A DNA stretch of 64,000 nt from Sulfolobus sp. E5-1-F (GTDB lineage Archaea > Thermoproteota > Thermoprotei_A > Sulfolobales > Sulfolobaceae). The notes under the pieces were generated by a model. It did not search any database. It was given only the letters and a program-made list of their open reading frames with translations, and was not told where the DNA came from. Every line of letters begins with the position of its first letter. Positions within the stretch are counted from its first letter, which is position 1. This document shows, in pieces, positions 1-64,000 of the stretch. A program made the position numbers and the translations under genes. The stretch covers positions 904,630 through 968,629 of the forward strand of contig NZ_CP045687.1 in assembly GCF_009601705.1 (NCBI RefSeq). Direction: 5' to 3'.

Positions 1-2
1 AT

Positions 3-80
3 CCGTATTGCAGGTTTGTAATAAGTCCAAAAATAAAGAAGTTCATGAAACTCTTCCCTGAGAAAGTGAAAATTGAGTAA
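3..80 (+). other. possible 3' end of an upstream gene
   Basis: The first 80 bases contain an open frame that enters from outside the window and ends with TAA at 78-80. The last 18 residues are basic and hydrophobic (SPKIKKFMKLFPEKVKIE). I do not recognise the family. The frame is too short to separate from chance, so this is a weak call. The stretch 81-285 shows no gene, only AT-rich sequence leading into the next promoter. Confidence 0.25.
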
Positions 81-285
81 AAGACGTGATATACCATTGA
101 GAAAATGAAGGCATTAAATAAAGAGCAAGAAAGAAGTTACACCTTTTAAAATTAAACACACTGATCTAAACAACATTTTTTAATAATAAAATAAAAATAA
201 TCTTCTACTTCATTCTACTTCCTTATTGATAGATTGAAAGATATATAAAATTATTTCATTACTTTACGTTTAATTGGAAACGAAA

Positions 286-295
286 TTTTTATATA
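286..295 (+). promoter_or_regulatory. TATA box of the thermopsin-like gene
   Basis: An A/T-rich TATA element (TTTTTATATA) lies about 28 bases upstream of the ATG at 318. With archaeal spacing, transcription would start at or just before the start codon, so the mRNA is probably leaderless; no Shine-Dalgarno motif is visible. Confidence 0.6.
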
Positions 296-317
296 GAGTT
301 AACTCCCTATTTAATAC

Positions 318-3300
318 ATGGAAGTAAACATTAGATTACTCCTTCTAGTCCTTACAATATTGAGTATTATACCAGTAAGTATGATATTCAGTCCACACAC
401 AAACCTCAATGTACAATCACTTTCACAATCTCACTCTTTAAATAGAGTTTACTTTCCTCCTTCTGCTCACAATATTTCCCCATTAAAAATAGGGGATCAG
501 ATAAACCCTTATGCCTATTATAGTAGTGAACCAGCACCAATGGGAATTGCCGACTATGGTTTATCACCGAATGGTCCATTCATAAGAAATACCACTTCAT
601 GGTGGGGAATAGTGGAAATAAATGGCTTGAGTGCAATAAGTAATGGCAGCAGCTGGGTTAGTTTCCAGCTTAATGTTGTGTTAAACTATCAGTATAATGG
701 TAATACTTATGCATTATGGGTTCAAGATGTTGCAGTATATAATACTGAAAGTGGTGAAACATATATTTTAGATAATATTTGGAATTTTACTTCTCCAAAA
801 GCAAACGTCAACGGTTTAGAGGGAAATGGAGGGATTTATTATGATAGCAATAGTGGGCTTTTATATTACGCATATGAGGCGCCTAATCCTACTACATTGA
901 CACTTCCAGCAACAATTCAACTCTTTGTGAGTGTATCTACTAATACAAATGGTCAGCCCGTAATTTACTTCTGGTATAATGATGGAAATGGTTGGGTTAA
1001 CTACGATGTTGTAACAGTGACAAACGTTTTCGATGCTAGCAACGTTTACTTTTTAGTGGATGGTTATACTACGACCGGAAATGGTCTTCTCTATGACGCT
1101 GAATTAGTTATGGGAGGGCCTGGTGGTGGATTATGTGCTAATGTTTTTTACTCTGATGTCTTCTTCTTCCTATATTACTGGAATGGACATAATTATCAAG
1201 AGGTTAGAAATGCCTATAACTTCGGCTCAGATACTGCTGAAACTGTAAATAACGTAAATGTGGGGGAATATTATTATCCGCTATACGGAATACTCACTTC
1301 TGGATTAACGAGCGGAAGGGGATCGCTATCTCAAATCTGGAATCAAGATAATACTGTACAACTAACTATATACGCGAATACTTATGATGGATACGTTTAC
1401 GTCTACAATGAAAGTTATCCCTATTCGACTGCAACACAGTATGAGAATAGCATTCCTTTAAGTGAAATGTCCTTTGCTGGTGGCCAAGTAACATTAACGC
1501 TTTATCCCATGAATTACGCAATCCTAGTTTACAACCAAAATGGACAATTAGTAGGGGAAGCTAACATAAATACTTATTCTGGTGAAAACGCTGTCACTTC
1601 AACTACGCAATTTTCAGTTTCAGTTAGCAATACAATACTTAAGGTAGCAGTTCATTCAACATCTACAATAAATATTAACATCAACGCTTACGGCACAGTT
1701 ACAGTTAACGTCATTGGCCCTCAGAGCGGATTATCTTACTCCTTATCGCAAACTCAATTTTACGTAGATGGAAGTGGAACTACTACGCTAACAATAAATG
1801 GTATCAATACTGGAACCTATACGCTAATTGTTAACGTTACGTTATTCCCGGGATATTACATAATTCAGACAATTACGGTAAACGTTATAGTGATTACTGT
1901 GCCATTTACCTTAACATATACTGTAAATGGGCAATCATTACCGCAATCACCAGAAGTCACATTCAACTTCCCTAACGGTACTGTGATGACTATTCCGTTT
2001 ACAAGTGGTTTTACAATTCAAGTACCTACTGGAACTACGTATACAGTTCAGCAAATCATTGGAGGTGGTTCAAACGTTCGATGGGCTACAGAAAACCAGG
2101 TTAGTGGTACTATAAGCGGATCAACTAGTATCAGTGTAACTTACTATGAACAATTCCTAGTAACGTTCAACTATCAAGTTATAAATGGACAGTGGAGCTA
2201 TGGATCACCTAGCGTAACTTATTACTACTTTGGTACACCAACTGTTGCATCAACACCAACAACTGTCTGGGTTGACTACAACTCACCTTATCAATTCTCA
2301 CAAATGATAACTAGTAATTCAGAAAGGATTATAGGGACAAACTATCAAGGAACAATAACATTCCCCGGTACGATAACAGCAAACTATTATGTTCAATACT
2401 ACATATCCGTTAACTCACCAATACCAGTATACGCATTAGTAAACGGTAAGAACGTCTCCTTAGTCAGTAATTGGTACAACGGCAGTGTGACAATTAACGT
2501 AGAAAACATAACATACTATCCGTCACAACTCACAAGAGATGTCATTATAAGCGTATCCCCTAGTAATATCATAGATGTGACATCACCCATTACGATAACG
2601 GTAAACACAATTACTCAGTATTACGTGAACGTTTCAACACCAATGCCAATTTACGCTATAATTAACGGAAAGAACACAACACTAACAAGTAATTGGTATA
2701 ATAGCGGTACTGAAATAAACGTGGAAAACATAACATACTATCCCTCTACAAGTGAAAGATACGTAATGAAAAGCATATCACCGGGCATGGTATTCACAAT
2801 AAGCTCTCCAACTAATGTTGAAATAACTGCTATAAAACAATACTTCATCAGAGTCAACTCAGTAATTCCAGTTAAAGCTTACATCAACGGTACTCTCTCT
2901 TATCTGAACTCGTCGTGGATTAATGAATACACCAACATTGGAATATTGAACTACACCTACTACGTAAACTCTCAACAAAGATACGTTATACTCAACATTT
3001 CACCACAATCGTTCACAGTTAAAAACCCATTAAGCGTGAACGTTTCAACAGTAAGGCAGTTCTTGGTTACGATAAATAACGTATCAACCTGGTACAATGA
3101 GGGAAGTAAGGTATTGCTAAGTGCTAACGTGCCAATATACGATGTAGGCAAGTTCGTTGGAACGTACAACGTCTCACCGGGAACATACATTACTGTCAAC
3201 TCACCAATAGTTGAAAGGCTAGTGTTATCACCGAACTACGTATTCTACGGAGGAATAGCTGGAGCAGTAATAGCAATAGTGATTGCTGTAGTCTTATTGT

Positions 3301-3326
3301 CAAAAAGAAAGGGTAAAGGGAAGTAA
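318..3326 (+). CDS. thermopsin-like secreted acid protease, C-terminally anchored
   Basis: This 1002-residue protein has an N-terminal signal segment (residues about 5-25), then a region matching the thermopsin family (peptidase A5), recognisable from PMGIADYGL and the [13 protein letters not shown] segment near residues 74-105. Thermopsins are extracellular acid-stable proteases of Sulfolobales. After the catalytic half come beta-rich repeats: four units of about 73-75 residues starting near 693, 765, 840 and 913, each with a QYY/QYF start and three with an NITYY block. A C-terminal membrane helix (about 973-995) and a KRKGKGK tail would anchor the protein outside the cell. Many Asn-x-Ser/Thr sites suggest glycosylation. 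The family call is firm; the active-site residues I did not assign. Confidence 0.85.
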
Positions 3327-3340
3327 AAACTCTTCTTTAA

Positions 3341-3402
3341 CCTTTTTTCTTATACTAACTAGATGGAGGGCGTCAGGTTTTCTAAGACTGAATCTTTTTT
3401 CT
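3341..3402 (+). terminator. T-rich transcription terminator tracts
   Basis: Two copies of a T-rich motif (CTTTTTTCTTATACTAA, at 3342-3358 and 3394-3410) follow the thermopsin stop codon. Archaeal termination typically occurs at such T tracts. The remainder of 3411-3781 has no gene but contains a repeat pair, listed separately. Confidence 0.45.
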
Positions 3403-3528
3403 TATACTAAATACTAACCCAAAGCTAAGTTTACACTAAATCGTGATGGTAGCTACTCATTCCTATTTTTCACCAGATAATGTATTTGACTGTTGATCCT
3501 TTTTCAACATTAACCCCTTAGCCCTCAT

Positions 3529-3611
3529 CATAAGTTTGATAATCTTCTCAAAGATTGCTAAGGCTATGTTAGCCAACGAAACGACACCATAAGTTTGATA
3601 ATCTTCTCAAA
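3529..3611. repeat. candidate ectopic mini-CRISPR: two identical 24-nt repeats around 35 nt
   Basis: Positions 3529-3552 and 3588-3611 are identical over exactly 24 nt (starting CATAAGTTTG, ending CTTCTCAAA) and are separated by 35 nt. Flanking bases differ on both sides. The repeat matches neither CRISPR repeat of the genome, but repeat length, spacer length and 59-nt period are those of the arrays here. I infer an off-target spacer integration that duplicated its 24-bp target. Confidence 0.6.
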
Positions 3612-3781
3612 AGAGTTTCTTACCTCACAAGCTATTTACAGATTCGTTACAGTATGGGTACAAAAACTTTCGTATCTATCAATTTGTTACCACATCTGAT
3701 AAACCATGTGAGGACTTTGTCCAAAAAGTATGTATATTTGACTACACAAAGTTATACACTGAGATATATCGTCAATATCAT

Positions 3782-4369
3782 CTACATAATTGGAGTAATC
3801 AATTTCTTATTAAAATTCTTGTCAAGTATCTCTCTAGCTAACGTTCTTAGGAGATCAATATTAACTTTTATTTTACCTTCCTTCACTAAAGACGAGAAAA
3901 GCTTCGGAATGAAAGGAATAACTATCTTTATATCGAAGTCCAAATCCTTAATCCTTTCAGAAATATTGTATATATCGCTTGGAAATGGGTAAACCATATT
4001 CACTATGAGGATTTTTCTTCCCTCTAGATTCTTGTAGTATTTCACTGTTAGGTCTAACGTAAATGCGTCTGATACGATCAAATTCACTACCTCATCAGCC
4101 TTATCAAACTTACTTTCAAATTGCATAGTGGGGGTATCTACGATTATAAAATCGTAATTTCTCTCTATATTACCGTAATCCAGTGTTGTATCATCCGTAA
4201 CTACATCTACACCCTTTACTGAGTTCTTAATCAACAAACTTGAAAACTTTAAATAGTCCTTATCTACAACAAGGACTCTCTTACCACTTTCTGCCAAGTA
4301 CTTAGCCAAATAGGCGGAAATAATTGACTTCCCAACGCCACCCTTTACACTTACTGTTTTTATTATCAT
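3782..4369 (-). CDS. MinD/ParA-like P-loop ATPase
   Basis: The 195-residue protein begins with a deviant Walker A motif (KGGVGKS, residues 9-15), followed by a helix and VLVVDKD, and has a second strand with DFIIVDTPT near residues 71-79. This is the SIMIBI MinD/ParA fold, which uses ATP-dependent dimerisation to position cargo at membranes or DNA. It is shorter than typical ParA (about 250 residues), so it is a compact or minimal member. It lies downstream of two membrane protein genes on the same strand and probably works with them. Its ATG lies inside a duplicated 24-nt segment (4358-4381), which moved the gene 59 bp away from its original ribosome binding site. Confidence 0.8.
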   Translation of the reverse strand: MIIKTVSVKGGVGKSIISAYLAKYLAESGKRVLVVDKDYLKFSSLLIKNSVKGVDVVTDDTTLDYGNIERNYDFIIVDTPTMQFESKFDKADEVVNLIVSDAFTLDLTVKYYKNLEGRKILIVNMVYPFPSDIYNISERIKDLDFDIKIVIPFIPKLFSSLVKEGKIKVNIDLLRTLAREILDKNFNKKLITPIM

Positions 4370-4440
4370 TCAACTTCCCCCAGATAGAGGAGTAACAACG
4401 AAAATAAACTAAAACATTTTATTATCATTTAATTTCACCC
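4358..4440. repeat. candidate ectopic mini-CRISPR whose spacer is a host CRISPR repeat
   Basis: 4358-4381 and 4417-4440 match at 21 of 24 positions and flank 35 nt. That insert contains, at 4392-4415, a full 24-nt copy of the array 3/4 repeat (GTAACAACGAAAAT then AAACTAAAAC) with one mismatch, about 45 kb from array 3. The target is the gap between the membrane-protein stop codon and the ATPase start codon, so both RBS and ATG were duplicated. Read on the minus strand, the outer ATG opens a 20-codon frame whose TGA overlaps the ATPase ATG. The inner RBS has drifted from GGGTGA to GGGGGA. Confidence 0.7.
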
Positions 4441-5300
4441 TAATTATACAACTTATTATTATTATCATCACCACCATACTGCTTATTATTAAATAGCACA
4501 GCCCTCTCCAAAATTTTCGACAACGCAATTCTTATTCCTTCCTCAAGATCGTAGTATTTTATCTCCCCTTCACTGTTTTGATAAAGCACCTTCTTACTGT
4601 TCTTACTAAACACAATAACCTCATTAGATTCGAAAAATATTGATAACCTTCTATTCCTTTCATCTTCCTCCAGCAAAGATAGATCCATAACCTTCAAATG
4701 AGTATCGTTAACTACAGCGTAGTCTAAACCCAAAGAGGTAAGTAAAGTTAAGAGTCCTCTAATTATACCTCCCTTTTCAAGCTCACTTCTTAGCTTGTCA
4801 ATTAAAGTCATCCTCCCAACGGATAACCACCTAGCCCTAGTTGCTGAGTTCACCACTGACAATCCTAATGCACCTACAAGAAGGTAAAGTGATAGGCCAA
4901 AGTACGTTGTTGAGGGAAAGAATATGTAGAATGCACCATTAGGAGTAGGTAGTACAGAGTAACCGTAATAGTGCAAATACCTCTGTTGGAAAATGAAAGT
5001 ATTTACGATCATCACAACACCAAAACCCGCAGCAATCGTAGAAGCGTAAAGGGAATACCTACTTGACCTCCACGCTAACGGTAAAACAGCTGATATTATG
5101 AAGAAAATTACGGCGAGAATAGTTAATGGAGATATTAGAAGATATTTTGATTCGAAGAAAAGAATTTGAAAACCTAAGGGAGTAATCATCTGTTCATAAT
5201 TAATGCTTTTTAATCCAAAAACGGGTACAAAGAACCAAAGTACAACAGCAATGATCGTCAAAATGGAGAATATAACAACCTCACTGCGGAACCTTGCCAT
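4440..5300 (-). CDS. four-helix membrane protein with cytosolic C-terminal domain
   Basis: I do not recognise this 286-residue protein. Four hydrophobic segments are visible (about 8-30, 52-77, 84-107 and 131-150), followed by a soluble C-terminal half of mixed alpha/beta character rich in charged residues and ending in an Asn-rich tail. It sits between an anchored exported protein upstream (5339-6112) and the MinD/ParA-like ATPase downstream, all on the minus strand with short gaps, which suggests one operon and one machine at the membrane. The start ATG at 5300 is the first in frame. Function is unknown. Confidence 0.65.
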   Translation of the reverse strand: MARFRSEVVIFSILTIIAVVLWFFVPVFGLKSINYEQMITPLGFQILFFESKYLLISPLTILAVIFFIISAVLPLAWRSSRYSLYASTIAAGFGVVMIVNTFIFQQRYLHYYGYSVLPTPNGAFYIFFPSTTYFGLSLYLLVGALGLSVVNSATRARWLSVGRMTLIDKLRSELEKGGIIRGLLTLLTSLGLDYAVVNDTHLKVMDLSLLEEDERNRRLSIFFESNEVIVFSKNSKKVLYQNSEGEIKYYDLEEGIRIALSKILERAVLFNNKQYGGDDNNNKLYN

Positions 5301-5338
5301 ACTAGCTATTTCACTTTTCGGGATTTAAAAGTTTTCAC

Positions 5339-6112
5339 CTAAAACTCCCGGATGAAATATATTTCGAACGTTTTATTTTCTGGTGGAGAATAGTAGATGA
5401 TCGTCTTAACAAAAGCATTAACGTAATACGTATCCTTAGACAAGGAAGTAGAGTATATAACGGATTGATACTCACTCAAGTTGAAACTTAAATTAAGGTA
5501 ATGTAATCCGGGTGAAAGAGAGAGATTTAATGGAATATATTTAACTATGGCAACGAAACTTGACAAATTATAATTCACTAAGCTCAAATTCTCTATGCTT
5601 ACTAACGTAACGTTTAGTGGGCTAAACACTTCAAGGAAAAGATGCAAAGTACCGTTTTCATATGTGAAATTCAAAAGTTTTATTTCGTTGATTATTGTAA
5701 CGGAAATAACGTCAGAGAAAGTAATGTAAATTGGATTACCATTTAACTTACCCTCTAACAAGCCCTCCACTGTTACTTCTGACGGTAGATTATAAACTAA
5801 TGGGAAGGATACATTGAAGAGGGAAGAGTTACTGTAGCTAACAATGGGTTTAGTTATGTTAACCCTTTGCCCAGTGTTGAATATCTCTACATATCCACCG
5901 TTAAAACTAATGTTATATCCATCATTATTTACTACCTCTATTTCAACTACAATCTGTCCATTTTCCACCCACGTGTTTATCACTTTGGCGTATGGAGGAT
6001 TGAAATTACTAGCTGGTTTTATTATCACTCTAGTTGCCTCATAAGTCCCTATAATGGCTACTAAAAGGAATAAGATAACGAGGATGGTGAAGATCTTAAC
6101 GTCTCTCTCCAT
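5339..6112 (-). CDS. membrane-anchored exported protein, unknown function
   Basis: The 257-residue protein starts with a short basic stretch and one hydrophobic helix (about 7-28), followed by a long beta-rich segment with many Asn-x-Ser/Thr sites. That is the pattern of an archaeal cell-surface protein held by an N-terminal anchor. No catalytic motif is visible. It is the first gene of an apparent minus-strand operon with the four-helix membrane protein and the MinD/ParA-like ATPase. It could be a surface subunit of a complex positioned by that ATPase; this is inference from order only. Confidence 0.6.
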   Translation of the reverse strand: MERDVKIFTILVILFLLVAIIGTYEATRVIIKPASNFNPPYAKVINTWVENGQIVVEIEVVNNDGYNISFNGGYVEIFNTGQRVNITKPIVSYSNSSLFNVSFPLVYNLPSEVTVEGLLEGKLNGNPIYITFSDVISVTIINEIKLLNFTYENGTLHLFLEVFSPLNVTLVSIENLSLVNYNLSSFVAIVKYIPLNLSLSPGLHYLNLSFNLSEYQSVIYSTSLSKDTYYVNAFVKTIIYYSPPENKTFEIYFIREF

Positions 6113-6939
6113 TCACGATAAGCCTTATCCTTATTATAATTTAAAGTTTTTCGATTGATCTATCTTTGCGGACTTATCATAATGATAGAGAGTTTGGAGA
6201 CATTACGCAGTGTTGAACCATTTGCGGATTGAATAAAGAGACGTGAATTGTGAACCTAAAATCAATGGAAATTAACATGCAATAGATTATAGCAATACAC
6301 AACTGAAAACTAATTTTAAAGTTTAGCCACATACTTAGTAAAAAAGAGAATGTCTTTATTGTTCCTCTGAAAAAATACGATTATTTGTAGTTTAAATCTT
6401 GTAAAACAAACTATCACAAAAAGCTTAGAAGTCAGAAACAAACAGATATAATAGAAGTACAACAACTTTATAGGAAAAATAAGTTATACCAATTACTCTC
6501 TTTCAAAGAGCTAATGCTTATATCGTGATGCGATAACGATCGCCGTTTTTATCCTCTAAATAAAGTCTTGTATTCCGTTAGCACACAAAATGATAGTTGT
6601 CGACGCGATAGTTCAAAAAATATGGTTATCATCTTCTTTTTTTATTATTGTACAAATAAAGAATTTTAAGCAAACCCTTAGGAATTCACTAAATTCTAGA
6701 ATCTTAGTTTTACTAAAAATATTTCTAATCAGAAGTTTGAGAGAATTAAAAAGCATTTAGTAATTCTGAAAAATTTGTTAAATACTTTAGATTAAAAATC
6801 GCACGCTCCTTAGTTTTGAATATAAAGTGAATCGTCGTAAGAATAAACACTTTTAACGTGAAACTCCTTACCCTAAACAGAACATTATAGAAAATTTTAA
6901 TTAACCTTCCCTTAAAAACAATTAAGGAAGTGATGAGAT
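6113..6939. other. intergenic region, no gene recognised
   Basis: About 830 bases of AT-rich sequence between divergent genes. It must hold the promoters of the minus-strand membrane operon and of the secreted-protein gene at 6940. I see no conserved frame, RNA gene or strong repeat. Confidence 0.4.
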
Positions 6940-7527
6940 GTGAGCAAACTTAGTAGGAAAATATTAATACCGTTATTACTAGTCGCATTTATAATACCAG
7001 TAGTAACTGCAGACGTAATATACTACTACTCCGGAACAATAAACGTTAACACTACTTCCTCTCCCATCACTATAACCCCAGGGCCAAACGGCAACGTACA
7101 AAACTATATTACCGTAACTACACCTACGGGGAGTAATCCAGGTACTAATAGTTTCACAGCTACCATATACATAACTAATTCTAGCTATGCATATTTCTAT
7201 CAAGCAGTACAATTAACTGTTTCTTCGCAAATATACCTATATATAACTAACATACAAGCATCTGCGTCCTACATAAACAATATGTGGATGATTATACAAT
7301 CATCTTCCGGCTCTACAGTTGCTACGATACAAATTATTAATGGTGGGGCAGCAGTATCTTCACCATCTACTCCAATAAGCTTATCTGCTGGTACTTACTA
7401 CATTTCATTCTTAGTACAACCTACCACACCTTTACCACAACCATCAACTACATCAATAGAAACAGTCACACTATACCTAGGAGCTAACGTAGTATCGTCA
7501 ACCGCCTTACCACTACCACCTGTGTAA
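6940..7527 (+). CDS. small secreted protein, paralogue of the next gene
   Basis: The gene starts with GTG at 6940, preceded by GGAAGTGATGAG, a plausible ribosome binding site. The 195-residue product has a signal peptide (about residues 8-24, ending near VTADV) followed by Thr/Ser/Pro-rich beta-type sequence. The mature start DVIYYYSGTINVN resembles DTVYYYNSTSHFS in the protein at 7703-8356, so the two look like diverged paralogues. No enzymatic motif is present; a surface or appendage component is possible but unproven. Confidence 0.6.
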   Translation: MSKLSRKILIPLLLVAFIIPVVTADVIYYYSGTINVNTTSSPITITPGPNGNVQNYITVTTPTGSNPGTNSFTATIYITNSSYAYFYQAVQLTVSSQIYLYITNIQASASYINNMWMIIQSSSGSTVATIQIINGGAAVSSPSTPISLSAGTYYISFLVQPTTPLPQPSTTSIETVTLYLGANVVSSTALPLPPV

Positions 7528-7702
7528 TTTTTTATATTATTTTTTAACAACAAGATGATAAATCTTTCTTTTTTATAAATTGTATATAGATTTGAAACTT
7601 AGTATGAGGTGAATTACTACTCTCTATAACCTTGTCATAACTCGATATTTTTAGATAGAGAGGGGAGATAAACTTTTAAGGTAGACTTCTAATATTGATT
7701 GT

Positions 7703-8356
7703 GTGAAATTCAAAAAGGGAGCTATTATCATCCTATTTATGTTAATTATACCACTTATCCTGCTCCCATATTATGATGCTGATACTGTTTATTATTATAA
7801 CTCTACATCTCACTTTTCTACAATAAACATATTAACGGCTAAAGGATATAAGGACAGTTACAATGTAACTTTTAATCCAATAGATAAAATATATAAACGT
7901 TTGTATAGCGTATATTCGTCATCTGTAGTCTCATCCTCTAATAATATCTCTATCAACGGCACTCTAATCGTTTTTCTACCCATTAATAATAGTATAAATG
8001 CTAATATAAACGCAAGCACAGTAAATTTATATCGTAGCGGAAATCTTATTATAGTACCTAATTTTACGACAATCCAAGGAAACAATAAACCACTTTACAC
8101 TAGCGTAAATTTAATCTTATCAGAGGGGAACTCAAAATATAATATACCACTAGTGTCTAATGGCAATGTGTTATCTTCAAATTATACTATTCCAGTTACA
8201 CCTGGTCTTATGACAGTTAACGTTAGTTGGAGTATAAAATCTAGTCATTCAATTAATTCTTCCTTTTATGAAAAGCTTAATGTAGAATTTAATTACGGAG
8301 GAGTATATTATATTTACTACTGGAATATTAATATCACTTCCTATAGTTCCTCATGA
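7703..8356 (+). CDS. small secreted protein, paralogue of the preceding gene
   Basis: The GTG start at 7703 follows a likely TATA element near 7670-7681 at leaderless spacing. The 217-residue product has an N-terminal hydrophobic signal (about 7-26) and then Asn/Ser-rich beta-type sequence with numerous glycosylation sequons. Its early mature sequence (ADTVYYYNS) matches the neighbour at 6940. The two are separated by about 175 bases and each seems to have its own promoter. I do not recognise a family. Confidence 0.6.
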   Translation: MKFKKGAIIILFMLIIPLILLPYYDADTVYYYNSTSHFSTINILTAKGYKDSYNVTFNPIDKIYKRLYSVYSSSVVSSSNNISINGTLIVFLPINNSINANINASTVNLYRSGNLIIVPNFTTIQGNNKPLYTSVNLILSEGNSKYNIPLVSNGNVLSSNYTIPVTPGLMTVNVSWSIKSSHSINSSFYEKLNVEFNYGGVYYIYYWNINITSYSSS

Positions 8357-9384
8357 TATTAGTTGATACATAGCAATACGAATACGAATTGTTCTGCCTT
8401 TTTCAATCTATAAGTATACCTTTTCTATAGTGTTTTTCCGTAAATGGTACTTTGCGAGAATTTAAAGCATAATACGGTTCTTCGAAATCTAATTAGCGAT
8501 CCTCTCTCACTCTGATAAATTGAAAGAAATATTTTATAACCTAACGTTATAAAACCTTCTACATATATTTTCGAAGCCCGAATCTCCACCAAATTCCCTT
8601 TAATGACAAAATTTTACCCTATAATATAGCCCACTGCCAATAATTATATACCGTAACGTTTAAACCAATCTCTATGCAGAGAAGATGTATTTTTTATTAT
8701 CTCTTTAATGCATTATAGTAGTTGGCACTTCTCCTTATAAATTGTTTAAATAGTTTGATCATAAATCTTAAATTCCTAACCATCTCGAACATTGGCCTAA
8801 ATTTCGTAGTACCGCTAATCCTTTATAGTGTTATTGAAACATGAGAAATCCCATTACTGGAGGCTTATTGATAATATGCCCTCACGATATCCCTCTTATA
8901 TTAATAGTTAGCCATAGATGATAATGAGCTTAACCTTCAACTAATAAACTTGAAGTAAAACCTTTAAATATATAGCATAAAGCAACTTCAAACACATATG
9001 TGCTTTATGAACACCTTAGAATTGTAGAATAGAAGAAAAAAATATTATTATAATAATATACAATTACTCATCTTGAATATTTCCTTTAGGGTATAATAGA
9101 TTAAAGCAAGTATCATGAAAACGCTATCACTAGGAACAAGCTAATATTCCTCCTTTCTACTTCATCGCTGAGCAAAACACTTACGCTAAGAAAACGTATA
9201 ACTTAAGGGCTTTACACACTCTGCTACAAAAGAAGTTGAATTCAGCATTAGCGTGATAAAATACTATACATAGAAGAAATCGTCACTCTCATGGTATCAT
9301 TCCATTGAAGCTCATTAACAGCTTATACATGTCGATCTCTCTCATAAACTTTAAATCATCAGCAGGAATATATAATACGGGGTA
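8357..9384. other. intergenic region with possible gene remnants
   Basis: About 1 kb without an intact gene. On the minus strand around 8700-8830 one frame gives a basic, helix-like stretch (FRPMFEMVRNLRFMIKLFKQ and onward to about FIRRSANYYNALKR) that looks like the decayed end of a real protein, but its beginning is broken by stops. The remainder shows nothing I can name. Confidence 0.3.
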
Positions 9385-10177
9385 ATGGATTATAAGAAAA
9401 GAAGTTCTAATTGCGATCATCGTAGCAGTAATAGTTTCGATCGTTGCTTATGCATTAACGATGGTTTCAACACCTCATATATCTTCATATATCTTCAGCG
9501 TCAAAGTCTTAAGCTTAGTTGATTCACAAATCTTTCCTGCAAATTGGAAATATAAAAATGCTACATGTATAATAGCTTACATTAACTTAACGTATGAAGG
9601 TAACAAACCCTTAACAATATATGCATCTAATTTCTACCTAAACACTAGTGAGGGAGAGTATAAGGGAAATAATATTTCTCTATCGGGCTCCTTCCTTCAT
9701 CCAGTTACTTTACATAATGGGCAATATCTAATAGGTGGAGTAGGCTTCATTATACCGATAGGGGCTATTCCGGAGGAATTAGTCTACAAAAACAGCACTG
9801 GTCAAATATTGTTTAGCGTGCATTTACATGGTTTCACGGAGTATTGGATAGGTGTTAGTGCAAAGCCCGAGCTTTATAACACTTCCATATATTACACTAT
9901 CGTTACAATATACCCCTTTATCCTAAGTGGTCAACCAGTTTACTTGAATGTAGAAGTGGTAAATTACTACCCCCACTCGAACATTAGTGTCTTAAATATA
10001 ACAACATCTCCTAAATTCAATTTTACCGTAACTACTCATAACTTGCCCTCCATTCCACTTCGGCCTTACCAATCAACAACTTTTGGTTTACTTATATATC
10101 CGCCTAATGAAAGTTATTATGGCAATCTATACGTTTACGTATACTACAAGGTTGAAAACTCAACAACCTCAACATAA
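9385..10177 (+). pseudogene. membrane-anchored exported protein with N-terminal frameshift
   Basis: The open frame from ATG 9461 encodes 238 residues of beta-rich exported sequence with many sequons. Upstream in the same frame, 9401-9460 encodes a convincing membrane helix (EVLIAIIVAVIVSIVAYALT), but the frame has no normal start and meets TAA at 9383. The ATG at 9385 is in the other frame. Removing one A from the run at 9397-9400 would join them to give MDYKKEVLIAIIV and so on. This is either a single-base insertion, a sequencing error or a slippery site; a rare ATT/ATA start is the alternative. The family is not recognised. Confidence 0.55.
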
Positions 10178-10179
10178 CC

Positions 10180-10309
10180 TTTTTAACAAGCTCTATTTTG
10201 ACCTCACTGTTTTCTATTGAGAACTCAATATAGTCCCCCCTCTTTTATTCCTAGCACTTCTCTAATCTCGTAAGGTATAGTCACTTGAAAGTTCCTTGTA
10301 ACCTTTCAT
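10180..10309 (-). pseudogene. AbrB/SpoVT-type antitoxin relic (VapB-like)
   Basis: Read on the minus strand, three pieces in different frames rebuild a swapped-hairpin AbrB domain: M-K, then VTRNFQVTIPYEIREVLGIK, then EGDYIEFSIE and a continuation to VKIELVKK. One extra A after the ATG at 10309 and a sixth G in the run near 10235-10240 break the frame. AbrB-type antitoxins bind DNA and partner VapC toxins; no toxin gene is visible nearby. The assignment rests on the characteristic VTIP..IRE.LGI.EGDYIE pattern. Confidence 0.6.
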
Positions 10310-10515
10310 ATCACTCTTCTTATAGTATGTTTTAGGGAAAAGGAATATATAACTCTCTCTAGCAATTTTTCTACTAGTTTTTACGCGTCACTCTGGAATT
10401 AAGTTGATTATCATCATAATTATCATAGTCATTATTTCACAATAAATATTATCTAGAAGAATGAACCATTAATTAAAACGTTTACATCTATTAACATCTA
10501 ATAAAAGAATAGTAT

Positions 10516-10685
10516 TATTAGTTCTCTGAAAATGACGTATAGCATATACCTTTAATTTTTCCGATGTAAGATTTAAGGCTTATTTATACCATCAACGCTT
10601 AAACTATTTGCCATTATTTAGATCTTTTCGAAGAGAATCCATGTCAGTATTTAAGGTCTAAGGTAAATTTACGTAAACTACTATA
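10516..10685 (+). mobile_element. dispersed ~170-bp element, copy 1
   Basis: First of seven copies of a non-coding element. Recognisable landmarks in order are CTGAAAATGACGTATAGC, TTTAATTTTTCC, ATTTAAGG, AGAGAATC and the 3' end AAGGTAAATTTACGTAAA followed by CTACTA. The sequence AATAGTAT flanks it on both sides (10508-10515 and 10686-10693), a candidate target duplication. Confidence 0.65.
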
Positions 10686-10767
10686 AATAGTATCTTCACT
10701 ATTTCATAGTATCATTTCCGGTTTTAGTTTCTTTTCGTTCGTAAACTACTATAGTATCTTCACTATT
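10672..10767. repeat. candidate ectopic mini-CRISPR carrying part of a CRISPR repeat
   Basis: 10672-10703 and 10740-10767 share CGTAAACTACTATA and GTATCTTCACTATT; the first copy has four extra bases (AATA) between them. The 36-nt insert (10704-10739) ends with 19 nt identical to the array 3/4 repeat (GTTTTAGTTTC then TTTTCGTT, 10721-10739), preceded by 17 nt of spacer-like sequence. The duplicated target includes the 3' terminus of dispersed element copy 1, so the event is younger than that insertion. Confidence 0.65.
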
Positions 10768-10876
10768 GTAAATCCAAAAACATGTAATCCTCTAGAACTT
10801 TATAACATTATGCTGAGTAAGTGTAATGTTAAAAGAAAAATAATATATAATACCTTTGTATAAATGAGTATTAAGA

Positions 10877-13800
10877 ATGACAGATGATTTGTTAACTTAT
10901 GAATTTGAGGAACCCGAAGTCCCTTTGAACAATCCTAGCAATACCACTTTTAACGAATTAATTGGGGTTAATTTTAAGTGTGAACCCTTTACATTCAAAG
11001 CTTATGAACATCAAATTAGAGCTTTTAATGAGTTAAAGAAGGGGAATAACGTAATATTGAAAGCCCAAGCTGGATCGGGTAAGACGGAAGCGTGGTTCTC
11101 ATATGTGATATATAAAATTCTTAAGGAAGGGCAAAAGGACTTCAAGACTCTCCTTATATATCCCACAAGAGCTTTGAGCAATGATCAGTTCAGCAGATTA
11201 ACAAAATATGCAGGTGAGGCATGCCTTAAAATGCCCAATCTAGTGGAAATGTATGATAGCAACAAAACACCGAAACATCTTCATTATCCATTTAACATCT
11301 TAATTACAAACCCTGAGAAAATAGCTAGAAATCTACACAATAAAGAAAGACTCTTACCATACAAAGATGTTAATCTAATAGTCATTGACGAATTCGATTT
11401 TTATGGAACAAATGACGCAAACAAACTTCTTGTCCTACTAAAGGTTCTCTATAAAGATATTTTTAGAACTCAATTTCCCCAATTCGTCATTATGAGTGCT
11501 ACCTTAAACCTCTCTGACATTAAGGAGACTATATTAGAGAAATTAAGCGATGGTAAAGAAATTATAACAATTGAAGGTAATGCAAGAAAGCCCAAAAACA
11601 AAGTTAAGATAGTTTTAGGCAAGAATCAAGGTTTAAGTACCTCAGAGATCTTTCACGCTCTAAAGAAATATTTTTTCAGTAACGAGATAAGTGATCAAAT
11701 AACTCAAGTGATAAAAACACTCGATACGAATATAAGAATATTCAAAAAAGGAGATGATAACAACTTACTATCAAACTTTTTAAATCAATATATCAACTCC
11801 GGTAATACAACCATCGTATTTGCACCCACAATAAAATGGGCAGACTACCTATATTCTAAAATTTCAACTCAAAAAGACAAAGTAGTCATTCATCACTCAT
11901 TAGTACCAAACCGAGAAGAAATTGAAGCTAAACTAAGAGAGGGTGAAGTTAACCTAGCCATATCAGTTATAACCCTTCGTCAAGGGATCAATATAAAAAG
12001 CGTTACAAGGATCATACACTACGGTATGCCTACAAGCATATCTGAGTACCTTCAGAGAGAAGGGAGAAAAGGAAGAGATCCAAATATAACTACAACTGAA
12101 ACTGTAATCATACCGTTAACCCTCTCTGACCTCATTATATTTGCCAGTGATAATCCCGAGGAATTATTCAAGAAATGGAAAAATTTAGGGCCGGAAACTA
12201 CAGTTTTATTGAAAGAAAACAACAAGTTCACCAGGCTAGTTGAAGACATTTATAAAAACGTAATCAATAAGGAAAACGAAAAAATTCAAGATTTAGCCAG
12301 ACGAATGAGAATTTTAACAAGTAAAAATAAGAAAACGATCCAGGCTACCTTTTACGGATGGCACTCAGACAACGTTAAAGTAATATTAGACGATCAAGTC
12401 GTCAAACTAATAGACAAAGCTAGTTTTGTAAATTATTATCAAGTAGGGTCAATAGATATAGCAACTGAATCTGTTATAGTGAAAACGGACTGGAATAAAA
12501 TTTATGAAAAGAGTATAGTTGAGTTACTTAAACAGAGTTATCAAAGTCCTCAAACCGTATCTGGGATAGAACGGGAAATCATCAAGCTAATTAATAAATA
12601 CAAAAAGTATAAGAACAAATATTATTATTATAGTAATAATAGCATTCAAGATTTAAATAGCTTAAAGAATGCGTTACTAGATGACATATACTCCTATAGA
12701 CTCGTCTCCTACGTTGAATTAGGTATTAGGCTAATAGAAGAATTAACAAAAGGCCTTTATATAGTGAGAATCTTTCCAGTTAGAACCATTTGGTATCTAA
12801 ATGATATCAATAAAACTCTAGGTTCAATATATTGTAAAAAACCTATTGTTAGCGTGTACGACGTAACTTACGCATACAACTTCCCCTTACTTTACTTATA
12901 CACCATGAAGTCGGGAAAGTATGTCGAGATTAATGATAAATTAAGGAATGAGATAAAAGAAAACCTTAAGCAAATAATATCATTAATAAATTTAATTCTC
13001 AGAAGAAATTACAACATTTACTTTCCCTTAATAAGATTCTATATAGACAAAGACACCGAAAACGTCATCTTCTGGGAATGGGAGCTCACTGGAGCACTAG
13101 AGACAATATTTGATAATGCGTCATTAAACTTTAGCAACAATAAAACACTTAACCTAGAAAGTATAGAAAAAGACGTAAGTAACATACATTTTGACGATAT
13201 AACCACGATACTGCTTAGAATGAACGGGATTTACGTAAATGATGTAAGATTTAAAGAGATAAAGGATTACGCAGTATCCTTCTTACAACTTATAAAAGCC
13301 TACAAACAAATAACCACTCTGTTAAAGGACTTCTCAAATAAGGACGTTTTCTTAGTCCCATTGCGCTATAATAATCTCGATCTAGTTTTCGTTTTCTCAC
13401 TTAACATTTACCCAGGTTTCTATTCTCTTAATAAATTATTAACTACTAACCATATCACTGCGGATAGTAACGTATATTGCATTGGTAGAAAAGAAGACTT
13501 AGATCAAATCGAAGGAACCTTACGAAATAACGGTATAAAGAAGGTCACTCGCATCGACATTAATGAAGACGATAAAATGGTCAGCTTCTTAGAAGAGAAA
13601 TTAAGGGAATTTGATCAAGAAAATAGTGAAGTTATTGGAGAATTACAACAAAGTAACAAAGATAGCTTAATATTTATTCAATACTTTGACTCATCTATAA
13701 TCAAGGAAGTTATTGAAAGGATCAAAGACCATAAAATTATAAATAATGAAAATCTTATTAATAATGTAATGAGCACATTAAACACTACCCAACAACCAGT

Positions 13801-15196
13801 TCAACAGAATAGAGATAGTGAGCCAATATGTTTACTGATCACAGAGGACTGGTCTAATCTACTTAGAACAGAGTTAAAGAAAGAAAACTCAAAGTATTTC
13901 ATTGAGTTGAACTCTAACATGCAATTATCCAATAACGAGAAATACAAAAACATAACCAATTCACCACCAATATCCACGGAATTCTTATCATACATCAAAA
14001 AACCTAATACACGAATAGACGTTGTGTTTTTAGAGAAAAAGGACAACGAACTACTCCTCCGTTCAGTCGGAAAAATTATCGACGCTAAAAACATCGAATT
14101 AGTAGAAGGGAACAAAATTAAATCAATCAAGATAAACGTCGACTGCTATCAACCTGTCCCACTAAGAATGGACCTAGATATAGGCTATGAAGGGGTCTTT
14201 ATTTGTGAAAGAACCCACGATGATGAAACTAAGAACGCTTCTAACATGATAAATATCAAGAAAATATTGAGTGAATGTAGAAAAGATTCAATATATGAAT
14301 TAAAAGTATGTTACCCTAAAATCCTAGCTTCTAAAATCCTCTCAGATAACCCATTAACACTAGATCAAGACGCATTTATAGATATCAAAAGCAACATTAT
14401 AATCGTTCCTTCTCGGCAAATAGTATTAATTCCATATAACAATACGTACGTTTTATGGAGCATTCCCTATAACTGCAGACAAGGAGATATCAGAGAAATA
14501 GATAAAATAGATAGCAGAAAAATAATTGAATGCATGGGATTACAATTTTTACAAGAAGATAATTATTTGGCTAAACAACTAAGTACCAAAGAAGGTGTTG
14601 AAAAGGCCTTATTGGGAAAAACTTATTCTAAGGTATCAGTTTCGAGAAAACCTAGCAATATAGTAGACTCATTAAAGAAGACCCTCTATTGGCAACACTA
14701 CATTCTGGAATTTATAGGAGTTAAAAAACTAGTTATATTATTGAACTCTCTAATGAAATATCATACTGTACTTAAAATGATTCAAATTAACAACCTTTAT
14801 GATGTGCTATCATTTATAGACATAGTTAAGCAAATCAACGAGCTGAATTCATACCAATCATTACAGGAAGTAATTAATTCACTCCGTCAACATTATCAAA
14901 TAGACTTATGGAATTCTAACTCTGACAAAATCTTAAATCAAATAAATGAAGCTATAGAGAAAATTAATTCAGAGAAAATCACCAATGACTTAAATAAATA
15001 TTTAGATAGTTATTCTCAAGAAATCTCTTTCTTACTTGATGATGATATTTTAGTTGAGACCCGTGGTATCATGATATCATATAGAGAGATATTATTACCG
15101 CAAAATTCAGAGCTAAAAATAAAGTACTTATCACTGTTACTTGTAGAGAAGTATAAGTTTAATGATTTTCCGGTCCTTGTTAAATTCCAAAGGTAA
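10877..15196 (+). CDS. very large SF2 DEAD-like helicase of unknown role
   Basis: The 1439-residue protein has a superfamily 2 helicase core in its first 400 residues: Walker A AQAGSGKT (63-70), motif Ia YPTRALSNDQ, motif II IDEFDF (DEFD in place of DEAD), motif III SAT, and motifs V-VI RQGINI and QREGRKGRDP. The remaining thousand residues match nothing I know and contain no visible zinc cluster or nuclease motif. A TATA element near 10846 gives nearly leaderless spacing to the ATG. It stands alone, bounded by copies 1 and 2 of the dispersed element. Its size and its place in a defence island suggest an anti-viral or DNA-repair helicase; that is inference. Confidence 0.75.
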   Translation: MTDDLLTYEFEEPEVPLNNPSNTTFNELIGVNFKCEPFTFKAYEHQIRAFNELKKGNNVILKAQAGSGKTEAWFSYVIYKILKEGQKDFKTLLIYPTRALSNDQFSRLTKYAGEACLKMPNLVEMYDSNKTPKHLHYPFNILITNPEKIARNLHNKERLLPYKDVNLIVIDEFDFYGTNDANKLLVLLKVLYKDIFRTQFPQFVIMSATLNLSDIKETILEKLSDGKEIITIEGNARKPKNKVKIVLGKNQGLSTSEIFHALKKYFFSNEISDQITQVIKTLDTNIRIFKKGDDNNLLSNFLNQYINSGNTTIVFAPTIKWADYLYSKISTQKDKVVIHHSLVPNREEIEAKLREGEVNLAISVITLRQGINIKSVTRIIHYGMPTSISEYLQREGRKGRDPNITTTETVIIPLTLSDLIIFASDNPEELFKKWKNLGPETTVLLKENNKFTRLVEDIYKNVINKENEKIQDLARRMRILTSKNKKTIQATFYGWHSDNVKVILDDQVVKLIDKASFVNYYQVGSIDIATESVIVKTDWNKIYEKSIVELLKQSYQSPQTVSGIEREIIKLINKYKKYKNKYYYYSNNSIQDLNSLKNALLDDIYSYRLVSYVELGIRLIEELTKGLYIVRIFPVRTIWYLNDINKTLGSIYCKKPIVSVYDVTYAYNFPLLYLYTMKSGKYVEINDKLRNEIKENLKQIISLINLILRRNYNIYFPLIRFYIDKDTENVIFWEWELTGALETIFDNASLNFSNNKTLNLESIEKDVSNIHFDDITTILLRMNGIYVNDVRFKEIKDYAVSFLQLIKAYKQITTLLKDFSNKDVFLVPLRYNNLDLVFVFSLNIYPGFYSLNKLLTTNHITADSNVYCIGRKEDLDQIEGTLRNNGIKKVTRIDINEDDKMVSFLEEKLREFDQENSEVIGELQQSNKDSLIFIQYFDSSIIKEVIERIKDHKIINNENLINNVMSTLNTTQQPVQQNRDSEPICLLITEDWSNLLRTELKKENSKYFIELNSNMQLSNNEKYKNITNSPPISTEFLSYIKKPNTRIDVVFLEKKDNELLLRSVGKIIDAKNIELVEGNKIKSIKINVDCYQPVPLRMDLDIGYEGVFICERTHDDETKNASNMINIKKILSECRKDSIYELKVCYPKILASKILSDNPLTLDQDAFIDIKSNIIIVPSRQIVLIPYNNTYVLWSIPYNCRQGDIREIDKIDSRKIIECMGLQFLQEDNYLAKQLSTKEGVEKALLGKTYSKVSVSRKPSNIVDSLKKTLYWQHYILEFIGVKKLVILLNSLMKYHTVLKMIQINNLYDVLSFIDIVKQINELNSYQSLQEVINSLRQHYQIDLWNSNSDKILNQINEAIEKINSEKITNDLNKYLDSYSQEISFLLDDDILVETRGIMISYREILLPQNSELKIKYLSLLLVEKYKFNDFPVLVKFQR

Positions 15197-15435
15197 AGCA
15201 ATCAGAGATTCCCTCAGCGTTATATAATTTCTTAAGGATAAGCTCCTTCTTTTAATTCTTATAATAGATTTAAAAGAGTATTCTGTAGATCGACTAGAAA
15301 AATCTTACTTGATAGAGTAGATTTTCATAGATTTAAAGGTGAGTGTAATCTATCTAGGGTACGCATTCATTAGCTCTGACGCCTGAAATGAGTCATCTTC
15401 AAGTAAAATTGACTCATGACATGACTCAAAAAACA

Positions 15436-15522
15436 ATTGCAATACCACTTCATGTAAAAGTGTTGATTAGTCAGTCGGGATATTAGTGCTCTGCAGCATT
15501 ACAATACCACTTCATGTGAAAG
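15436..15522. repeat. candidate ectopic mini-CRISPR, 25-nt repeats around 37 nt
   Basis: 15436-15460 and 15498-15522 agree at 23 of 25 positions (ATTRCAATACC, then ACTTCATGTRAAAG, where R marks two transitions) and are separated by 37 nt. The period of 62 nt equals that of the CRISPR arrays. Copy 2 of the dispersed element begins 34 nt further on. The sequence 15197-15435 holds no gene. Confidence 0.5.
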
Positions 15523-15555
15523 AGATAAACTTATCACGAAGACTAGGAAATACAA

Positions 15556-15735
15556 TAGTAGTAGTATTTTCTTGAAAATGACGTATAGCATAATACTTTT
15601 AATTTTTACAATGCAAGAAAAGGCTTATTTTTTATACTACATACGGTTAGTGTGTTTACGATCGCTTAAATCTTTTTGAGGAGAATTGATCTTAGTATTA
15701 GTAGATTTGAAGTAAATCTACGTCGTAAAGTACTA
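15556..15735 (+). mobile_element. dispersed ~170-bp element, copy 2
   Basis: Same landmarks and orientation as copy 1: TAGTAGTA start, TTGAAAATGACGTATAGC, TTTTAATTTTTAC, AAATCTACGT and AAAGTACTA end. A target duplication is not clear. Between here and the cas6 stop at 15997 I see no gene. Confidence 0.6.
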
Positions 15736-15996
15736 TACTGACTTAATCAGAAAACTCTACAATTACCTTTGAATCAGTGACCTACCTTCCATAAGGTAAA
15801 AATAATTAAAAATTACTAAATCTGATTTATTTGAGAGAAGATAATATACCTAATACACGCATATATACCTCCTTTTTATTAAGAAGCAGAAATTGAGATA
15901 CGTAACTATTTCACCTGATTTGTCTCTATATACAATCAGCACTACTTCATTATCCTAACAACAGCAACAAATAATTTATATAATAAAAATTGTAAC

Positions 15997-16866
15997 TCAC
16001 TTCTTCTCCTCCTCTAATTTCCTAAACTCCACCGCAACCTCCCCAAAACCGATACCCCTACTCTTTCCTATACCAAAATAGGAAGAGGACAACAAATACC
16101 TCAATACCCTCCTCTTTAATCTCTCTTCTGGTATATCGAACTCGATCCAACCCATAACACCCCTAGCTTTTCTCAAATTACCTTTACTATCCTCACCAAT
16201 GGTAACAGTTACCGGATGTAGATCATATCCCACAATCCTGGATAACGCGTTAGAGAGAACCCCAAGCTTAAACGCCCTAACATCAATTTCCTTCTTCCCG
16301 ATCAAATTACAATACGTTTTATAAGCATAAGCAACTATCAAACCAACTGAAGGCAAAGTCGAGTAACCAGCGTCAATCTTCTTATACCTTTCAGAAAGAG
16401 AAGGAGGAAGCAAAACCTTAGATGAAAGAATTGCAGGGGAAATAAATCTAACCACTATATTATCCTTCATGTAATTTTCAACTCCCTTATTCAACTTCTC
16501 AACATCAACTATTTCTACATCCTCGATCTTTAGATGAAATTTACCGTAAACAGTATCGAAAACCCCCTCATCTACAATTTCAGTCAAAACGTTAGTTTCA
16601 GTAGAAAAGGCAATTGTTGAAGAAAGCCTTGTACCTTTTTTTACAGTCTTCAAGCTTCCATTCGTCTGGAAAATCCTCCTCTGATTTGAACCTAGATGGG
16701 AGATAAAAATCAGCTTGTATTTATCTCTAGATGCAATTAAATCTCTTAACGAAGGGAGTACTTTTCCACTTTGTATCAAATATTTCAGCACCTTAGATGA
16801 GGGAGTAGGTAAAATAACGTCTTGCAGAGGCGTAACGCTATACCTTATCCTAAAAATTAATGGCAT
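15997..16866 (-). CDS. cas6: Cas6 crRNA endoribonuclease of the type I-A locus
   Basis: Cas6 cuts pre-crRNA within each repeat to leave an 8-nt 5' handle. The protein shows the RAMP architecture, with the diagnostic C-terminal glycine-rich loop YFGIGKSRGIGFGEV and the hydrophobic N-terminal strand MPLIFRIRYS. The frame extends to a TTG at 16893, but the ATG at 16866 is preceded by GGTGAGG at good spacing and gives the usual Cas6 N-terminus, so I prefer it (289 residues). It is the last gene of the I-A cluster, separated from csa3 by about 190 bases that contain two operator-like dyads. Its likely substrates are arrays 1 and 2. Confidence 0.85.
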   Translation of the reverse strand: MPLIFRIRYSVTPLQDVILPTPSSKVLKYLIQSGKVLPSLRDLIASRDKYKLIFISHLGSNQRRIFQTNGSLKTVKKGTRLSSTIAFSTETNVLTEIVDEGVFDTVYGKFHLKIEDVEIVDVEKLNKGVENYMKDNIVVRFISPAILSSKVLLPPSLSERYKKIDAGYSTLPSVGLIVAYAYKTYCNLIGKKEIDVRAFKLGVLSNALSRIVGYDLHPVTVTIGEDSKGNLRKARGVMGWIEFDIPEERLKRRVLRYLLSSSYFGIGKSRGIGFGEVAVEFRKLEEEKK

Positions 16867-17019
16867 CACTTTCCTCACCTCATCAACTCCCAATCTGAAA
16901 TTAACCTCAAATCCTTAATAACTCTTTCATTCCCTCTCTCCATGATTTCCTCCTTCTCTTTCGTTTCTTGTTTTTCTGTCACAATGTATCATATAGTTAT
17001 GAGTCTATATAAACTTCGC

Positions 17020-17059
17020 TTTCATATGTACGAAACGATTTTTTCATACTTATGAAAAA
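17020..17059. promoter_or_regulatory. two 16-bp dyads between csa3 and cas6, candidate Csa3 operator
   Basis: TTTCATATGTACGAAA (17020-17035) and TTTCATACTTATGAAA (17042-17057) are near-identical palindromes whose centres are 22 bp apart, two helical turns. The second extends to 20 bp. A TATA-like element for cas6 (17006-17013, minus strand) lies beside them. Csa3b of Sulfolobus is known to bind paired palindromes at I-A cas promoters, which fits this arrangement; the assignment to the adjacent csa3 is inference. Confidence 0.55.
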
Positions 17060-17671
17060 TTAAGGCCCGTAAATTTCCAACAAGAGCTTACCTTTCATTG
17101 TAAGTTTATTCGAATCGTCAATTAATTTCTCTTTCTTCAACTCGTTTAACCTCCTCCATGTTGTAGTTAAGGAAATTTCCGTAGTCTTACTTATTGAGTT
17201 AGCTGACGAATAACCATCTTTAATAGCCTTCAGTATTGCCAAGTGATCCTTGGTCAAGGATAGGGAAGTAAAAGTAACATCGCTCATCTTAAATTGGTAA
17301 ACCTTTGTGAAGTCCTCAGTCTCGATCTCAATAACAGCATCTATTCCAGTCAGTAGAAAAGCAGAAAATACTCCTAAAACTATCAGCCTCATACCTCCGC
17401 TCAAATTAGCTACAAATTCTTTCCCCGCATTTTGTAGAATAACCTTTCCAACCTTCGTAACTATGTTTTCGAAGTCAATAGGGTCTACATCAACAACCTC
17501 ATAAGGAACTTCAACAGTCTTTATAAAGTTTGTCAGAGATTCCAACGCCTTTTTAGCCTTCTCTTCTCTAAAACTACCTACTATAATGACTTTTTCAACG
17601 TTTTTACCGTGCCTCATTAACGCTCTATACTGAAACTTCTCGTCAAACCCAAGTGTAAAGATCAGTATCAT
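17060..17671 (-). CDS. csa3: Csa3-family CARF-wHTH transcription regulator (I-A locus)
   Basis: The 203-residue protein has an N-terminal CARF-type Rossmann domain (residues 1-125) opening with MILIFTLGFDE and containing the NLSGGMR motif, followed by a C-terminal winged helix (about 138-200, SLTTTWRRLNELKKEKLI recognition region). Csa3 proteins sense ligands, probably cyclic oligoadenylate, and control cas genes or CRISPR leaders. Located inside the I-A interference cluster, between cas3'' and cas6, it corresponds by position to Csa3b, the repressor of I-A genes in the family. The paired dyads just downstream may be its target. Confidence 0.85.
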   Translation of the reverse strand: MILIFTLGFDEKFQYRALMRHGKNVEKVIIVGSFREEKAKKALESLTNFIKTVEVPYEVVDVDPIDFENIVTKVGKVILQNAGKEFVANLSGGMRLIVLGVFSAFLLTGIDAVIEIETEDFTKVYQFKMSDVTFTSLSLTKDHLAILKAIKDGYSSANSISKTTEISLTTTWRRLNELKKEKLIDDSNKLTMKGKLLLEIYGP

Positions 17672-17769
17672 ACCCTATACACGGAAAATAAGATATTAAA
17701 TTTTTCTGGTTTAGGGAAAAGAGTAGGATATATCGTGTTAAGTGAGCTAGATCTGTCTGAAATACTTCT

Positions 17770-18480
17770 CTATCTTCGTGGTTTAGAATTTCTGTTCTTA
17801 ATTGCAACTCTCCCATCAGCTTCATTCAGTAAGGAAAGTACTGAAGCCGAAATAAATCTGTAAAAGCTATATTTCATGTCGATTGGTAACATTCGCTTGT
17901 CTACAGTTACTATTATCTCCTTCTTTTTGATCAGTAAGTTGTTTATCTTGTCTACAATTTCTCTACCAAGCTCACTTCTGAGAAAGCTCACATCCATTCG
18001 TGTTATCACGTCTAGACACTCTTCATAAGGTTGGAATTTAATGTTTTTATTTATGTTCCTAAAGACCTCTGAGTAATCCCTTTTAGCATAATGATGCAAA
18101 AGGACTGGTCTAATTAACATCACTCCAATCATTTTATTTTTTTCCGATTTAGTTATATTAGTAGGTTCCATATCATCCCAACTTATTCTCGTTGCAAGTA
18201 ATATTATTCGAGCACTTATGAGTTCATGATCTGTATAGTGTCCGGTTGGTTTTTCTTGATATCTTGTATCAATTTTTCCTAAGTCATGAAGGAAACCAGA
18301 AAGCAGAATTAAATCATGAACTTCATCTTTATCAAGATTTGCCCTTCTCGATATAACGTTTACTAATTTTTCAAAGAACCAGTTATCTCTCATATAGTTT
18401 ACAACGTCTGTAGCGTGAACTTCGTAGAGTTCCTCTTTCTCATTTTTATTATCATTAGGATAATATGCTAAACAAGCCAT
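17770..18480 (-). CDS. cas3'': Cas3'' HD nuclease, type I-A
   Basis: This 236-residue stand-alone HD domain carries the metal-binding pattern of Cas3'' nucleases: H22 in YEVHATDV, H65-D66 in FLHDLGK, and later HELISARI and HHYAK histidines. In type I-A systems the nuclease and helicase parts of Cas3 are split and act with Cascade to degrade target DNA. The start codon overlaps the stop of the cas3' helicase gene, so the two are translationally coupled. A 98-base gap separates it from csa3. Confidence 0.85.
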   Translation of the reverse strand: MACLAYYPNDNKNEKEELYEVHATDVVNYMRDNWFFEKLVNVISRRANLDKDEVHDLILLSGFLHDLGKIDTRYQEKPTGHYTDHELISARIILLATRISWDDMEPTNITKSEKNKMIGVMLIRPVLLHHYAKRDYSEVFRNINKNIKFQPYEECLDVITRMDVSFLRSELGREIVDKINNLLIKKKEIIVTVDKRMLPIDMKYSFYRFISASVLSLLNEADGRVAIKNRNSKPRR

Positions 18481-20312
18481 TACTTATTCACCCTCAAACC
18501 AACATGTTCCTTATATCTATCTTTTCTAAGGATAAGAATAGGAGTCGATTTGTATTCTTCTATAAACTTTCCATATAATTTTTCAACTTCTCTACTTCTT
18601 TGTATCTTCTTCTTACCCATAAGCTCCTTATACAATCTTTCGAAATCACATTTTGGACTCTTTTCAATAACCTTGTATCCTTCGGGAGTTAGGTAACCAA
18701 TTCCTTCAACATACTTGAATATTCTTCCATTAATCTCATTTATCCCTAAAACTAATGAGTTGCTCATTATTTCCATAGTTATCTTATTGAACTCTTCCCG
18801 CTCTGAAGTTTTTTTATTAGAGTTTTCGTCTGGCTTTTGTGAAATTATTTTCTTAAAATCTTCTATTCCTCTGACGTAAACTTCAATTAAGCTTCTTGTT
18901 AGAGAAAAGTTATTCTTTCGCAAAAACCTATTTATAACTTCATTGGGCGTATAGAGAGGTGCTAAAATTGACTTTAAGTTGTACATAAATTTGTAGTCAA
19001 TCCTATAATAATAATCCGAGGTAGCCCTTATCAAATCTAGGTAAGAAACCTCGTAGCCATCCTTTTTATAAGGTAGTCTCCAATTTATCTTCATCTTATG
19101 TTCCTTTATGAATTCAATTATCTTGTTGTTATTCTCTTCAACAATATATATTTCTGCTTCATTGTTCTTATTGTCGCATTTTCCCTCTTTATTGCCATAT
19201 CTGAAAACTCTTCCCACTCTTTGAACAACGGAGTTAGGGTTGGTTGCAGTAGTTATCAATGCGTCAAAGGATACGTCAATTCCCGCCTCAATTGCACTAG
19301 TCCCTAACACGACTTTTGCCGTCCTTAATTTACTAGCAGCCTCATCTCTGTCCTTTCTAATCAATCTCCCGTGAATTAGTACACACTCATTACCTTGAGA
19401 TAGATCCTTGCACACCTCCTTATAAATCTTCATAACCTTTTTTAGACTATCTATGATTACTAAGACTCTCTTTCCTTCATAAACTAACTCCTTAATTTTA
19501 TTAACGATATCTTCTTTTTTAATCGTTTGGGTTTTCCATACAACGCTTAGCATTTCTTTTTCAAATTCCTCATCGTGTATAATGATCTCATTTCTCTTAT
19601 CCTCGTCTTTTTCGCCAAGCCTTAACCTAATATATTTATCTTGACTAAGCACTTCTGTATTAAAGAAAACATCTGGTAATGTTGCACTAAGTATTAATAC
19701 AGGGTTCCTCATATACCAGTGAGCCTCTAATGCAGCGTAAAATAATGTAGGTATTTCGTTCTCATCGTTCTTAAAATATATGTGGGCTTCGTCATAAACC
19801 GTTAACGAGGTAAATATTTTACCTAATGGAAGGAAATAGTGTTTATTAAATTTAAACAACTCAGTAATAGGGGCTTTGAAGAAATTGTGTACAAAAGAAT
19901 CCATTGTAGTTAGGACGTAGTCAGCATCGAATAGAGGTCTCTTCTTTGGTTTATATTGTTCATTATTCTCCTTCCCTTGATCTTCTTTTTTATAATCAAG
20001 ACTCTGTATATAATCACCCATCTGATAAGCTAGGTTAATAGGTCCGTTTTTATTATATAAGCGCATTTCATATAAGTCCTCCAATAAATTACGTACTAAG
20101 ACTCTCAAAGGGAGAACATGTATAACGTTTTCTGCCCAACCTTCATCTGATAATTCGTTGAATATCTCAGGGACACTTTTCGTTTTTCCATAACCTGTCG
20201 GAAATTCAACTATAAAAAACGGTAATCTGCCCCCCTTTTTCTTCTCTCTTCTTACAACTTCAATTAGTTTCTCTATTCCTTTTCTTCCTTTAGTTTTTCT
20301 CATGGTTCCCAT
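18480..20312 (-). CDS. cas3': Cas3' DEAH helicase, type I-A
   Basis: The 610-residue SF2 helicase has Walker A FPTGYGKT (37-44), motif II DEAH (174-177), SAT near residue 206, and motif VI QRVGRVFRYG. No HD domain is present because the nuclease is the next gene. Cas3' unwinds target DNA recruited by the I-A Cascade. The gene overlaps cas8a by 23 bases upstream and cas3'' by one base downstream, as expected for one operon. Length is slightly above the usual 500-600 residues. Confidence 0.88.
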   Translation of the reverse strand: MGTMRKTKGRKGIEKLIEVVRREKKKGGRLPFFIVEFPTGYGKTKSVPEIFNELSDEGWAENVIHVLPLRVLVRNLLEDLYEMRLYNKNGPINLAYQMGDYIQSLDYKKEDQGKENNEQYKPKKRPLFDADYVLTTMDSFVHNFFKAPITELFKFNKHYFLPLGKIFTSLTVYDEAHIYFKNDENEIPTLFYAALEAHWYMRNPVLILSATLPDVFFNTEVLSQDKYIRLRLGEKDEDKRNEIIIHDEEFEKEMLSVVWKTQTIKKEDIVNKIKELVYEGKRVLVIIDSLKKVMKIYKEVCKDLSQGNECVLIHGRLIRKDRDEAASKLRTAKVVLGTSAIEAGIDVSFDALITTATNPNSVVQRVGRVFRYGNKEGKCDNKNNEAEIYIVEENNNKIIEFIKEHKMKINWRLPYKKDGYEVSYLDLIRATSDYYYRIDYKFMYNLKSILAPLYTPNEVINRFLRKNNFSLTRSLIEVYVRGIEDFKKIISQKPDENSNKKTSEREEFNKITMEIMSNSLVLGINEINGRIFKYVEGIGYLTPEGYKVIEKSPKCDFERLYKELMGKKKIQRSREVEKLYGKFIEEYKSTPILILRKDRYKEHVGLRVNK

Positions 20313-21408
20313 CGTAGATGCCTAGTATATCATTTTTAATATTTTTCCATTCATTACCGTAAATTTTCTCTCCGGCAATATTTACCGTATTACTTGTTAA
20401 TCCTCTAATAATTGGATAAAATAAACTAACGTCTTGAACGTTTATATATTGAATAATTGCATTTGAAAGTAACTCTATTAAAGTCCTTATAGCATTACTG
20501 TCATCCTCTTCATATCTATATTTAGATGTTAACATGTAAATAGAATTAGCTAGTTTTAGCTTCCAGATAACTTTCATTAAGTCTGTTATGTAATAATATA
20601 CTAATTTAGAACTGCCATCTTTAGAACTGCCATCTTTAGAACTGCCATCTTTAGAACTGCGATCAAAATAGATAAAACCCAGCAGAGCTTTATATTGCGT
20701 GTCTTTTTCAATAGCTTGCATATAAGCTAATGCATAAGCCGAGGCTACCCCCATTAACGTTGCCTTTTCACTTAATTTAGATTTTTCACTTCTTTTTCTT
20801 ATTACTTCTTTAGAGTAATCTAGAGCTTTTTCAATATTATCAAATAAAACTCTTTCTGGATATACTATATCGATGAACACATTACCTTCATCAACGGCTG
20901 TAGATAGATCACCGATCCTTGCTAATTTAGCAACAGCCTTGTTAACGCCTATTATATTTCTAATTGCACTAGTTTGTCCCCCGAAGATTCTTCCATACTC
21001 ACTAAATTCCAACCTATATTTAGAATTATTGAGAATTTCCTTCTTATCGGAATTATTGGGATTTTTACTTTTTCTTTTCTTACTTTGTCGAACAGCCTTC
21101 AATGGAACGAAATTGTTTTCATCAAAATCACTTTTCTCGAGCTTTAATAAATCGATGTCAGAGACATTAGCTTCTTTATTCAATCCTAATTTTACATACT
21201 TAGCTTTAAGAGCCTCTAGAAGTATGTTAACATTTTTGATAAATTGATCTAACTGATCCTCATCAGCTAATGGCACCTTTTGAGTGAAAACATCAACTTT
21301 ATGTGCCAATAGGATTGCTTGCCTAACATACTGACTGAGTAATAAATTCTTAAATTTCCACAAATTATTAAGCGTGATAATTATACGCTCTGCCGAGCGT
21401 TTAGGCAT
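20290..21408 (-). CDS. cas8a: Cas8a (Csa4-type) large subunit of I-A Cascade
   Basis: A 372-residue protein in the position of Cas8a2/Csa4, between cas5 and cas3', with overlaps on both sides. The large subunit normally helps recognise the PAM and recruit Cas3. I base the call on gene order, length and the helical C-terminal half; sequence similarity in this family is low. An odd feature is a Ser-Lys-Asp-Gly tract (SSKDG three times, residues about 255-272), encoded by perfect 15-bp tandem repeats near 20607-20660. Such a minisatellite suggests a surface loop that tolerates length changes. A Lys/Arg-rich stretch lies near residues 108-120. Confidence 0.75.
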   Translation of the reverse strand: MPKRSAERIIITLNNLWKFKNLLLSQYVRQAILLAHKVDVFTQKVPLADEDQLDQFIKNVNILLEALKAKYVKLGLNKEANVSDIDLLKLEKSDFDENNFVPLKAVRQSKKRKSKNPNNSDKKEILNNSKYRLEFSEYGRIFGGQTSAIRNIIGVNKAVAKLARIGDLSTAVDEGNVFIDIVYPERVLFDNIEKALDYSKEVIRKRSEKSKLSEKATLMGVASAYALAYMQAIEKDTQYKALLGFIYFDRSSKDGSSKDGSSKDGSSKLVYYYITDLMKVIWKLKLANSIYMLTSKYRYEEDDSNAIRTLIELLSNAIIQYINVQDVSLFYPIIRGLTSNTVNIAGEKIYGNEWKNIKNDILGIYDGNHEKN

Positions 21409-22249
21409 TACCTATCACCTCTCTCGGTATTATTAGATGTTGATTACTCTCAACAACTTTCTCCACTTTATTCACATCAAGGACTACGGCATCACTAGTA
21501 ACATCTACTACCATTCCTCTAGGCACCGGTAAATAAGGCGGTGGTACACAGAACTGATCATCCTTAGGATAAATTACTTTTGTAAAATTCTCCTTATCAA
21601 GTATTGGCATTTCAACGATCTCACACATCGTTGTATTCAACGCTAACCTTTGGGGGAAGTAAAATCTCGTTTTCAAGTCGCTTACTTCGTCAATAATTAA
21701 ATCTTTGACTTTAAACACTTTTACATCTCTTATATAAACTAACGACTCTTTTCTTCCAATCCTTGTTATGCCATAAGCGTATTTAGCCAACTTCTCGTCA
21801 TTAACAATATATGCAATATACGCTTCACCTCCATAATAAACTGAGCTTCTCGTACCAATACCATACATTCCTTTTACTGTCCCCCGAAGCTCCTCTGAAC
21901 ATTGATCTGGTTGTCTTAAACAATCAACAACCTCTTTCGTATTTCCAATCATTTTAAGTCTACTAGACTTCTGTATAAACATTGTAAATATTCTTTCCAT
22001 ATCGGTTGTTATAGCATATGTAGGAGCCCAAAAGGATGCATATTTAACATTATCTAATAATTTATACGTAATTGAATACGAATTTTCAGTTTCAACTCCA
22101 TCTTTTGCAAAATATGGATAACTCAGAGCACCAACCAACGTTGTAGGGGGAGGAACAACGTAACCTTGAGAAGATTTAACTAAGGGTGGAACAGATATAA
22201 AGTTACTATAAAAACCTACCTTGACTAGAATAAGGCTTAAATCACTCAT
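21401..22249 (-). CDS. cas5: Cas5 of type I-A Cascade
   Basis: Cas5 binds the 5' handle of the crRNA at the foot of Cascade. The N-terminal RAMP strand (SLILVKVGFYSNF) and the proline-rich PPPTTLVGALSYP motif are diagnostic of Cas5. I prefer the ATG at 22249, preceded by GTGAG; a GTG nine bases upstream would add three residues. The gene begins shortly after cas7 and overlaps cas8a by 8 bases. Length (283 residues) is ordinary for the subtype. Confidence 0.87.
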   Translation of the reverse strand: MSDLSLILVKVGFYSNFISVPPLVKSSQGYVVPPPTTLVGALSYPYFAKDGVETENSYSITYKLLDNVKYASFWAPTYAITTDMERIFTMFIQKSSRLKMIGNTKEVVDCLRQPDQCSEELRGTVKGMYGIGTRSSVYYGGEAYIAYIVNDEKLAKYAYGITRIGRKESLVYIRDVKVFKVKDLIIDEVSDLKTRFYFPQRLALNTTMCEIVEMPILDKENFTKVIYPKDDQFCVPPPYLPVPRGMVVDVTSDAVVLDVNKVEKVVESNQHLIIPREVIGNA

Positions 22250-22265
22250 TGCACTCACTGATGTG

Positions 22266-23423
22266 TTACTTTTTATTTGAATTCTTTTTCAGTTCTTCCA
22301 TTACATCTTCTTTCACAGCAGCGATTAATTCCTCTAAGGAGGTTTTTCTTGTAACATTAACAATACAACCTTGAGTCTGACTCTGATTTTCTGTTGTTTG
22401 CTTATTTTCGTTTACCTTAATTAATTCCTCGTTATCAAAATAGAATATCTTTATGCATTCATCCTTTATATTATTAACGTAAACATATGCTCTCTGCAAG
22501 GTATCAGCAACGTAATCATACCTCTTAGGAGGAGATACAGAGAACGGCATAGGTTTCGAAATAGCTGCAATTCCCCCTAAGAATTCAATGATTGGCAAAT
22601 ACCTAGCATGTTTAGCACCTATATATGAACCACTAAACATGGTCATTAAAGCAGTAAACGTTTTGTCTACTCTGTCTATTCTGTCCTCTACATATTGCTC
22701 AGTAGATAATTGACCAATTCCACTAACATTAACATGTATTGTTAGCATGTAAACTGCTGAACCACTCTCTATCTGAAATATGGCATTTTCATTTTTTATA
22801 TTATTAAACCTTACGTGGAACTGTGGAAAGATAGTTGCTCTTGCTGCATCTATATCTGGAATCATATAACTAAACATTATTCTTGAAGTTCTCCTTATCG
22901 AACTTCCCTTTTCTTCGGCTTCAGATTCACCTTCTTTTTCTGACTTAGAAGAGGACTTTGTAGCCATAGCTTTAGATTTACCTTCTTTTTCTGACTTAGA
23001 AGAGGACTTTGTAGCCATAAAACCGGTAACATCATCTACAATACACGTTTTTACTCTATTGTCAAGAAGTGTGTTAGCGTCACCAGATCTTTTTAAAAAT
23101 CCGCCAATCGTTTGATAGTTCTTACAATCCTCACACAATCTCGGTTCAGTCTTACTCGATTTACTTTGTTGCGAACCACTCTCACTACTACCGCTTTGCA
23201 GTGGAGTTACTCCTATTTTATTTAACTCTAAGTCAGCTAAAGCCCTCATAAATGCGTGCGCTATTGCTTGTCCAGAAACTACTGGTGCAAAAACTACTTC
23301 ATAGCCATTATCAGTTTTTCTTAGCAGTGGAGCAGTCCTGTGTCTTGTATAATTACCAAATGACTCTACCATGTTCATTGCTTCTACATTAACCCTAAAC
23401 CTTAAACCAAAACTTACGAACAT
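22266..23423 (-). CDS. cas7: Cas7 (Csa2) backbone subunit of I-A Cascade
   Basis: Cas7 forms the helical filament along the crRNA. The start (FVSFGLRFRVNVEAMNMVES) and GNYTRHRTAP are hallmarks of Csa2. At 385 residues it is longer than the usual 320. The excess is two low-complexity insertions: a Ser/Gly/Gln tract (about 99-115) and a 17-residue tandem duplication beginning MATKSSSKSEKEG (about 155-190), encoded by a 38-bp direct repeat with a 51-bp period (22942-22979 and 22993-23030 approximately). A CEDC motif lies between. The TAA of csa5 overlaps the start codon (TAATG). Confidence 0.9.
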   Translation of the reverse strand: MFVSFGLRFRVNVEAMNMVESFGNYTRHRTAPLLRKTDNGYEVVFAPVVSGQAIAHAFMRALADLELNKIGVTPLQSGSSESGSQQSKSSKTEPRLCEDCKNYQTIGGFLKRSGDANTLLDNRVKTCIVDDVTGFMATKSSSKSEKEGKSKAMATKSSSKSEKEGESEAEEKGSSIRRTSRIMFSYMIPDIDAARATIFPQFHVRFNNIKNENAIFQIESGSAVYMLTIHVNVSGIGQLSTEQYVEDRIDRVDKTFTALMTMFSGSYIGAKHARYLPIIEFLGGIAAISKPMPFSVSPPKRYDYVADTLQRAYVYVNNIKDECIKIFYFDNEELIKVNENKQTTENQSQTQGCIVNVTRKTSLEELIAAVKEDVMEELKKNSNKK

Positions 23424-23929
23424 TATTGACCACCACCTTGGGTTGACTGTTTAGCCTCTTCTTGTTCACTTTTAGGCGTTTGCTCAGACTCATCTTGTTT
23501 AAGAGCTCTAGATAATGCTCTTATTGCCAATTCTTTATATATAGCCGGATTTTTCCTAGCCTTAGCAAAAAGTATATTAAGCTCTCTTTCTGAGGGAATC
23601 GACACGCTATTTTGTGTAGAAACATAACGTATTGCGTTGTATAAAGCAGCATTAATAATTGATTCATCAGAGACATATGCTAGAGTATCTAAGATCCCGT
23701 AATTTTTTCCCCTTGCTATAACAGTAAGCAAGTTAACGATAGATTCAAGAAACCTTTTTTTCTCCTTCTTTTCCTCTTTACTCATACGCGTATATTTTAT
23801 AGGTAAAAAATATATATATTTTGCGGATCTGTTATTAAACGTTAACATCTCAATTATCTTATAAATCTCACGTAAATTCCCTTCATTACTAGTAAGATCT
23901 AATGTATATCTTCCGTAGTCATTTTTCAC
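23423..23929 (-). CDS. csa5: Csa5 (Cas11a) small subunit of I-A Cascade
   Basis: The 168-residue, largely helical protein is the small subunit that stabilises the displaced strand in I-A Cascade. It is the first gene of the interference operon and overlaps cas7, matching the conserved csa5-cas7-cas5 order. The start is GTG at 23929, which lies inside an inverted repeat (23921-23942). The C-terminal 25 residues are Glu/Gln/Ser-rich and probably disordered. Confidence 0.85.
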   Translation of the reverse strand: MKNDYGRYTLDLTSNEGNLREIYKIIEMLTFNNRSAKYIYFLPIKYTRMSKEEKKEKKRFLESIVNLLTVIARGKNYGILDTLAYVSDESIINAALYNAIRYVSTQNSVSIPSERELNILFAKARKNPAIYKELAIRALSRALKQDESEQTPKSEQEEAKQSTQGGGQ

Positions 23930-23994
23930 TAAAATGAAAAATCACGGGCATTCTCCATGATACTCAGTATCACGCAAAAGTCCATAATAAATTA
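23921..23994 (-). promoter_or_regulatory. promoter and candidate operators of the I-A operon
   Basis: On the minus strand a TATA-like element (TAATTTATTA, 23985-23994) precedes a perfect 15-bp palindrome, TGATACTCAGTATCA (23958-23972), at about the expected transcription start. Further down, ATTTTTCA and TGAAAAAT (23921-23928, 23935-23942) form an inverted repeat over the GTG start, resembling the dyads near cas6. 23995-24237 shows no gene. Confidence 0.5.
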
Positions 23995-24237
23995 CGTCTA
24001 GTATTACCTATGAGAAAATACGATGCGATAACTAGTATGTATACCCCTTTAAGTCCTCAAACATCAATGAAAATACCTGAAAAAGAATACACGTGTTAAA
24101 AAGACATACAATGACTTTCTCCTCACCTTCCCTAAATTAAATAAATAGAGTCAGAACGTTGAAACAACTAAAAATAATCTCCTAGACCTAAATTACTCAA
24201 CCATAAAAAGGGAAGGGAGAAATACAAAGATAAAATC

Positions 24238-24366
24238 CCTAGAGAAACCGTCCTTCGCGTTCCAATTCCTTAACCTATAGGTTAAGACGATCAATCACAA
24301 AAATTTCTAGCCTGATATAGTTTCACTGTAATATATCGACTAAGATGAATGCATGACAACGCCTCT
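24238..24366. mobile_element. diverged end fragment of an ISC1173-like element
   Basis: This 129-bp stretch aligns with the right end of the IS at 51852-51976: both have CCGTCCTT, the perfect palindrome CTTAACCTATAGGTTAAG (24269-24286 here), AAAAATTTCTAG, CTGATATA and the terminal repeat region TAAGATGAATGCATGACAAC. No transposase is left. It lies 41 bp from the distal end of CRISPR array 1. Confidence 0.6.
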
Positions 24367-24407
24367 CGAGAATTTTGAAGACTATTTGGCCAATGTAAGA
24401 GTCAATT

Positions 24408-27400
24408 CTTTCAATTCTATAGGAGATTAGCTTTACAGTATTTGCAATCATTAACTAACGCACCGGAATTAGCTGATGCTTTCAATTCTATAGGAGATTA
24501 GCTAAGCATAGAACTGCGCCAGTTGTATTAAGGACTTCCACCTTTCAATTCTATAGGAGATTAGCTTTGAATTAATTGTACACGTTGTGATAAAAATTGT
24601 GTAAGCTTTCAATTCTATAAGAGATTAGCACAGAATGAGATAGCATCGAAAATCATCCAGCTCAAAGACTTTCAATTCTATAAGAGATTAGCAAAAGAAC
24701 GCCAGGGAAGTGCAACTATATTCAACGAGTAACTTTCAATTCTATAAGAGATTAGCCGTTTATAAATGCGTCTGAGATGATTGCGAGAACTATTGCCTTT
24801 CAATTCTATAAGAGATTAGCTAGGGTCAATACTGATAATATCGAGAGCTGAAATTATACCCTTTCAATTCTATAAGAGATTAGCAAAATAGTGCACTTGT
24901 CGGGGAGATTGAGTCATTGGAAGCTTTCAATTCTATAAGAGATTAGCCTTCACCACCTTTTAGCTGTGGCCCAAGGCGTTTGATGTTCTTTCAATTCTAT
25001 AAGAGATTAGCGAAATGAATTTTAAACACTTAGGTATGATTTTACTTATAATCTTTCAATTCTATAAGAGATTAGCAGAATGGTACAATAGCATCAAAGG
25101 CAAACGATTAATGCTAAACTTTCAATTCTATAAGAGATTAGCCAAAGCCTTTTCTCAGAGATTTACAACCAGCTAATTCAGATCTTTCAATTCTATAAGA
25201 GATTAGCTTGCTGGAGTAATGTATATGATATGAAAGTAGAAAGTAAGCTTTCAATTCTATAAGAGATTAGCTAACATTTGCTTTGTTAGGATTGTTTATT
25301 TGTAAGGAAGTCTTTCAATTCTATAAGAGATTAGCGCCGTCTGGTATTGTACAAACTGCTCCGTTAACTTATTCCTTTCAATTCTATAAGAGATTAGCAA
25401 GGAAGTAACGATGATCGTACAGGGTTAGACGCTTTCTTCTTTCAATTCTATAAGAGATTAGCAATATTGGTCAGTCTCGGAGTAATTGTAGGAGTATATC
25501 TCTTTCAATTCTATAAGAGATTAGCTTGTGGCGTTGTAAGCTTGGTCGGAGTCAGCATAACATTCTTTCAATTCTATAAGAGATTAGCATTACGCTCTAG
25601 CTTCAAGTCAAGATAGTAGTGTTGTTTTTTGCCTTTCAATTCTATAAGAGATTAGCAAAGGAATTGGAAGAGAAAGTCTCAAAATTGAATGAGTTGCCTT
25701 TCAATTCTATAAGAGATTAGCGAAACAGAAAAAGAGGAGGAAACAGCGTCTGAAAATGAACCTTTCAATTCTATAAGAGATTAGCTTACCAAGGTTTCGC
25801 CCTTAAGTTGCAGAGACATCTAAATCTTTCAATTCTATAAGAGATTAGCACGGCAAAAGTTCCGTTAGGACCTAGTTTATTCCATGAAACTTCTTTCAAT
25901 TCTATAAGAGATTAGCTTGGCAATAAAGGAAATTGAAGGCCAGCTGGATAATATTACTTTCAATTCTATAAGAGATTAGCGTGCCGTTCGAAGAGTTAGG
26001 AGTTGGAACAACTTCAGTTTCCTTTCAATTCTATAAGAGATTAGCATAGCATCAGTATTAGATGGCATTGCTAGCACCTATCTTGACTTTCAATTCTATA
26101 AGAGATTAGCCTCGCTATTCTGTGCAAAAGTGTTAGATGAGAGCAAAGTCTTTCAATTCTATAAGAGATTAGCACAAGTATGGGTACCAAGCCCACAAAA
26201 AGCAGTTGAAAGTCTTTCAATTCTATAAGAGATTAGCTTTCGACAGAACAACTACCGACAAGTTGTGGCTTTCAAACTTTCAATTCTATAAGAGATTAGC
26301 AGAATATGAAGAAACGCCATGGTTCCTTCAGCTTAGTGAACTTTCAATTCTATAAGAGATTAGCCTACGTTTTGTCGTTGCCGTTGCGGGCGTGGATGAA
26401 GCAAACTTTCAATTCTATAAGAGATTAGCCGACCTCATACGTTTTCTCGTAGTACTCTAATGGCGATAACTTTCAATTCTATAAGAGATTAGCAAAAAGC
26501 TAAGGGGGAAGAACAGTGAAAATAATTGAGTACTTTCAATTCTATAAGAGATTAGCAATATTGCACTAGGTGTGGTGAAAAATTCGCAACTGTCTTTCAA
26601 TTCTATAAGAGATTAGCGTATTGCAAATAAATGCAGTACCCAATAACGGCCTGATACTTTCAATTCTATAAGAGATTAGCAAAAATGAACCGGCAGAAGA
26701 ACAAGTACCCGAAGAAGAAGCTTTCAATTCTATAAGAGATTAGCTGGTGCAATAACCCCACCTATTACGAGACCGCTGATTACCACTTTCAATTCTATAA
26801 GAGATTAGCAGAGTAATTCGGCACTTGCTTTTGTCCAGCCATAAACTGAGGACTTTCAATTCTATAAGAGATTAGCGTCAAGTCCTTCAGGAACAAAGAT
26901 TCCAAATACTCATTTCTTTCAATTCTATAAGAGATTAGCAAGGCATTGTTCGTGGAATATTGGCTGGGCTCACAGGAATCTTTCAATTCTATAAGAGATT
27001 AGCCTGTAGTGTTGCCATGTTTATCCCTAGTTATCGTTCTCACTCTTTCAATTCTATAAGAGATTAGCCAATTTATATGCAGTGATGGGTTGCAACAACG
27101 ATTTTGTTACTTTCAATTCTATAAGAGATTAGCGCGTATCAGTATTCGCAAAACGCAAAGAACGCACTTCTCAACTTTCAATTCTATAAGAGATTAGCGT
27201 AAATCTGGCATGGGCCTGTTGCCCACGCATATATGTTCTCTTTCAATTCTATAAGAGATTAGCTTAACAAACTAACTAGGTTAGTAAATAGTATCTTTAT
27301 CGACTTTCAATTCTATAAGAGATTAGCATATCTCTTTGAAAGATAATTTGCCGTTGTATAATCAGATCTTTCAATTCTATAAGAGATTAGCCCAAAGGCC

Positions 27401-28278
27401 GAAGAGCAACTTGTGCGATATGCCATAAGCTTTCAATTCTATAAGAGATTAGCCATTCAGCTTCTTCTGCATAGCTTGTGACAATCCATACACTTTCAAT
27501 TCTATAAGAGATTAGCTTAACGTCCTCTATATCTTGAAATTTATATATTAATAATCTTTCAATTCTATAAGAGATTAGCATCGAAAAAGATGATATAGCG
27601 AGAGAAGTTTACGAGTATCCTTTCAATTCTATAAGAGATTAGCTGCCACTGGATTTACTGAAATTGGAGCTTCGATAGGACTTTCAATTCTATAAGAGAT
27701 TAGCACAAATTTTAGAGCAAGTTCAAGCGGCGTTAGGCAGAAGCTTTCAATTCTATAAGAGATTAGCGTGGCATATGCGGTGGTGAATGGTGGAACAGCA
27801 TCATTACGCTTTCAATTCTATAAGAGATTAGCACTTAACGTAACTGAATCCCAAGTTTCTGAAAACGTAGCCTTTCAATTCTATAAGAGATTAGCTAAAC
27901 ATTAGCTACTAATATATCATTAGGTCCTACAGTGTACTTTCAATTCTATAAGAGATTAGCTTCAAACAGAAAGACGTAGTCAAATGCATTGTCACGAAAC
28001 TTTCAATTCTATAAGAGATTAGCAATGAGAAAGAAAAGGGGTTGGGGATATGACCCTAATATCCTTTCAATTCTATAAGAGATTAGCTCTCCTATGTATG
28101 CCGCAAAATGATAATAGCCTCTTTGCTTTCAATTCTATAAGAGATTAGCACAGATAGTATGCGCCTTTATACCCTCTTTGCCACGAAAGCTTTCAATTCT
28201 ATAAGAGATTAGCACTTTTGAATGGTCTTGTTCTGGTTTATGTGAGGATACTGACTTTCAATTCTATAAGAGATTAGC
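24408..28278 (-). CRISPR. CRISPR array 1, about 61 repeats
   Basis: The 24-nt repeat reads on the plus strand CTTTCAATTCTATAAG followed by AGATTAGC; transcription is on the minus strand, giving an ATTGAAAG handle. I count 61 repeats and 60 spacers of mostly 37-42 nt. The first three repeats at the left have TATAGG in place of TATAAG, marking that end as the old, leader-distal one. The leader is at 28279-28504. The repeat class and leader sharing with array 2 link it to the nearby csa1-cas1-cas2-cas4 genes and to I-A. Confidence 0.97.
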
Positions 28279-28504
28279 TGAGGGTTTATTAATCTCATAT
28301 TTACTACTATTTTCTCCTTTTCTGTTTATAAGTTTTGTTCTCCCCTTTTTCTTTCCAATTTTTATCATTATTAATTCAATCCCTACTAAGTTTAGGAGAG
28401 TGAGGGATTCTTCATAGAGGTAATGAGTTTAGGTTAACATCCTACCTCCTAAGGAAATAACATAAAACAACACACACTAACAAAAACGGGACAAAAAATT
28501 CAAA
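28279..28504 (-). promoter_or_regulatory. leader of CRISPR array 1
   Basis: This 226-bp AT-rich segment adjoins the newest repeat and is, by eye, an exact reverse complement of 32833-33058, the leader of array 2. It contains the promoter (TATA region around CTTATAAAC on the minus strand) and should hold the Cas1-Cas2 integration signals. Confidence 0.85.
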
Positions 28505-28580
28505 TTTCCTAGAAATTCCTCCTCTTAGTACTTTATTAATTTATAGAAAGATTTATGAGTTGGTAATACTAATTTATTGT

Positions 28581-29285
28581 ATGAAGTCATATTTTGTCAC
28601 CATGGGATTTAATGAAACTTTTCTCCTTAGACTTCTAAACGAAACTTCAGCACAAAAAGAAGACAGTTTGGTAATTGTTGTTCCCTCACCAATTGTCTCC
28701 GGGACTAATACTGCAATAGAGAGTTTGAGGGCTCAAATTTCCAAGTTGAATTATCCTCTTCCAAAAGTTTACGAAATAGACATAGTTGACTTCAATTCAG
28801 CTCTCTCTAAGATTTTAGATCTTCTTTTGCCTTTACCAGAGCCAATAATAAGTGATCTAACAATGGGAATGAGAATGATAAACACTTTGATTCTCTTAGG
28901 GATTATTGTGAGTAGGAAGAAGTTCACAGTTTACGTTAGAGATGAGGGTGGGGGAAGTAGGGTTATTTCATTTAATGATGGCATAATGAGGGCTTTGATG
29001 AGGGAATACAGTAAGGAGGAAATGAAGTTACTTAACGTACTCCATGAGATGGAAGGAGCTAGTGTAACTGAACTTGCAAAAATGTTAAATAAGAGCGAGA
29101 AGACTTTGATAAACAAGGTAGCTGAGTTAAAGAAATACGGGATTTTAATTCAGAAAGGTAAGGATAGAAAGGTTGAGCTAAATGAGTTGGGGTTGAACGT
29201 TATTAAACTAAATAGGAGTTTTGTTAGTAGTAGTAGGGGTCTTGGTATCGAAGAGAATGGAAAGGAAGCTGATGTATCTTATTAG
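28581..29285 (+). CDS. csa3: Csa3-family CARF-wHTH regulator (adaptation locus)
   Basis: The protein opens with KSYFVTMGFNETFLLRLLNE, the Csa3 signature, has a CARF-type Rossmann domain (about 1-130, with LTMGMRM) and ends with a winged helix-turn-helix (about 145-210). Csa3a-type proteins activate adaptation genes and leaders in Sulfolobus. A TTG at 28560 would extend it by seven residues, but the ATG at 28581 gives the family N-terminus and suits a TATA box near 28535-28545. It is divergent from the array 1 leader and faces the adaptation operon. Its last codons and stop lie inside the first copy of a 26-nt repeat pair. Confidence 0.87.
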   Translation: MKSYFVTMGFNETFLLRLLNETSAQKEDSLVIVVPSPIVSGTNTAIESLRAQISKLNYPLPKVYEIDIVDFNSALSKILDLLLPLPEPIISDLTMGMRMINTLILLGIIVSRKKFTVYVRDEGGGSRVISFNDGIMRALMREYSKEEMKLLNVLHEMEGASVTELAKMLNKSEKTLINKVAELKKYGILIQKGKDRKVELNELGLNVIKLNRSFVSSSRGLGIEENGKEADVSY

Positions 29286-29360
29286 AATTATATGAATCAG
29301 TAAAGTCTTATACGTTGTTTGCGATGCAAGCTGAGATGTATCTTATTAGAATTATATGAA
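29271..29360. repeat. candidate ectopic mini-CRISPR at the csa3 stop codon
   Basis: 29271-29296 and 29335-29360 are identical over 26 nt (GATGTATCTTATTAG, then AATTATATGAA), flanking 38 nt. The first copy contains the last codons and TAG of csa3. The 64-nt period is that of the arrays. No match to either CRISPR repeat. Confidence 0.6.
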
Positions 29361-29452
29361 AAAATGTGTATATAAAGGTGTTAGAACGCTTAGAAGAGAA
29401 AAATGGTTAGCAGACGAGTGGTCATTGACTATTTGGAAAAGCAATCTTTATA

Positions 29453-29530
29453 CTAGAATACTTGGTTAGAGTAGTTTTGATACCCCGACCTCTCAAAAGA
29501 CTTTTCTGTTCTAGAATACTATGGTTAGAG
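29453..29530. repeat. weaker repeat pair, possible ectopic mini-CRISPR
   Basis: CTAGAATACTTGGTTAGAG (29453-29471) and CTAGAATACTATGGTTAGAG (29511-29530) differ by one indel and flank 39 nt. The second copy runs into a 16-codon frame (MVRAFFIVNLEEGKKR) that resembles the start of a small Lrp/AsnC-type effector domain protein, cut short by a stop, so a gene remnant may be present here. The stretch 29361-29636 holds no intact gene. Confidence 0.35.
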
Positions 29531-29636
29531 CGTTCTTTATAGTTAACTTAGAAGAGGGTAAAAAGAGGTAAATTTAATCTTATTAGAAATAACCATTAGC
29601 TCTTGTTTTACATTAAGTAGAAAGCCATTACATTTG

Positions 29637-29822
29637 AGTAGTTTACTGAAAAATTAGAGACAAGTAATAGAGATGTGCATGTGTGTATATAACGTTTAAT
29701 TTTTCCAATGTAAGATAAGGCGTATTCATACTAAACACGCTTCAACTATTTACGGTTACTTAAATTTGAAGAGAACCTATCTCGGTGTTTAAGGGATTTG
29801 AGGTAAATTTACGTAAAGTATA
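29637..29822 (+). mobile_element. dispersed ~170-bp element, copy 3, with 6-bp target duplication
   Basis: This 186-bp copy carries AACGTTTAATTTTTCCAATG, GAAGAGAACCTAT and AGGTAAATTTACGTAAAGTA. It is flanked on both sides by CATTTG (29631-29636 and 29823-29828), a perfect duplication that supports insertion by transposition. Confidence 0.75.
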
Positions 29823-29880
29823 CATTTGATAGAGCTAAATCATGAAAACCTAGTTTCACCCGTCAAATAACCAGATAAAG

Positions 29881-29959
29881 AGATACTTCTCTACTTGTGT
29901 CGTTCGAAGCTAAACCATTGTCGATCCATTGTATACAAAACAGATATTTCTCTGCTTGT
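29881..29959. repeat. degenerate repeat pair next to element copy 3
   Basis: AGATACTTCTCTACTTGT (29881-29898) and AGATATTTCTCTGCTTGT (29942-29959) agree at 16 of 18 positions with a 61-nt period, and three more bases upstream match with one difference. It may be an aged version of the mini-CRISPR pairs. The rest of 29823-30116 shows no gene. Confidence 0.35.
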
Positions 29960-30116
29960 CTTATCCAATAGTGTTAAATAATGGGTTCAGTATTAGCGTA
30001 AGCAATCTTGAAGACGCTAATTATCACCTTCAGCGTTAAATAAATAGATAAAAATTTTCACGTTTTCTGACCTTCTTTAAACTACGTAAAAAGGGCAAAA
30101 ATTCAAAGCATTTAGC

Positions 30117-30631
30117 TCACAACAAAACGCTAACTGGACAAACTCTCCTATACTGACAAGCTTTACATAGTAGGGGTGAGGGATTGACGACAGGAGGACT
30201 ATCATCTTCTATACTGTCGATTAACTGATTAACTACTTTATGTATGTATTCGACGTGCTCTCTTCTAACCTCAATGTTTATCTTCTTCTCCTTGTTCATT
30301 AGTAATATGGAACTCCTCACCCTAAACCCATTTCTCTCAGCTAAGTAAGCGTAAGCTAGCAACTGTATTCTAAAGTGGTTGTAGAATCTTCTGTGAAATG
30401 CCTTAATCTCTATTACACTATCCTCAGTCAAAACGTCAACTATCCCGTTTAATCCACTATCCTTATCCTTTAAATGTACTTCATAATATTTAGGTTCTGG
30501 GAAATCACTCACAATTTCCTTTAAATTCACTTTCTTAGCTATCCTCTGACTATTCGTTATTGGCTCTCTCCAACCCATCTTCTTCCTTATCCATGGTATG
30601 ACCTTACACAGAGTGAAGTCCTTTAAGTCAG

Positions 30632-30644
<13 letters not shown>
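30117..30644 (-). CDS. cas4: Cas4 RecB-like nuclease
   Basis: Cas4 trims prespacers and checks the PAM during spacer uptake. The 175-residue protein has the RecB-type active site (GIVDVL, then IEIKA, then the QLLAYAYL helix) and four iron-sulphur cysteines: one near residue 13 and three at the C-terminus in LCKACQYRRVCPV. It is the last gene of the adaptation operon and overlaps cas2 by 13 bases. Length is normal for the family. Confidence 0.9.
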
Positions 30645-30898
<254 letters not shown>

Positions 30899-31822
30899 TC
30901 ACATCACCAACCTAAATCCCTTATATTCCCTTCCTTCCCTAATGCTTGACGCTAACTTCACAGCGTGAGCCCTAATCGCTTGAATTAACGTCTTAGGATT
31001 ATGATCACTTTCCTCCTTAACGTTCTCCTCCATACCTTTCCTTATTAACTTAGCCAAATTTCCCCTACTACTCTCCTCAATTAAACCTTCCTTAACCTTT
31101 AACCTAAAACCACTTCTTAAAGCTCTAACCAATAGGAAATCAATATATGGTTTAAACATTTCTGAGAAATCATATACTAAACTCTCCTTCCCTGGTCTAT
31201 CCTTGTGTATAAAACCTAAATAGGGATCCAACCCAGCTATAACTAGGTATTTGAAGACGATGCTGTAAAGTATAGCGTAAGAGTAGTTCAAAGCAATATT
31301 GAACTGATCAACCCCATCTACATCCCTACCGTCAAATCCAATATCCTTAGGTAGTAGGTGAGATATATTCTGCCAATATATTCTAGCAGCAGTTGGCTCA
31401 TCCTTCCCTAACAACTCCTTATAATCGTTCTTACTTCCAGTAATTCTAGCCCAGTACTTTAAGTGAACACTCTGATTGAAAATCTTAGAACTTATCATCT
31501 CCTCCCCGTATTTAATGTCCTTCTTCACCACAACACACTCGTACTGTGCCTTCTTAGTCTTAACAGTTTCAGTTACAATAGAAGGTAATAGTATTCCCCA
31601 AGGCGTATCCCTTGAGTTCAAGAACATTACACTTATACCGTGAGTTAAGGCTAGAGATAAGGCAGTAGTTGAAATCGAACAAGATGCTGTTATCAATATT
31701 TCATCAACCTCAGAGGGCGAAATTTCGACCTTCTTATCCCCTTTCTTAATCACTAACATGTTCCTCTTAACGTAAACGTAAGCTCCGTATTCAGATATGA
31801 CTAACGTTCTCATTATTTTCAC
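30899..31822 (-). CDS. cas1: Cas1 spacer integrase (adaptation operon)
   Basis: Cas1 inserts new spacers at the leader end of arrays. The 307-residue protein shows the catalytic set E142 (GKDEPTAARIYW), H206 (GFIHKDRPG) and D218/E221 ([10 protein letters not shown]). It overlaps csa1 by 4 bases and cas2 follows immediately. The neighbouring arrays with identical leaders are its likely substrates. Its staggered integration makes 24-bp duplications, the size seen at several lone repeat pairs outside arrays. Confidence 0.95.
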   Translation of the reverse strand: MKIMRTLVISEYGAYVYVKRNMLVIKKGDKKVEISPSEVDEILITASCSISTTALSLALTHGISVMFLNSRDTPWGILLPSIVTETVKTKKAQYECVVVKKDIKYGEEMISSKIFNQSVHLKYWARITGSKNDYKELLGKDEPTAARIYWQNISHLLPKDIGFDGRDVDGVDQFNIALNYSYAILYSIVFKYLVIAGLDPYLGFIHKDRPGKESLVYDFSEMFKPYIDFLLVRALRSGFRLKVKEGLIEESSRGNLAKLIRKGMEENVKEESDHNPKTLIQAIRAHAVKLASSIREGREYKGFRLVM

Positions 31823-32697
31823 CTCTTATTATTACAATAGTTTAGGAAAGGACAAGAGGGAGAGCACGAGACCGGCATACCAGGATCCTTCTCTTGACTT
31901 ACCATGTCAATGACCTCATCCCTAGCGTCTAAGAACTCCTTCCTAATATCTGGGGAAATGTAAAATACTTCAACCTTAAATTCCGGGGAGTTAATGGTGA
32001 CTCCGTTAACGTAGATTAGAGCACCGAAGTCAATTGGAAGCTCTAGAGCGCTCTCCAAAGCCATACCGTATCCAGCTAGAGCCAATCTATGAAACTCTTG
32101 AGAACTCCCAACCTTCATTTCCACAACCAAGGAGAGTTGCATTATTGCGTCAACTGACAACCTAGAGGATAAACCCAAGGGACTACCATCTACTTTGAAT
32201 TCGCTGATCACCGGTACAAATGATGTGGAATCTGAGAAGTCACTCAAAAGATCCAAAGCATAAGCTTTGTAAACCTCTTCACAGTACTTAATGAACTGTT
32301 GGGGACATACGTTCCTAACAATCTTGTTGCTCCTAAACAGAGTTTCTAGGACGTTCCATGGTTTATAACCAGAAGAAAGGAGTTTAATGACCTCGTTTGA
32401 TACGTTCCTAACTATCTCGTGAATTGCTTGGCCTAATAGTAGCGAAGCTCTTTGTTCCCCTTGCACTTTTAAGACCTTCCTTAAGTACACATCCCTCTTA
32501 GTCTCACAGTATCTATAAGCAACATCAGACATAGAGAGGCCCAAATAACGTCTAGGCTTAATTGGGGGCATGTGATAGTTCCACCCTCTAAGCTCCTCCT
32601 CAATAGGGTCCGAGGCCCTATATGAGTGGAGCCTTCGTAACTGTCTAATTATCTGGGACCTCATAATATAATGGCAGTTGTCGAATTTAAAATCCAT
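31819..32697 (-). CDS. csa1: Csa1, Cas4-superfamily adaptation protein
   Basis: The 292-residue protein is the Csa1 member of the Cas4/RecB group that accompanies I-A adaptation genes. It shows the AHEIVRNVSNE-like helix preceded by LGQAI, the VVEMKV nuclease strand, and the C-terminal cysteines CSPSCPFLNYC of an iron-sulphur cluster. With Cas4 it probably helps define spacer ends and PAM. It is the first gene of the operon; a dyad at 32808-32825 lies in its promoter region and the array 2 leader starts just beyond. Confidence 0.88.
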   Translation of the reverse strand: MDFKFDNCHYIMRSQIIRQLRRLHSYRASDPIEEELRGWNYHMPPIKPRRYLGLSMSDVAYRYCETKRDVYLRKVLKVQGEQRASLLLGQAIHEIVRNVSNEVIKLLSSGYKPWNVLETLFRSNKIVRNVCPQQFIKYCEEVYKAYALDLLSDFSDSTSFVPVISEFKVDGSPLGLSSRLSVDAIMQLSLVVEMKVGSSQEFHRLALAGYGMALESALELPIDFGALIYVNGVTINSPEFKVEVFYISPDIRKEFLDARDEVIDMVSQEKDPGMPVSCSPSCPFLNYCNNKR

Positions 32698-32807
32698 TTT
32701 AAGGGGAGGGGTAAAGGAATTCCCGGCTTTACTAAGGATTAGCCTAGAATTTTGAAAGTTTTCTCTACATGAAGATTAATAATCTAGGTAGGGAAAGATG
32801 TTACTCC

Positions 32808-32825
32808 ACCGTTAATGGAAACGGT
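32808..32825. promoter_or_regulatory. dyad in the csa1 / array 2 divergent promoter region
   Basis: ACCGTT and AACGGT are perfect inverted arms around six bases, in the 135-bp gap between the csa1 start and the array 2 leader. A regulator such as the nearby Csa3 could bind here; nothing else in the sequence proves it. Confidence 0.35.
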
Positions 32826-32832
32826 TACTAGT

Positions 32833-33058
32833 TTTGAATTTTTTGTCCCGTTTTTGTTAGTGTGTGTTGTTTTATGTTATTTCCTTAGGAGGTAGGATGT
32901 TAACCTAAACTCATTACCTCTATGAAGAATCCCTCACTCTCCTAAACTTAGTAGGGATTGAATTAATAATGATAAAAATTGGAAAGAAAAAGGGGAGAAC
33001 AAAACTTATAAACAGAAAAGGAGAAAATAGTAGTAAATATGAGATTAATAAACCCTCA
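32833..33058 (+). promoter_or_regulatory. leader of CRISPR array 2
   Basis: This segment is an exact inverted copy of the array 1 leader over 226 bp as compared by eye, and the identity continues through the first repeat. A TATA element (ACTTATAAAC, about 33004-33013) predicts transcription starting some 25 bp before the first repeat. Confidence 0.85.
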
Positions 33059-35774
<2,716 letters not shown>

Positions 35775-36022
35775 AAAAACGATTGGAAATGGAAGGGGAC
35801 TTTCACCCCCTTAATCCCCATAAAGTTAAAAATAACGAGATTTCAACATTAGGTAAGATTTGTGAGTCCCTTCGTAATTATACAAAATTTTAACTAATTA
35901 GGTATTACTATAAGTATGGGCAACACTTTACTTAATTAACAATATCATTTACACTCGTATTTAGTGGATAGTTATAAATGCAAGTATTTCAAATGCATGA
36001 AATTACTCCTCCGCTATCATAT

Positions 36023-36106
36023 CATTAGTGAACGTTACCTAAAAAAGTGTAAGGACTAAACCCCATCCTTCTTTGCGTTGTTATACATTAGTTAACTAAA
36101 AAAGTG
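36023..36106. repeat. degenerate repeat pair, possible ectopic mini-CRISPR
   Basis: 36023-36049 and 36086-36106 share CATTAGT and CTAAAAAAGTG, with a six-base indel between them, and flank 36 nt. The period is 63 nt. It lies in the gap between array 2 and csx1, which is otherwise empty of genes. Confidence 0.35.
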
Positions 36107-36189
36107 AATATAAAATATTTCTTATTTATTTATTGGGTATGTGTATATATGTACACATGCATACATGCATATATAATAATAAATAGAAT

Positions 36190-37512
36190 CTATTCTAGTT
36201 TTTTCCTTTCTTCAAACGTTTTCAACTCCTTGGCTATATCTGGATTTTCATCAAACACTTCCTTCAACAACTCACCGATCTTATCGTGAGCATAATCTAT
36301 CCGTATTTTGTTATTTTCTTCCTTCTTCACAACCACATATTCATTTAATAGACCAGCGTGGGCTATGAAATTCCTCTTTAAGCCCTCTTTATCATCCCTC
36401 TTCTCCTCATCCTCAAATTTTGACTCTCTAGCGTAAAGTTCCGAATATAACTTAGTCTCACCAACGTTCATCTTCTTTGAAAGCGTATAAATTATGTTCA
36501 ACTCCCTATTAATGATGATATAAGATATAGGAGAAAACTTGGTAAACACTTTCTCACTAAATTGCTCAACATCTTCTTTCGTATTCCCCTTCACATTACT
36601 GCATGCGTAATCGTAGATTACATCAATCCAGGCTGGATCTGGCTCAAACTTCTCATTTATCGTTATGGTATTATTCTCTATCGAAACAGCTCCTACCAAT
36701 TCCCTATAATAGTCCTTCCTTTCCTCTTTTCTACAAATTTCAATAGCAAGTAGTGGTGCATTATACCTTAATGACTTAATTAAAAGCCTCTTCCTCTCAT
36801 TATCCTTATACTTACCCTCTCTAATTTGACTTAGATCAAAAGTTCTCTTCCCTTCATACTTAGATATTTCAATGTAAGTGTACTCTTTCTGAAACACAGT
36901 TGGTATATAGTTAATTACCTTAAACTTTAAATCGAGTAAGGAGGTTAAGTTATATAATACACGCAATACCAATGCCGGTAAATAATTCACTCCGTGAGTA
37001 GTGTCTAATATTACCTCATCGTCATTAACGTCTCTTAACTCCTCATAAAGTCTTTGAACTAGGAGAGTTTCAACAATAGATGAATAAATATATGAGGGTA
37101 AATTATCCTTCTTTTTATCTTTAAGTCTAATCTTACCGTACTCATAATTACCAATCTTTCCTATTGCGGGGATAACTATCACACTCAACCTTTGATTATT
37201 ATCTGCAACCACTTCGCCTACGATACATTTTATGTAATTTTCCACCGCACCAATCCAATCGCTGTAACTCTTAATATTATCACTCAAATTATTACCTAAT
37301 ATCTTTTGAAAACAACTATTCGCAACCTTATTTCTTACAGGATTGGAAGTAGGAGTGAGCACAGAATCTTGAACTATGATGATTATTTTCGACCCTTTCT
37401 CGTAAGTGGCAACAGTGGTAAAGCTCCTCTTAGGAGTTTCTTCGTAATTTGTCCAGTAATTTACCTCACTCCATCCAGATGGGTCTCCATAAGTTGAAAC
37501 GTAAACTACCAT
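36190..37512 (-). CDS. csx1: Csx1 CARF-HEPN ribonuclease
   Basis: Csx1 is the accessory RNase of type III systems, activated by cyclic oligoadenylate made by Cas10. The N-terminal half is a CARF domain (start VVYVSTYGDPSGW, with the LDTTHGVNYLP ligand-site motif near residues 170-180). The C-terminal half is a HEPN domain with the catalytic R380-H385 pair in RNFIAHAG. A TATA box near 37535-37548 gives leaderless spacing to the ATG. It is 18 kb from the Cmr operon but is the only CARF-HEPN gene in the window, so it is the natural effector partner of the GGDD Cas10. Confidence 0.9.
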   Translation of the reverse strand: MVVYVSTYGDPSGWSEVNYWTNYEETPKRSFTTVATYEKGSKIIIIVQDSVLTPTSNPVRNKVANSCFQKILGNNLSDNIKSYSDWIGAVENYIKCIVGEVVADNNQRLSVIVIPAIGKIGNYEYGKIRLKDKKKDNLPSYIYSSIVETLLVQRLYEELRDVNDDEVILDTTHGVNYLPALVLRVLYNLTSLLDLKFKVINYIPTVFQKEYTYIEISKYEGKRTFDLSQIREGKYKDNERKRLLIKSLRYNAPLLAIEICRKEERKDYYRELVGAVSIENNTITINEKFEPDPAWIDVIYDYACSNVKGNTKEDVEQFSEKVFTKFSPISYIIINRELNIIYTLSKKMNVGETKLYSELYARESKFEDEEKRDDKEGLKRNFIAHAGLLNEYVVVKKEENNKIRIDYAHDKIGELLKEVFDENPDIAKELKTFEERKKLE

Positions 37513-37707
37513 ATGAAATAGTAGAAAAAGAAATAAAATATATATATTTTACTTCTTCCAGGTGAGGACAACACTTTCATGAGACTTATTCTTATCATAT
37601 TCATCATTACCTCCCTCTCCCCACTAAATACGCTTCTAAGAATCAACTCGTTAGTATATTCTAAGGGAAGCTACAGAGGATAGATTTACTAAACGTAATT
37701 TCTCCTA

Positions 37708-37888
37708 CTAAAACATCTTATGCTCAACATTTAACCGAACAAAACCATTATGACCTAATGGCTTGTCATTCAAGTAAACCACCTTATCCATAAAGTATTT
37801 TTGAAATCCTCTCAATAGTATTCGTGAGAACTATTTCCACCTTCGTTTCCAGCCCCAGTTTTAGGATATCCTCCTTGATAGTATTCAT
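37708..37888 (-). pseudogene. frameshifted gene remnant
   Basis: On the minus strand a 34-codon frame (starting MNTIKEDILKLGLETK, ending SKILYG) stops at 37784-37786, while an overlapping frame continues with KYFMDKVVYLNDKPLGHNGF to a stop at 37708. Joined by one shift they give a single plausible short protein. I do not recognise it. Copy 4 of the dispersed element abuts its start. 37513-37707 shows no gene. Confidence 0.4.
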
Positions 37889-37889
37889 G

Positions 37890-38058
37890 TAATACTTTAC
37901 GTAAATTTACCTTAAATCTCTTGAACACTAACCTAGATTCTCTATGAAAAGATTTAGATAGTCTAAAATAATTGAAGTGTACATAGTATAAATATACCTT
38001 TTCTTGAATTGGAAAAATTAAACGTTATACACTATACCTAATTTTCAGGGAACTACTA
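37890..38058 (-). mobile_element. dispersed ~170-bp element, copy 4
   Basis: Reverse-oriented 169-bp copy: TAATACTTTACGTAAATTTA at the left, AAATTAAACGTTATACACTA in the middle, and TTTTCAGGGAACTACTA at the right. No clear target duplication. Confidence 0.65.
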
Positions 38059-38159
38059 TTCCGTCTCTTTTTATAACGTAACATTAAAAACTTTTTAGGT
38101 AAGAGTGGTATCTCTAATATCACAAGGATAGTATATGATAAACCAAACACGAAATTATG

Positions 38160-39026
38160 TTAATTAGGACTGTTCTTGTCTGTTCCTTTTTTAGTCTCTA
38201 TTATAACGTAACCAAACCCATTAGCTCTCCCGGTTCCAACTCCCATTATTTGTGCATGGGTTAAAATCTTCACAAAGTCCTCTAGGGCTTCCCTTTTAAC
38301 CTTACTCTTTCTAATGAACTTTGCATAACCAATTATCCCGGGTAACCATTTCCCATCATAATAATACCATATTCTCTTTACTGTTTCAATATTGTTGTGA
38401 GATTCATAGAATGCATAACCTAACCTTATCGTGGTTTTTCCATATTTTTCTCTCAGAATTTCATATACGTTAGTTGAGAAAATTATAGGAGGGATTGGGC
38501 TAAATCTCTTAATGTTCTCTCTGTCAACTCCAGCGATTCTTGAAAATGGATCATTAAAAATGGTAGGTGAGATAAACTTTATATAAAGATAATCATAATT
38601 CACGGGGTAACTAACGTCAATTTGCTCATATCCTATAACTTTCACACTAACGTCGAAATTTCCGTACTTAAACTTAATGCTTGTGAACAAGTTCGCTAAA
38701 GCTTGCATAAGATCCTTTTGTAAATCGCTCCTTATTCCAACAAGGAAATAATATTCCCCTCCAATCTGAATCGAAGGTATTTGATCATCCTTATTATTAT
38801 TATTCCTACTAAACTTCTTAGGGTAGATCGCTTGTGTTGGAAATTTCTCATCTCCTCTTAAGAGTGGTGTAATTCTTATGGGTTTAGGAGTTGGATAGGA
38901 GGGATTTTCAAATACATCAGTAAATGAGGGATTAGCGTTTATTAATAAGCTTTTTACGAATTTACCAGTGTAATCTGACGTGATGAACGGTGATATCATG
39001 ACTTTTAATTTGTGCAGGGTATACAC
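38160..39026 (-). CDS. cas6: second Cas6 crRNA endoribonuclease
   Basis: The 288-residue RAMP protein has the Cas6 C-terminal glycine-rich loop [14 protein letters not shown] and an N-terminal strand [19 protein letters not shown] also fits Cas6. It is quite different from the I-A Cas6 at 15997-16866 and lies upstream of the I-D operon on the opposite strand. By elimination it should process the GTAACAACG-type repeats of arrays 3 and 4. The start is a GTG at 39026 or the ATG at 38999; the latter better fits a TATA-like sequence near 39040. It is preceded by dispersed element copy 4. Confidence 0.85.
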
Positions 39027-39186
39027 ATACTACTATAAGTCTCATCCTTTAATATACTCATCGGATGTGGGACATTTCCATGAACTACCATCTTATTGGC
39101 AAATTATACGGGAGTTTTCACAATTAGCCTATAAGGGCACAAAATTAGAAGTTGAAGACTATCTAAGAGATATTTGTACACTATGA

Positions 39187-40059
39187 TTACTATATTTTTT
39201 AAGGTAATCATTATAAACCTTGTAACCTTTTATACGAGAAGACAGTATTAGCGGTATAAGTTTACTCCTTGGATTAGGTCATGATAATAAGGATTCTACT
39301 ATTAATACCATAAAAGAAGAGACAAGAGACCAAAGTACCATTATGTAACTAACTAAAGTATTAAGGAAAAGCTAGGTAGATGCGTAAAACATGTTGAATG
39401 AACTTTTACTATTAAAGGCTTAGATTAGATATAAAACAAAGTGAGAGTGTAGTAAAAGGTGCTTAAGTTGAATGGGCATATAATCTCCAGAGCGTAGAGA
39501 TAATCCTTGACAAATCTTATGAAGATAGTCACAGACTCAACAATTTTGAAGGAGAAACTCAAAGTTTCACTGCTAAATTCAACAATGTCTGATAAATTCT
39601 GAACAGCTTATGTTAGGCATGGAGAGAGTATCTATGGATAGATTTACCTAAGCAAATATCATTTTTTGAGTCCAAAGACAAACTTTTCTAGTGTAGTTAA
39701 CCACACTGACCGATACTGCGTTTGTTAAGTTATTGATTATTGTATAGCATGCGAGAAGTATATTGCTAATGAGTTTCAGCATGATACTTTAGTTAACTAA
39801 AATAAGGGAATATCGTAACTTACGTCGTTGAACATTATAGTGAACTTTCTAGGGATGAAATTGACTCAAATGAGGATTAGTAAAGGGGAATGCATTCAAT
39901 TTAAGAAAACTCAATATAATATAATTTTACTACTAATTATCAAATAGGATGACAATATACAGACCTTAAATAATACACTATCTAGTAGATGCAACTTAGT
40001 TGCACATTATCTCAAAGTAGACGTAATACGAGAAAGTATATTATGGAAAAAAATAAGGG
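39187..40059. other. intergenic region with a palindrome before the I-D operon
   Basis: About 870 bases without a recognisable gene separate cas6 from cas10d. A perfect 15-bp palindrome, TGCAACTTAGTTGCA, lies at 39990-40004, about 30 bp upstream of a TATA-like element (AAGTATATTA, near 40033-40042) that gives leaderless spacing to the cas10d ATG. It is a candidate operator of the I-D operon. Confidence 0.45.
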
Positions 40060-42675
40060 ATGAGGTTAGGTTCAGAAAAGTTTTTAACTTATTCCTCTAT
40101 ATTTAATATGATTATGTATAGAGAGTTACTTATGAAGTCAATGGATATCCTTAAATTTACTGACGCTATAAAAAGTGCTAAGAAAACTTCTCCACAAACA
40201 TTTATATTCCATTCTGTATCAGTGGGCACATTAGCATTAGCAATATGTGAGGAAATTGGAAAAGTATTCCCAGATGACATGAAAAGATTACAAGACTTAT
40301 ATAATGTAGATGATTTCAGAAGCTTATGCTACTTTTCAGGTTTCTTTCACGACTGGATGAAACTATATTCTGTAGAAGAAGAGGGAAGGTTCAAAATTCA
40401 ACCAAATGCTATGAATAACGCAAAGGAACTTGCTAAACAGACCGGAATTCAAAAATCAGAGTTGTTAATAGAGCACTTAGCAACTTATGCAGAAGGTCAC
40501 GTTGTGAATAGAGATGAAATTCCACTATGGATTTCAGTAAAAATTGCGGATATGCTAATGATAAGCGATATAACGAGCGTTACCGACGTCTTCGAATTCG
40601 CTAAGAGTGGTAATTATAGGGATGCAATAAAAGAATTAGAGGATAGTTATGGTTTTCATCTACATTATATTAAGTCATCAGATAGACTATTCGTCCTTCT
40701 AGCTTCAGAAGACATCGTAAATAAAGTAATCAATGGTAGGGCTCTAATCTCCTATAAAGATGGAGTAGTTTACTTGACGAGAGCTAATGACAAAATTAGC
40801 TTGAAGAGTATTTACAATATATTCTACTCAAGAATACACGGGGGAACCGATATAAATAAAGATATAAGTGAAGCTAGTAAAAGGATTGAGGAATGTATAA
40901 AACTAAAGGAGGAAGTTTGGACAAATGTGAATGTAGGTAAGTACGAAGTCTTATATAACAAAGATGGTAAACCTAAACAAGTGAATGTAGTATTTCCTAG
41001 TAAGAAATGCAACTATTTCGAAGATATTGTAGGACTATTAGAACCAAATGTTAAGCTTAATGTAGCCTTGAAAGTTATTAGTGATCTGAAAGATGATATT
41101 CCTTACGCCGTTTTGGCATATTTTCTTGAAAAATTCTCCTCAAAAGATGACGAATACATTAGAAAAGCCTTAAATATAAAGGATAAGTTCCCCAAATATA
41201 TCAATAGTATTGGAAATAACGTTGATCTTTACATCAATAAACTTATCGAAGCATTGAAAAGTAGATATTCCTCTATGTCATCCCCTTGGGATAATACCTT
41301 GTTATCATTTGTGAAAAAGAGTTTCACCGGTAGTGATATGGTTGATGACCTTCCGTCCATTAACGTATCTCCTAAAAACTATTGTACCGTTTGCGGAATG
41401 CCGATTTACGAGGATTCAGTGAGATTTAAGGAATACAATGAATTGTTAAAGGGCAAAACTGAAATATGGATCCCTAGGGAAAGGGGTTTAGCTGAAATAG
41501 ATTCAATAAGAGATAGTTGGGCCATATGTCCAATCTGTAACTATGAGGCAAAGGAAATGAAGAGTGAGATGTTACCTCCTTACATAATAGTCTCATTTTA
41601 TCCTGCAATACCAATAGATCTACTGAGAAGCCTAAGCTTTGATTCCAGTAAACTCTATTCTGATTTCACAAAGGAGGATAATAAGAAGACTAGGCTAAAC
41701 CCAATTTATAATGATGTTATGACGGACAAAAGCTTCAAACAGATCTATGAGGAAGCAGGAGGAGATATAATAAGAAGAGAAGATGTGACGAATAGTTCTT
41801 CAAAGAATGTTAAACCAGATTACCTAGGTTCAAAGATTGTAATTGGCTTAAAGGATGTATTAGGAGAAAGAATATCGACTAGATTAACTAAGAATGAGTT
41901 GAATATGTCTTTATCAATAGTTCCATTTATCTCAATTGTCTATTTAGGAGCTCCCTTGTTCATATCATCTAATATTTACGATTTTCCATTAGTCACAAGG
42001 AACTTTACAGTAATGTCTGATATAAACTACAATTGGGTAAAGGGAGATGATAATTACTCTACTTTACTCTTGTTATTATCTTATAGGGCTAAGTACTCTG
42101 CATTAAAGAATTATTCAACCAAAAACGAATTTGAAAATAACTTAAACTCGATGGTAAATGAAATGGATTTGTACGCATCTGTGGATAAATCCCTTTCCAT
42201 AATTTCAACCGGGATGGCGGTTGATGATAAATTTTTCTCTAATATTAAATTTTTTGCTAGATTTCTTAACTTCTCGTTAGAAAAGGTGTCCAAGATGGGT
42301 GAATCGTTCTCCAGGTCGTTAGGTATAATATCAAGTATATTAAATGAAGTAATAAAAGACAAAAATCCAAGTAAACATGACGTAATAGGTTTCCTAAGGG
42401 ATGGTATAGATATCTTTTTTAAAACCACAATAATAAAGGAAAAGGAAGATAGGGTAAACATAGCAGCTAGTACTGCACTAAATACCCTACAAACCAAATA
42501 CTCCATAGGTGACGAAATGTCTAAAAGAATATATCCTCATATAAGGGATATTTTTTCTAATTTATACGAAATAGAGGAGAAAAGTGATCGTAGCTTGGCT
42601 ATATCCATATCCAATTCGATCGTGAATTGGTTATACGTTTTATTCCTATATAAGAAAAGTGGTGAGAGTTCATGA
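40060..42675 (+). CDS. cas10d: Cas10d large subunit/nuclease of type I-D
   Basis: The 871-residue protein has an N-terminal HD domain (H51; H97-D98 in FFHDWMK), a zinc ribbon (YCTVCG near 455 and CPICNY near 507) and a Cas10-like core without any GGDD. HD present and GGDD absent is the mark of Cas10d, which carries the DNA-cleaving HD that Cas3d lacks. It is followed by csc2, csc1 and cas3d, which fixes the subtype as I-D. The gene overlaps csc2 by 4 bases (ATGA). Length is typical. Confidence 0.92.
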
Positions 42676-43724
42676 AAGCAGAGGAAGCATTCAAATCCAT
42701 ATTTGGAGTAGAAGTAGAAAAGGTAAAACAATATTTTTCTGATCTAAGTAAAGAAGATCCTAAAAGTGTGGTACCACAAGGTAAGGTAATTAACGTATAT
42801 CTAGTAATAAGGGCAAATAACGAGCTACTAATAAGGCATGAAGGAGGAGAGGATATATCACTAGGAACATTTGAAAATGAGAAATATCCCATAATATTAT
42901 ACGACAAGTTCCAGTCAGCTTACAGAAGAAAAGAACTAGAACTATTGAGAGCTAACTATATTGCAAAGAAAGTAGAGGTGAACAAAATAAGAGGAAAGGA
43001 CGACGACTGGTTCTGTGCCTTAAGGCCAACTGCTGCGGTTAAGAAACAAGAAGAAAGAATGGGTGGGTTATGTGGAGAGTGCCCAGACTGTATGACATTT
43101 GGATTTGCAGTAAGAGAAGGAGGAAATTACAACGTAAAGAGTAGAATTGAAGGCGACTTACTAATATCTACAACACCAGAATCTAAGAGTGTAGTTGTTA
43201 GAACCTTCAATGCAGTTGACGATATTAAAAAAACCACCTTAATTGGAGGAGAAGAGGAGGGTGCAGGGAGAACTGGAGCACTGTTCAGATACTCATTAGT
43301 AAAGGAAGGTACAATATTTGTAGGAAAAATTGCTATGAAGGATATTGGCTTAAACGACTTCCTAGTGAAAATTGCAACCCTATCAACTATTAGCAAATTA
43401 GGAGGAAGGACCACTGACTTCGGTAACGTAAAAGTCTTCATTCCGGCCATAATGTTTAGCACTTACGAAATATCCTCAAGCTACGACATATTTACCAAAG
43501 TTAAAGGCAAGGAAAATGTTGAAGACTTAATACAAATAATAAATAGACACTTAGAAGACATAAAGAAAGGAGTATTAGTAACATCTAAGGACTTCTCTGA
43601 AAACATACAGAAGATATTGTTTGACCAAAACGGTATGTTAGATAGTGACATAGTACTAAAAGCCTGGGAGGAGGCAAAGAACTTTAAGCTATCAATAGAG
43701 TCGTCCACCAGATCTAAGAAGTGA
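42672..43724 (+). CDS. csc2: Csc2 (Cas7d) backbone of type I-D
   Basis: The 350-residue protein is the I-D Cas7. Landmarks are [15 protein letters not shown]-like N-terminal sequence, the cysteine motif [14 protein letters not shown] (about residues 135-150) and [14 protein letters not shown]. Csc2 multimerises along the crRNA. It is translationally coupled to cas10d and is separated from csc1 by six bases. Confidence 0.93.
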
Positions 43725-43730
43725 GAGGTA

Positions 43731-44498
43731 ATGCTCTATAAAGTAACATACAAGTTAGAAGGCATTCTAATTTTTTCTACTGAAGTCAGACCTATGATCA
43801 GTAGAGGAAACCCGATGGGCTCTTACATATCCCCGCTACCCTACATTCACAATTATCCAATAATCTACGCAATCAATGGCAAAAGTTGTGAAGCCTACTT
43901 CGTTTTCCCCTCATTACACGAAAGCTACTACGAAGAAAGAAAACATAAAGGAGAAAAATTAAACTACACCACAGTTAAGGAAATATTGGATAACGCCAAA
44001 AAAGGAATAGGCTTTTATCCCTTTCCCCTAATACCTAAGAAAATAGTCACCTCATCTTTCCTAATGTCGGCAGAATCGTGGAGCTATGGTTTATTAACGA
44101 GATCGCCAACTAAGAACGTATTTCCTAGATTAACCAGTTACACTGCATTTATGCCGGAGTCTGAATTTGTAAGCTATCTAGTAACTGATGGCAAATTCCA
44201 AATACCGGAATGGATAAGAATAGGCAAAAAAAGATGGGGAATAATGAAAATCAACGCGCAACCATTGGAAATTAAGAAAGTTAATGAATTACAACAATGT
44301 GTAACCTCATTCCCTATTAACGTAAATGATGCCGAATATTTCGGTTATAAAGTTATAAGTTACTCCAAATTACTTGAGACTCCTTCCCTTGAGGAAGGAA
44401 TAATAGGATGGGCTAACTTGGAAAAATGCCTAGAAATAGTTACTAAATACGAAAGAATAACCCTTCCAATACCTAAACCTTTTTTACCTGAGGTATAA
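43731..44498 (+). CDS. csc1: Csc1 (Cas5d-type) subunit of type I-D
   Basis: The 255-residue protein occupies the Cas5 position of the I-D effector. It begins with a RAMP strand ([14 protein letters not shown]) and contains the Csc1 pattern [10 protein letters not shown] and [19 protein letters not shown] immediately upstream serves as ribosome binding site. It lies between csc2 and cas3d, in the canonical I-D order, with gaps of 6 and 4 bases. Confidence 0.9.
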
Positions 44499-44502
44499 TT
44501 TA

Positions 44503-46494
44503 ATGAGTGAAGTACAGCTTAAAGTACCCGCAGTTTATCTACCTCTAGGAAATCTGAAGATAAACGGTATTCAATTAAGGAAATTTCAAGAAGACCTATT
44601 TTACGAACTTGACAATTCCAGAAAAATCTTATTAGAAGCCCCAACAGGCTCTGGAAAAACCTTCTCTATCATAGTCCTCCTATCGAAACTAGTATTCCAA
44701 GGCTCAAAATTACCCATTATTGGAATATACCCCTCTAGAGTACTAGTTTACGATCAAAAGAAGTCAATAATTAATACGCTTAAGGACATGGGATTCAAGG
44801 AGGAAAAGGAGGACTATTATTTCACAGGGCAGTCAAGAATAAGCAACCTACAAAATTGTGGAAAATACATGGTAAAAGGAGAGGATAACACGTGCGAAAA
44901 GAACATTAGCTTAGTTTTAGTGGATTTGACAAGTGAAACTAATAAGAAAGCTTATGACATTTTACAAAATTTGAAAGCTAGTGACTACTTGATAATGTTA
45001 ACAGTACCAGAGTACCCATATATGTATATTTCTCATATAGGTAAAGTGGAGGATTTCAGCAGAGTAATAGAAGCAGTAGCGAAGGGAAAAGTGAATAATT
45101 TACAAATAAGGAAAAGTAACATAGAACATATATTCAATGAGTTTACTAAATACTTTAACGGATATTTCTTTATAGATGAGTATCACTTATATACTGGGCT
45201 TGCTAGAGCTTCACTTTACACTTTGATAAGAATGATAGACGATTTCAACTCCTCGCAACCAATACACAAGTTCGTTTTCTCATCAGCCACACCGTTAAGT
45301 GGTATTCATGTGGATAAGGTAATAAGAGCCCAAACGTTCCCTAATGGGTCTAAAATAAGAAAGGACACGACGTTAATTTTCCACTTAACAAACAAAACTA
45401 ACGCACAAGAGGCACTAGTAGATTACGTAACGTCATTACAAACAAATGGCAGAAGAAGTAATAGTAACAACAATAGAAAAGTTGGAATAATAGTTGATAG
45501 AGTGTATTATATAAGTAAAATTTGTGAGAAGATACAAGCTGCTGTTGTTTGGGGACTAGATAGAGATTATGGTCTTTGTAGAAAAAGCTCAGACATTAAA
45601 AATGAAAAAGTAATAGTTGGAAATAGCGCAATATCGTTTGGCATTGATATTCCAGATCTAGACGAAGGGTACATTCATTCCCACGATGCGGAAACCGCCA
45701 TACAGAGAATAGGAAGGTTTGGAAGACATGGTGAAGGTAGTGCTGAAATTCACATTTTCACTACCGCTAAATATAGCGTCGTCAACTTCTTAAACTCAGT
45801 AAAGGATAAACCCCTCTCCCTTTTCGAATATGTCGATGTCATCAGAAAAGTCTTCAAAAGTAGAGAAGACGATAAGTTAGATCAGATTCCACTATCCAAG
45901 GAGAGGTCTGAAATAATATATAAGACATATGAGTATCTAAAGCTAATTTCACAGTCCTCAGAAATGTTACAAATAAAAGGTTATACCCCACCCCAAGTAT
46001 CTGGATTAATAAAACTAAGGCCATCAGCCGAGGATTACTTCAAAGTATTTGCATATAGACCAGGGAGAATAGTTGGAAAATGGTGTAATGGAAATGAGGA
46101 TGACCTCTTCACTCTAATAAGAAACTTCGAATACGATAAGAACAACGGATGTTTTAAGGAAACCCCATCCAGACAGAACCCAGAGGTTTACTTGGAGAAC
46201 ATTCCCCAGAATAAATTCTACTCATTTCTCGAATTCGACCAAATATCTAAGCCATTAATAAACATTAACGGATTAACATTAAGGTTGAACGTAATAAAAG
46301 GACTAGAGGATTCGTACGTTTTAATAATAACGGAAGACGATATGAAAGGATTATGGGACGACTTTTACGAAATGGCTAGATTAGTAGCAAGTTACGCCTC
46401 AGCATTTGTATCCTGCTATAAGAAAAATAGGAGAATTAATAACAGACAAGAATACGAATGTGATAGTGTTGATGCATTGTTACTGTTCATATAA
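44503..46494 (+). CDS. cas3d: Cas3d helicase of type I-D
   Basis: The 663-residue SF2 helicase has Walker A EAPTGSGKT (about 46-54), motif II DEYH in FIDEYHLYTG (about 225-228, in place of DEAH), SSAT, and motif VI QRIGRFGRHG. No HD domain is present, as expected for I-D, where the nuclease is on Cas10d. The C-terminal part matches nothing I can name. It ends the I-D operon; a repeat pair and copy 5 of the dispersed element follow. Confidence 0.9.
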   Translation: MSEVQLKVPAVYLPLGNLKINGIQLRKFQEDLFYELDNSRKILLEAPTGSGKTFSIIVLLSKLVFQGSKLPIIGIYPSRVLVYDQKKSIINTLKDMGFKEEKEDYYFTGQSRISNLQNCGKYMVKGEDNTCEKNISLVLVDLTSETNKKAYDILQNLKASDYLIMLTVPEYPYMYISHIGKVEDFSRVIEAVAKGKVNNLQIRKSNIEHIFNEFTKYFNGYFFIDEYHLYTGLARASLYTLIRMIDDFNSSQPIHKFVFSSATPLSGIHVDKVIRAQTFPNGSKIRKDTTLIFHLTNKTNAQEALVDYVTSLQTNGRRSNSNNNRKVGIIVDRVYYISKICEKIQAAVVWGLDRDYGLCRKSSDIKNEKVIVGNSAISFGIDIPDLDEGYIHSHDAETAIQRIGRFGRHGEGSAEIHIFTTAKYSVVNFLNSVKDKPLSLFEYVDVIRKVFKSREDDKLDQIPLSKERSEIIYKTYEYLKLISQSSEMLQIKGYTPPQVSGLIKLRPSAEDYFKVFAYRPGRIVGKWCNGNEDDLFTLIRNFEYDKNNGCFKETPSRQNPEVYLENIPQNKFYSFLEFDQISKPLININGLTLRLNVIKGLEDSYVLIITEDDMKGLWDDFYEMARLVASYASAFVSCYKKNRRINNRQEYECDSVDALLLFI

Positions 46495-46523
46495 TTAACT
46501 GAAGTAGCATTCCATTTATTTAT

Positions 46524-46607
46524 ATATTACTAAAAAGGAGTAGCTAGCCGTGAATATTTACACAGTATGTTTGCCGAAACAAATATTACTAAAAGGGGAG
46601 TAGCTAG
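46524..46607. repeat. candidate ectopic mini-CRISPR downstream of cas3d
   Basis: 46524-46547 (24 nt, ATATTACTAAAAAGG then AGTAGCTAG) recurs at 46583-46607 with one inserted base and one change, flanking 35 nt. The period is 59 nt. Dispersed element copy 5 begins three bases later. Confidence 0.5.
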
Positions 46608-46609
46608 AA

Positions 46610-46768
46610 TAATACTTTCCGTAAATTCACCTCAAATCCCCTAAACCTTAAACACTAAGGTATATTCTCTGCAAAAAGATTTAAGAGTTGCAAAGTTTAA
46701 TCGCGTATATGCTATATACAATAGCTTTGGAAAAATCAAACGTCATAGTCGTTCTCAAGAAACTACTA
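46610..46768 (-). mobile_element. dispersed ~170-bp element, copy 5 (diverged)
   Basis: Reverse-oriented and more diverged (about 159 bp): TAATACTTTCCGTAAATTCA at the left, CTTAAACACTAAGGTA, CTGCAAAAAGATTTAAG, GAAAAATCAAACGTCATAG and CAAGAAACTACTA at the right. No target duplication is visible. Confidence 0.55.
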
Positions 46769-46801
46769 ACGACAAGTCCACTATACATAATATTACGCCA
46801 A

Positions 46802-47704
46802 TCACTTAGGCTTATAGACATATGGCGAAAAAGCCTTGAATTCAACTATACTCTTCTTAAGCTCATTAGCCTTAGCGTAAATAACGCTCCTCAACTTCCT
46901 CTTACTCATCATTTCATAAAAATTCCTAGTGATAGCAATTAAGGACTTCGACTCCAGATAACCCTTCCTATCAATGTCAATTGAAAACTTATTCACTGAC
47001 GAAATGACAACGTGAATACCAAAAGGCTTAAACATTTCAGAAAAATCATAAGTTAGAGAAACCCTCCCAGGATAATTCTTATGCATAAAACCATAATACG
47101 GATCAAGACCAGCCGACATCAACGCGTGAGTACAAATTCCATAAATTAAAGAATAGATATAATCAATACTCCTATTAATAGGATCATCATTCCTAGGCTT
47201 TCTACCCGGAAATTCCTTGGGGAGAAACTTCCTCAACTCCTCCCACATCGCCTTACTCAACTCCGCCTCAGCTAGCCTTAACGAATCAATATCCTTCACC
47301 TCACCAATCTTCCTCACATCAACATTTGAAATATAAACCTTATGAATATACGAAAAGTACTTCGCTACATTATACATACCCTTAATTTTACCCTCTATAA
47401 AAGACCTCGCAATAAACAAACCTTGAGAATCGGAAATATTATATTGAGCCTTCCTAATCTCAGAAATTGACGTCAGAAAAGGAGGTACCAACACAACATC
47501 ATATCTCTTCCCGTGAATTAGAACAGGAGCGTTAATTGAGGACAAGAAAAGCAGAGTTCCACTATCAATAACCACCTCACTACCTATAATAACAAGCATA
47601 TCCACATCTAACGTGCTAAACTCCTTAACACCCTTCGAAGTCTCGACAATTAAATCCGAACCCTTCCTCGTTACCTTAGCCTTCTTTATAATTAGTATCA
47701 TCAA
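46802..47704 (-). CDS. cas1: second Cas1, stand-alone, next to the I-D operon
   Basis: The 300-residue integrase has the full catalytic set: E148 ([10 protein letters not shown]), H208 (GFMHKNYPG) and D220/E223 ([11 protein letters not shown]). It is a distinct paralogue of the Cas1 at 30899-31822. It is convergent with cas3d and upstream of it lies array 3, whose leader starts about 1.2 kb away. No cas2 or cas4 accompanies it, which is unusual for a working adaptation module, so it probably borrows Cas2 and Cas4 or acts on its own. The gap to array 3 is full of CRISPR-like short repeats. Confidence 0.92.
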
Positions 47705-47794
47705 TATAAGAGAAGATAATTTGAATATATAAGTATATTATATATAGAGAGAGAGCTACAATAATATCTCCCTCTTCACCTCAATTACAATAGT

Positions 47795-47948
47795 AGTTAA
47801 TAACACCTATAGTCATGTCTAAGACGCTTCTTTAACTCATCAAAATCATCAAGACAGTTAATCACACCTATACTGATGAGTTTGTAAAACATACATGCCA
47901 ACAACTTCCTCTTGTGTTGTGAACTCTATACTGATGAGTTTGTAAAAC
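47795..47948. repeat. nested pair of candidate ectopic mini-CRISPRs upstream of cas1
   Basis: 47868-47890 and 47926-47948 are identical over 23 nt (CTATACTGATGAG then TTTGTAAAAC), 35 nt apart. The first copy overlaps another, older pair: 47795-47818 and 47856-47879 agree at 21 of 24 positions (AGTTAATNACACCTA core), 37 nt apart. Two successive integrations at neighbouring sites would explain this. Confidence 0.55.
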
Positions 47949-48161
47949 TCTCTTCACCTAAATTGCAACCTTCACTCTGTTCATAAGCTACAACAATTAG
48001 TTTCATCAATATAGTATACCTTACGTCATTAACATCATCCCAGGTTATTAGTAATCAGTACCATCAATCCAACGCTTTCTGATACACTCTTAACAACACA
48101 AAAAACATCAATCCAAGACTTAGTCCATTTTTGACAATTTCTTCCGGCCTTTAAAGTAGGC

Positions 48162-48524
48162 ATCAACATAACACTATACAACAGCTACTAATATGAGTCC
48201 TAAAGACTTGATACTATCAACATAATTAATAATACTATAAGTTAACGCTTTTCATGGCCCTTAGTGTCAATCATTAAATATAACACTATAAGCCAATACT
48301 ATATGCTGTTGATAAAGGACTCGAAGAGGATATTATCAATATAACACTCTGAGGTTCAAAATCAGCACAACTGCTGTCCCTTCCTGCCGTATCATAACAC
48401 TCCGAGAGATTTACTAGTTACAGCCCAACTTACCGAAAAGAGTTTAAAAATAATACTTGTTTCCTCACCTTATCTATTTTACCAAAAATTATCGAAAAGA
48501 TATCATTAATATAACATTTATATT
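48162..48524. repeat. series of degenerate CRISPR-like repeats
   Basis: Variants of ATCAATATAACACTATAAG recur at about 48162, 48216, 48272, 48336 and 48392, steps of roughly 54-64, with a further copy near 48501 and one near 48790 beyond dispersed element copy 6. The spacing is that of a CRISPR array but the copies match only partly. No gene is present in 47949-48565. It could be an eroded array with a third repeat type. Confidence 0.4.
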
Positions 48525-48565
48525 TTCGTTAATTTTATCATTATATTTTAATAACTAATATTATT

Positions 48566-48742
48566 TAGTACTTTACGCAAATTTACCTTAAATCACTTAA
48601 ATCTTAAATAATAATGTAGATTCTCTTTAACGAGATTTAAGTAACTATGAATAGTTAAGGCGTACATAGTATAAATATGCCTTAATCTTACATAGGGAAG
48701 ATTAAACATTATATACTACACCTAATTTTCAGAAAACTACTA
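48566..48742 (-). mobile_element. dispersed ~170-bp element, copy 6
   Basis: Well-preserved 177-bp copy in reverse orientation: TAGTACTTTACGCAAATTTA at the left, AGATTAAACATTATATACTA and CCTAATTTTCAGAAAACTACTA ends at the right (written here in two parts of one motif). Flanks ATTATT and ATCATT agree at five of six bases, a possible aged target duplication. Confidence 0.7.
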
Positions 48743-48937
48743 ATCATTATAGGGAAGAAAGAGAGAGGCAAAAGATGAAAAGAGTTAGTATCATTAATAT
48801 ATAAGTGATTCCGCATTATGCTAGTATTATAATCTCACAGCTTACTGACGTATTATTAATAATATGATACTCGATATAAGCAATTTGAACGCCTTTGAAA
48901 TATTTATATAATAATTCTCTCTATATTAATAAAATAT

Positions 48938-49231
48938 TCTATTATAGAATTGTGATAGAAGTTCTGAATAACTTCATCACTTGTTCTTTAAGATAAATAA
49001 ATTTCGGGTAAAGTAATTTTTCCCTATTCCTCTTTACGTTTATAAACGTGAAAATTCCCTCAATTTTAGGCAAAATCCCCCTTCAAGACCCTTACGTTAG
49101 ACCATTTTAGGTATACCCTAAAATTTCCTAAAGTCCCCTTCCACACCCTAGATGAATCTTTAGGGTATGGAAGAGAGAGTAATGCTTATAAATAGGGAAA
49201 TTCAAATAATTTTTGATGATATCGAGGGTCA
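48938..49231 (+). promoter_or_regulatory. leader of CRISPR array 3
   Basis: This gene-free segment precedes the first repeat. It contains a hairpin-type dyad TTTTAGG-TATAC-CCTAAAA (49105-49123), an inverted second copy of its ATACCCTAAA half near 49168-49177, and a TATA element (CTTATAAAT, about 49185-49193) placing the transcript start about 20 bp before the array. TCTATTATAGAATTG at 48938-48952 matches 15 nt of the array 2 repeat. Confidence 0.7.
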
Positions 49232-50787
49232 GTAACAACGAAAAGAAACTAAAACCGTAGGTGCATGATTCTTCTGGGTCTAAGTAGCCAGTAACAACGA
49301 AAAGAAACTAAAACAAAGTATTTGCCAAAACGCGGAGCAAGTAACGAAGTAACAACGAAAAGAAACTAAAACTCCTTTGACCGGCTGGAATAGGTGGGTC
49401 TGCCATGTAACAACGAAAAGAAACTAAAACTTGTAACCTTTGGACAGAACAGCACTTAGCCTATGTAACAACGAAAAGAAACTAAAACGATGTTCATTGT
49501 CACTCACTGAAGCTTTAAAATAAAGTAACAACGAAAAGAAACTAAAACAGCTATCGCTAATTTCTTACAAAAGTATGCTGATAGTAACAACGAAAAGAAA
49601 CTAAAACTCTTTGTTATTGGCGACTTAAATAGCGGAAACAAAGTAACAACGAAAAGAAACTAAAACTTGAGCCGGCTGAGCAAAAATAATAGCGTCTTTG
49701 TAACAACGAAAAGAAACTAAAACGAACTGAGTTCACTACTCTGTGTGCTACGTTCCACGTAACAACGAAAAGAAACTAAAACTATTGCGCGCACCTTTTT
49801 GCGGTGTCGGCTCCTGTAACAACGAAAAGAAACTAAAACAAATTAAAATATGATTTCCAAATATAAATATATTCGTAACAACGAAAAGAAACTAAAACTC
49901 TAAGAAGCTTACTATATCTTTTAGCCCAATAGCGTAACAACGAAAAGAAACTAAAACGTTAGCTAGTACAATAGATGCAGTTCCTATCGTGAGTAACAAC
50001 GAAAAGAAACTAAAACTGGGGGAATGTTGGGGATCAAGGTATATTGTACGTAACAACGAAAAGAAACTAAAACCTACCAGCAATACACGAGGCACACCAT
50101 TCTCCATGTAACAACGAAAAGAAACTAAAACACACTCTTGCCAGCGTACATACTCTCCTCTATCAGTAACAACGAAAAGAAACTAAAACGTACGCCAAAT
50201 AAATGTAACCATTTTGTATGCCTTCTGTAACAACGAAAAGAAACTAAAACTATATTCCTGCATTTTCTATCCGATATTGGACAGGTAACAACGAAAAGAA
50301 ACTAAAACTTACAAAGTTTTACGATGCTTACGTACAGCAGTGTGGGAGTAACAACGAAAAGAAACTAAAACACCTCTACCTCATCATATCTACGGCCAAC
50401 TTTAACATGTAACAACGAAAAGAAACTAAAACTAATTGCACTTTCTTTAGATTTGAGTAACATTATAAGGTAACAACGAAAAGAAACTAAAACTATGAAC
50501 TAGAGATTATTCAAGGTGCAGGATAAATGTAACAACGAAAAGAAACTAAAACTTCACCCAAGTATATAATGAGAATATAAAATATAAGTAACAACGAAAA
50601 GAAACTAAAACCTGGTGGTGGTGGATGAGCACACTTTACACGTGTAACAACGAAAAGAAACTAAAACCCAGGGCTACATAACTACACTAAGGGGGCTTAA
50701 CTGTAACAACGAAAAGAAACTAAAACGCTTTTATCGTTCAAAAACGTGTAAAGAGTGCTCATCGTAACAACGAAAAGAAACTAAAAC
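49232..50787 (+). CRISPR. CRISPR array 3, leader-proximal part, 27 repeats
   Basis: The 24-nt repeat is GTAACAACGAAAAG followed by AAACTAAAAC, transcribed on the plus strand from the leader at its left. Spacers are about 35-39 nt. I count 27 repeats before the IS, which sits inside the spacer that starts at 50788. The repeat class differs from arrays 1 and 2 and is shared with array 4. Confidence 0.97.
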
Positions 50788-50803
50788 TTCCACTGAGATT
50801 TAT

Positions 50804-51976
50804 GGGAGTGTTCTCATGCAGTCATCTTATTCGAGAACTGTTAGTAAATTTATATCAGATCATCTCTAATATACTGTACTGCCCTCAAGTAAGTCTCGTT
50901 TAAGGGCGTTATCTCCCTAGAGAATACGTGAGGATACATAACGTTCAACAAGGCCAAGCTATATTCCACCATCCTCTGACTCCTATTAACAGCCCTAGTA
51001 TCCCTAGCTAACCTAGCAAGATGAGACCTACACCAAGAATTATGGCTCTCCACAATGTAAGTGTACTTCTTACTAGCTACGCGTTTATCAAGAACTTGAT
51101 AAACACAGTAGTGATCAGTATAGTTTATCCCACTCCTAGGTAACCAGCTCAAGAGGAGACGGAAAGTCCCATAACTTCTGTCCCCAGACTCGTAAAAAGG
51201 TACCCCATCAGAAAGAGCAGTCCAAATCCAGAGATCCGCTCTAACCTTCCCATGCCTAACACGAAGATAAGTCCAGAACTCGTCAAACACTGTAGACTTA
51301 GCAGTGAAACCCTTGAGTTGACCCCTCAATATTACCAAGCTCGTGAAGGCCTTTGTTCCAATCCTCTTCATTAGGCTGTAGATAGTAGTTAATGGTTTTC
51401 CCTCAACTCTTGATATCGCCCTCATGCTCATCCTGTTCAAGTACTCCTTTAAGATTCTCTCCCTTTGTTTTCTATCCATTCTGTGCTTCAACGTGTTGTA
51501 AAACGTTCTTCCACACGCTTTACACTTGTATTTTTCTTTCCCTCTGGATGAGCCGTTCTTGACTACTCTGTTGGAGTTGCATGATGGGCATGTTGGTCTC
51601 TTCTCCCTTCTCCTTCTTATTCCCACTTTCTTCACGTAGTAGTATAGTGTTGATGGTGGGATTCCTATTTTCGTGATCTGAACTCCCAAGGAGTATGCTG
51701 CTAACGCTAGTGCAAGATCCTTTAGCTCGTACTTTCTTGGCTTAAGATTTAAATTTCTTAAAATCAAAAGTATTAGTTGTGCGAGGATTACGGGATCCAT
51801 CTGTAATAGCCTCACAGAGAATCTCGTAATCCTCGCACATAAACCTTATTCTAGAGACCGTCCTTAGCGTTCTAATTCCTTAACCTATAGGTTAAGATGA
51901 GTAATTATAAAAATTTCTAGTCTGATATAATTTTACTAATACTTTTCGAATAAGATGACTGCATGAGAACACTCCC
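50804..51976. mobile_element. ISC1173-type IS1-family element inside a spacer
   Basis: The element is exactly 1173 bp, the length that names ISC1173. Its ends are inverted repeats identical over about 31 bp (GGGAGTGTTCTCATGCAGTC and onward), with similarity continuing for another 20-25 bp. The 8-bp direct repeat AGATTTAT flanks it (50796-50803 and 51977-51984). Removing the IS and one repeat copy restores a 38-nt spacer, so the insertion split spacer 27 of array 3. It contains one transposase gene and a palindrome at 51879-51896. Confidence 0.93.
50850..51815 (-). CDS. IS1-family transposase
   Basis: The 321-residue protein is the single-frame (InsA-InsB fused) transposase of an archaeal IS1-family element. 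The N-terminal half has a zinc finger (CPSCNSNRVVKNG and YKCKACGRTF, about residues 78-107) and a helix-turn-helix, and the C-terminal half has the DDE-type core with VFDEFWTYLR and later YIVESHNSWCRSHLARLARD. It lies wholly within the 1173-bp element and appears intact, so the IS may still be active. Confidence 0.92.
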   Translation of the reverse strand: MRLLQMDPVILAQLILLILRNLNLKPRKYELKDLALALAAYSLGVQITKIGIPPSTLYYYVKKVGIRRRREKRPTCPSCNSNRVVKNGSSRGKEKYKCKACGRTFYNTLKHRMDRKQRERILKEYLNRMSMRAISRVEGKPLTTIYSLMKRIGTKAFTSLVILRGQLKGFTAKSTVFDEFWTYLRVRHGKVRADLWIWTALSDGVPFYESGDRSYGTFRLLLSWLPRSGINYTDHYCVYQVLDKRVASKKYTYIVESHNSWCRSHLARLARDTRAVNRSQRMVEYSLALLNVMYPHVFSREITPLNETYLRAVQYIRDDLI

Positions 51977-52006
51977 AGATTTATTGCTAGAGTTTCAGCT
52001 TGTTCT

Positions 52007-55000
52007 GTAACAACGAAAAGAAACTAAAACATTTTTCAAGATGGTTTGAATGTTCTCCTTCAATGGTAACAACGAAAAGAAACTAAAACAGAAGTGCTTA
52101 GTGTCTCAGAAGTACCAGCAATAGAGGTAACAACGAAAAGAAACTAAAACCTAAAATCAATTTTGGAGAATAAAAGCTAGGGACCTGTAACAACGAAAAG
52201 AAACTAAAACTGGAAGCAAGGAGTCAGTTCGATAGGGGCACAAAGGTGTAACAACGAAAAGAAACTAAAACTTATTTCCGCCTTAGATACTATCATTCGA
52301 CAAATCAGTAACAACGAAAAGAAACTAAAACATAATATAGTTGAGGACTTCTATAAGAAACTAAACAGTAACAACGAAAAGAAACTAAAACTTTTCTATG
52401 TCAATTACGATACCTTTCTCGTCTTTCGGTAACAACGAAAAGAAACTAAAACCCAGATTGCTGACCGTATTGGATGATGCAATGAGTGTAACAACGAAAA
52501 GAAACTAAAACTTATCTCCTTCTCTGGATGAAATTACTGTCTCCTTGTAACAACGAAAAGAAACTAAAACCTGGACCGCTTTCGCCATTTCTGCTGCGCT
52601 CGGAGTAACAACGAAAAGAAACTAAAACTGCCGAAAAGATTGTTTCTGAAGTGATTAAATTAGAAGTAACAACGAAAAGAAACTAAAACACCTAGTTTGC
52701 CAACAGCTTTGCAAAATGCAGTCAGGTAACAACGAAAAGAAACTAAAACCATATAGAAAGCTCTTACGATTATATTCGAAGTATTGGTAACAACGAAAAG
52801 AAACTAAAACTTTTCGCTTGGTAGTTCCGCTAACTATTCCAAATTGTAACAACGAAAAGAAACTAAAACGCGAATGTGGTTGAAATAATTGTAAAAATTA
52901 AAGTTATGTAACAACGAAAAGAAACTAAAACGCAAATACTTTTGCTTTGCTTTTGATGGCTTTGAGAGTAACAACGAAAAGAAACTAAAACCAACAATGC
53001 GGAACGCTATATGCTCCAGCTCAATTTGTAACAACGAAAAGAAACTAAAACCATTCTTTTTTATCGCAAAGCAGAACATTATATTTGGTAACAACGAAAA
53101 GAAACTAAAACTTCGTGGTCCATTGGAGTTGCGAATGGTAATACTGTAACAACGAAAAGAAACTAAAACAACTTGACTTTTTTTGGCATTTTTACACCTC
53201 TGAATGTAACAACGAAAAGAAACTAAAACATATTTGGAATTTAAGGCAACTGTTGCCCGAAAAGGGTAACAACGAAAAGAAACTAAAACCATGGCTTCAC
53301 AATACGCTGCACATGATTCACAGTCGTAACAACGAAAAGAAACTAAAACTTAGATAATCAAGCTTTCCACCGAAACTAACCACTGTAACAACGAAAAGAA
53401 ACTAAAACGTTTTGACCCGAGAATGATAGCTGATAATCCAGATGTAACAACGAAAAGAAACTAAAACTTCATGTCAATTTTTCCTTTTTCGAATAATAGT
53501 GAGTAACAACGAAAAGAAACTAAAACCTAATAGGCAATGTAGCTTTCTATGGGTTGGATTCGTAACAACGAAAAGAAACTAAAACATGATTTATATAGTG
53601 TACATGATACACTGACTTTGTAACAACGAAAAGAAACTAAAACTTACTTTTTTTAATATTTCTTTTATCTCACTTTCAGTAACAACGAAAAGAAACTAAA
53701 ACAAGATATTGCAAAAATATTACAGAGGAGTAGGGGAGTAACAACGAAAAGAAACTAAAACCTTACTCCTCGCAAGTCTAATGCTAAGCCTAGGGCCATG
53801 TAACAACGAAAAGAAACTAAAACATAGCTGAATATGCAAATGAAAGCTATTCACCATGGTAACAACGAAAAGAAACTAAAACGAGTTTTCCTTCTTTGAC
53901 ATGTATAGAACAAAATGTAACAACGAAAAGAAACTAAAACCAGCTGTAGCTGAGTATTGCCGATGATGGCATTTTGGTAACAACGAAAAGAAACTAAAAC
54001 CCCTACGCCATAGGCAATGAGAGGGTAGTCATAGTAACAACGAAAAGAAACTAAAACTGCGTTTAAGTATACTTTTATGAACTTAGACAATGTAACAACG
54101 AAAAGAAACTAAAACGTTTCTGCATCTACATTTCAATTTAGACTAGAGTGGGTAACAACGAAAAGAAACTAAAACATTGTGCAACCTAACGTAGACCCAT
54201 TGACAGGAGGTAACAACGAAAAGAAACTAAAACGTTATGCCGTCGTTTTGGTACGTAGTACCTAGACTGTAACAACGAAAAGAAACTAAAACTAAGGTAC
54301 TACTACTTGTGTATGTGCTTCCCCAGATGTAACAACGAAAAGAAACTAAAACTAATTTCAGCCTTAAATAGAAACGTACAACAAATCAAGTAACAACGAA
54401 AAGAAACTAAAACTTCGTTTGCCATAATTATATATACGTAAAGGATATGTAACAACGAAAAGAAACTAAAACTGGTCAATTCTTTTCCCCTGGGGTGCAC
54501 TCATTTCTACTGTAACAACGAAAAGAAACTAAAACTAATCACAAGTTCACAGTTGAGATAAATAGCATAATGTAACAACGAAAAGAAACTAAAACTTTGC
54601 AAATCAGCGTTTGACGGGCTTATTGAAGCATGTAACAACGAAAAGAAACTAAAACTTGCTTTCCACGCGGAAAAGCCTAGTTCTAGTTCTGTAACAACGA
54701 AAAGAAACTAAAACGGGAAATCGCTGATATTTATTCAGTTGAGCCAGAAGTAACAACGAAAAGAAACTAAAACGTAAACTACCCTGACAATAAGGGAATA
54801 GTTTATGAGGTAACAACGAAAAGAAACTAAAACCCAACTTTTGAGCACTTAGAGGTATATGCCTACTTACCCAGTAACAACGAAAAGAAACTAAAACGTT
54901 GTTGCAGTACCAAATGCCTCGAGCTTTCAATTGTAACAACGAAAAGAAACTAAAACATATGCCTTCGCTAACTCTTTCAATTTTGCACTTCTGTAACAAC

Positions 55001-55551
55001 GAAAAGAAACTAAAACTATTAGCTGGGATTTTTTCAAGTTGTTTTTCTGCTGTAACAACGAAAAGAAACTAAAACTCGCTTAGAAAGAAGAGGGAAAGTG
55101 AAGCTGATTCGAAGTAACAACGAAAAGAAACTAAAACCATTCCGCTTCCTTCTAATATACAACATCACAGCGTAACAACGAAAAGAAACTAAAACCAAGG
55201 GATATTTGCAGTAAATAGCACAACGGGTAAGTAATAACGAAAAGAAACTAAAACTGCTGACTACCCCCCTCTGGGGGTTTTGACTCTTGTGTAACAACGA
55301 AAAGAAACTAAAACATTGTAGCGTTGAATCGCTTCAGATATTGCAGATTGGTAACAACGAAAAGAAACTAAAACATGTATTCTATGCTCTAACAGCGCAA
55401 CTTTTTCAGTAACAACGAAAAGAAACTAAAACCAGTTTCGGCTTGCTCATAAGTTGCTTTTTGTAAAAGTAACAACGAAAAGAAACTAAAACACTTGCAT
55501 GGCGTAGTTGAAGCTATTCCGTGTCCTGTAACAACGAAAAGAAACTAAAAC
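52007..55551 (+). CRISPR. CRISPR array 3, leader-distal part, 60 repeats
   Basis: Continuation of the same array beyond the IS, with the same repeat. I count 60 repeats, so array 3 as a whole has about 87. One repeat (about 55231) has GTAATAACG. The spacers at 52272-52307 and 54353-54389 agree at about 26 of 36 positions with the same ends. A truncated repeat-like GAACTAAAAC follows at 55573-55582, consistent with decay at the distal end. Confidence 0.97.
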
Positions 55552-55582
55552 ATCAACTAAGTAAAATCAGAACTAAAACATG

Positions 55583-55783
55583 AGAATAAGTAGAGAGGTG
55601 CTTAGTTAGTCTATTAAATATTTTTATCATAGTAAGCCACTATTATTTTTTCTTCAGACTTATCTCGACATGAAAATTTCTATTTATAAACTCCTTAACT
55701 CTTCACTAAAATTCAACGAATTCACAAAGTATTTGCAGCTTTAATATTTATATAGAACCTTTTTAAATTATATAACGGTTGAA
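55583..55783 (+). promoter_or_regulatory. gap with the promoter of the Cmr operon
   Basis: No gene lies between array 3 and cmr1. A TATA-like element (TTTATATAG, about 55747-55755) sits some 30 bases upstream of the ATG at 55784, and a second A/T-rich block follows. The transcript would be nearly leaderless. Confidence 0.45.
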
Positions 55784-57250
55784 ATGATCACCCCTTTAGC
55801 TAGTATTGACGTAAAGGTATATTCTCCACTGATAGGAGGTTATGGTGGGACTTCGTATTCTCTAGAGCTAAATGAAGTAGAGCCTATAAGGCCAACTGAA
55901 ATTAAAGCCTTATGGAGATGGTGGTATAGAGTAGTTCTAAATGACGGTAATAAAACGTATGATGAATTGGATAAGGAAGTTAGTAAGCGTTTGGGTTCCA
56001 CTTCAGAGGTCTCGAAATACGTTTTACGTGTAACTACGAAGGAGCTTCCCAAATGCGAGAATTACAATAATGAATTTTTCGAGAAATTATATAATGAAAT
56101 GAGAAAAGGATCAAAAGAAGGAAAAATAATGGACCTACTGTTTGAAACACTAGATAAAATGGAAAGACAGAGCGAATATTCAAAGTTAAAGCCACCTCTT
56201 AAGAGACTACATGAAAAAATAAGTAGTATGTATGAGGCTAGGAAATTTTTAGTTCTTCCCAGAGAGGCAGAGGGAGAAAGTGATGAAATCCAAAAAAATG
56301 AGAATAAAGAGGGTGTTATAAAATACCTCAAGAGACTTTTCCAGCAAACGTTCTTGTTGGATGAGGAAATTGAAGCTGGAATAGAAGTTTATGGTTTCGA
56401 TACTTCTACTGCAACTAATGACCTATTGGTTTTACTCTTAGGGCTATTTTTAGATGGGATTGGTTCTGGTAGTAGTAGAGGTTTTGGAAGTATTACGCCC
56501 ATTAGGATTTCATCTCCCTACATTCCAAAAGATATAATCGAAAGTGTAAACAAAAGGAACTACGAGAAGGCTCTAAAATCGCTTTTTGAGAATTTAAATA
56601 AAATGTTTAATTTAAATCTAAGTTTAAAAACTTCTCCACCTGCAAGCGTAAGTGTTAGTAATACCTCGTCTATTAGATATTTCGATTGTTTTATAATAAA
56701 TACAAGTGATAAACCCTTACTAAGTACGGGTACACGGAAGTTAGTTGCTATAGCGAGAGCCGTCAATAAATTGGAATGGAAGAGAGAAATTTTAAGGAAA
56801 TCACAGCAAGTTAACATGAAGGCTACAACATATGCGCGATCCAGACCAGGGATAAAAAAACCTGAATTCCATTTTCATGGAGCTAATATCCACACGTTTT
56901 TACTAGGATTACCTAGATCTCAGAGGGGATATGGATATAGAGTAGTTAATAGAGAAGGAGAGGACGAAAGTATAAGAAGAAAATCGACAATTTCATTTAA
57001 GATCTTAGGGGAGAATTACATTCTAATTAAAGTATTTTACGCAATGGATTTTCCAGATGAACTAAAACACTTTGGTATGTATCACAGACAAGGCATAGAA
57101 GTGAAAAACTTAGAGGTGTTTAATTCCTATGACAATTATGTGAATATGTTCGATAAAAATAATTTCCAATTTCCTTACGTTAAAGGGACTTTCAACTTTG
57201 AAAACGCATATAAGTTTGCAATTAAAATAATCTATGACATCATAAAGTAG
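55784..57250 (+). CDS. cmr1: Cmr1 subunit of type III-B
   Basis: Cmr1 caps the 3' end of the Cmr complex and helps bind target RNA. The 488-residue RAMP protein shows the Cmr1 start pattern PLIGGYGG, then RPTEIKALWRWWYRV, and a glycine-rich loop GSGSSRGFGSI (about 226-236). It is long because the subunit contains two RAMP-type halves; the second has PRSQRGYGYRV. It is the first gene of the Cmr operon; cmr4 follows after 10 bases. Confidence 0.9.
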   Translation: MITPLASIDVKVYSPLIGGYGGTSYSLELNEVEPIRPTEIKALWRWWYRVVLNDGNKTYDELDKEVSKRLGSTSEVSKYVLRVTTKELPKCENYNNEFFEKLYNEMRKGSKEGKIMDLLFETLDKMERQSEYSKLKPPLKRLHEKISSMYEARKFLVLPREAEGESDEIQKNENKEGVIKYLKRLFQQTFLLDEEIEAGIEVYGFDTSTATNDLLVLLLGLFLDGIGSGSSRGFGSITPIRISSPYIPKDIIESVNKRNYEKALKSLFENLNKMFNLNLSLKTSPPASVSVSNTSSIRYFDCFIINTSDKPLLSTGTRKLVAIARAVNKLEWKREILRKSQQVNMKATTYARSRPGIKKPEFHFHGANIHTFLLGLPRSQRGYGYRVVNREGEDESIRRKSTISFKILGENYILIKVFYAMDFPDELKHFGMYHRQGIEVKNLEVFNSYDNYVNMFDKNNFQFPYVKGTFNFENAYKFAIKIIYDIIK

Positions 57251-57260
57251 GTGATGGAAA

Positions 57261-58142
57261 GTGCTACTTGAAGTAACTTATAAATACGCCACGCCAGTTT
57301 ACATAAAGGTATTAACACCTCTTCATCCGGGTGTAGGTCAAACTTTGGGTAGTGTAGATTTGCCAGTGCAAAGAGATACATTAGGTTATCCTATAATCTA
57401 TTCAAGTAGTATTAAGGGTGCTATTAGGTCTGCATATAGAAAGATGAAGAGTGGTGGGAATAGTAATAATTTAGAGAGGAAAATATTTGGAGGAAGTGAG
57501 GAGACAGTTGAGGAAACTAATCAATCCAAGTTTAGTGTTCTTGACGCTTATTTACTAACTATTCCTACTAGAGCCTTAAATAACGTATACGTTTATCTTA
57601 CTTCGGATTTCTTAATTCAGAGGCTTAACATGTACTTAGAAATATATAATATTTTAATGAGGAAAAGTAATTATGTCAAACCTGATTTTAGCAAAGCTGA
57701 GGTTCTAGCTTCAGAGAACATTGGAAACGAATTTTTAGCTGAGAGTTACCAAATAGGTAAAAATCAACAAGATGACGAAATACTAAAAATAAAGAAACTC
57801 CTTCAATTGGAGAAACCGCTAGTTGCACTTAAGAACGATTTGATCGCTAAGGCTTTAATTGATAGGAGTCTGATGAGAATAGCAAGGGTTAAGCTGAATG
57901 ATAATAAGACTGTTGAAGCTGGACCATGGACGGAAGAATACATCCCTCCATATTCGTATTTCATAACCTTGTTCTTATATAAAGATGAGGAGACAATGAA
58001 GGAGATCGAGCAACTCCTATCCTTAAATCAGAGTACAGAATCTAAGAGTCAAAAGTCCTCCACCTCTTATCAATACATATTCATAGGTGGAAAGGAGACC
58101 ACTGGAAAGGGTTTAGTGAAGATAAGTAGATTTGGGGTTTGA
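57261..58142 (+). CDS. cmr4: Cmr4 (Cas7) backbone nuclease of type III-B
   Basis: Cmr4 forms the backbone and cuts target RNA at 6-nt intervals. The 293-residue protein has the unmistakable LTPLHPGVGQTLGSVDLPVQ and RDTLGYPIIYSSSIKGAIRS segments near the N-terminus and the C-terminal glycine-rich FIGGKETTGKGLV. The GTG start at 57261 is preceded by GGTGAT. The stop overlaps the start region of cmr5. Confidence 0.93.
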   Translation: MLLEVTYKYATPVYIKVLTPLHPGVGQTLGSVDLPVQRDTLGYPIIYSSSIKGAIRSAYRKMKSGGNSNNLERKIFGGSEETVEETNQSKFSVLDAYLLTIPTRALNNVYVYLTSDFLIQRLNMYLEIYNILMRKSNYVKPDFSKAEVLASENIGNEFLAESYQIGKNQQDDEILKIKKLLQLEKPLVALKNDLIAKALIDRSLMRIARVKLNDNKTVEAGPWTEEYIPPYSYFITLFLYKDEETMKEIEQLLSLNQSTESKSQKSSTSYQYIFIGGKETTGKGLVKISRFGV

Positions 58143-58144
58143 GA

Positions 58145-58546
58145 ATGGAAAAAATTCTTGACTCTGTCCTCAACGATTTTAATGCCTTAAGTAAAGAAGT
58201 TAAGGATAAGGCGGAATTAAGGAAGAAAATTAGGGCGAGAGTGAGGGAATTGCCATCATTGATAAGCTCCTTCGGAATCAGGACTGTGCTTTATTTCTAT
58301 TATTCTAAGGTAGGTAATAAAGAACAATTATCAGATGATGAGAAAGCATATTACGAGGTAATGAAAATTCTGATAAAATACGTGAAAGAGGCTCTCATAC
58401 ATCTAGGGGTTAACGTCTCTAGCGACGATATTAAGGAGATATTGAATAACCTTTCAAATGTTGAAAATGAGGCTAAAGTTCAGTACTATATTGATTTACC
58501 TTTACAGTATTTAAAAAGACTGATTGAGGCTGAATTCGAGGGATAA
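58145..58546 (+). CDS. cmr5: Cmr5 (Cas11) small subunit of type III-B
   Basis: A 133-residue helical protein in the cmr4-cmr5-cmr6 position, with a Cmr5-type N-terminal helix pair (VLNDFNALSKEVKDKAELRK) and an arginine-rich RARVRELPSLISSFGIRT. It forms the second filament of the complex. A TTG six bases upstream is possible, but the ATG at 58145 is preferred. Confidence 0.85.
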   Translation: MEKILDSVLNDFNALSKEVKDKAELRKKIRARVRELPSLISSFGIRTVLYFYYSKVGNKEQLSDDEKAYYEVMKILIKYVKEALIHLGVNVSSDDIKEILNNLSNVENEAKVQYYIDLPLQYLKRLIEAEFEG

Positions 58547-58550
58547 GATA

Positions 58551-59237
58551 ATGGCTAAGAACCTATTAAGTTACTTAATCGCCTCATGGATTGAGCTTAT
58601 GAATAACAATAATTGGAACGACAATAAAAAGAGGGAATTGTTAGTAAATTTAGCTAAGGAAAGTAGTAACGTTAACCTAGATAGTGTAATACAATACTAC
58701 GAGGAAATTAGACACGGTATTAGTAAATATTACAAAAACTGTTACGTATATAAGATAAAGAGCGCTTATAGAGCTACATTTGGCAGGGGAGACATATTCG
58801 GAACTATACCTTACGAAATAGGCTTATCCTTTAACTGGATCTTCAACGTACCAGTAATATATGGGTCTCAGATAAAGGGAGCTGTTAGGGCTATTTATAG
58901 AAAGAAATATAAGGATGATAAAATATTCGATGATAAAATAGGTTTCACAGACGCAATGCCTATAAGTAAACAAAATTACATAATATATCCCGAAGTAATG
59001 ACCCCACATTATAATAATGTAAAGGACGAGACTGATGTAACACCAATACCAGTACTTTACCCTGTAGTAGCACCTAATGTAACCTTTGAGTTCATTTACT
59101 ATTCAAACTTATTAGATGAGAAAAAGGAAAAAGACGTAAGAGAAGCAATAAAGGACGCCTTAATATTGGGCATTGGAGCTAAGACTTCTTCTGGTTATTC
59201 GTATTTTATATTGGAGGGTGAGCCTTCGACATGTTAA
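58551..59237 (+). CDS. cmr6: Cmr6 subunit of type III-B
   Basis: The RAMP protein shows SAYRATFGRGDIF, the VPVIYGSQIKGAVRAIYRKK strand-helix typical of Cmr6, and the C-terminal LGIGAKTSSGYS loop. I choose the ATG at 58551, just after the cmr5 stop; the frame could extend to a TTG at 58524. Its end overlaps cmr2 by seven bases. It sits at the 3' end of the Cmr backbone next to Cmr1. Confidence 0.9.
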   Translation: MAKNLLSYLIASWIELMNNNNWNDNKKRELLVNLAKESSNVNLDSVIQYYEEIRHGISKYYKNCYVYKIKSAYRATFGRGDIFGTIPYEIGLSFNWIFNVPVIYGSQIKGAVRAIYRKKYKDDKIFDDKIGFTDAMPISKQNYIIYPEVMTPHYNNVKDETDVTPIPVLYPVVAPNVTFEFIYYSNLLDEKKEKDVREAIKDALILGIGAKTSSGYSYFILEGEPSTC

Positions 59238-61774
59238 TGAACTTTAAAGAAAAGGCAATTTCCCTACTTCACGATCCACCTCATAAGGCATATGTAGTAA
59301 CTGGATCTTTAAAAGGACAGAGACTATGCGATAAGTTCTCTGGCTTAAAAGCTCATGAGACGGAGGCACTTTGTTTCGCATTTGAAGCTATTGAAGGTAC
59401 TCCATTACATTTAGATGAAAATGAACTTAAAAGAACGTTTGAAAATGTTAGAGATGCTGACCATTACGCCTCTGCTGTGGATAGATTAGGTTTATCAAAT
59501 TTAGAGCCGGAAGATAATAAAATTGTCTTGAAGAACATAATCGACCCTAGGCACTTTAGGGAGATATCGCGGAGGAGTATAGATCTGCAAGAGGTCATGG
59601 GAATAGCAAAAAAGCTCAATGAGTATCTTAAAATGACTAAAGACGAAAGGGAGGCATATCACGTACTCTACACAGCATATGAACTACTTTGGATAAAAAA
59701 TGAATTACCCCTAACCCCAGCAGATACTAGAATTCCCACTCACACAGTATTCGATCATCTATATGCCACTGCTATGAGCTATAATATAATCTTCAAAGAT
59801 TTTGACTTATATTACATCGATGTAGCTGGAATTCAGAATTTCATTTCAAAGTCTAGGAAATTGAGGGATTTATGGGCTTCAAGCTATCTAGTATCCTTAT
59901 ATTCGTGGCTTCTAATAAAGGACTTTGTGAGAGAATATGGTGGAGATATATTAATAATCCCAACGGCTAGATTTAATCCATTCTTCTATTACACAGTCCT
60001 AAATGAGGAAATTAAAAACGTAAATTTAAGGGAAAAATTACTTGATCTGATCTGCTCTGTATTGTATAAAGACGTGAATAATTGCGATCTGAAAATCAAT
60101 AATTATCCAAGATTTTCCGTAATACCTGGGACAATTTCTATACTGTTACCACATAACGTAAACATAGAGGAAAGAAAAACATGGGAAAAAATAGTAGATA
60201 AAGTCCTAGAGAGTTCATCAGAGATATTTCAGAGATATGATATAGAAAGTATACTGGATGAACTGAGAAGATTAGCTAAAAAATTACCGTTCTTCGTAAG
60301 GAAAAATTTAATCCCTAATACAAAATTACGCAGTATAGATGAGAACACGTCCTTTGGCAACATAATTGACGATCTGAGGAAAATAAATCGGAGCGTTAAG
60401 GTAATTAAAACCATTACCGAAATACCACGTGTAACAGCCCCACTCCAGTCGAGCAAAAATTACGATTACTGTACAATGTGTGGCGAAAATCCTGCTATTC
60501 TAATTTTGCCAAGAGAAGATGATAATTATTGGAATAACAACCAAAGAAATAGAGTATTGGTTTCGCCATCGGAAAAGCTATGCCCTTGGTGTCTAACGAA
60601 GAGACTCTTCTCGATCAAAGCCCATACCGTAATTCCCAAACTATTCAACTCTCAAGAGGAAGGCATTCAGCTGGATTTCATTTCAGTAGGAGACTTAGCC
60701 TCTGCAACATTCAAACTTGAAATAGCGAAAAATCTCGATAAATTAAAGGATTTAGATAAAATAATACAATATCAACATACCAAAAGTTGGAGACTCTACG
60801 ATGAACTACCGAAAAGAGACTCGTGGCTACTATTTGAAGAAGCTACCTCCACTTACTTTGACGACCAACAACTTAGAAAGAGCCTACAAAACAGATTAAA
60901 AAAGGCTCCACACACATACTACTCCATTATTAAGGGAGATGGAGACGGAATAGGGAAAATCCTAACTGGTCAACTATCTGAAGTACTATCAATTTCCGAA
61001 GGCACTACTACAGAGTTCTACTTAAAACACGCACTTAATGTGAAAAACAAACAAGATATAATAGGTAGATTAAAGGAAAGGCCAACCACGTTTATCATAA
61101 CCCCATCATATCTGACCACGATCAGCCAAATGCTAATGAGAATAGCAATTAGAGATGCGGAAATAATATACGAAAACTACGGTATCCCAGTTTACGTGGG
61201 TGGTGACGACATCTTAGCCTTAGCTCCTAATGAGGATATTAAGAGCATAAACCCAACTATAGAGATCATCACAAAAACCAGAGAAAACTATATGGGAACA
61301 CCACAATCAAATCACTTCGATAAATATGGCTTACCCCTATTCCCTACAACCAGATCCTATGCAGTTTACGTTATGCACTACAGAGAACCGATATATTGGC
61401 CAATATCCCAAATGAACGAGCTATTAGATAAGGCAAAGGATTCCAATTGGATCGAAATCAAAAAACAAAAAGACACGCTAATAGTTACTGACGGTGATGA
61501 GGAATCCTACATTCCCTTAGACCTCCTCGAGAATTTCGAGACGCTCAAAAAATTTATAGACGTAAAAGCTCTATCTAAATCGTTCATTTACGATGTGATA
61601 AATCATGAAGAATTTCTCAGAAAGAAACCTGAAACTTTCACTAAATTCCTACTCAAAAGAAATAGTAATGGTAAAATCTCCTTTAATATTCCCGATGTGA
61701 GAAGGGAAAAAGATGAAAATAATACACCATTCCTAATCAACTTAGTTAAAGGTTACAAAATATTAACTAGGTGA
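59231..61774 (+). CDS. cmr2: Cas10 (Cmr2) with HD and GGDD motifs, type III-B
   Basis: The 847-residue large subunit starts with an HD motif (HDPPHK, residues 14-19) for ssDNA cleavage, has a zinc ribbon (YCTMCGENPAI near 413 and LCPWCLTK near 453), and a Palm domain with GGDD at about 657-660 (YVGGDDILAL). Intact GGDD predicts synthesis of cyclic oligoadenylate when target RNA is bound, which would activate Csx1 (36190-37512) and possibly the Csa3 CARF domains. It lies between cmr6 and cmr3. Confidence 0.95.
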   Translation: MLMNFKEKAISLLHDPPHKAYVVTGSLKGQRLCDKFSGLKAHETEALCFAFEAIEGTPLHLDENELKRTFENVRDADHYASAVDRLGLSNLEPEDNKIVLKNIIDPRHFREISRRSIDLQEVMGIAKKLNEYLKMTKDEREAYHVLYTAYELLWIKNELPLTPADTRIPTHTVFDHLYATAMSYNIIFKDFDLYYIDVAGIQNFISKSRKLRDLWASSYLVSLYSWLLIKDFVREYGGDILIIPTARFNPFFYYTVLNEEIKNVNLREKLLDLICSVLYKDVNNCDLKINNYPRFSVIPGTISILLPHNVNIEERKTWEKIVDKVLESSSEIFQRYDIESILDELRRLAKKLPFFVRKNLIPNTKLRSIDENTSFGNIIDDLRKINRSVKVIKTITEIPRVTAPLQSSKNYDYCTMCGENPAILILPREDDNYWNNNQRNRVLVSPSEKLCPWCLTKRLFSIKAHTVIPKLFNSQEEGIQLDFISVGDLASATFKLEIAKNLDKLKDLDKIIQYQHTKSWRLYDELPKRDSWLLFEEATSTYFDDQQLRKSLQNRLKKAPHTYYSIIKGDGDGIGKILTGQLSEVLSISEGTTTEFYLKHALNVKNKQDIIGRLKERPTTFIITPSYLTTISQMLMRIAIRDAEIIYENYGIPVYVGGDDILALAPNEDIKSINPTIEIITKTRENYMGTPQSNHFDKYGLPLFPTTRSYAVYVMHYREPIYWPISQMNELLDKAKDSNWIEIKKQKDTLIVTDGDEESYIPLDLLENFETLKKFIDVKALSKSFIYDVINHEEFLRKKPETFTKFLLKRNSNGKISFNIPDVRREKDENNTPFLINLVKGYKILTR

Positions 61775-61775
61775 T

Positions 61776-62642
61776 ATGAAAATGCAACTAATATGTTTCA
61801 AACCATTAGAACCCACGTTATTTAGACTCCACGGTGAATTCGACATTAACCTAAAGGGACCCTACTCTAGAGCTGAATCGCTGAATATACCATTACCATC
61901 AACAATAGCTGGGATAATATCTACAATAAACATAGAGAATAAAACAGTCAACTTAGACGAATCCAAAAAGGAGACTGACCAATCGTATACCCTTAACGGT
62001 AATTTATGGGGACCAATAGTACTTTACTCCAACATCACTTACGTCTACAACTACCTAAAAAATAAATTCTTCCTACTATCCAACGGTACAATAGACAAAA
62101 CAAAATCCATAGAGACTAAAGCAACAACCAGAATAGGAATAGCCCTCGACGAAAAGCAAAGAGTAACAAAAGAAGGATATATATACTCAGTAACATTCAG
62201 GGATTTTGAAAACATGGAGTTTTGTTATAGATATGAAGGTAAAACGGAAATTATAGGGGAGAAAGTGGTAAAGTTTGGAGGAGAAGAAAGAGCTGCTAAA
62301 ATGTACAAAAAAGAAGTTCAAATAAATTGTGAAAAGTCTAGAAAAGCGTATGTCATATCACCCCTATTAATAGAAGGAGAAGAGAAAGACAATTTCGAAA
62401 TAACAGTAAACAATACAAATATAAAAATAGAACAAGGAGTAATATATTCCGTAGGATTAGGATTCAATGTGAGACTAAAAAAGAGAAAGCCAATATATAG
62501 GGCTATAATGCCGGGGTCAATTATAGAACTAGATAGGGAAGCACAGTGTGAAAGCATTGGCCTATACTCCCAGATCGGCTATGGAAGTATAGTACCATTA
62601 AAATCAATTGAGCCAAAACAAGAGTCAAATGAACTTCAATGA
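61776..62642 (+). CDS. cmr3: Cmr3 (Cas5) subunit of type III-B
   Basis: Cmr3 binds the crRNA 5' handle beside Cas10. The 288-residue protein has the Cas5-like start (CFKPLEPTLFRLHGEF), the RAESLNIPLPSTIAGII motif and a glycine-rich C-terminus (GLYSQIGYGSIVPL). GGTGAT precedes the ATG, one base after the cmr2 stop. It closes the operon; 62643-62885 shows no gene. Confidence 0.9.
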   Translation: MKMQLICFKPLEPTLFRLHGEFDINLKGPYSRAESLNIPLPSTIAGIISTINIENKTVNLDESKKETDQSYTLNGNLWGPIVLYSNITYVYNYLKNKFFLLSNGTIDKTKSIETKATTRIGIALDEKQRVTKEGYIYSVTFRDFENMEFCYRYEGKTEIIGEKVVKFGGEERAAKMYKKEVQINCEKSRKAYVISPLLIEGEEKDNFEITVNNTNIKIEQGVIYSVGLGFNVRLKKRKPIYRAIMPGSIIELDREAQCESIGLYSQIGYGSIVPLKSIEPKQESNELQ

Positions 62643-62885
62643 TATTTCACAGTCTCATCTTTTAGATTACGAAAGGAAAAGCTTTTTCCTAAATTCCATA
62701 AAAATAGATAAAAGTGACGTTCGTGAAATAACTCTGACGTGAACTGAATTTTTGTAGGTCTCGTTATAAAGCATAAAATTGTCTCAATATCTTCTAGCCC
62801 TTAAAGATTTAAAACCTCCTCTTTTCTCTATTACCATTATCATCTCAATTATCCAGGGGAATCATATAATAACTGATACCTTGTA

Positions 62886-63054
62886 TAGTAGTTTCCTGAA
62901 AACGACGCATAGTATGTAACGTTTAGTTTTTTCAATGTAGAATTTAAGGTGTATTTATACTGTATACCCTTAAACTATTTACGATTACTTAAATCTTCTT
63001 GAAGAGAATCTATGTTAATATTTAAGGTTTAAGGTAAATTTACGTAAAGTACTA
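62886..63054 (+). mobile_element. dispersed ~170-bp element, copy 7, with 6-bp target duplication
   Basis: The best reference copy, 169 bp: TAGTAGTTTCCTGAAAACGA at the left, AACGTTTAGTTTTTTCAATG, GAAGAGAATCTATG and AAGGTAAATTTACGTAAAG followed by TACTA at the right. The perfect 6-bp repeat CTTGTA flanks it (62880-62885 and 63055-63060). The ends share an imperfect inverted TAGTASTTT motif (S is G or C). Array 4 starts 35 bp further on. Confidence 0.8.
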
Positions 63055-63089
63055 CTTGTAGATCATCACCCTTAACCACTTGTTGTTAT

Positions 63090-64000
63090 GTTTTAGTTTC
63101 TTTTCGTTGTTACAATCGCTAGAGAAGTCGTGGGGAGAGTGTTATGATGTTTTAGTTTCTTTTCGTTGTTACCACTTAATGGCAACAATAATACCAAAAG
63201 CCCAAGGTGTTTTAGTTTCTTTTCGTTGTTACCTAATTTATGGGTACCATCACTTTCAATATACGCTTGTTTTAGTTTCTTTTCGTTGTTACATTGTTAG
63301 CGGACTAGAGGCCTTTGCGAATGCCATTTGTTTTAGTTTCTTTTCGTTGTTACATGGAGAGGAAGAGATCATTCATCTATGAGGAGTGTGGTTTTAGTTT
63401 CTTTTCGTTGTTACATTGAAGAACAGCTATAATAAAGAAGAACTAATAGAGTTTTAGTTTCTTTTCGTTGTTACCACAAAGCCATAATTATGTCTAAAGG
63501 CATTGGTAAAAGCACAACAGTTTTAGTTTCTTTTCGTTGTTACACAACAGTATCAGGGCGAATTACCACAAGCACCACGTTTTAGTTTCTTTTCGTTGTT
63601 ACCATTCCTTCATCAACAACAATAAATGTAACAATACATATGTTTTAGTTTCTTTTCGTTGTTACTTGTCGATAGATTTGCCCGTGCTCAGAGTTATCAA
63701 GTTTTAGTTTCTTTTCGTTGTTACGAATATGCCTTCTGGCGAAGACTGCTGATTGTTGAGTTTCCAGTTTTAGTTTCTTTTCTTTGTTACCCAGTTCGTT
63801 GTTTTTAGTAATGGCTAGTAATATCTGTTTTAGTTTCTTTTCGTTGTTACATGGTGTGTTTGTATCTACAACTTTAGATAGACAGTTTTAGTTTCTTTTC
63901 GTTGTTACTGCTTGCTCTAGCGTCTGCAGATATTGTTGATATGCGGTTTTAGTTTCTTTTCGTTGTTACTCGATAATCTTCGCATCCCAAAGCCTGTTAA
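63090..64000 (-). CRISPR. CRISPR array 4, at least 15 repeats, leaves the window
   Basis: The same 24-nt repeat as array 3, in the opposite orientation (GTTTTAGTTTC then TTTTCGTTGTTAC on the plus strand). Fifteen repeats are visible; the last bases are spacer, so the array and its leader lie to the right. This side is the leader-distal end. One repeat (about 63767-63790) has TTTTCTTTG, a single change. It should feed the Cmr and I-D effectors through the second Cas6. Confidence 0.96.

Follow-up and report, generated by a model that had tools for sequence, protein, structure and literature searches.

A spacer-sized insert carrying a CRISPR repeat at the start of an ATPase gene in Sulfolobus sp. 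E5-1-F: a probable case of off-target Cas1-Cas2 integration

Introduction

How does a whole CRISPR repeat come to lie in the translation-initiation region of a gene outside any array? The question is raised by a block at the start of a MinD/ParA-type ATPase gene in Sulfolobus sp. E5-1-F, located in a 64,000-nt stretch of the genome (the window; coordinates refer to it unless another stretch is named). To our knowledge, most evidence for off-target integration by Cas1-Cas2 comes from in vitro experiments and from overexpression. Nivala et al. (2018) are said to have reported cases in Sulfolobus islandicus.

Non-canonical chromosomal integration is credited to Nivala, Shipman and Church (2018) in two later papers (PMC9456107; PMC11788318). 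Integration by S. solfataricus Cas1-Cas2 is non-specific in vitro and lacks leader specificity (PMC5815122), and Csa3a of S. islandicus has been proposed to restrain Cas1 until leader-type sites are reached (PMC9456107). The block at 4358-4440 is very probably an ectopic spacer integration of this kind, in which Cas1-Cas2 used the length ruler of arrays 3 and 4 and took CRISPR-type DNA as the prespacer.

Anatomy of the block

The ATPase gene (3782-4369, - strand) encodes a P-loop protein of 195 aa matching Pfam AAA_31, CbiA and ParA. Two 24-nt direct repeats are found at its start, at 4358-4381 (TTTTATTATCATTCAACTTCCCCC on the + strand) and 4417-4440 (TTTTATTATCATTTAATTTCACCC), which agree in 21 of 24 positions and stop matching immediately on both sides. 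The inner copy (4358-4381, gene strand GGGGGAAGTTGAATGATAATAAAA) holds the start codon of the full-length ATPase frame, and the outer copy (4417-4440, gene strand GGGTGAAATTAAATGATAATAAAA) contains GGTGA and an ATG. Between these two target copies lies an insert of 35 nt (4382-4416) composed of AGATAGAGGA, GTAACAACGAAAATAAACTAAAAC and a final A, in which direct reading finds no transposon-like inverted ends. The initial annotation had described a 35-nt insert within a 24-nt duplication of 21/24, and this description is confirmed to the base, with sharp bounds. It had also placed a repeat of arrays 3 and 4 within the insert, and 4392-4415 (+ strand) does match that repeat with one mismatch (23/24). 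Because the target copies are not identical, the integration reading has to accept some divergence between them.

Array 3 (49232-55551, + strand, 87 repeats, interrupted by an insertion of about 1.2 kb) and array 4 (63089-64000, - strand, 61 repeats, running on past the window) share the repeat found in the insert. Their repeats are 24 nt long, the length of the duplication, and their modal spacer length is that of the insert: 49 of 145 spacers (34%) measure 35 nt and 88% fall within 33-37 nt. The type I-A arrays 1 and 2 have no 35-nt spacer among 102, and 4% within 33-37 nt. Since 35 nt is the mode in one pair of arrays and absent from the other, the 24/35 anatomy fits the adaptation ruler of arrays 3 and 4. 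In simulated sequence, no 24-nt direct repeat of the quality seen at 4358 occurs at offsets 57-66.

Genes for Cas1, Cas2 and Cas4 are present within the window. The Cas1 encoded beside array 3 (46802-47704, - strand, NCBIfam TIGR00287) is a candidate integrase, besides the I-A adaptation module Cas4-Cas2-Cas1-Csa1 (30117-32697, - strand). No recognisable cas2 is found next to this cas1 in the adjoining 46481-46830, and arrays 3 and 4 may borrow Cas2 and Cas4 from the I-A module. The insertion that interrupts array 3 (50788-52006) holds a 321-codon frame (50850-51815, - strand) and looks like an insertion sequence.

The junction in relatives

Upstream of the ATPase gene lies its syntenic partner, a membrane-type gene for a 286-aa protein without Pfam match (4440-5300, - strand). 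Its stop is 11 nt from the outer ATG and 70 nt from the inner one. The same gene pair is found in three relatives, one of the same genus (G003) and two others (G015 and G019), with stop-to-start distances of +2 nt in G003, about -8 nt in G015 and about 18-24 nt in G019, where the start codon is uncertain. The ATPase of Sulfolobus sp. E5-1-F is full length against the relatives (open frames of 196, 196 and 219 aa). At none of the three junctions is there a trace of the 59-bp block, and in G003 the 60 kb around the locus hold no CRISPR array.

The initial annotation had proposed a comparison of this intergenic region and counted a block without any empty-site allele in relatives as an argument against integration; the comparison, once run, gave block-free junctions in all three. 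These relatives are distant (36-49% protein identity, none of the same species), and their junctions may be read as empty-site-like alleles, all of them divergent. A scan of further genome contigs returned one syntenic relative that was already known and a distant Vulcanisaeta homologue only. Because a close homologue of the ATPase is found in only 4 of 31 family genomes, the gene is accessory, and not of the housekeeping type that had been supposed.

The repeat as cargo and its possible donors

A whole-genome search for the array 3/4 repeat, allowing up to 3 mismatches, yields 88 forward and 61 reverse matches, which are the 87 and 61 array copies plus 4392-4415; the cargo is the only match outside the arrays. 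Its 23/24 identity compares with a background maximum of 18/24 (3000 random 36-mers against the genome's repeats). Among the 21 inserts compared, above-background similarity to a CRISPR repeat is confined to that at 4358.

These values bear on whether the repeat-like sequence is an unrelated motif in a conserved regulatory block of the operon. The translation-initiation region is a position where sequence could be constrained, as such a block would require. With so close a match to the local repeat and no block in three syntenic relatives, this explanation is barely credible. The repeat could also be all that remains of an array formerly at this site, or a product of chance recombination with an array. 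Its presence at 4392-4415 is as expected from such a relic, and a similar partial repeat (10721-10739) does lie beside sequence homologous to the trailer of array 4. At 4358-4440 itself, however, there is no leader-like or trailer-like sequence (a BLAST search of 4341-4460 against the window returned array repeats only), the repeat sits inside a 35-nt insert bounded by target copies, and the site separates two genes that are adjacent in three relatives, all of which makes an array relic very unlikely.

The partial repeat belongs to a locus of its own. At 10673-10768, a 28-nt duplication with a 4-nt indel surrounds a 36-nt sequence whose last 19 bases are identical to part of the array 3/4 repeat, and the adjoining DNA is homologous to the trailer side of array 4 (62883-63054). 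The locus may represent another ectopic insert with a repeat in it, or else what is left of an array end.

Where the captured DNA came from is less sharply indicated. The flank AGATAGAGGA occurs beside none of the 148 present array repeats (best agreement, 6 of 10 flank bases), and the whole 35-nt insert, searched in the genome with up to 3 mismatches, finds itself only. Searches of the insert against phages and plasmids gave chance-level matches only, no exact repeat match was found in viral contigs, and 15 ectopic inserts searched together against phages gave no match. In E. coli, prespacers are produced with particular frequency at the CRISPR locus (PMC12539621; PMC10011333), so array DNA is a plausible source. 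Viruses and plasmids of Sulfolobales bear stand-alone CRISPR repeats and mini-arrays (PMC6858448); these too are isolated host-like repeats outside arrays and represent a possible type of donor, although they reside on mobile elements whereas the repeat described here sits within a duplicated chromosomal target. As the flank has no array match and mobile elements carry repeats, the donor may have been a lost array unit or a repeat-bearing mobile element. The suggestion that the array itself was the donor is therefore one of the weaker parts of the earlier reading, although the insert is CRISPR-type DNA.

Similar insertions around the CRISPR-cas region

The window was scanned outside the arrays for 24-nt direct repeats of at least 20/24 at offsets 30-130. 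Offsets 57-66 account for seven such repeats and the remaining offsets for three; simulated sequence gives none. Besides 4358-4440, the loci comprise a perfect duplication (3529-3611, 24/24) whose 35-nt insert lies on the downstream side of the ATPase gene, a 38-nt insert at 15436-15521 (22/24), a 40-nt insert at the 3' end of csa3 (29271-29358, 24/24), a 37-nt insert at 29877-29961 (20/24), and two successive inserts of 37 and 34 nt (47794 and 47867) with overlapping duplications upstream of cas1 (47794-47948). The neighbouring stretches L072 and L082 add 7079, 12839-13053 (four-copy), 14142, 14701-14855 (three-copy) and L082:2281. Together these are eleven loci, 4358 included, between genome positions of about 908,000 and 1,000,300, all intergenic or at gene ends. 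The count covers the scanned part of the CRISPR-cas region of about 92 kb and excludes L082:12129/12154 because of its resemblance to a unit duplicated within a real array.

Stretches totalling 420 kb, sampled from elsewhere, contained no ectopic locus. Three places there have such repeats, which are taken as coding repeats because they lie inside open frames at offsets of 60, 63 or 66, multiples of three. In two other genomes, G004 and G018, three candidates apiece lie close to the arrays. The regions around arrays in G001 and G005 contain no convincing ectopic site, so a high insertion density is not general in the genus. Most duplicated targets are no more similar to array repeats than background (8-13 of 24, with a single one at 16), and a repeat-like target choice is not claimed.

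These neighbours also bear on a regulator of the CreTA/CreA kind, in which + strand transcription of the solo repeat and the 24 nt next to it would give a guide RNA that is antisense to the start of the ATPase gene and directed at the second copy. Such a guide implies a + strand RNA with a ACUAAAAC 5' tag from 4408 onward. Ectopic repeats can yield guide-like RNAs, and CreTA resembles the present locus in having an ectopic degenerate repeat in the same chromosomal region as the cas genes (PMC9458426). Genes for type III-B and I-D effectors lie nearby, and of the 24 bases that follow the repeat, 21 match the ATPase start region. However, the direct repeat has exactly the length and offset of an integration duplication, and about ten neighbouring sites share both with no repeat in their cargo. 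CreTA has paired repeats and a toxin RNA; here a single repeat lies 45 kb from array 3 with no recognised leader, transcription of the + strand is conjectural, and integration accounts for the anatomy. A guide-RNA function is therefore highly improbable.

Several further features of the region can be described. Ectopic insertions lie on both sides of the ATPase gene (3529-3611 and 4358-4440) and appear to differ in age. In G004, a perfect 24-nt duplication with a 35-nt insert (L089:13592-13674) lies at the junction of two adjacent frames and resembles the gene-boundary case at 4358-4440. The multi-copy loci L072:12839-13053 and L072:14701-14855 consist of four and three near-identical 24-nt units with 40-42-nt inserts, unlike the neighbouring array repeats, and are candidate neo-CRISPR arrays. 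A conserved element of about 170 bp has six intergenic copies in the CRISPR-cas region (10512-10683, 15549-15630, 29687-29817, 37877-38055, 48556-48744 and 62883-63054) and ends in GGTAAATTTACGTAAAGTAC, with the palindromic core TTTACGTAAA. For three of the ectopic insertions, a copy is no more than about 60 bp away. This element is possibly a binding site for a regulator of the Csa3 type.

The upstream frame and translation

The 20-codon frame that the initial annotation had noted is real: opened by the outer ATG, it runs from 4366 to 4428 (- strand), encodes MIIKCFSLFSLLLLYLGEVE, and ends in a TGA that overlaps the inner ATG as ATGA. Its geometry is a consequence of the 59-nt offset together with the ATGA already present at the gene start. 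When inserts of suitable length were simulated at random, about 17% produced such an upstream frame, so selection for the leader frame is not required as an explanation. Read on the gene strand, the outer copy is GGGTGAAATTAAATG and the inner copy GGGGGAAGTTGAATG, with GGTGA before the ATG in the former and GGGGA in the latter. The inner ribosome-binding site had been called decayed; the difference is there, but the word presupposes that the outer copy is ancestral.

Two papers describe stop-start overlaps as supporting translational coupling in archaea, given an overlap or very short spacing (PMC6728339; PMC10666635). The 20-codon frame could therefore bridge the gap made by the insertion. 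From the sequence, coupling of the ATPase to this frame is plausible. The rewiring of translation that had been claimed is possible; the frame itself stands, but chance would create it in about 17% of random insertions. The repeat is antisense in the ATPase mRNA. Cleavage of the transcript by the crRNA-processing enzyme Cas6, as had been proposed, is not expected, because the repeat lies on the strand opposite to the message.

Discussion

Ectopic spacer-type integration with a captured repeat is strongly supported by the 24/35 geometry, the match to spacer length, the empty-site-like junctions in relatives, and the clustering of similar loci, with none in 420 kb elsewhere. From these we infer the enzyme. 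A Cas1-Cas2 complex would have inserted a 35-nt prespacer at the junction of the membrane-type gene and the ATPase gene, cutting the two target strands 24 nt apart, and gap repair would then have duplicated the 24 bp that hold the ribosome-binding site and start codon. This prespacer would have consisted of an entire array 3/4 repeat and 11 bases of flank, derived either from an array unit since lost or from a mobile element with such a repeat. The ATPase gene would have stayed intact because the duplication copied both signals, and as a by-product the 20-codon frame, ending on the ATPase start codon, may restore stop-start coupling.

The event is of a known kind, and the repeat as cargo is a new twist. 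Like the off-target integrations and neo-CRISPR loci of Nivala et al. (2018), it has a repeat-length duplication around a spacer-length insert outside an array. It differs from them in that the cargo holds a full CRISPR repeat, the target is a gene's ribosome-binding site and start codon, and insertions are concentrated around the CRISPR-cas region. Ectopic acquisition in the S. thermophilus CRISPR3 array is likewise integration away from the leader end, there inside the array (PMC7999890) and here in unrelated gene DNA.

A broader view can be offered only tentatively. The adaptation machinery may repeatedly put fragments of spacer size, some of them from its own arrays, back into the chromosome between genes within roughly 100 kb, acting as a local mutator that seeds neo-arrays and, at nearby genes, new leader frames; the insert at 4382-4416 would then have carried a repeat to the place where translation of a gene begins and created a stop-start coupling that was not there before. 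The locus belongs to a natural genome with about a dozen insertions near CRISPR loci, graded in apparent age by duplications from 20/24 to 24/24. Their clustering opens two testable questions, namely whether off-target integration prefers array-near DNA and how new arrays originate. In the case at 4358-4440, CRISPR-type DNA itself would have served as prespacer, and the gene survives an insertion at its start codon since the start signal was copied along with the target. The adaptation machinery thus appears able to reshape nearby genes.
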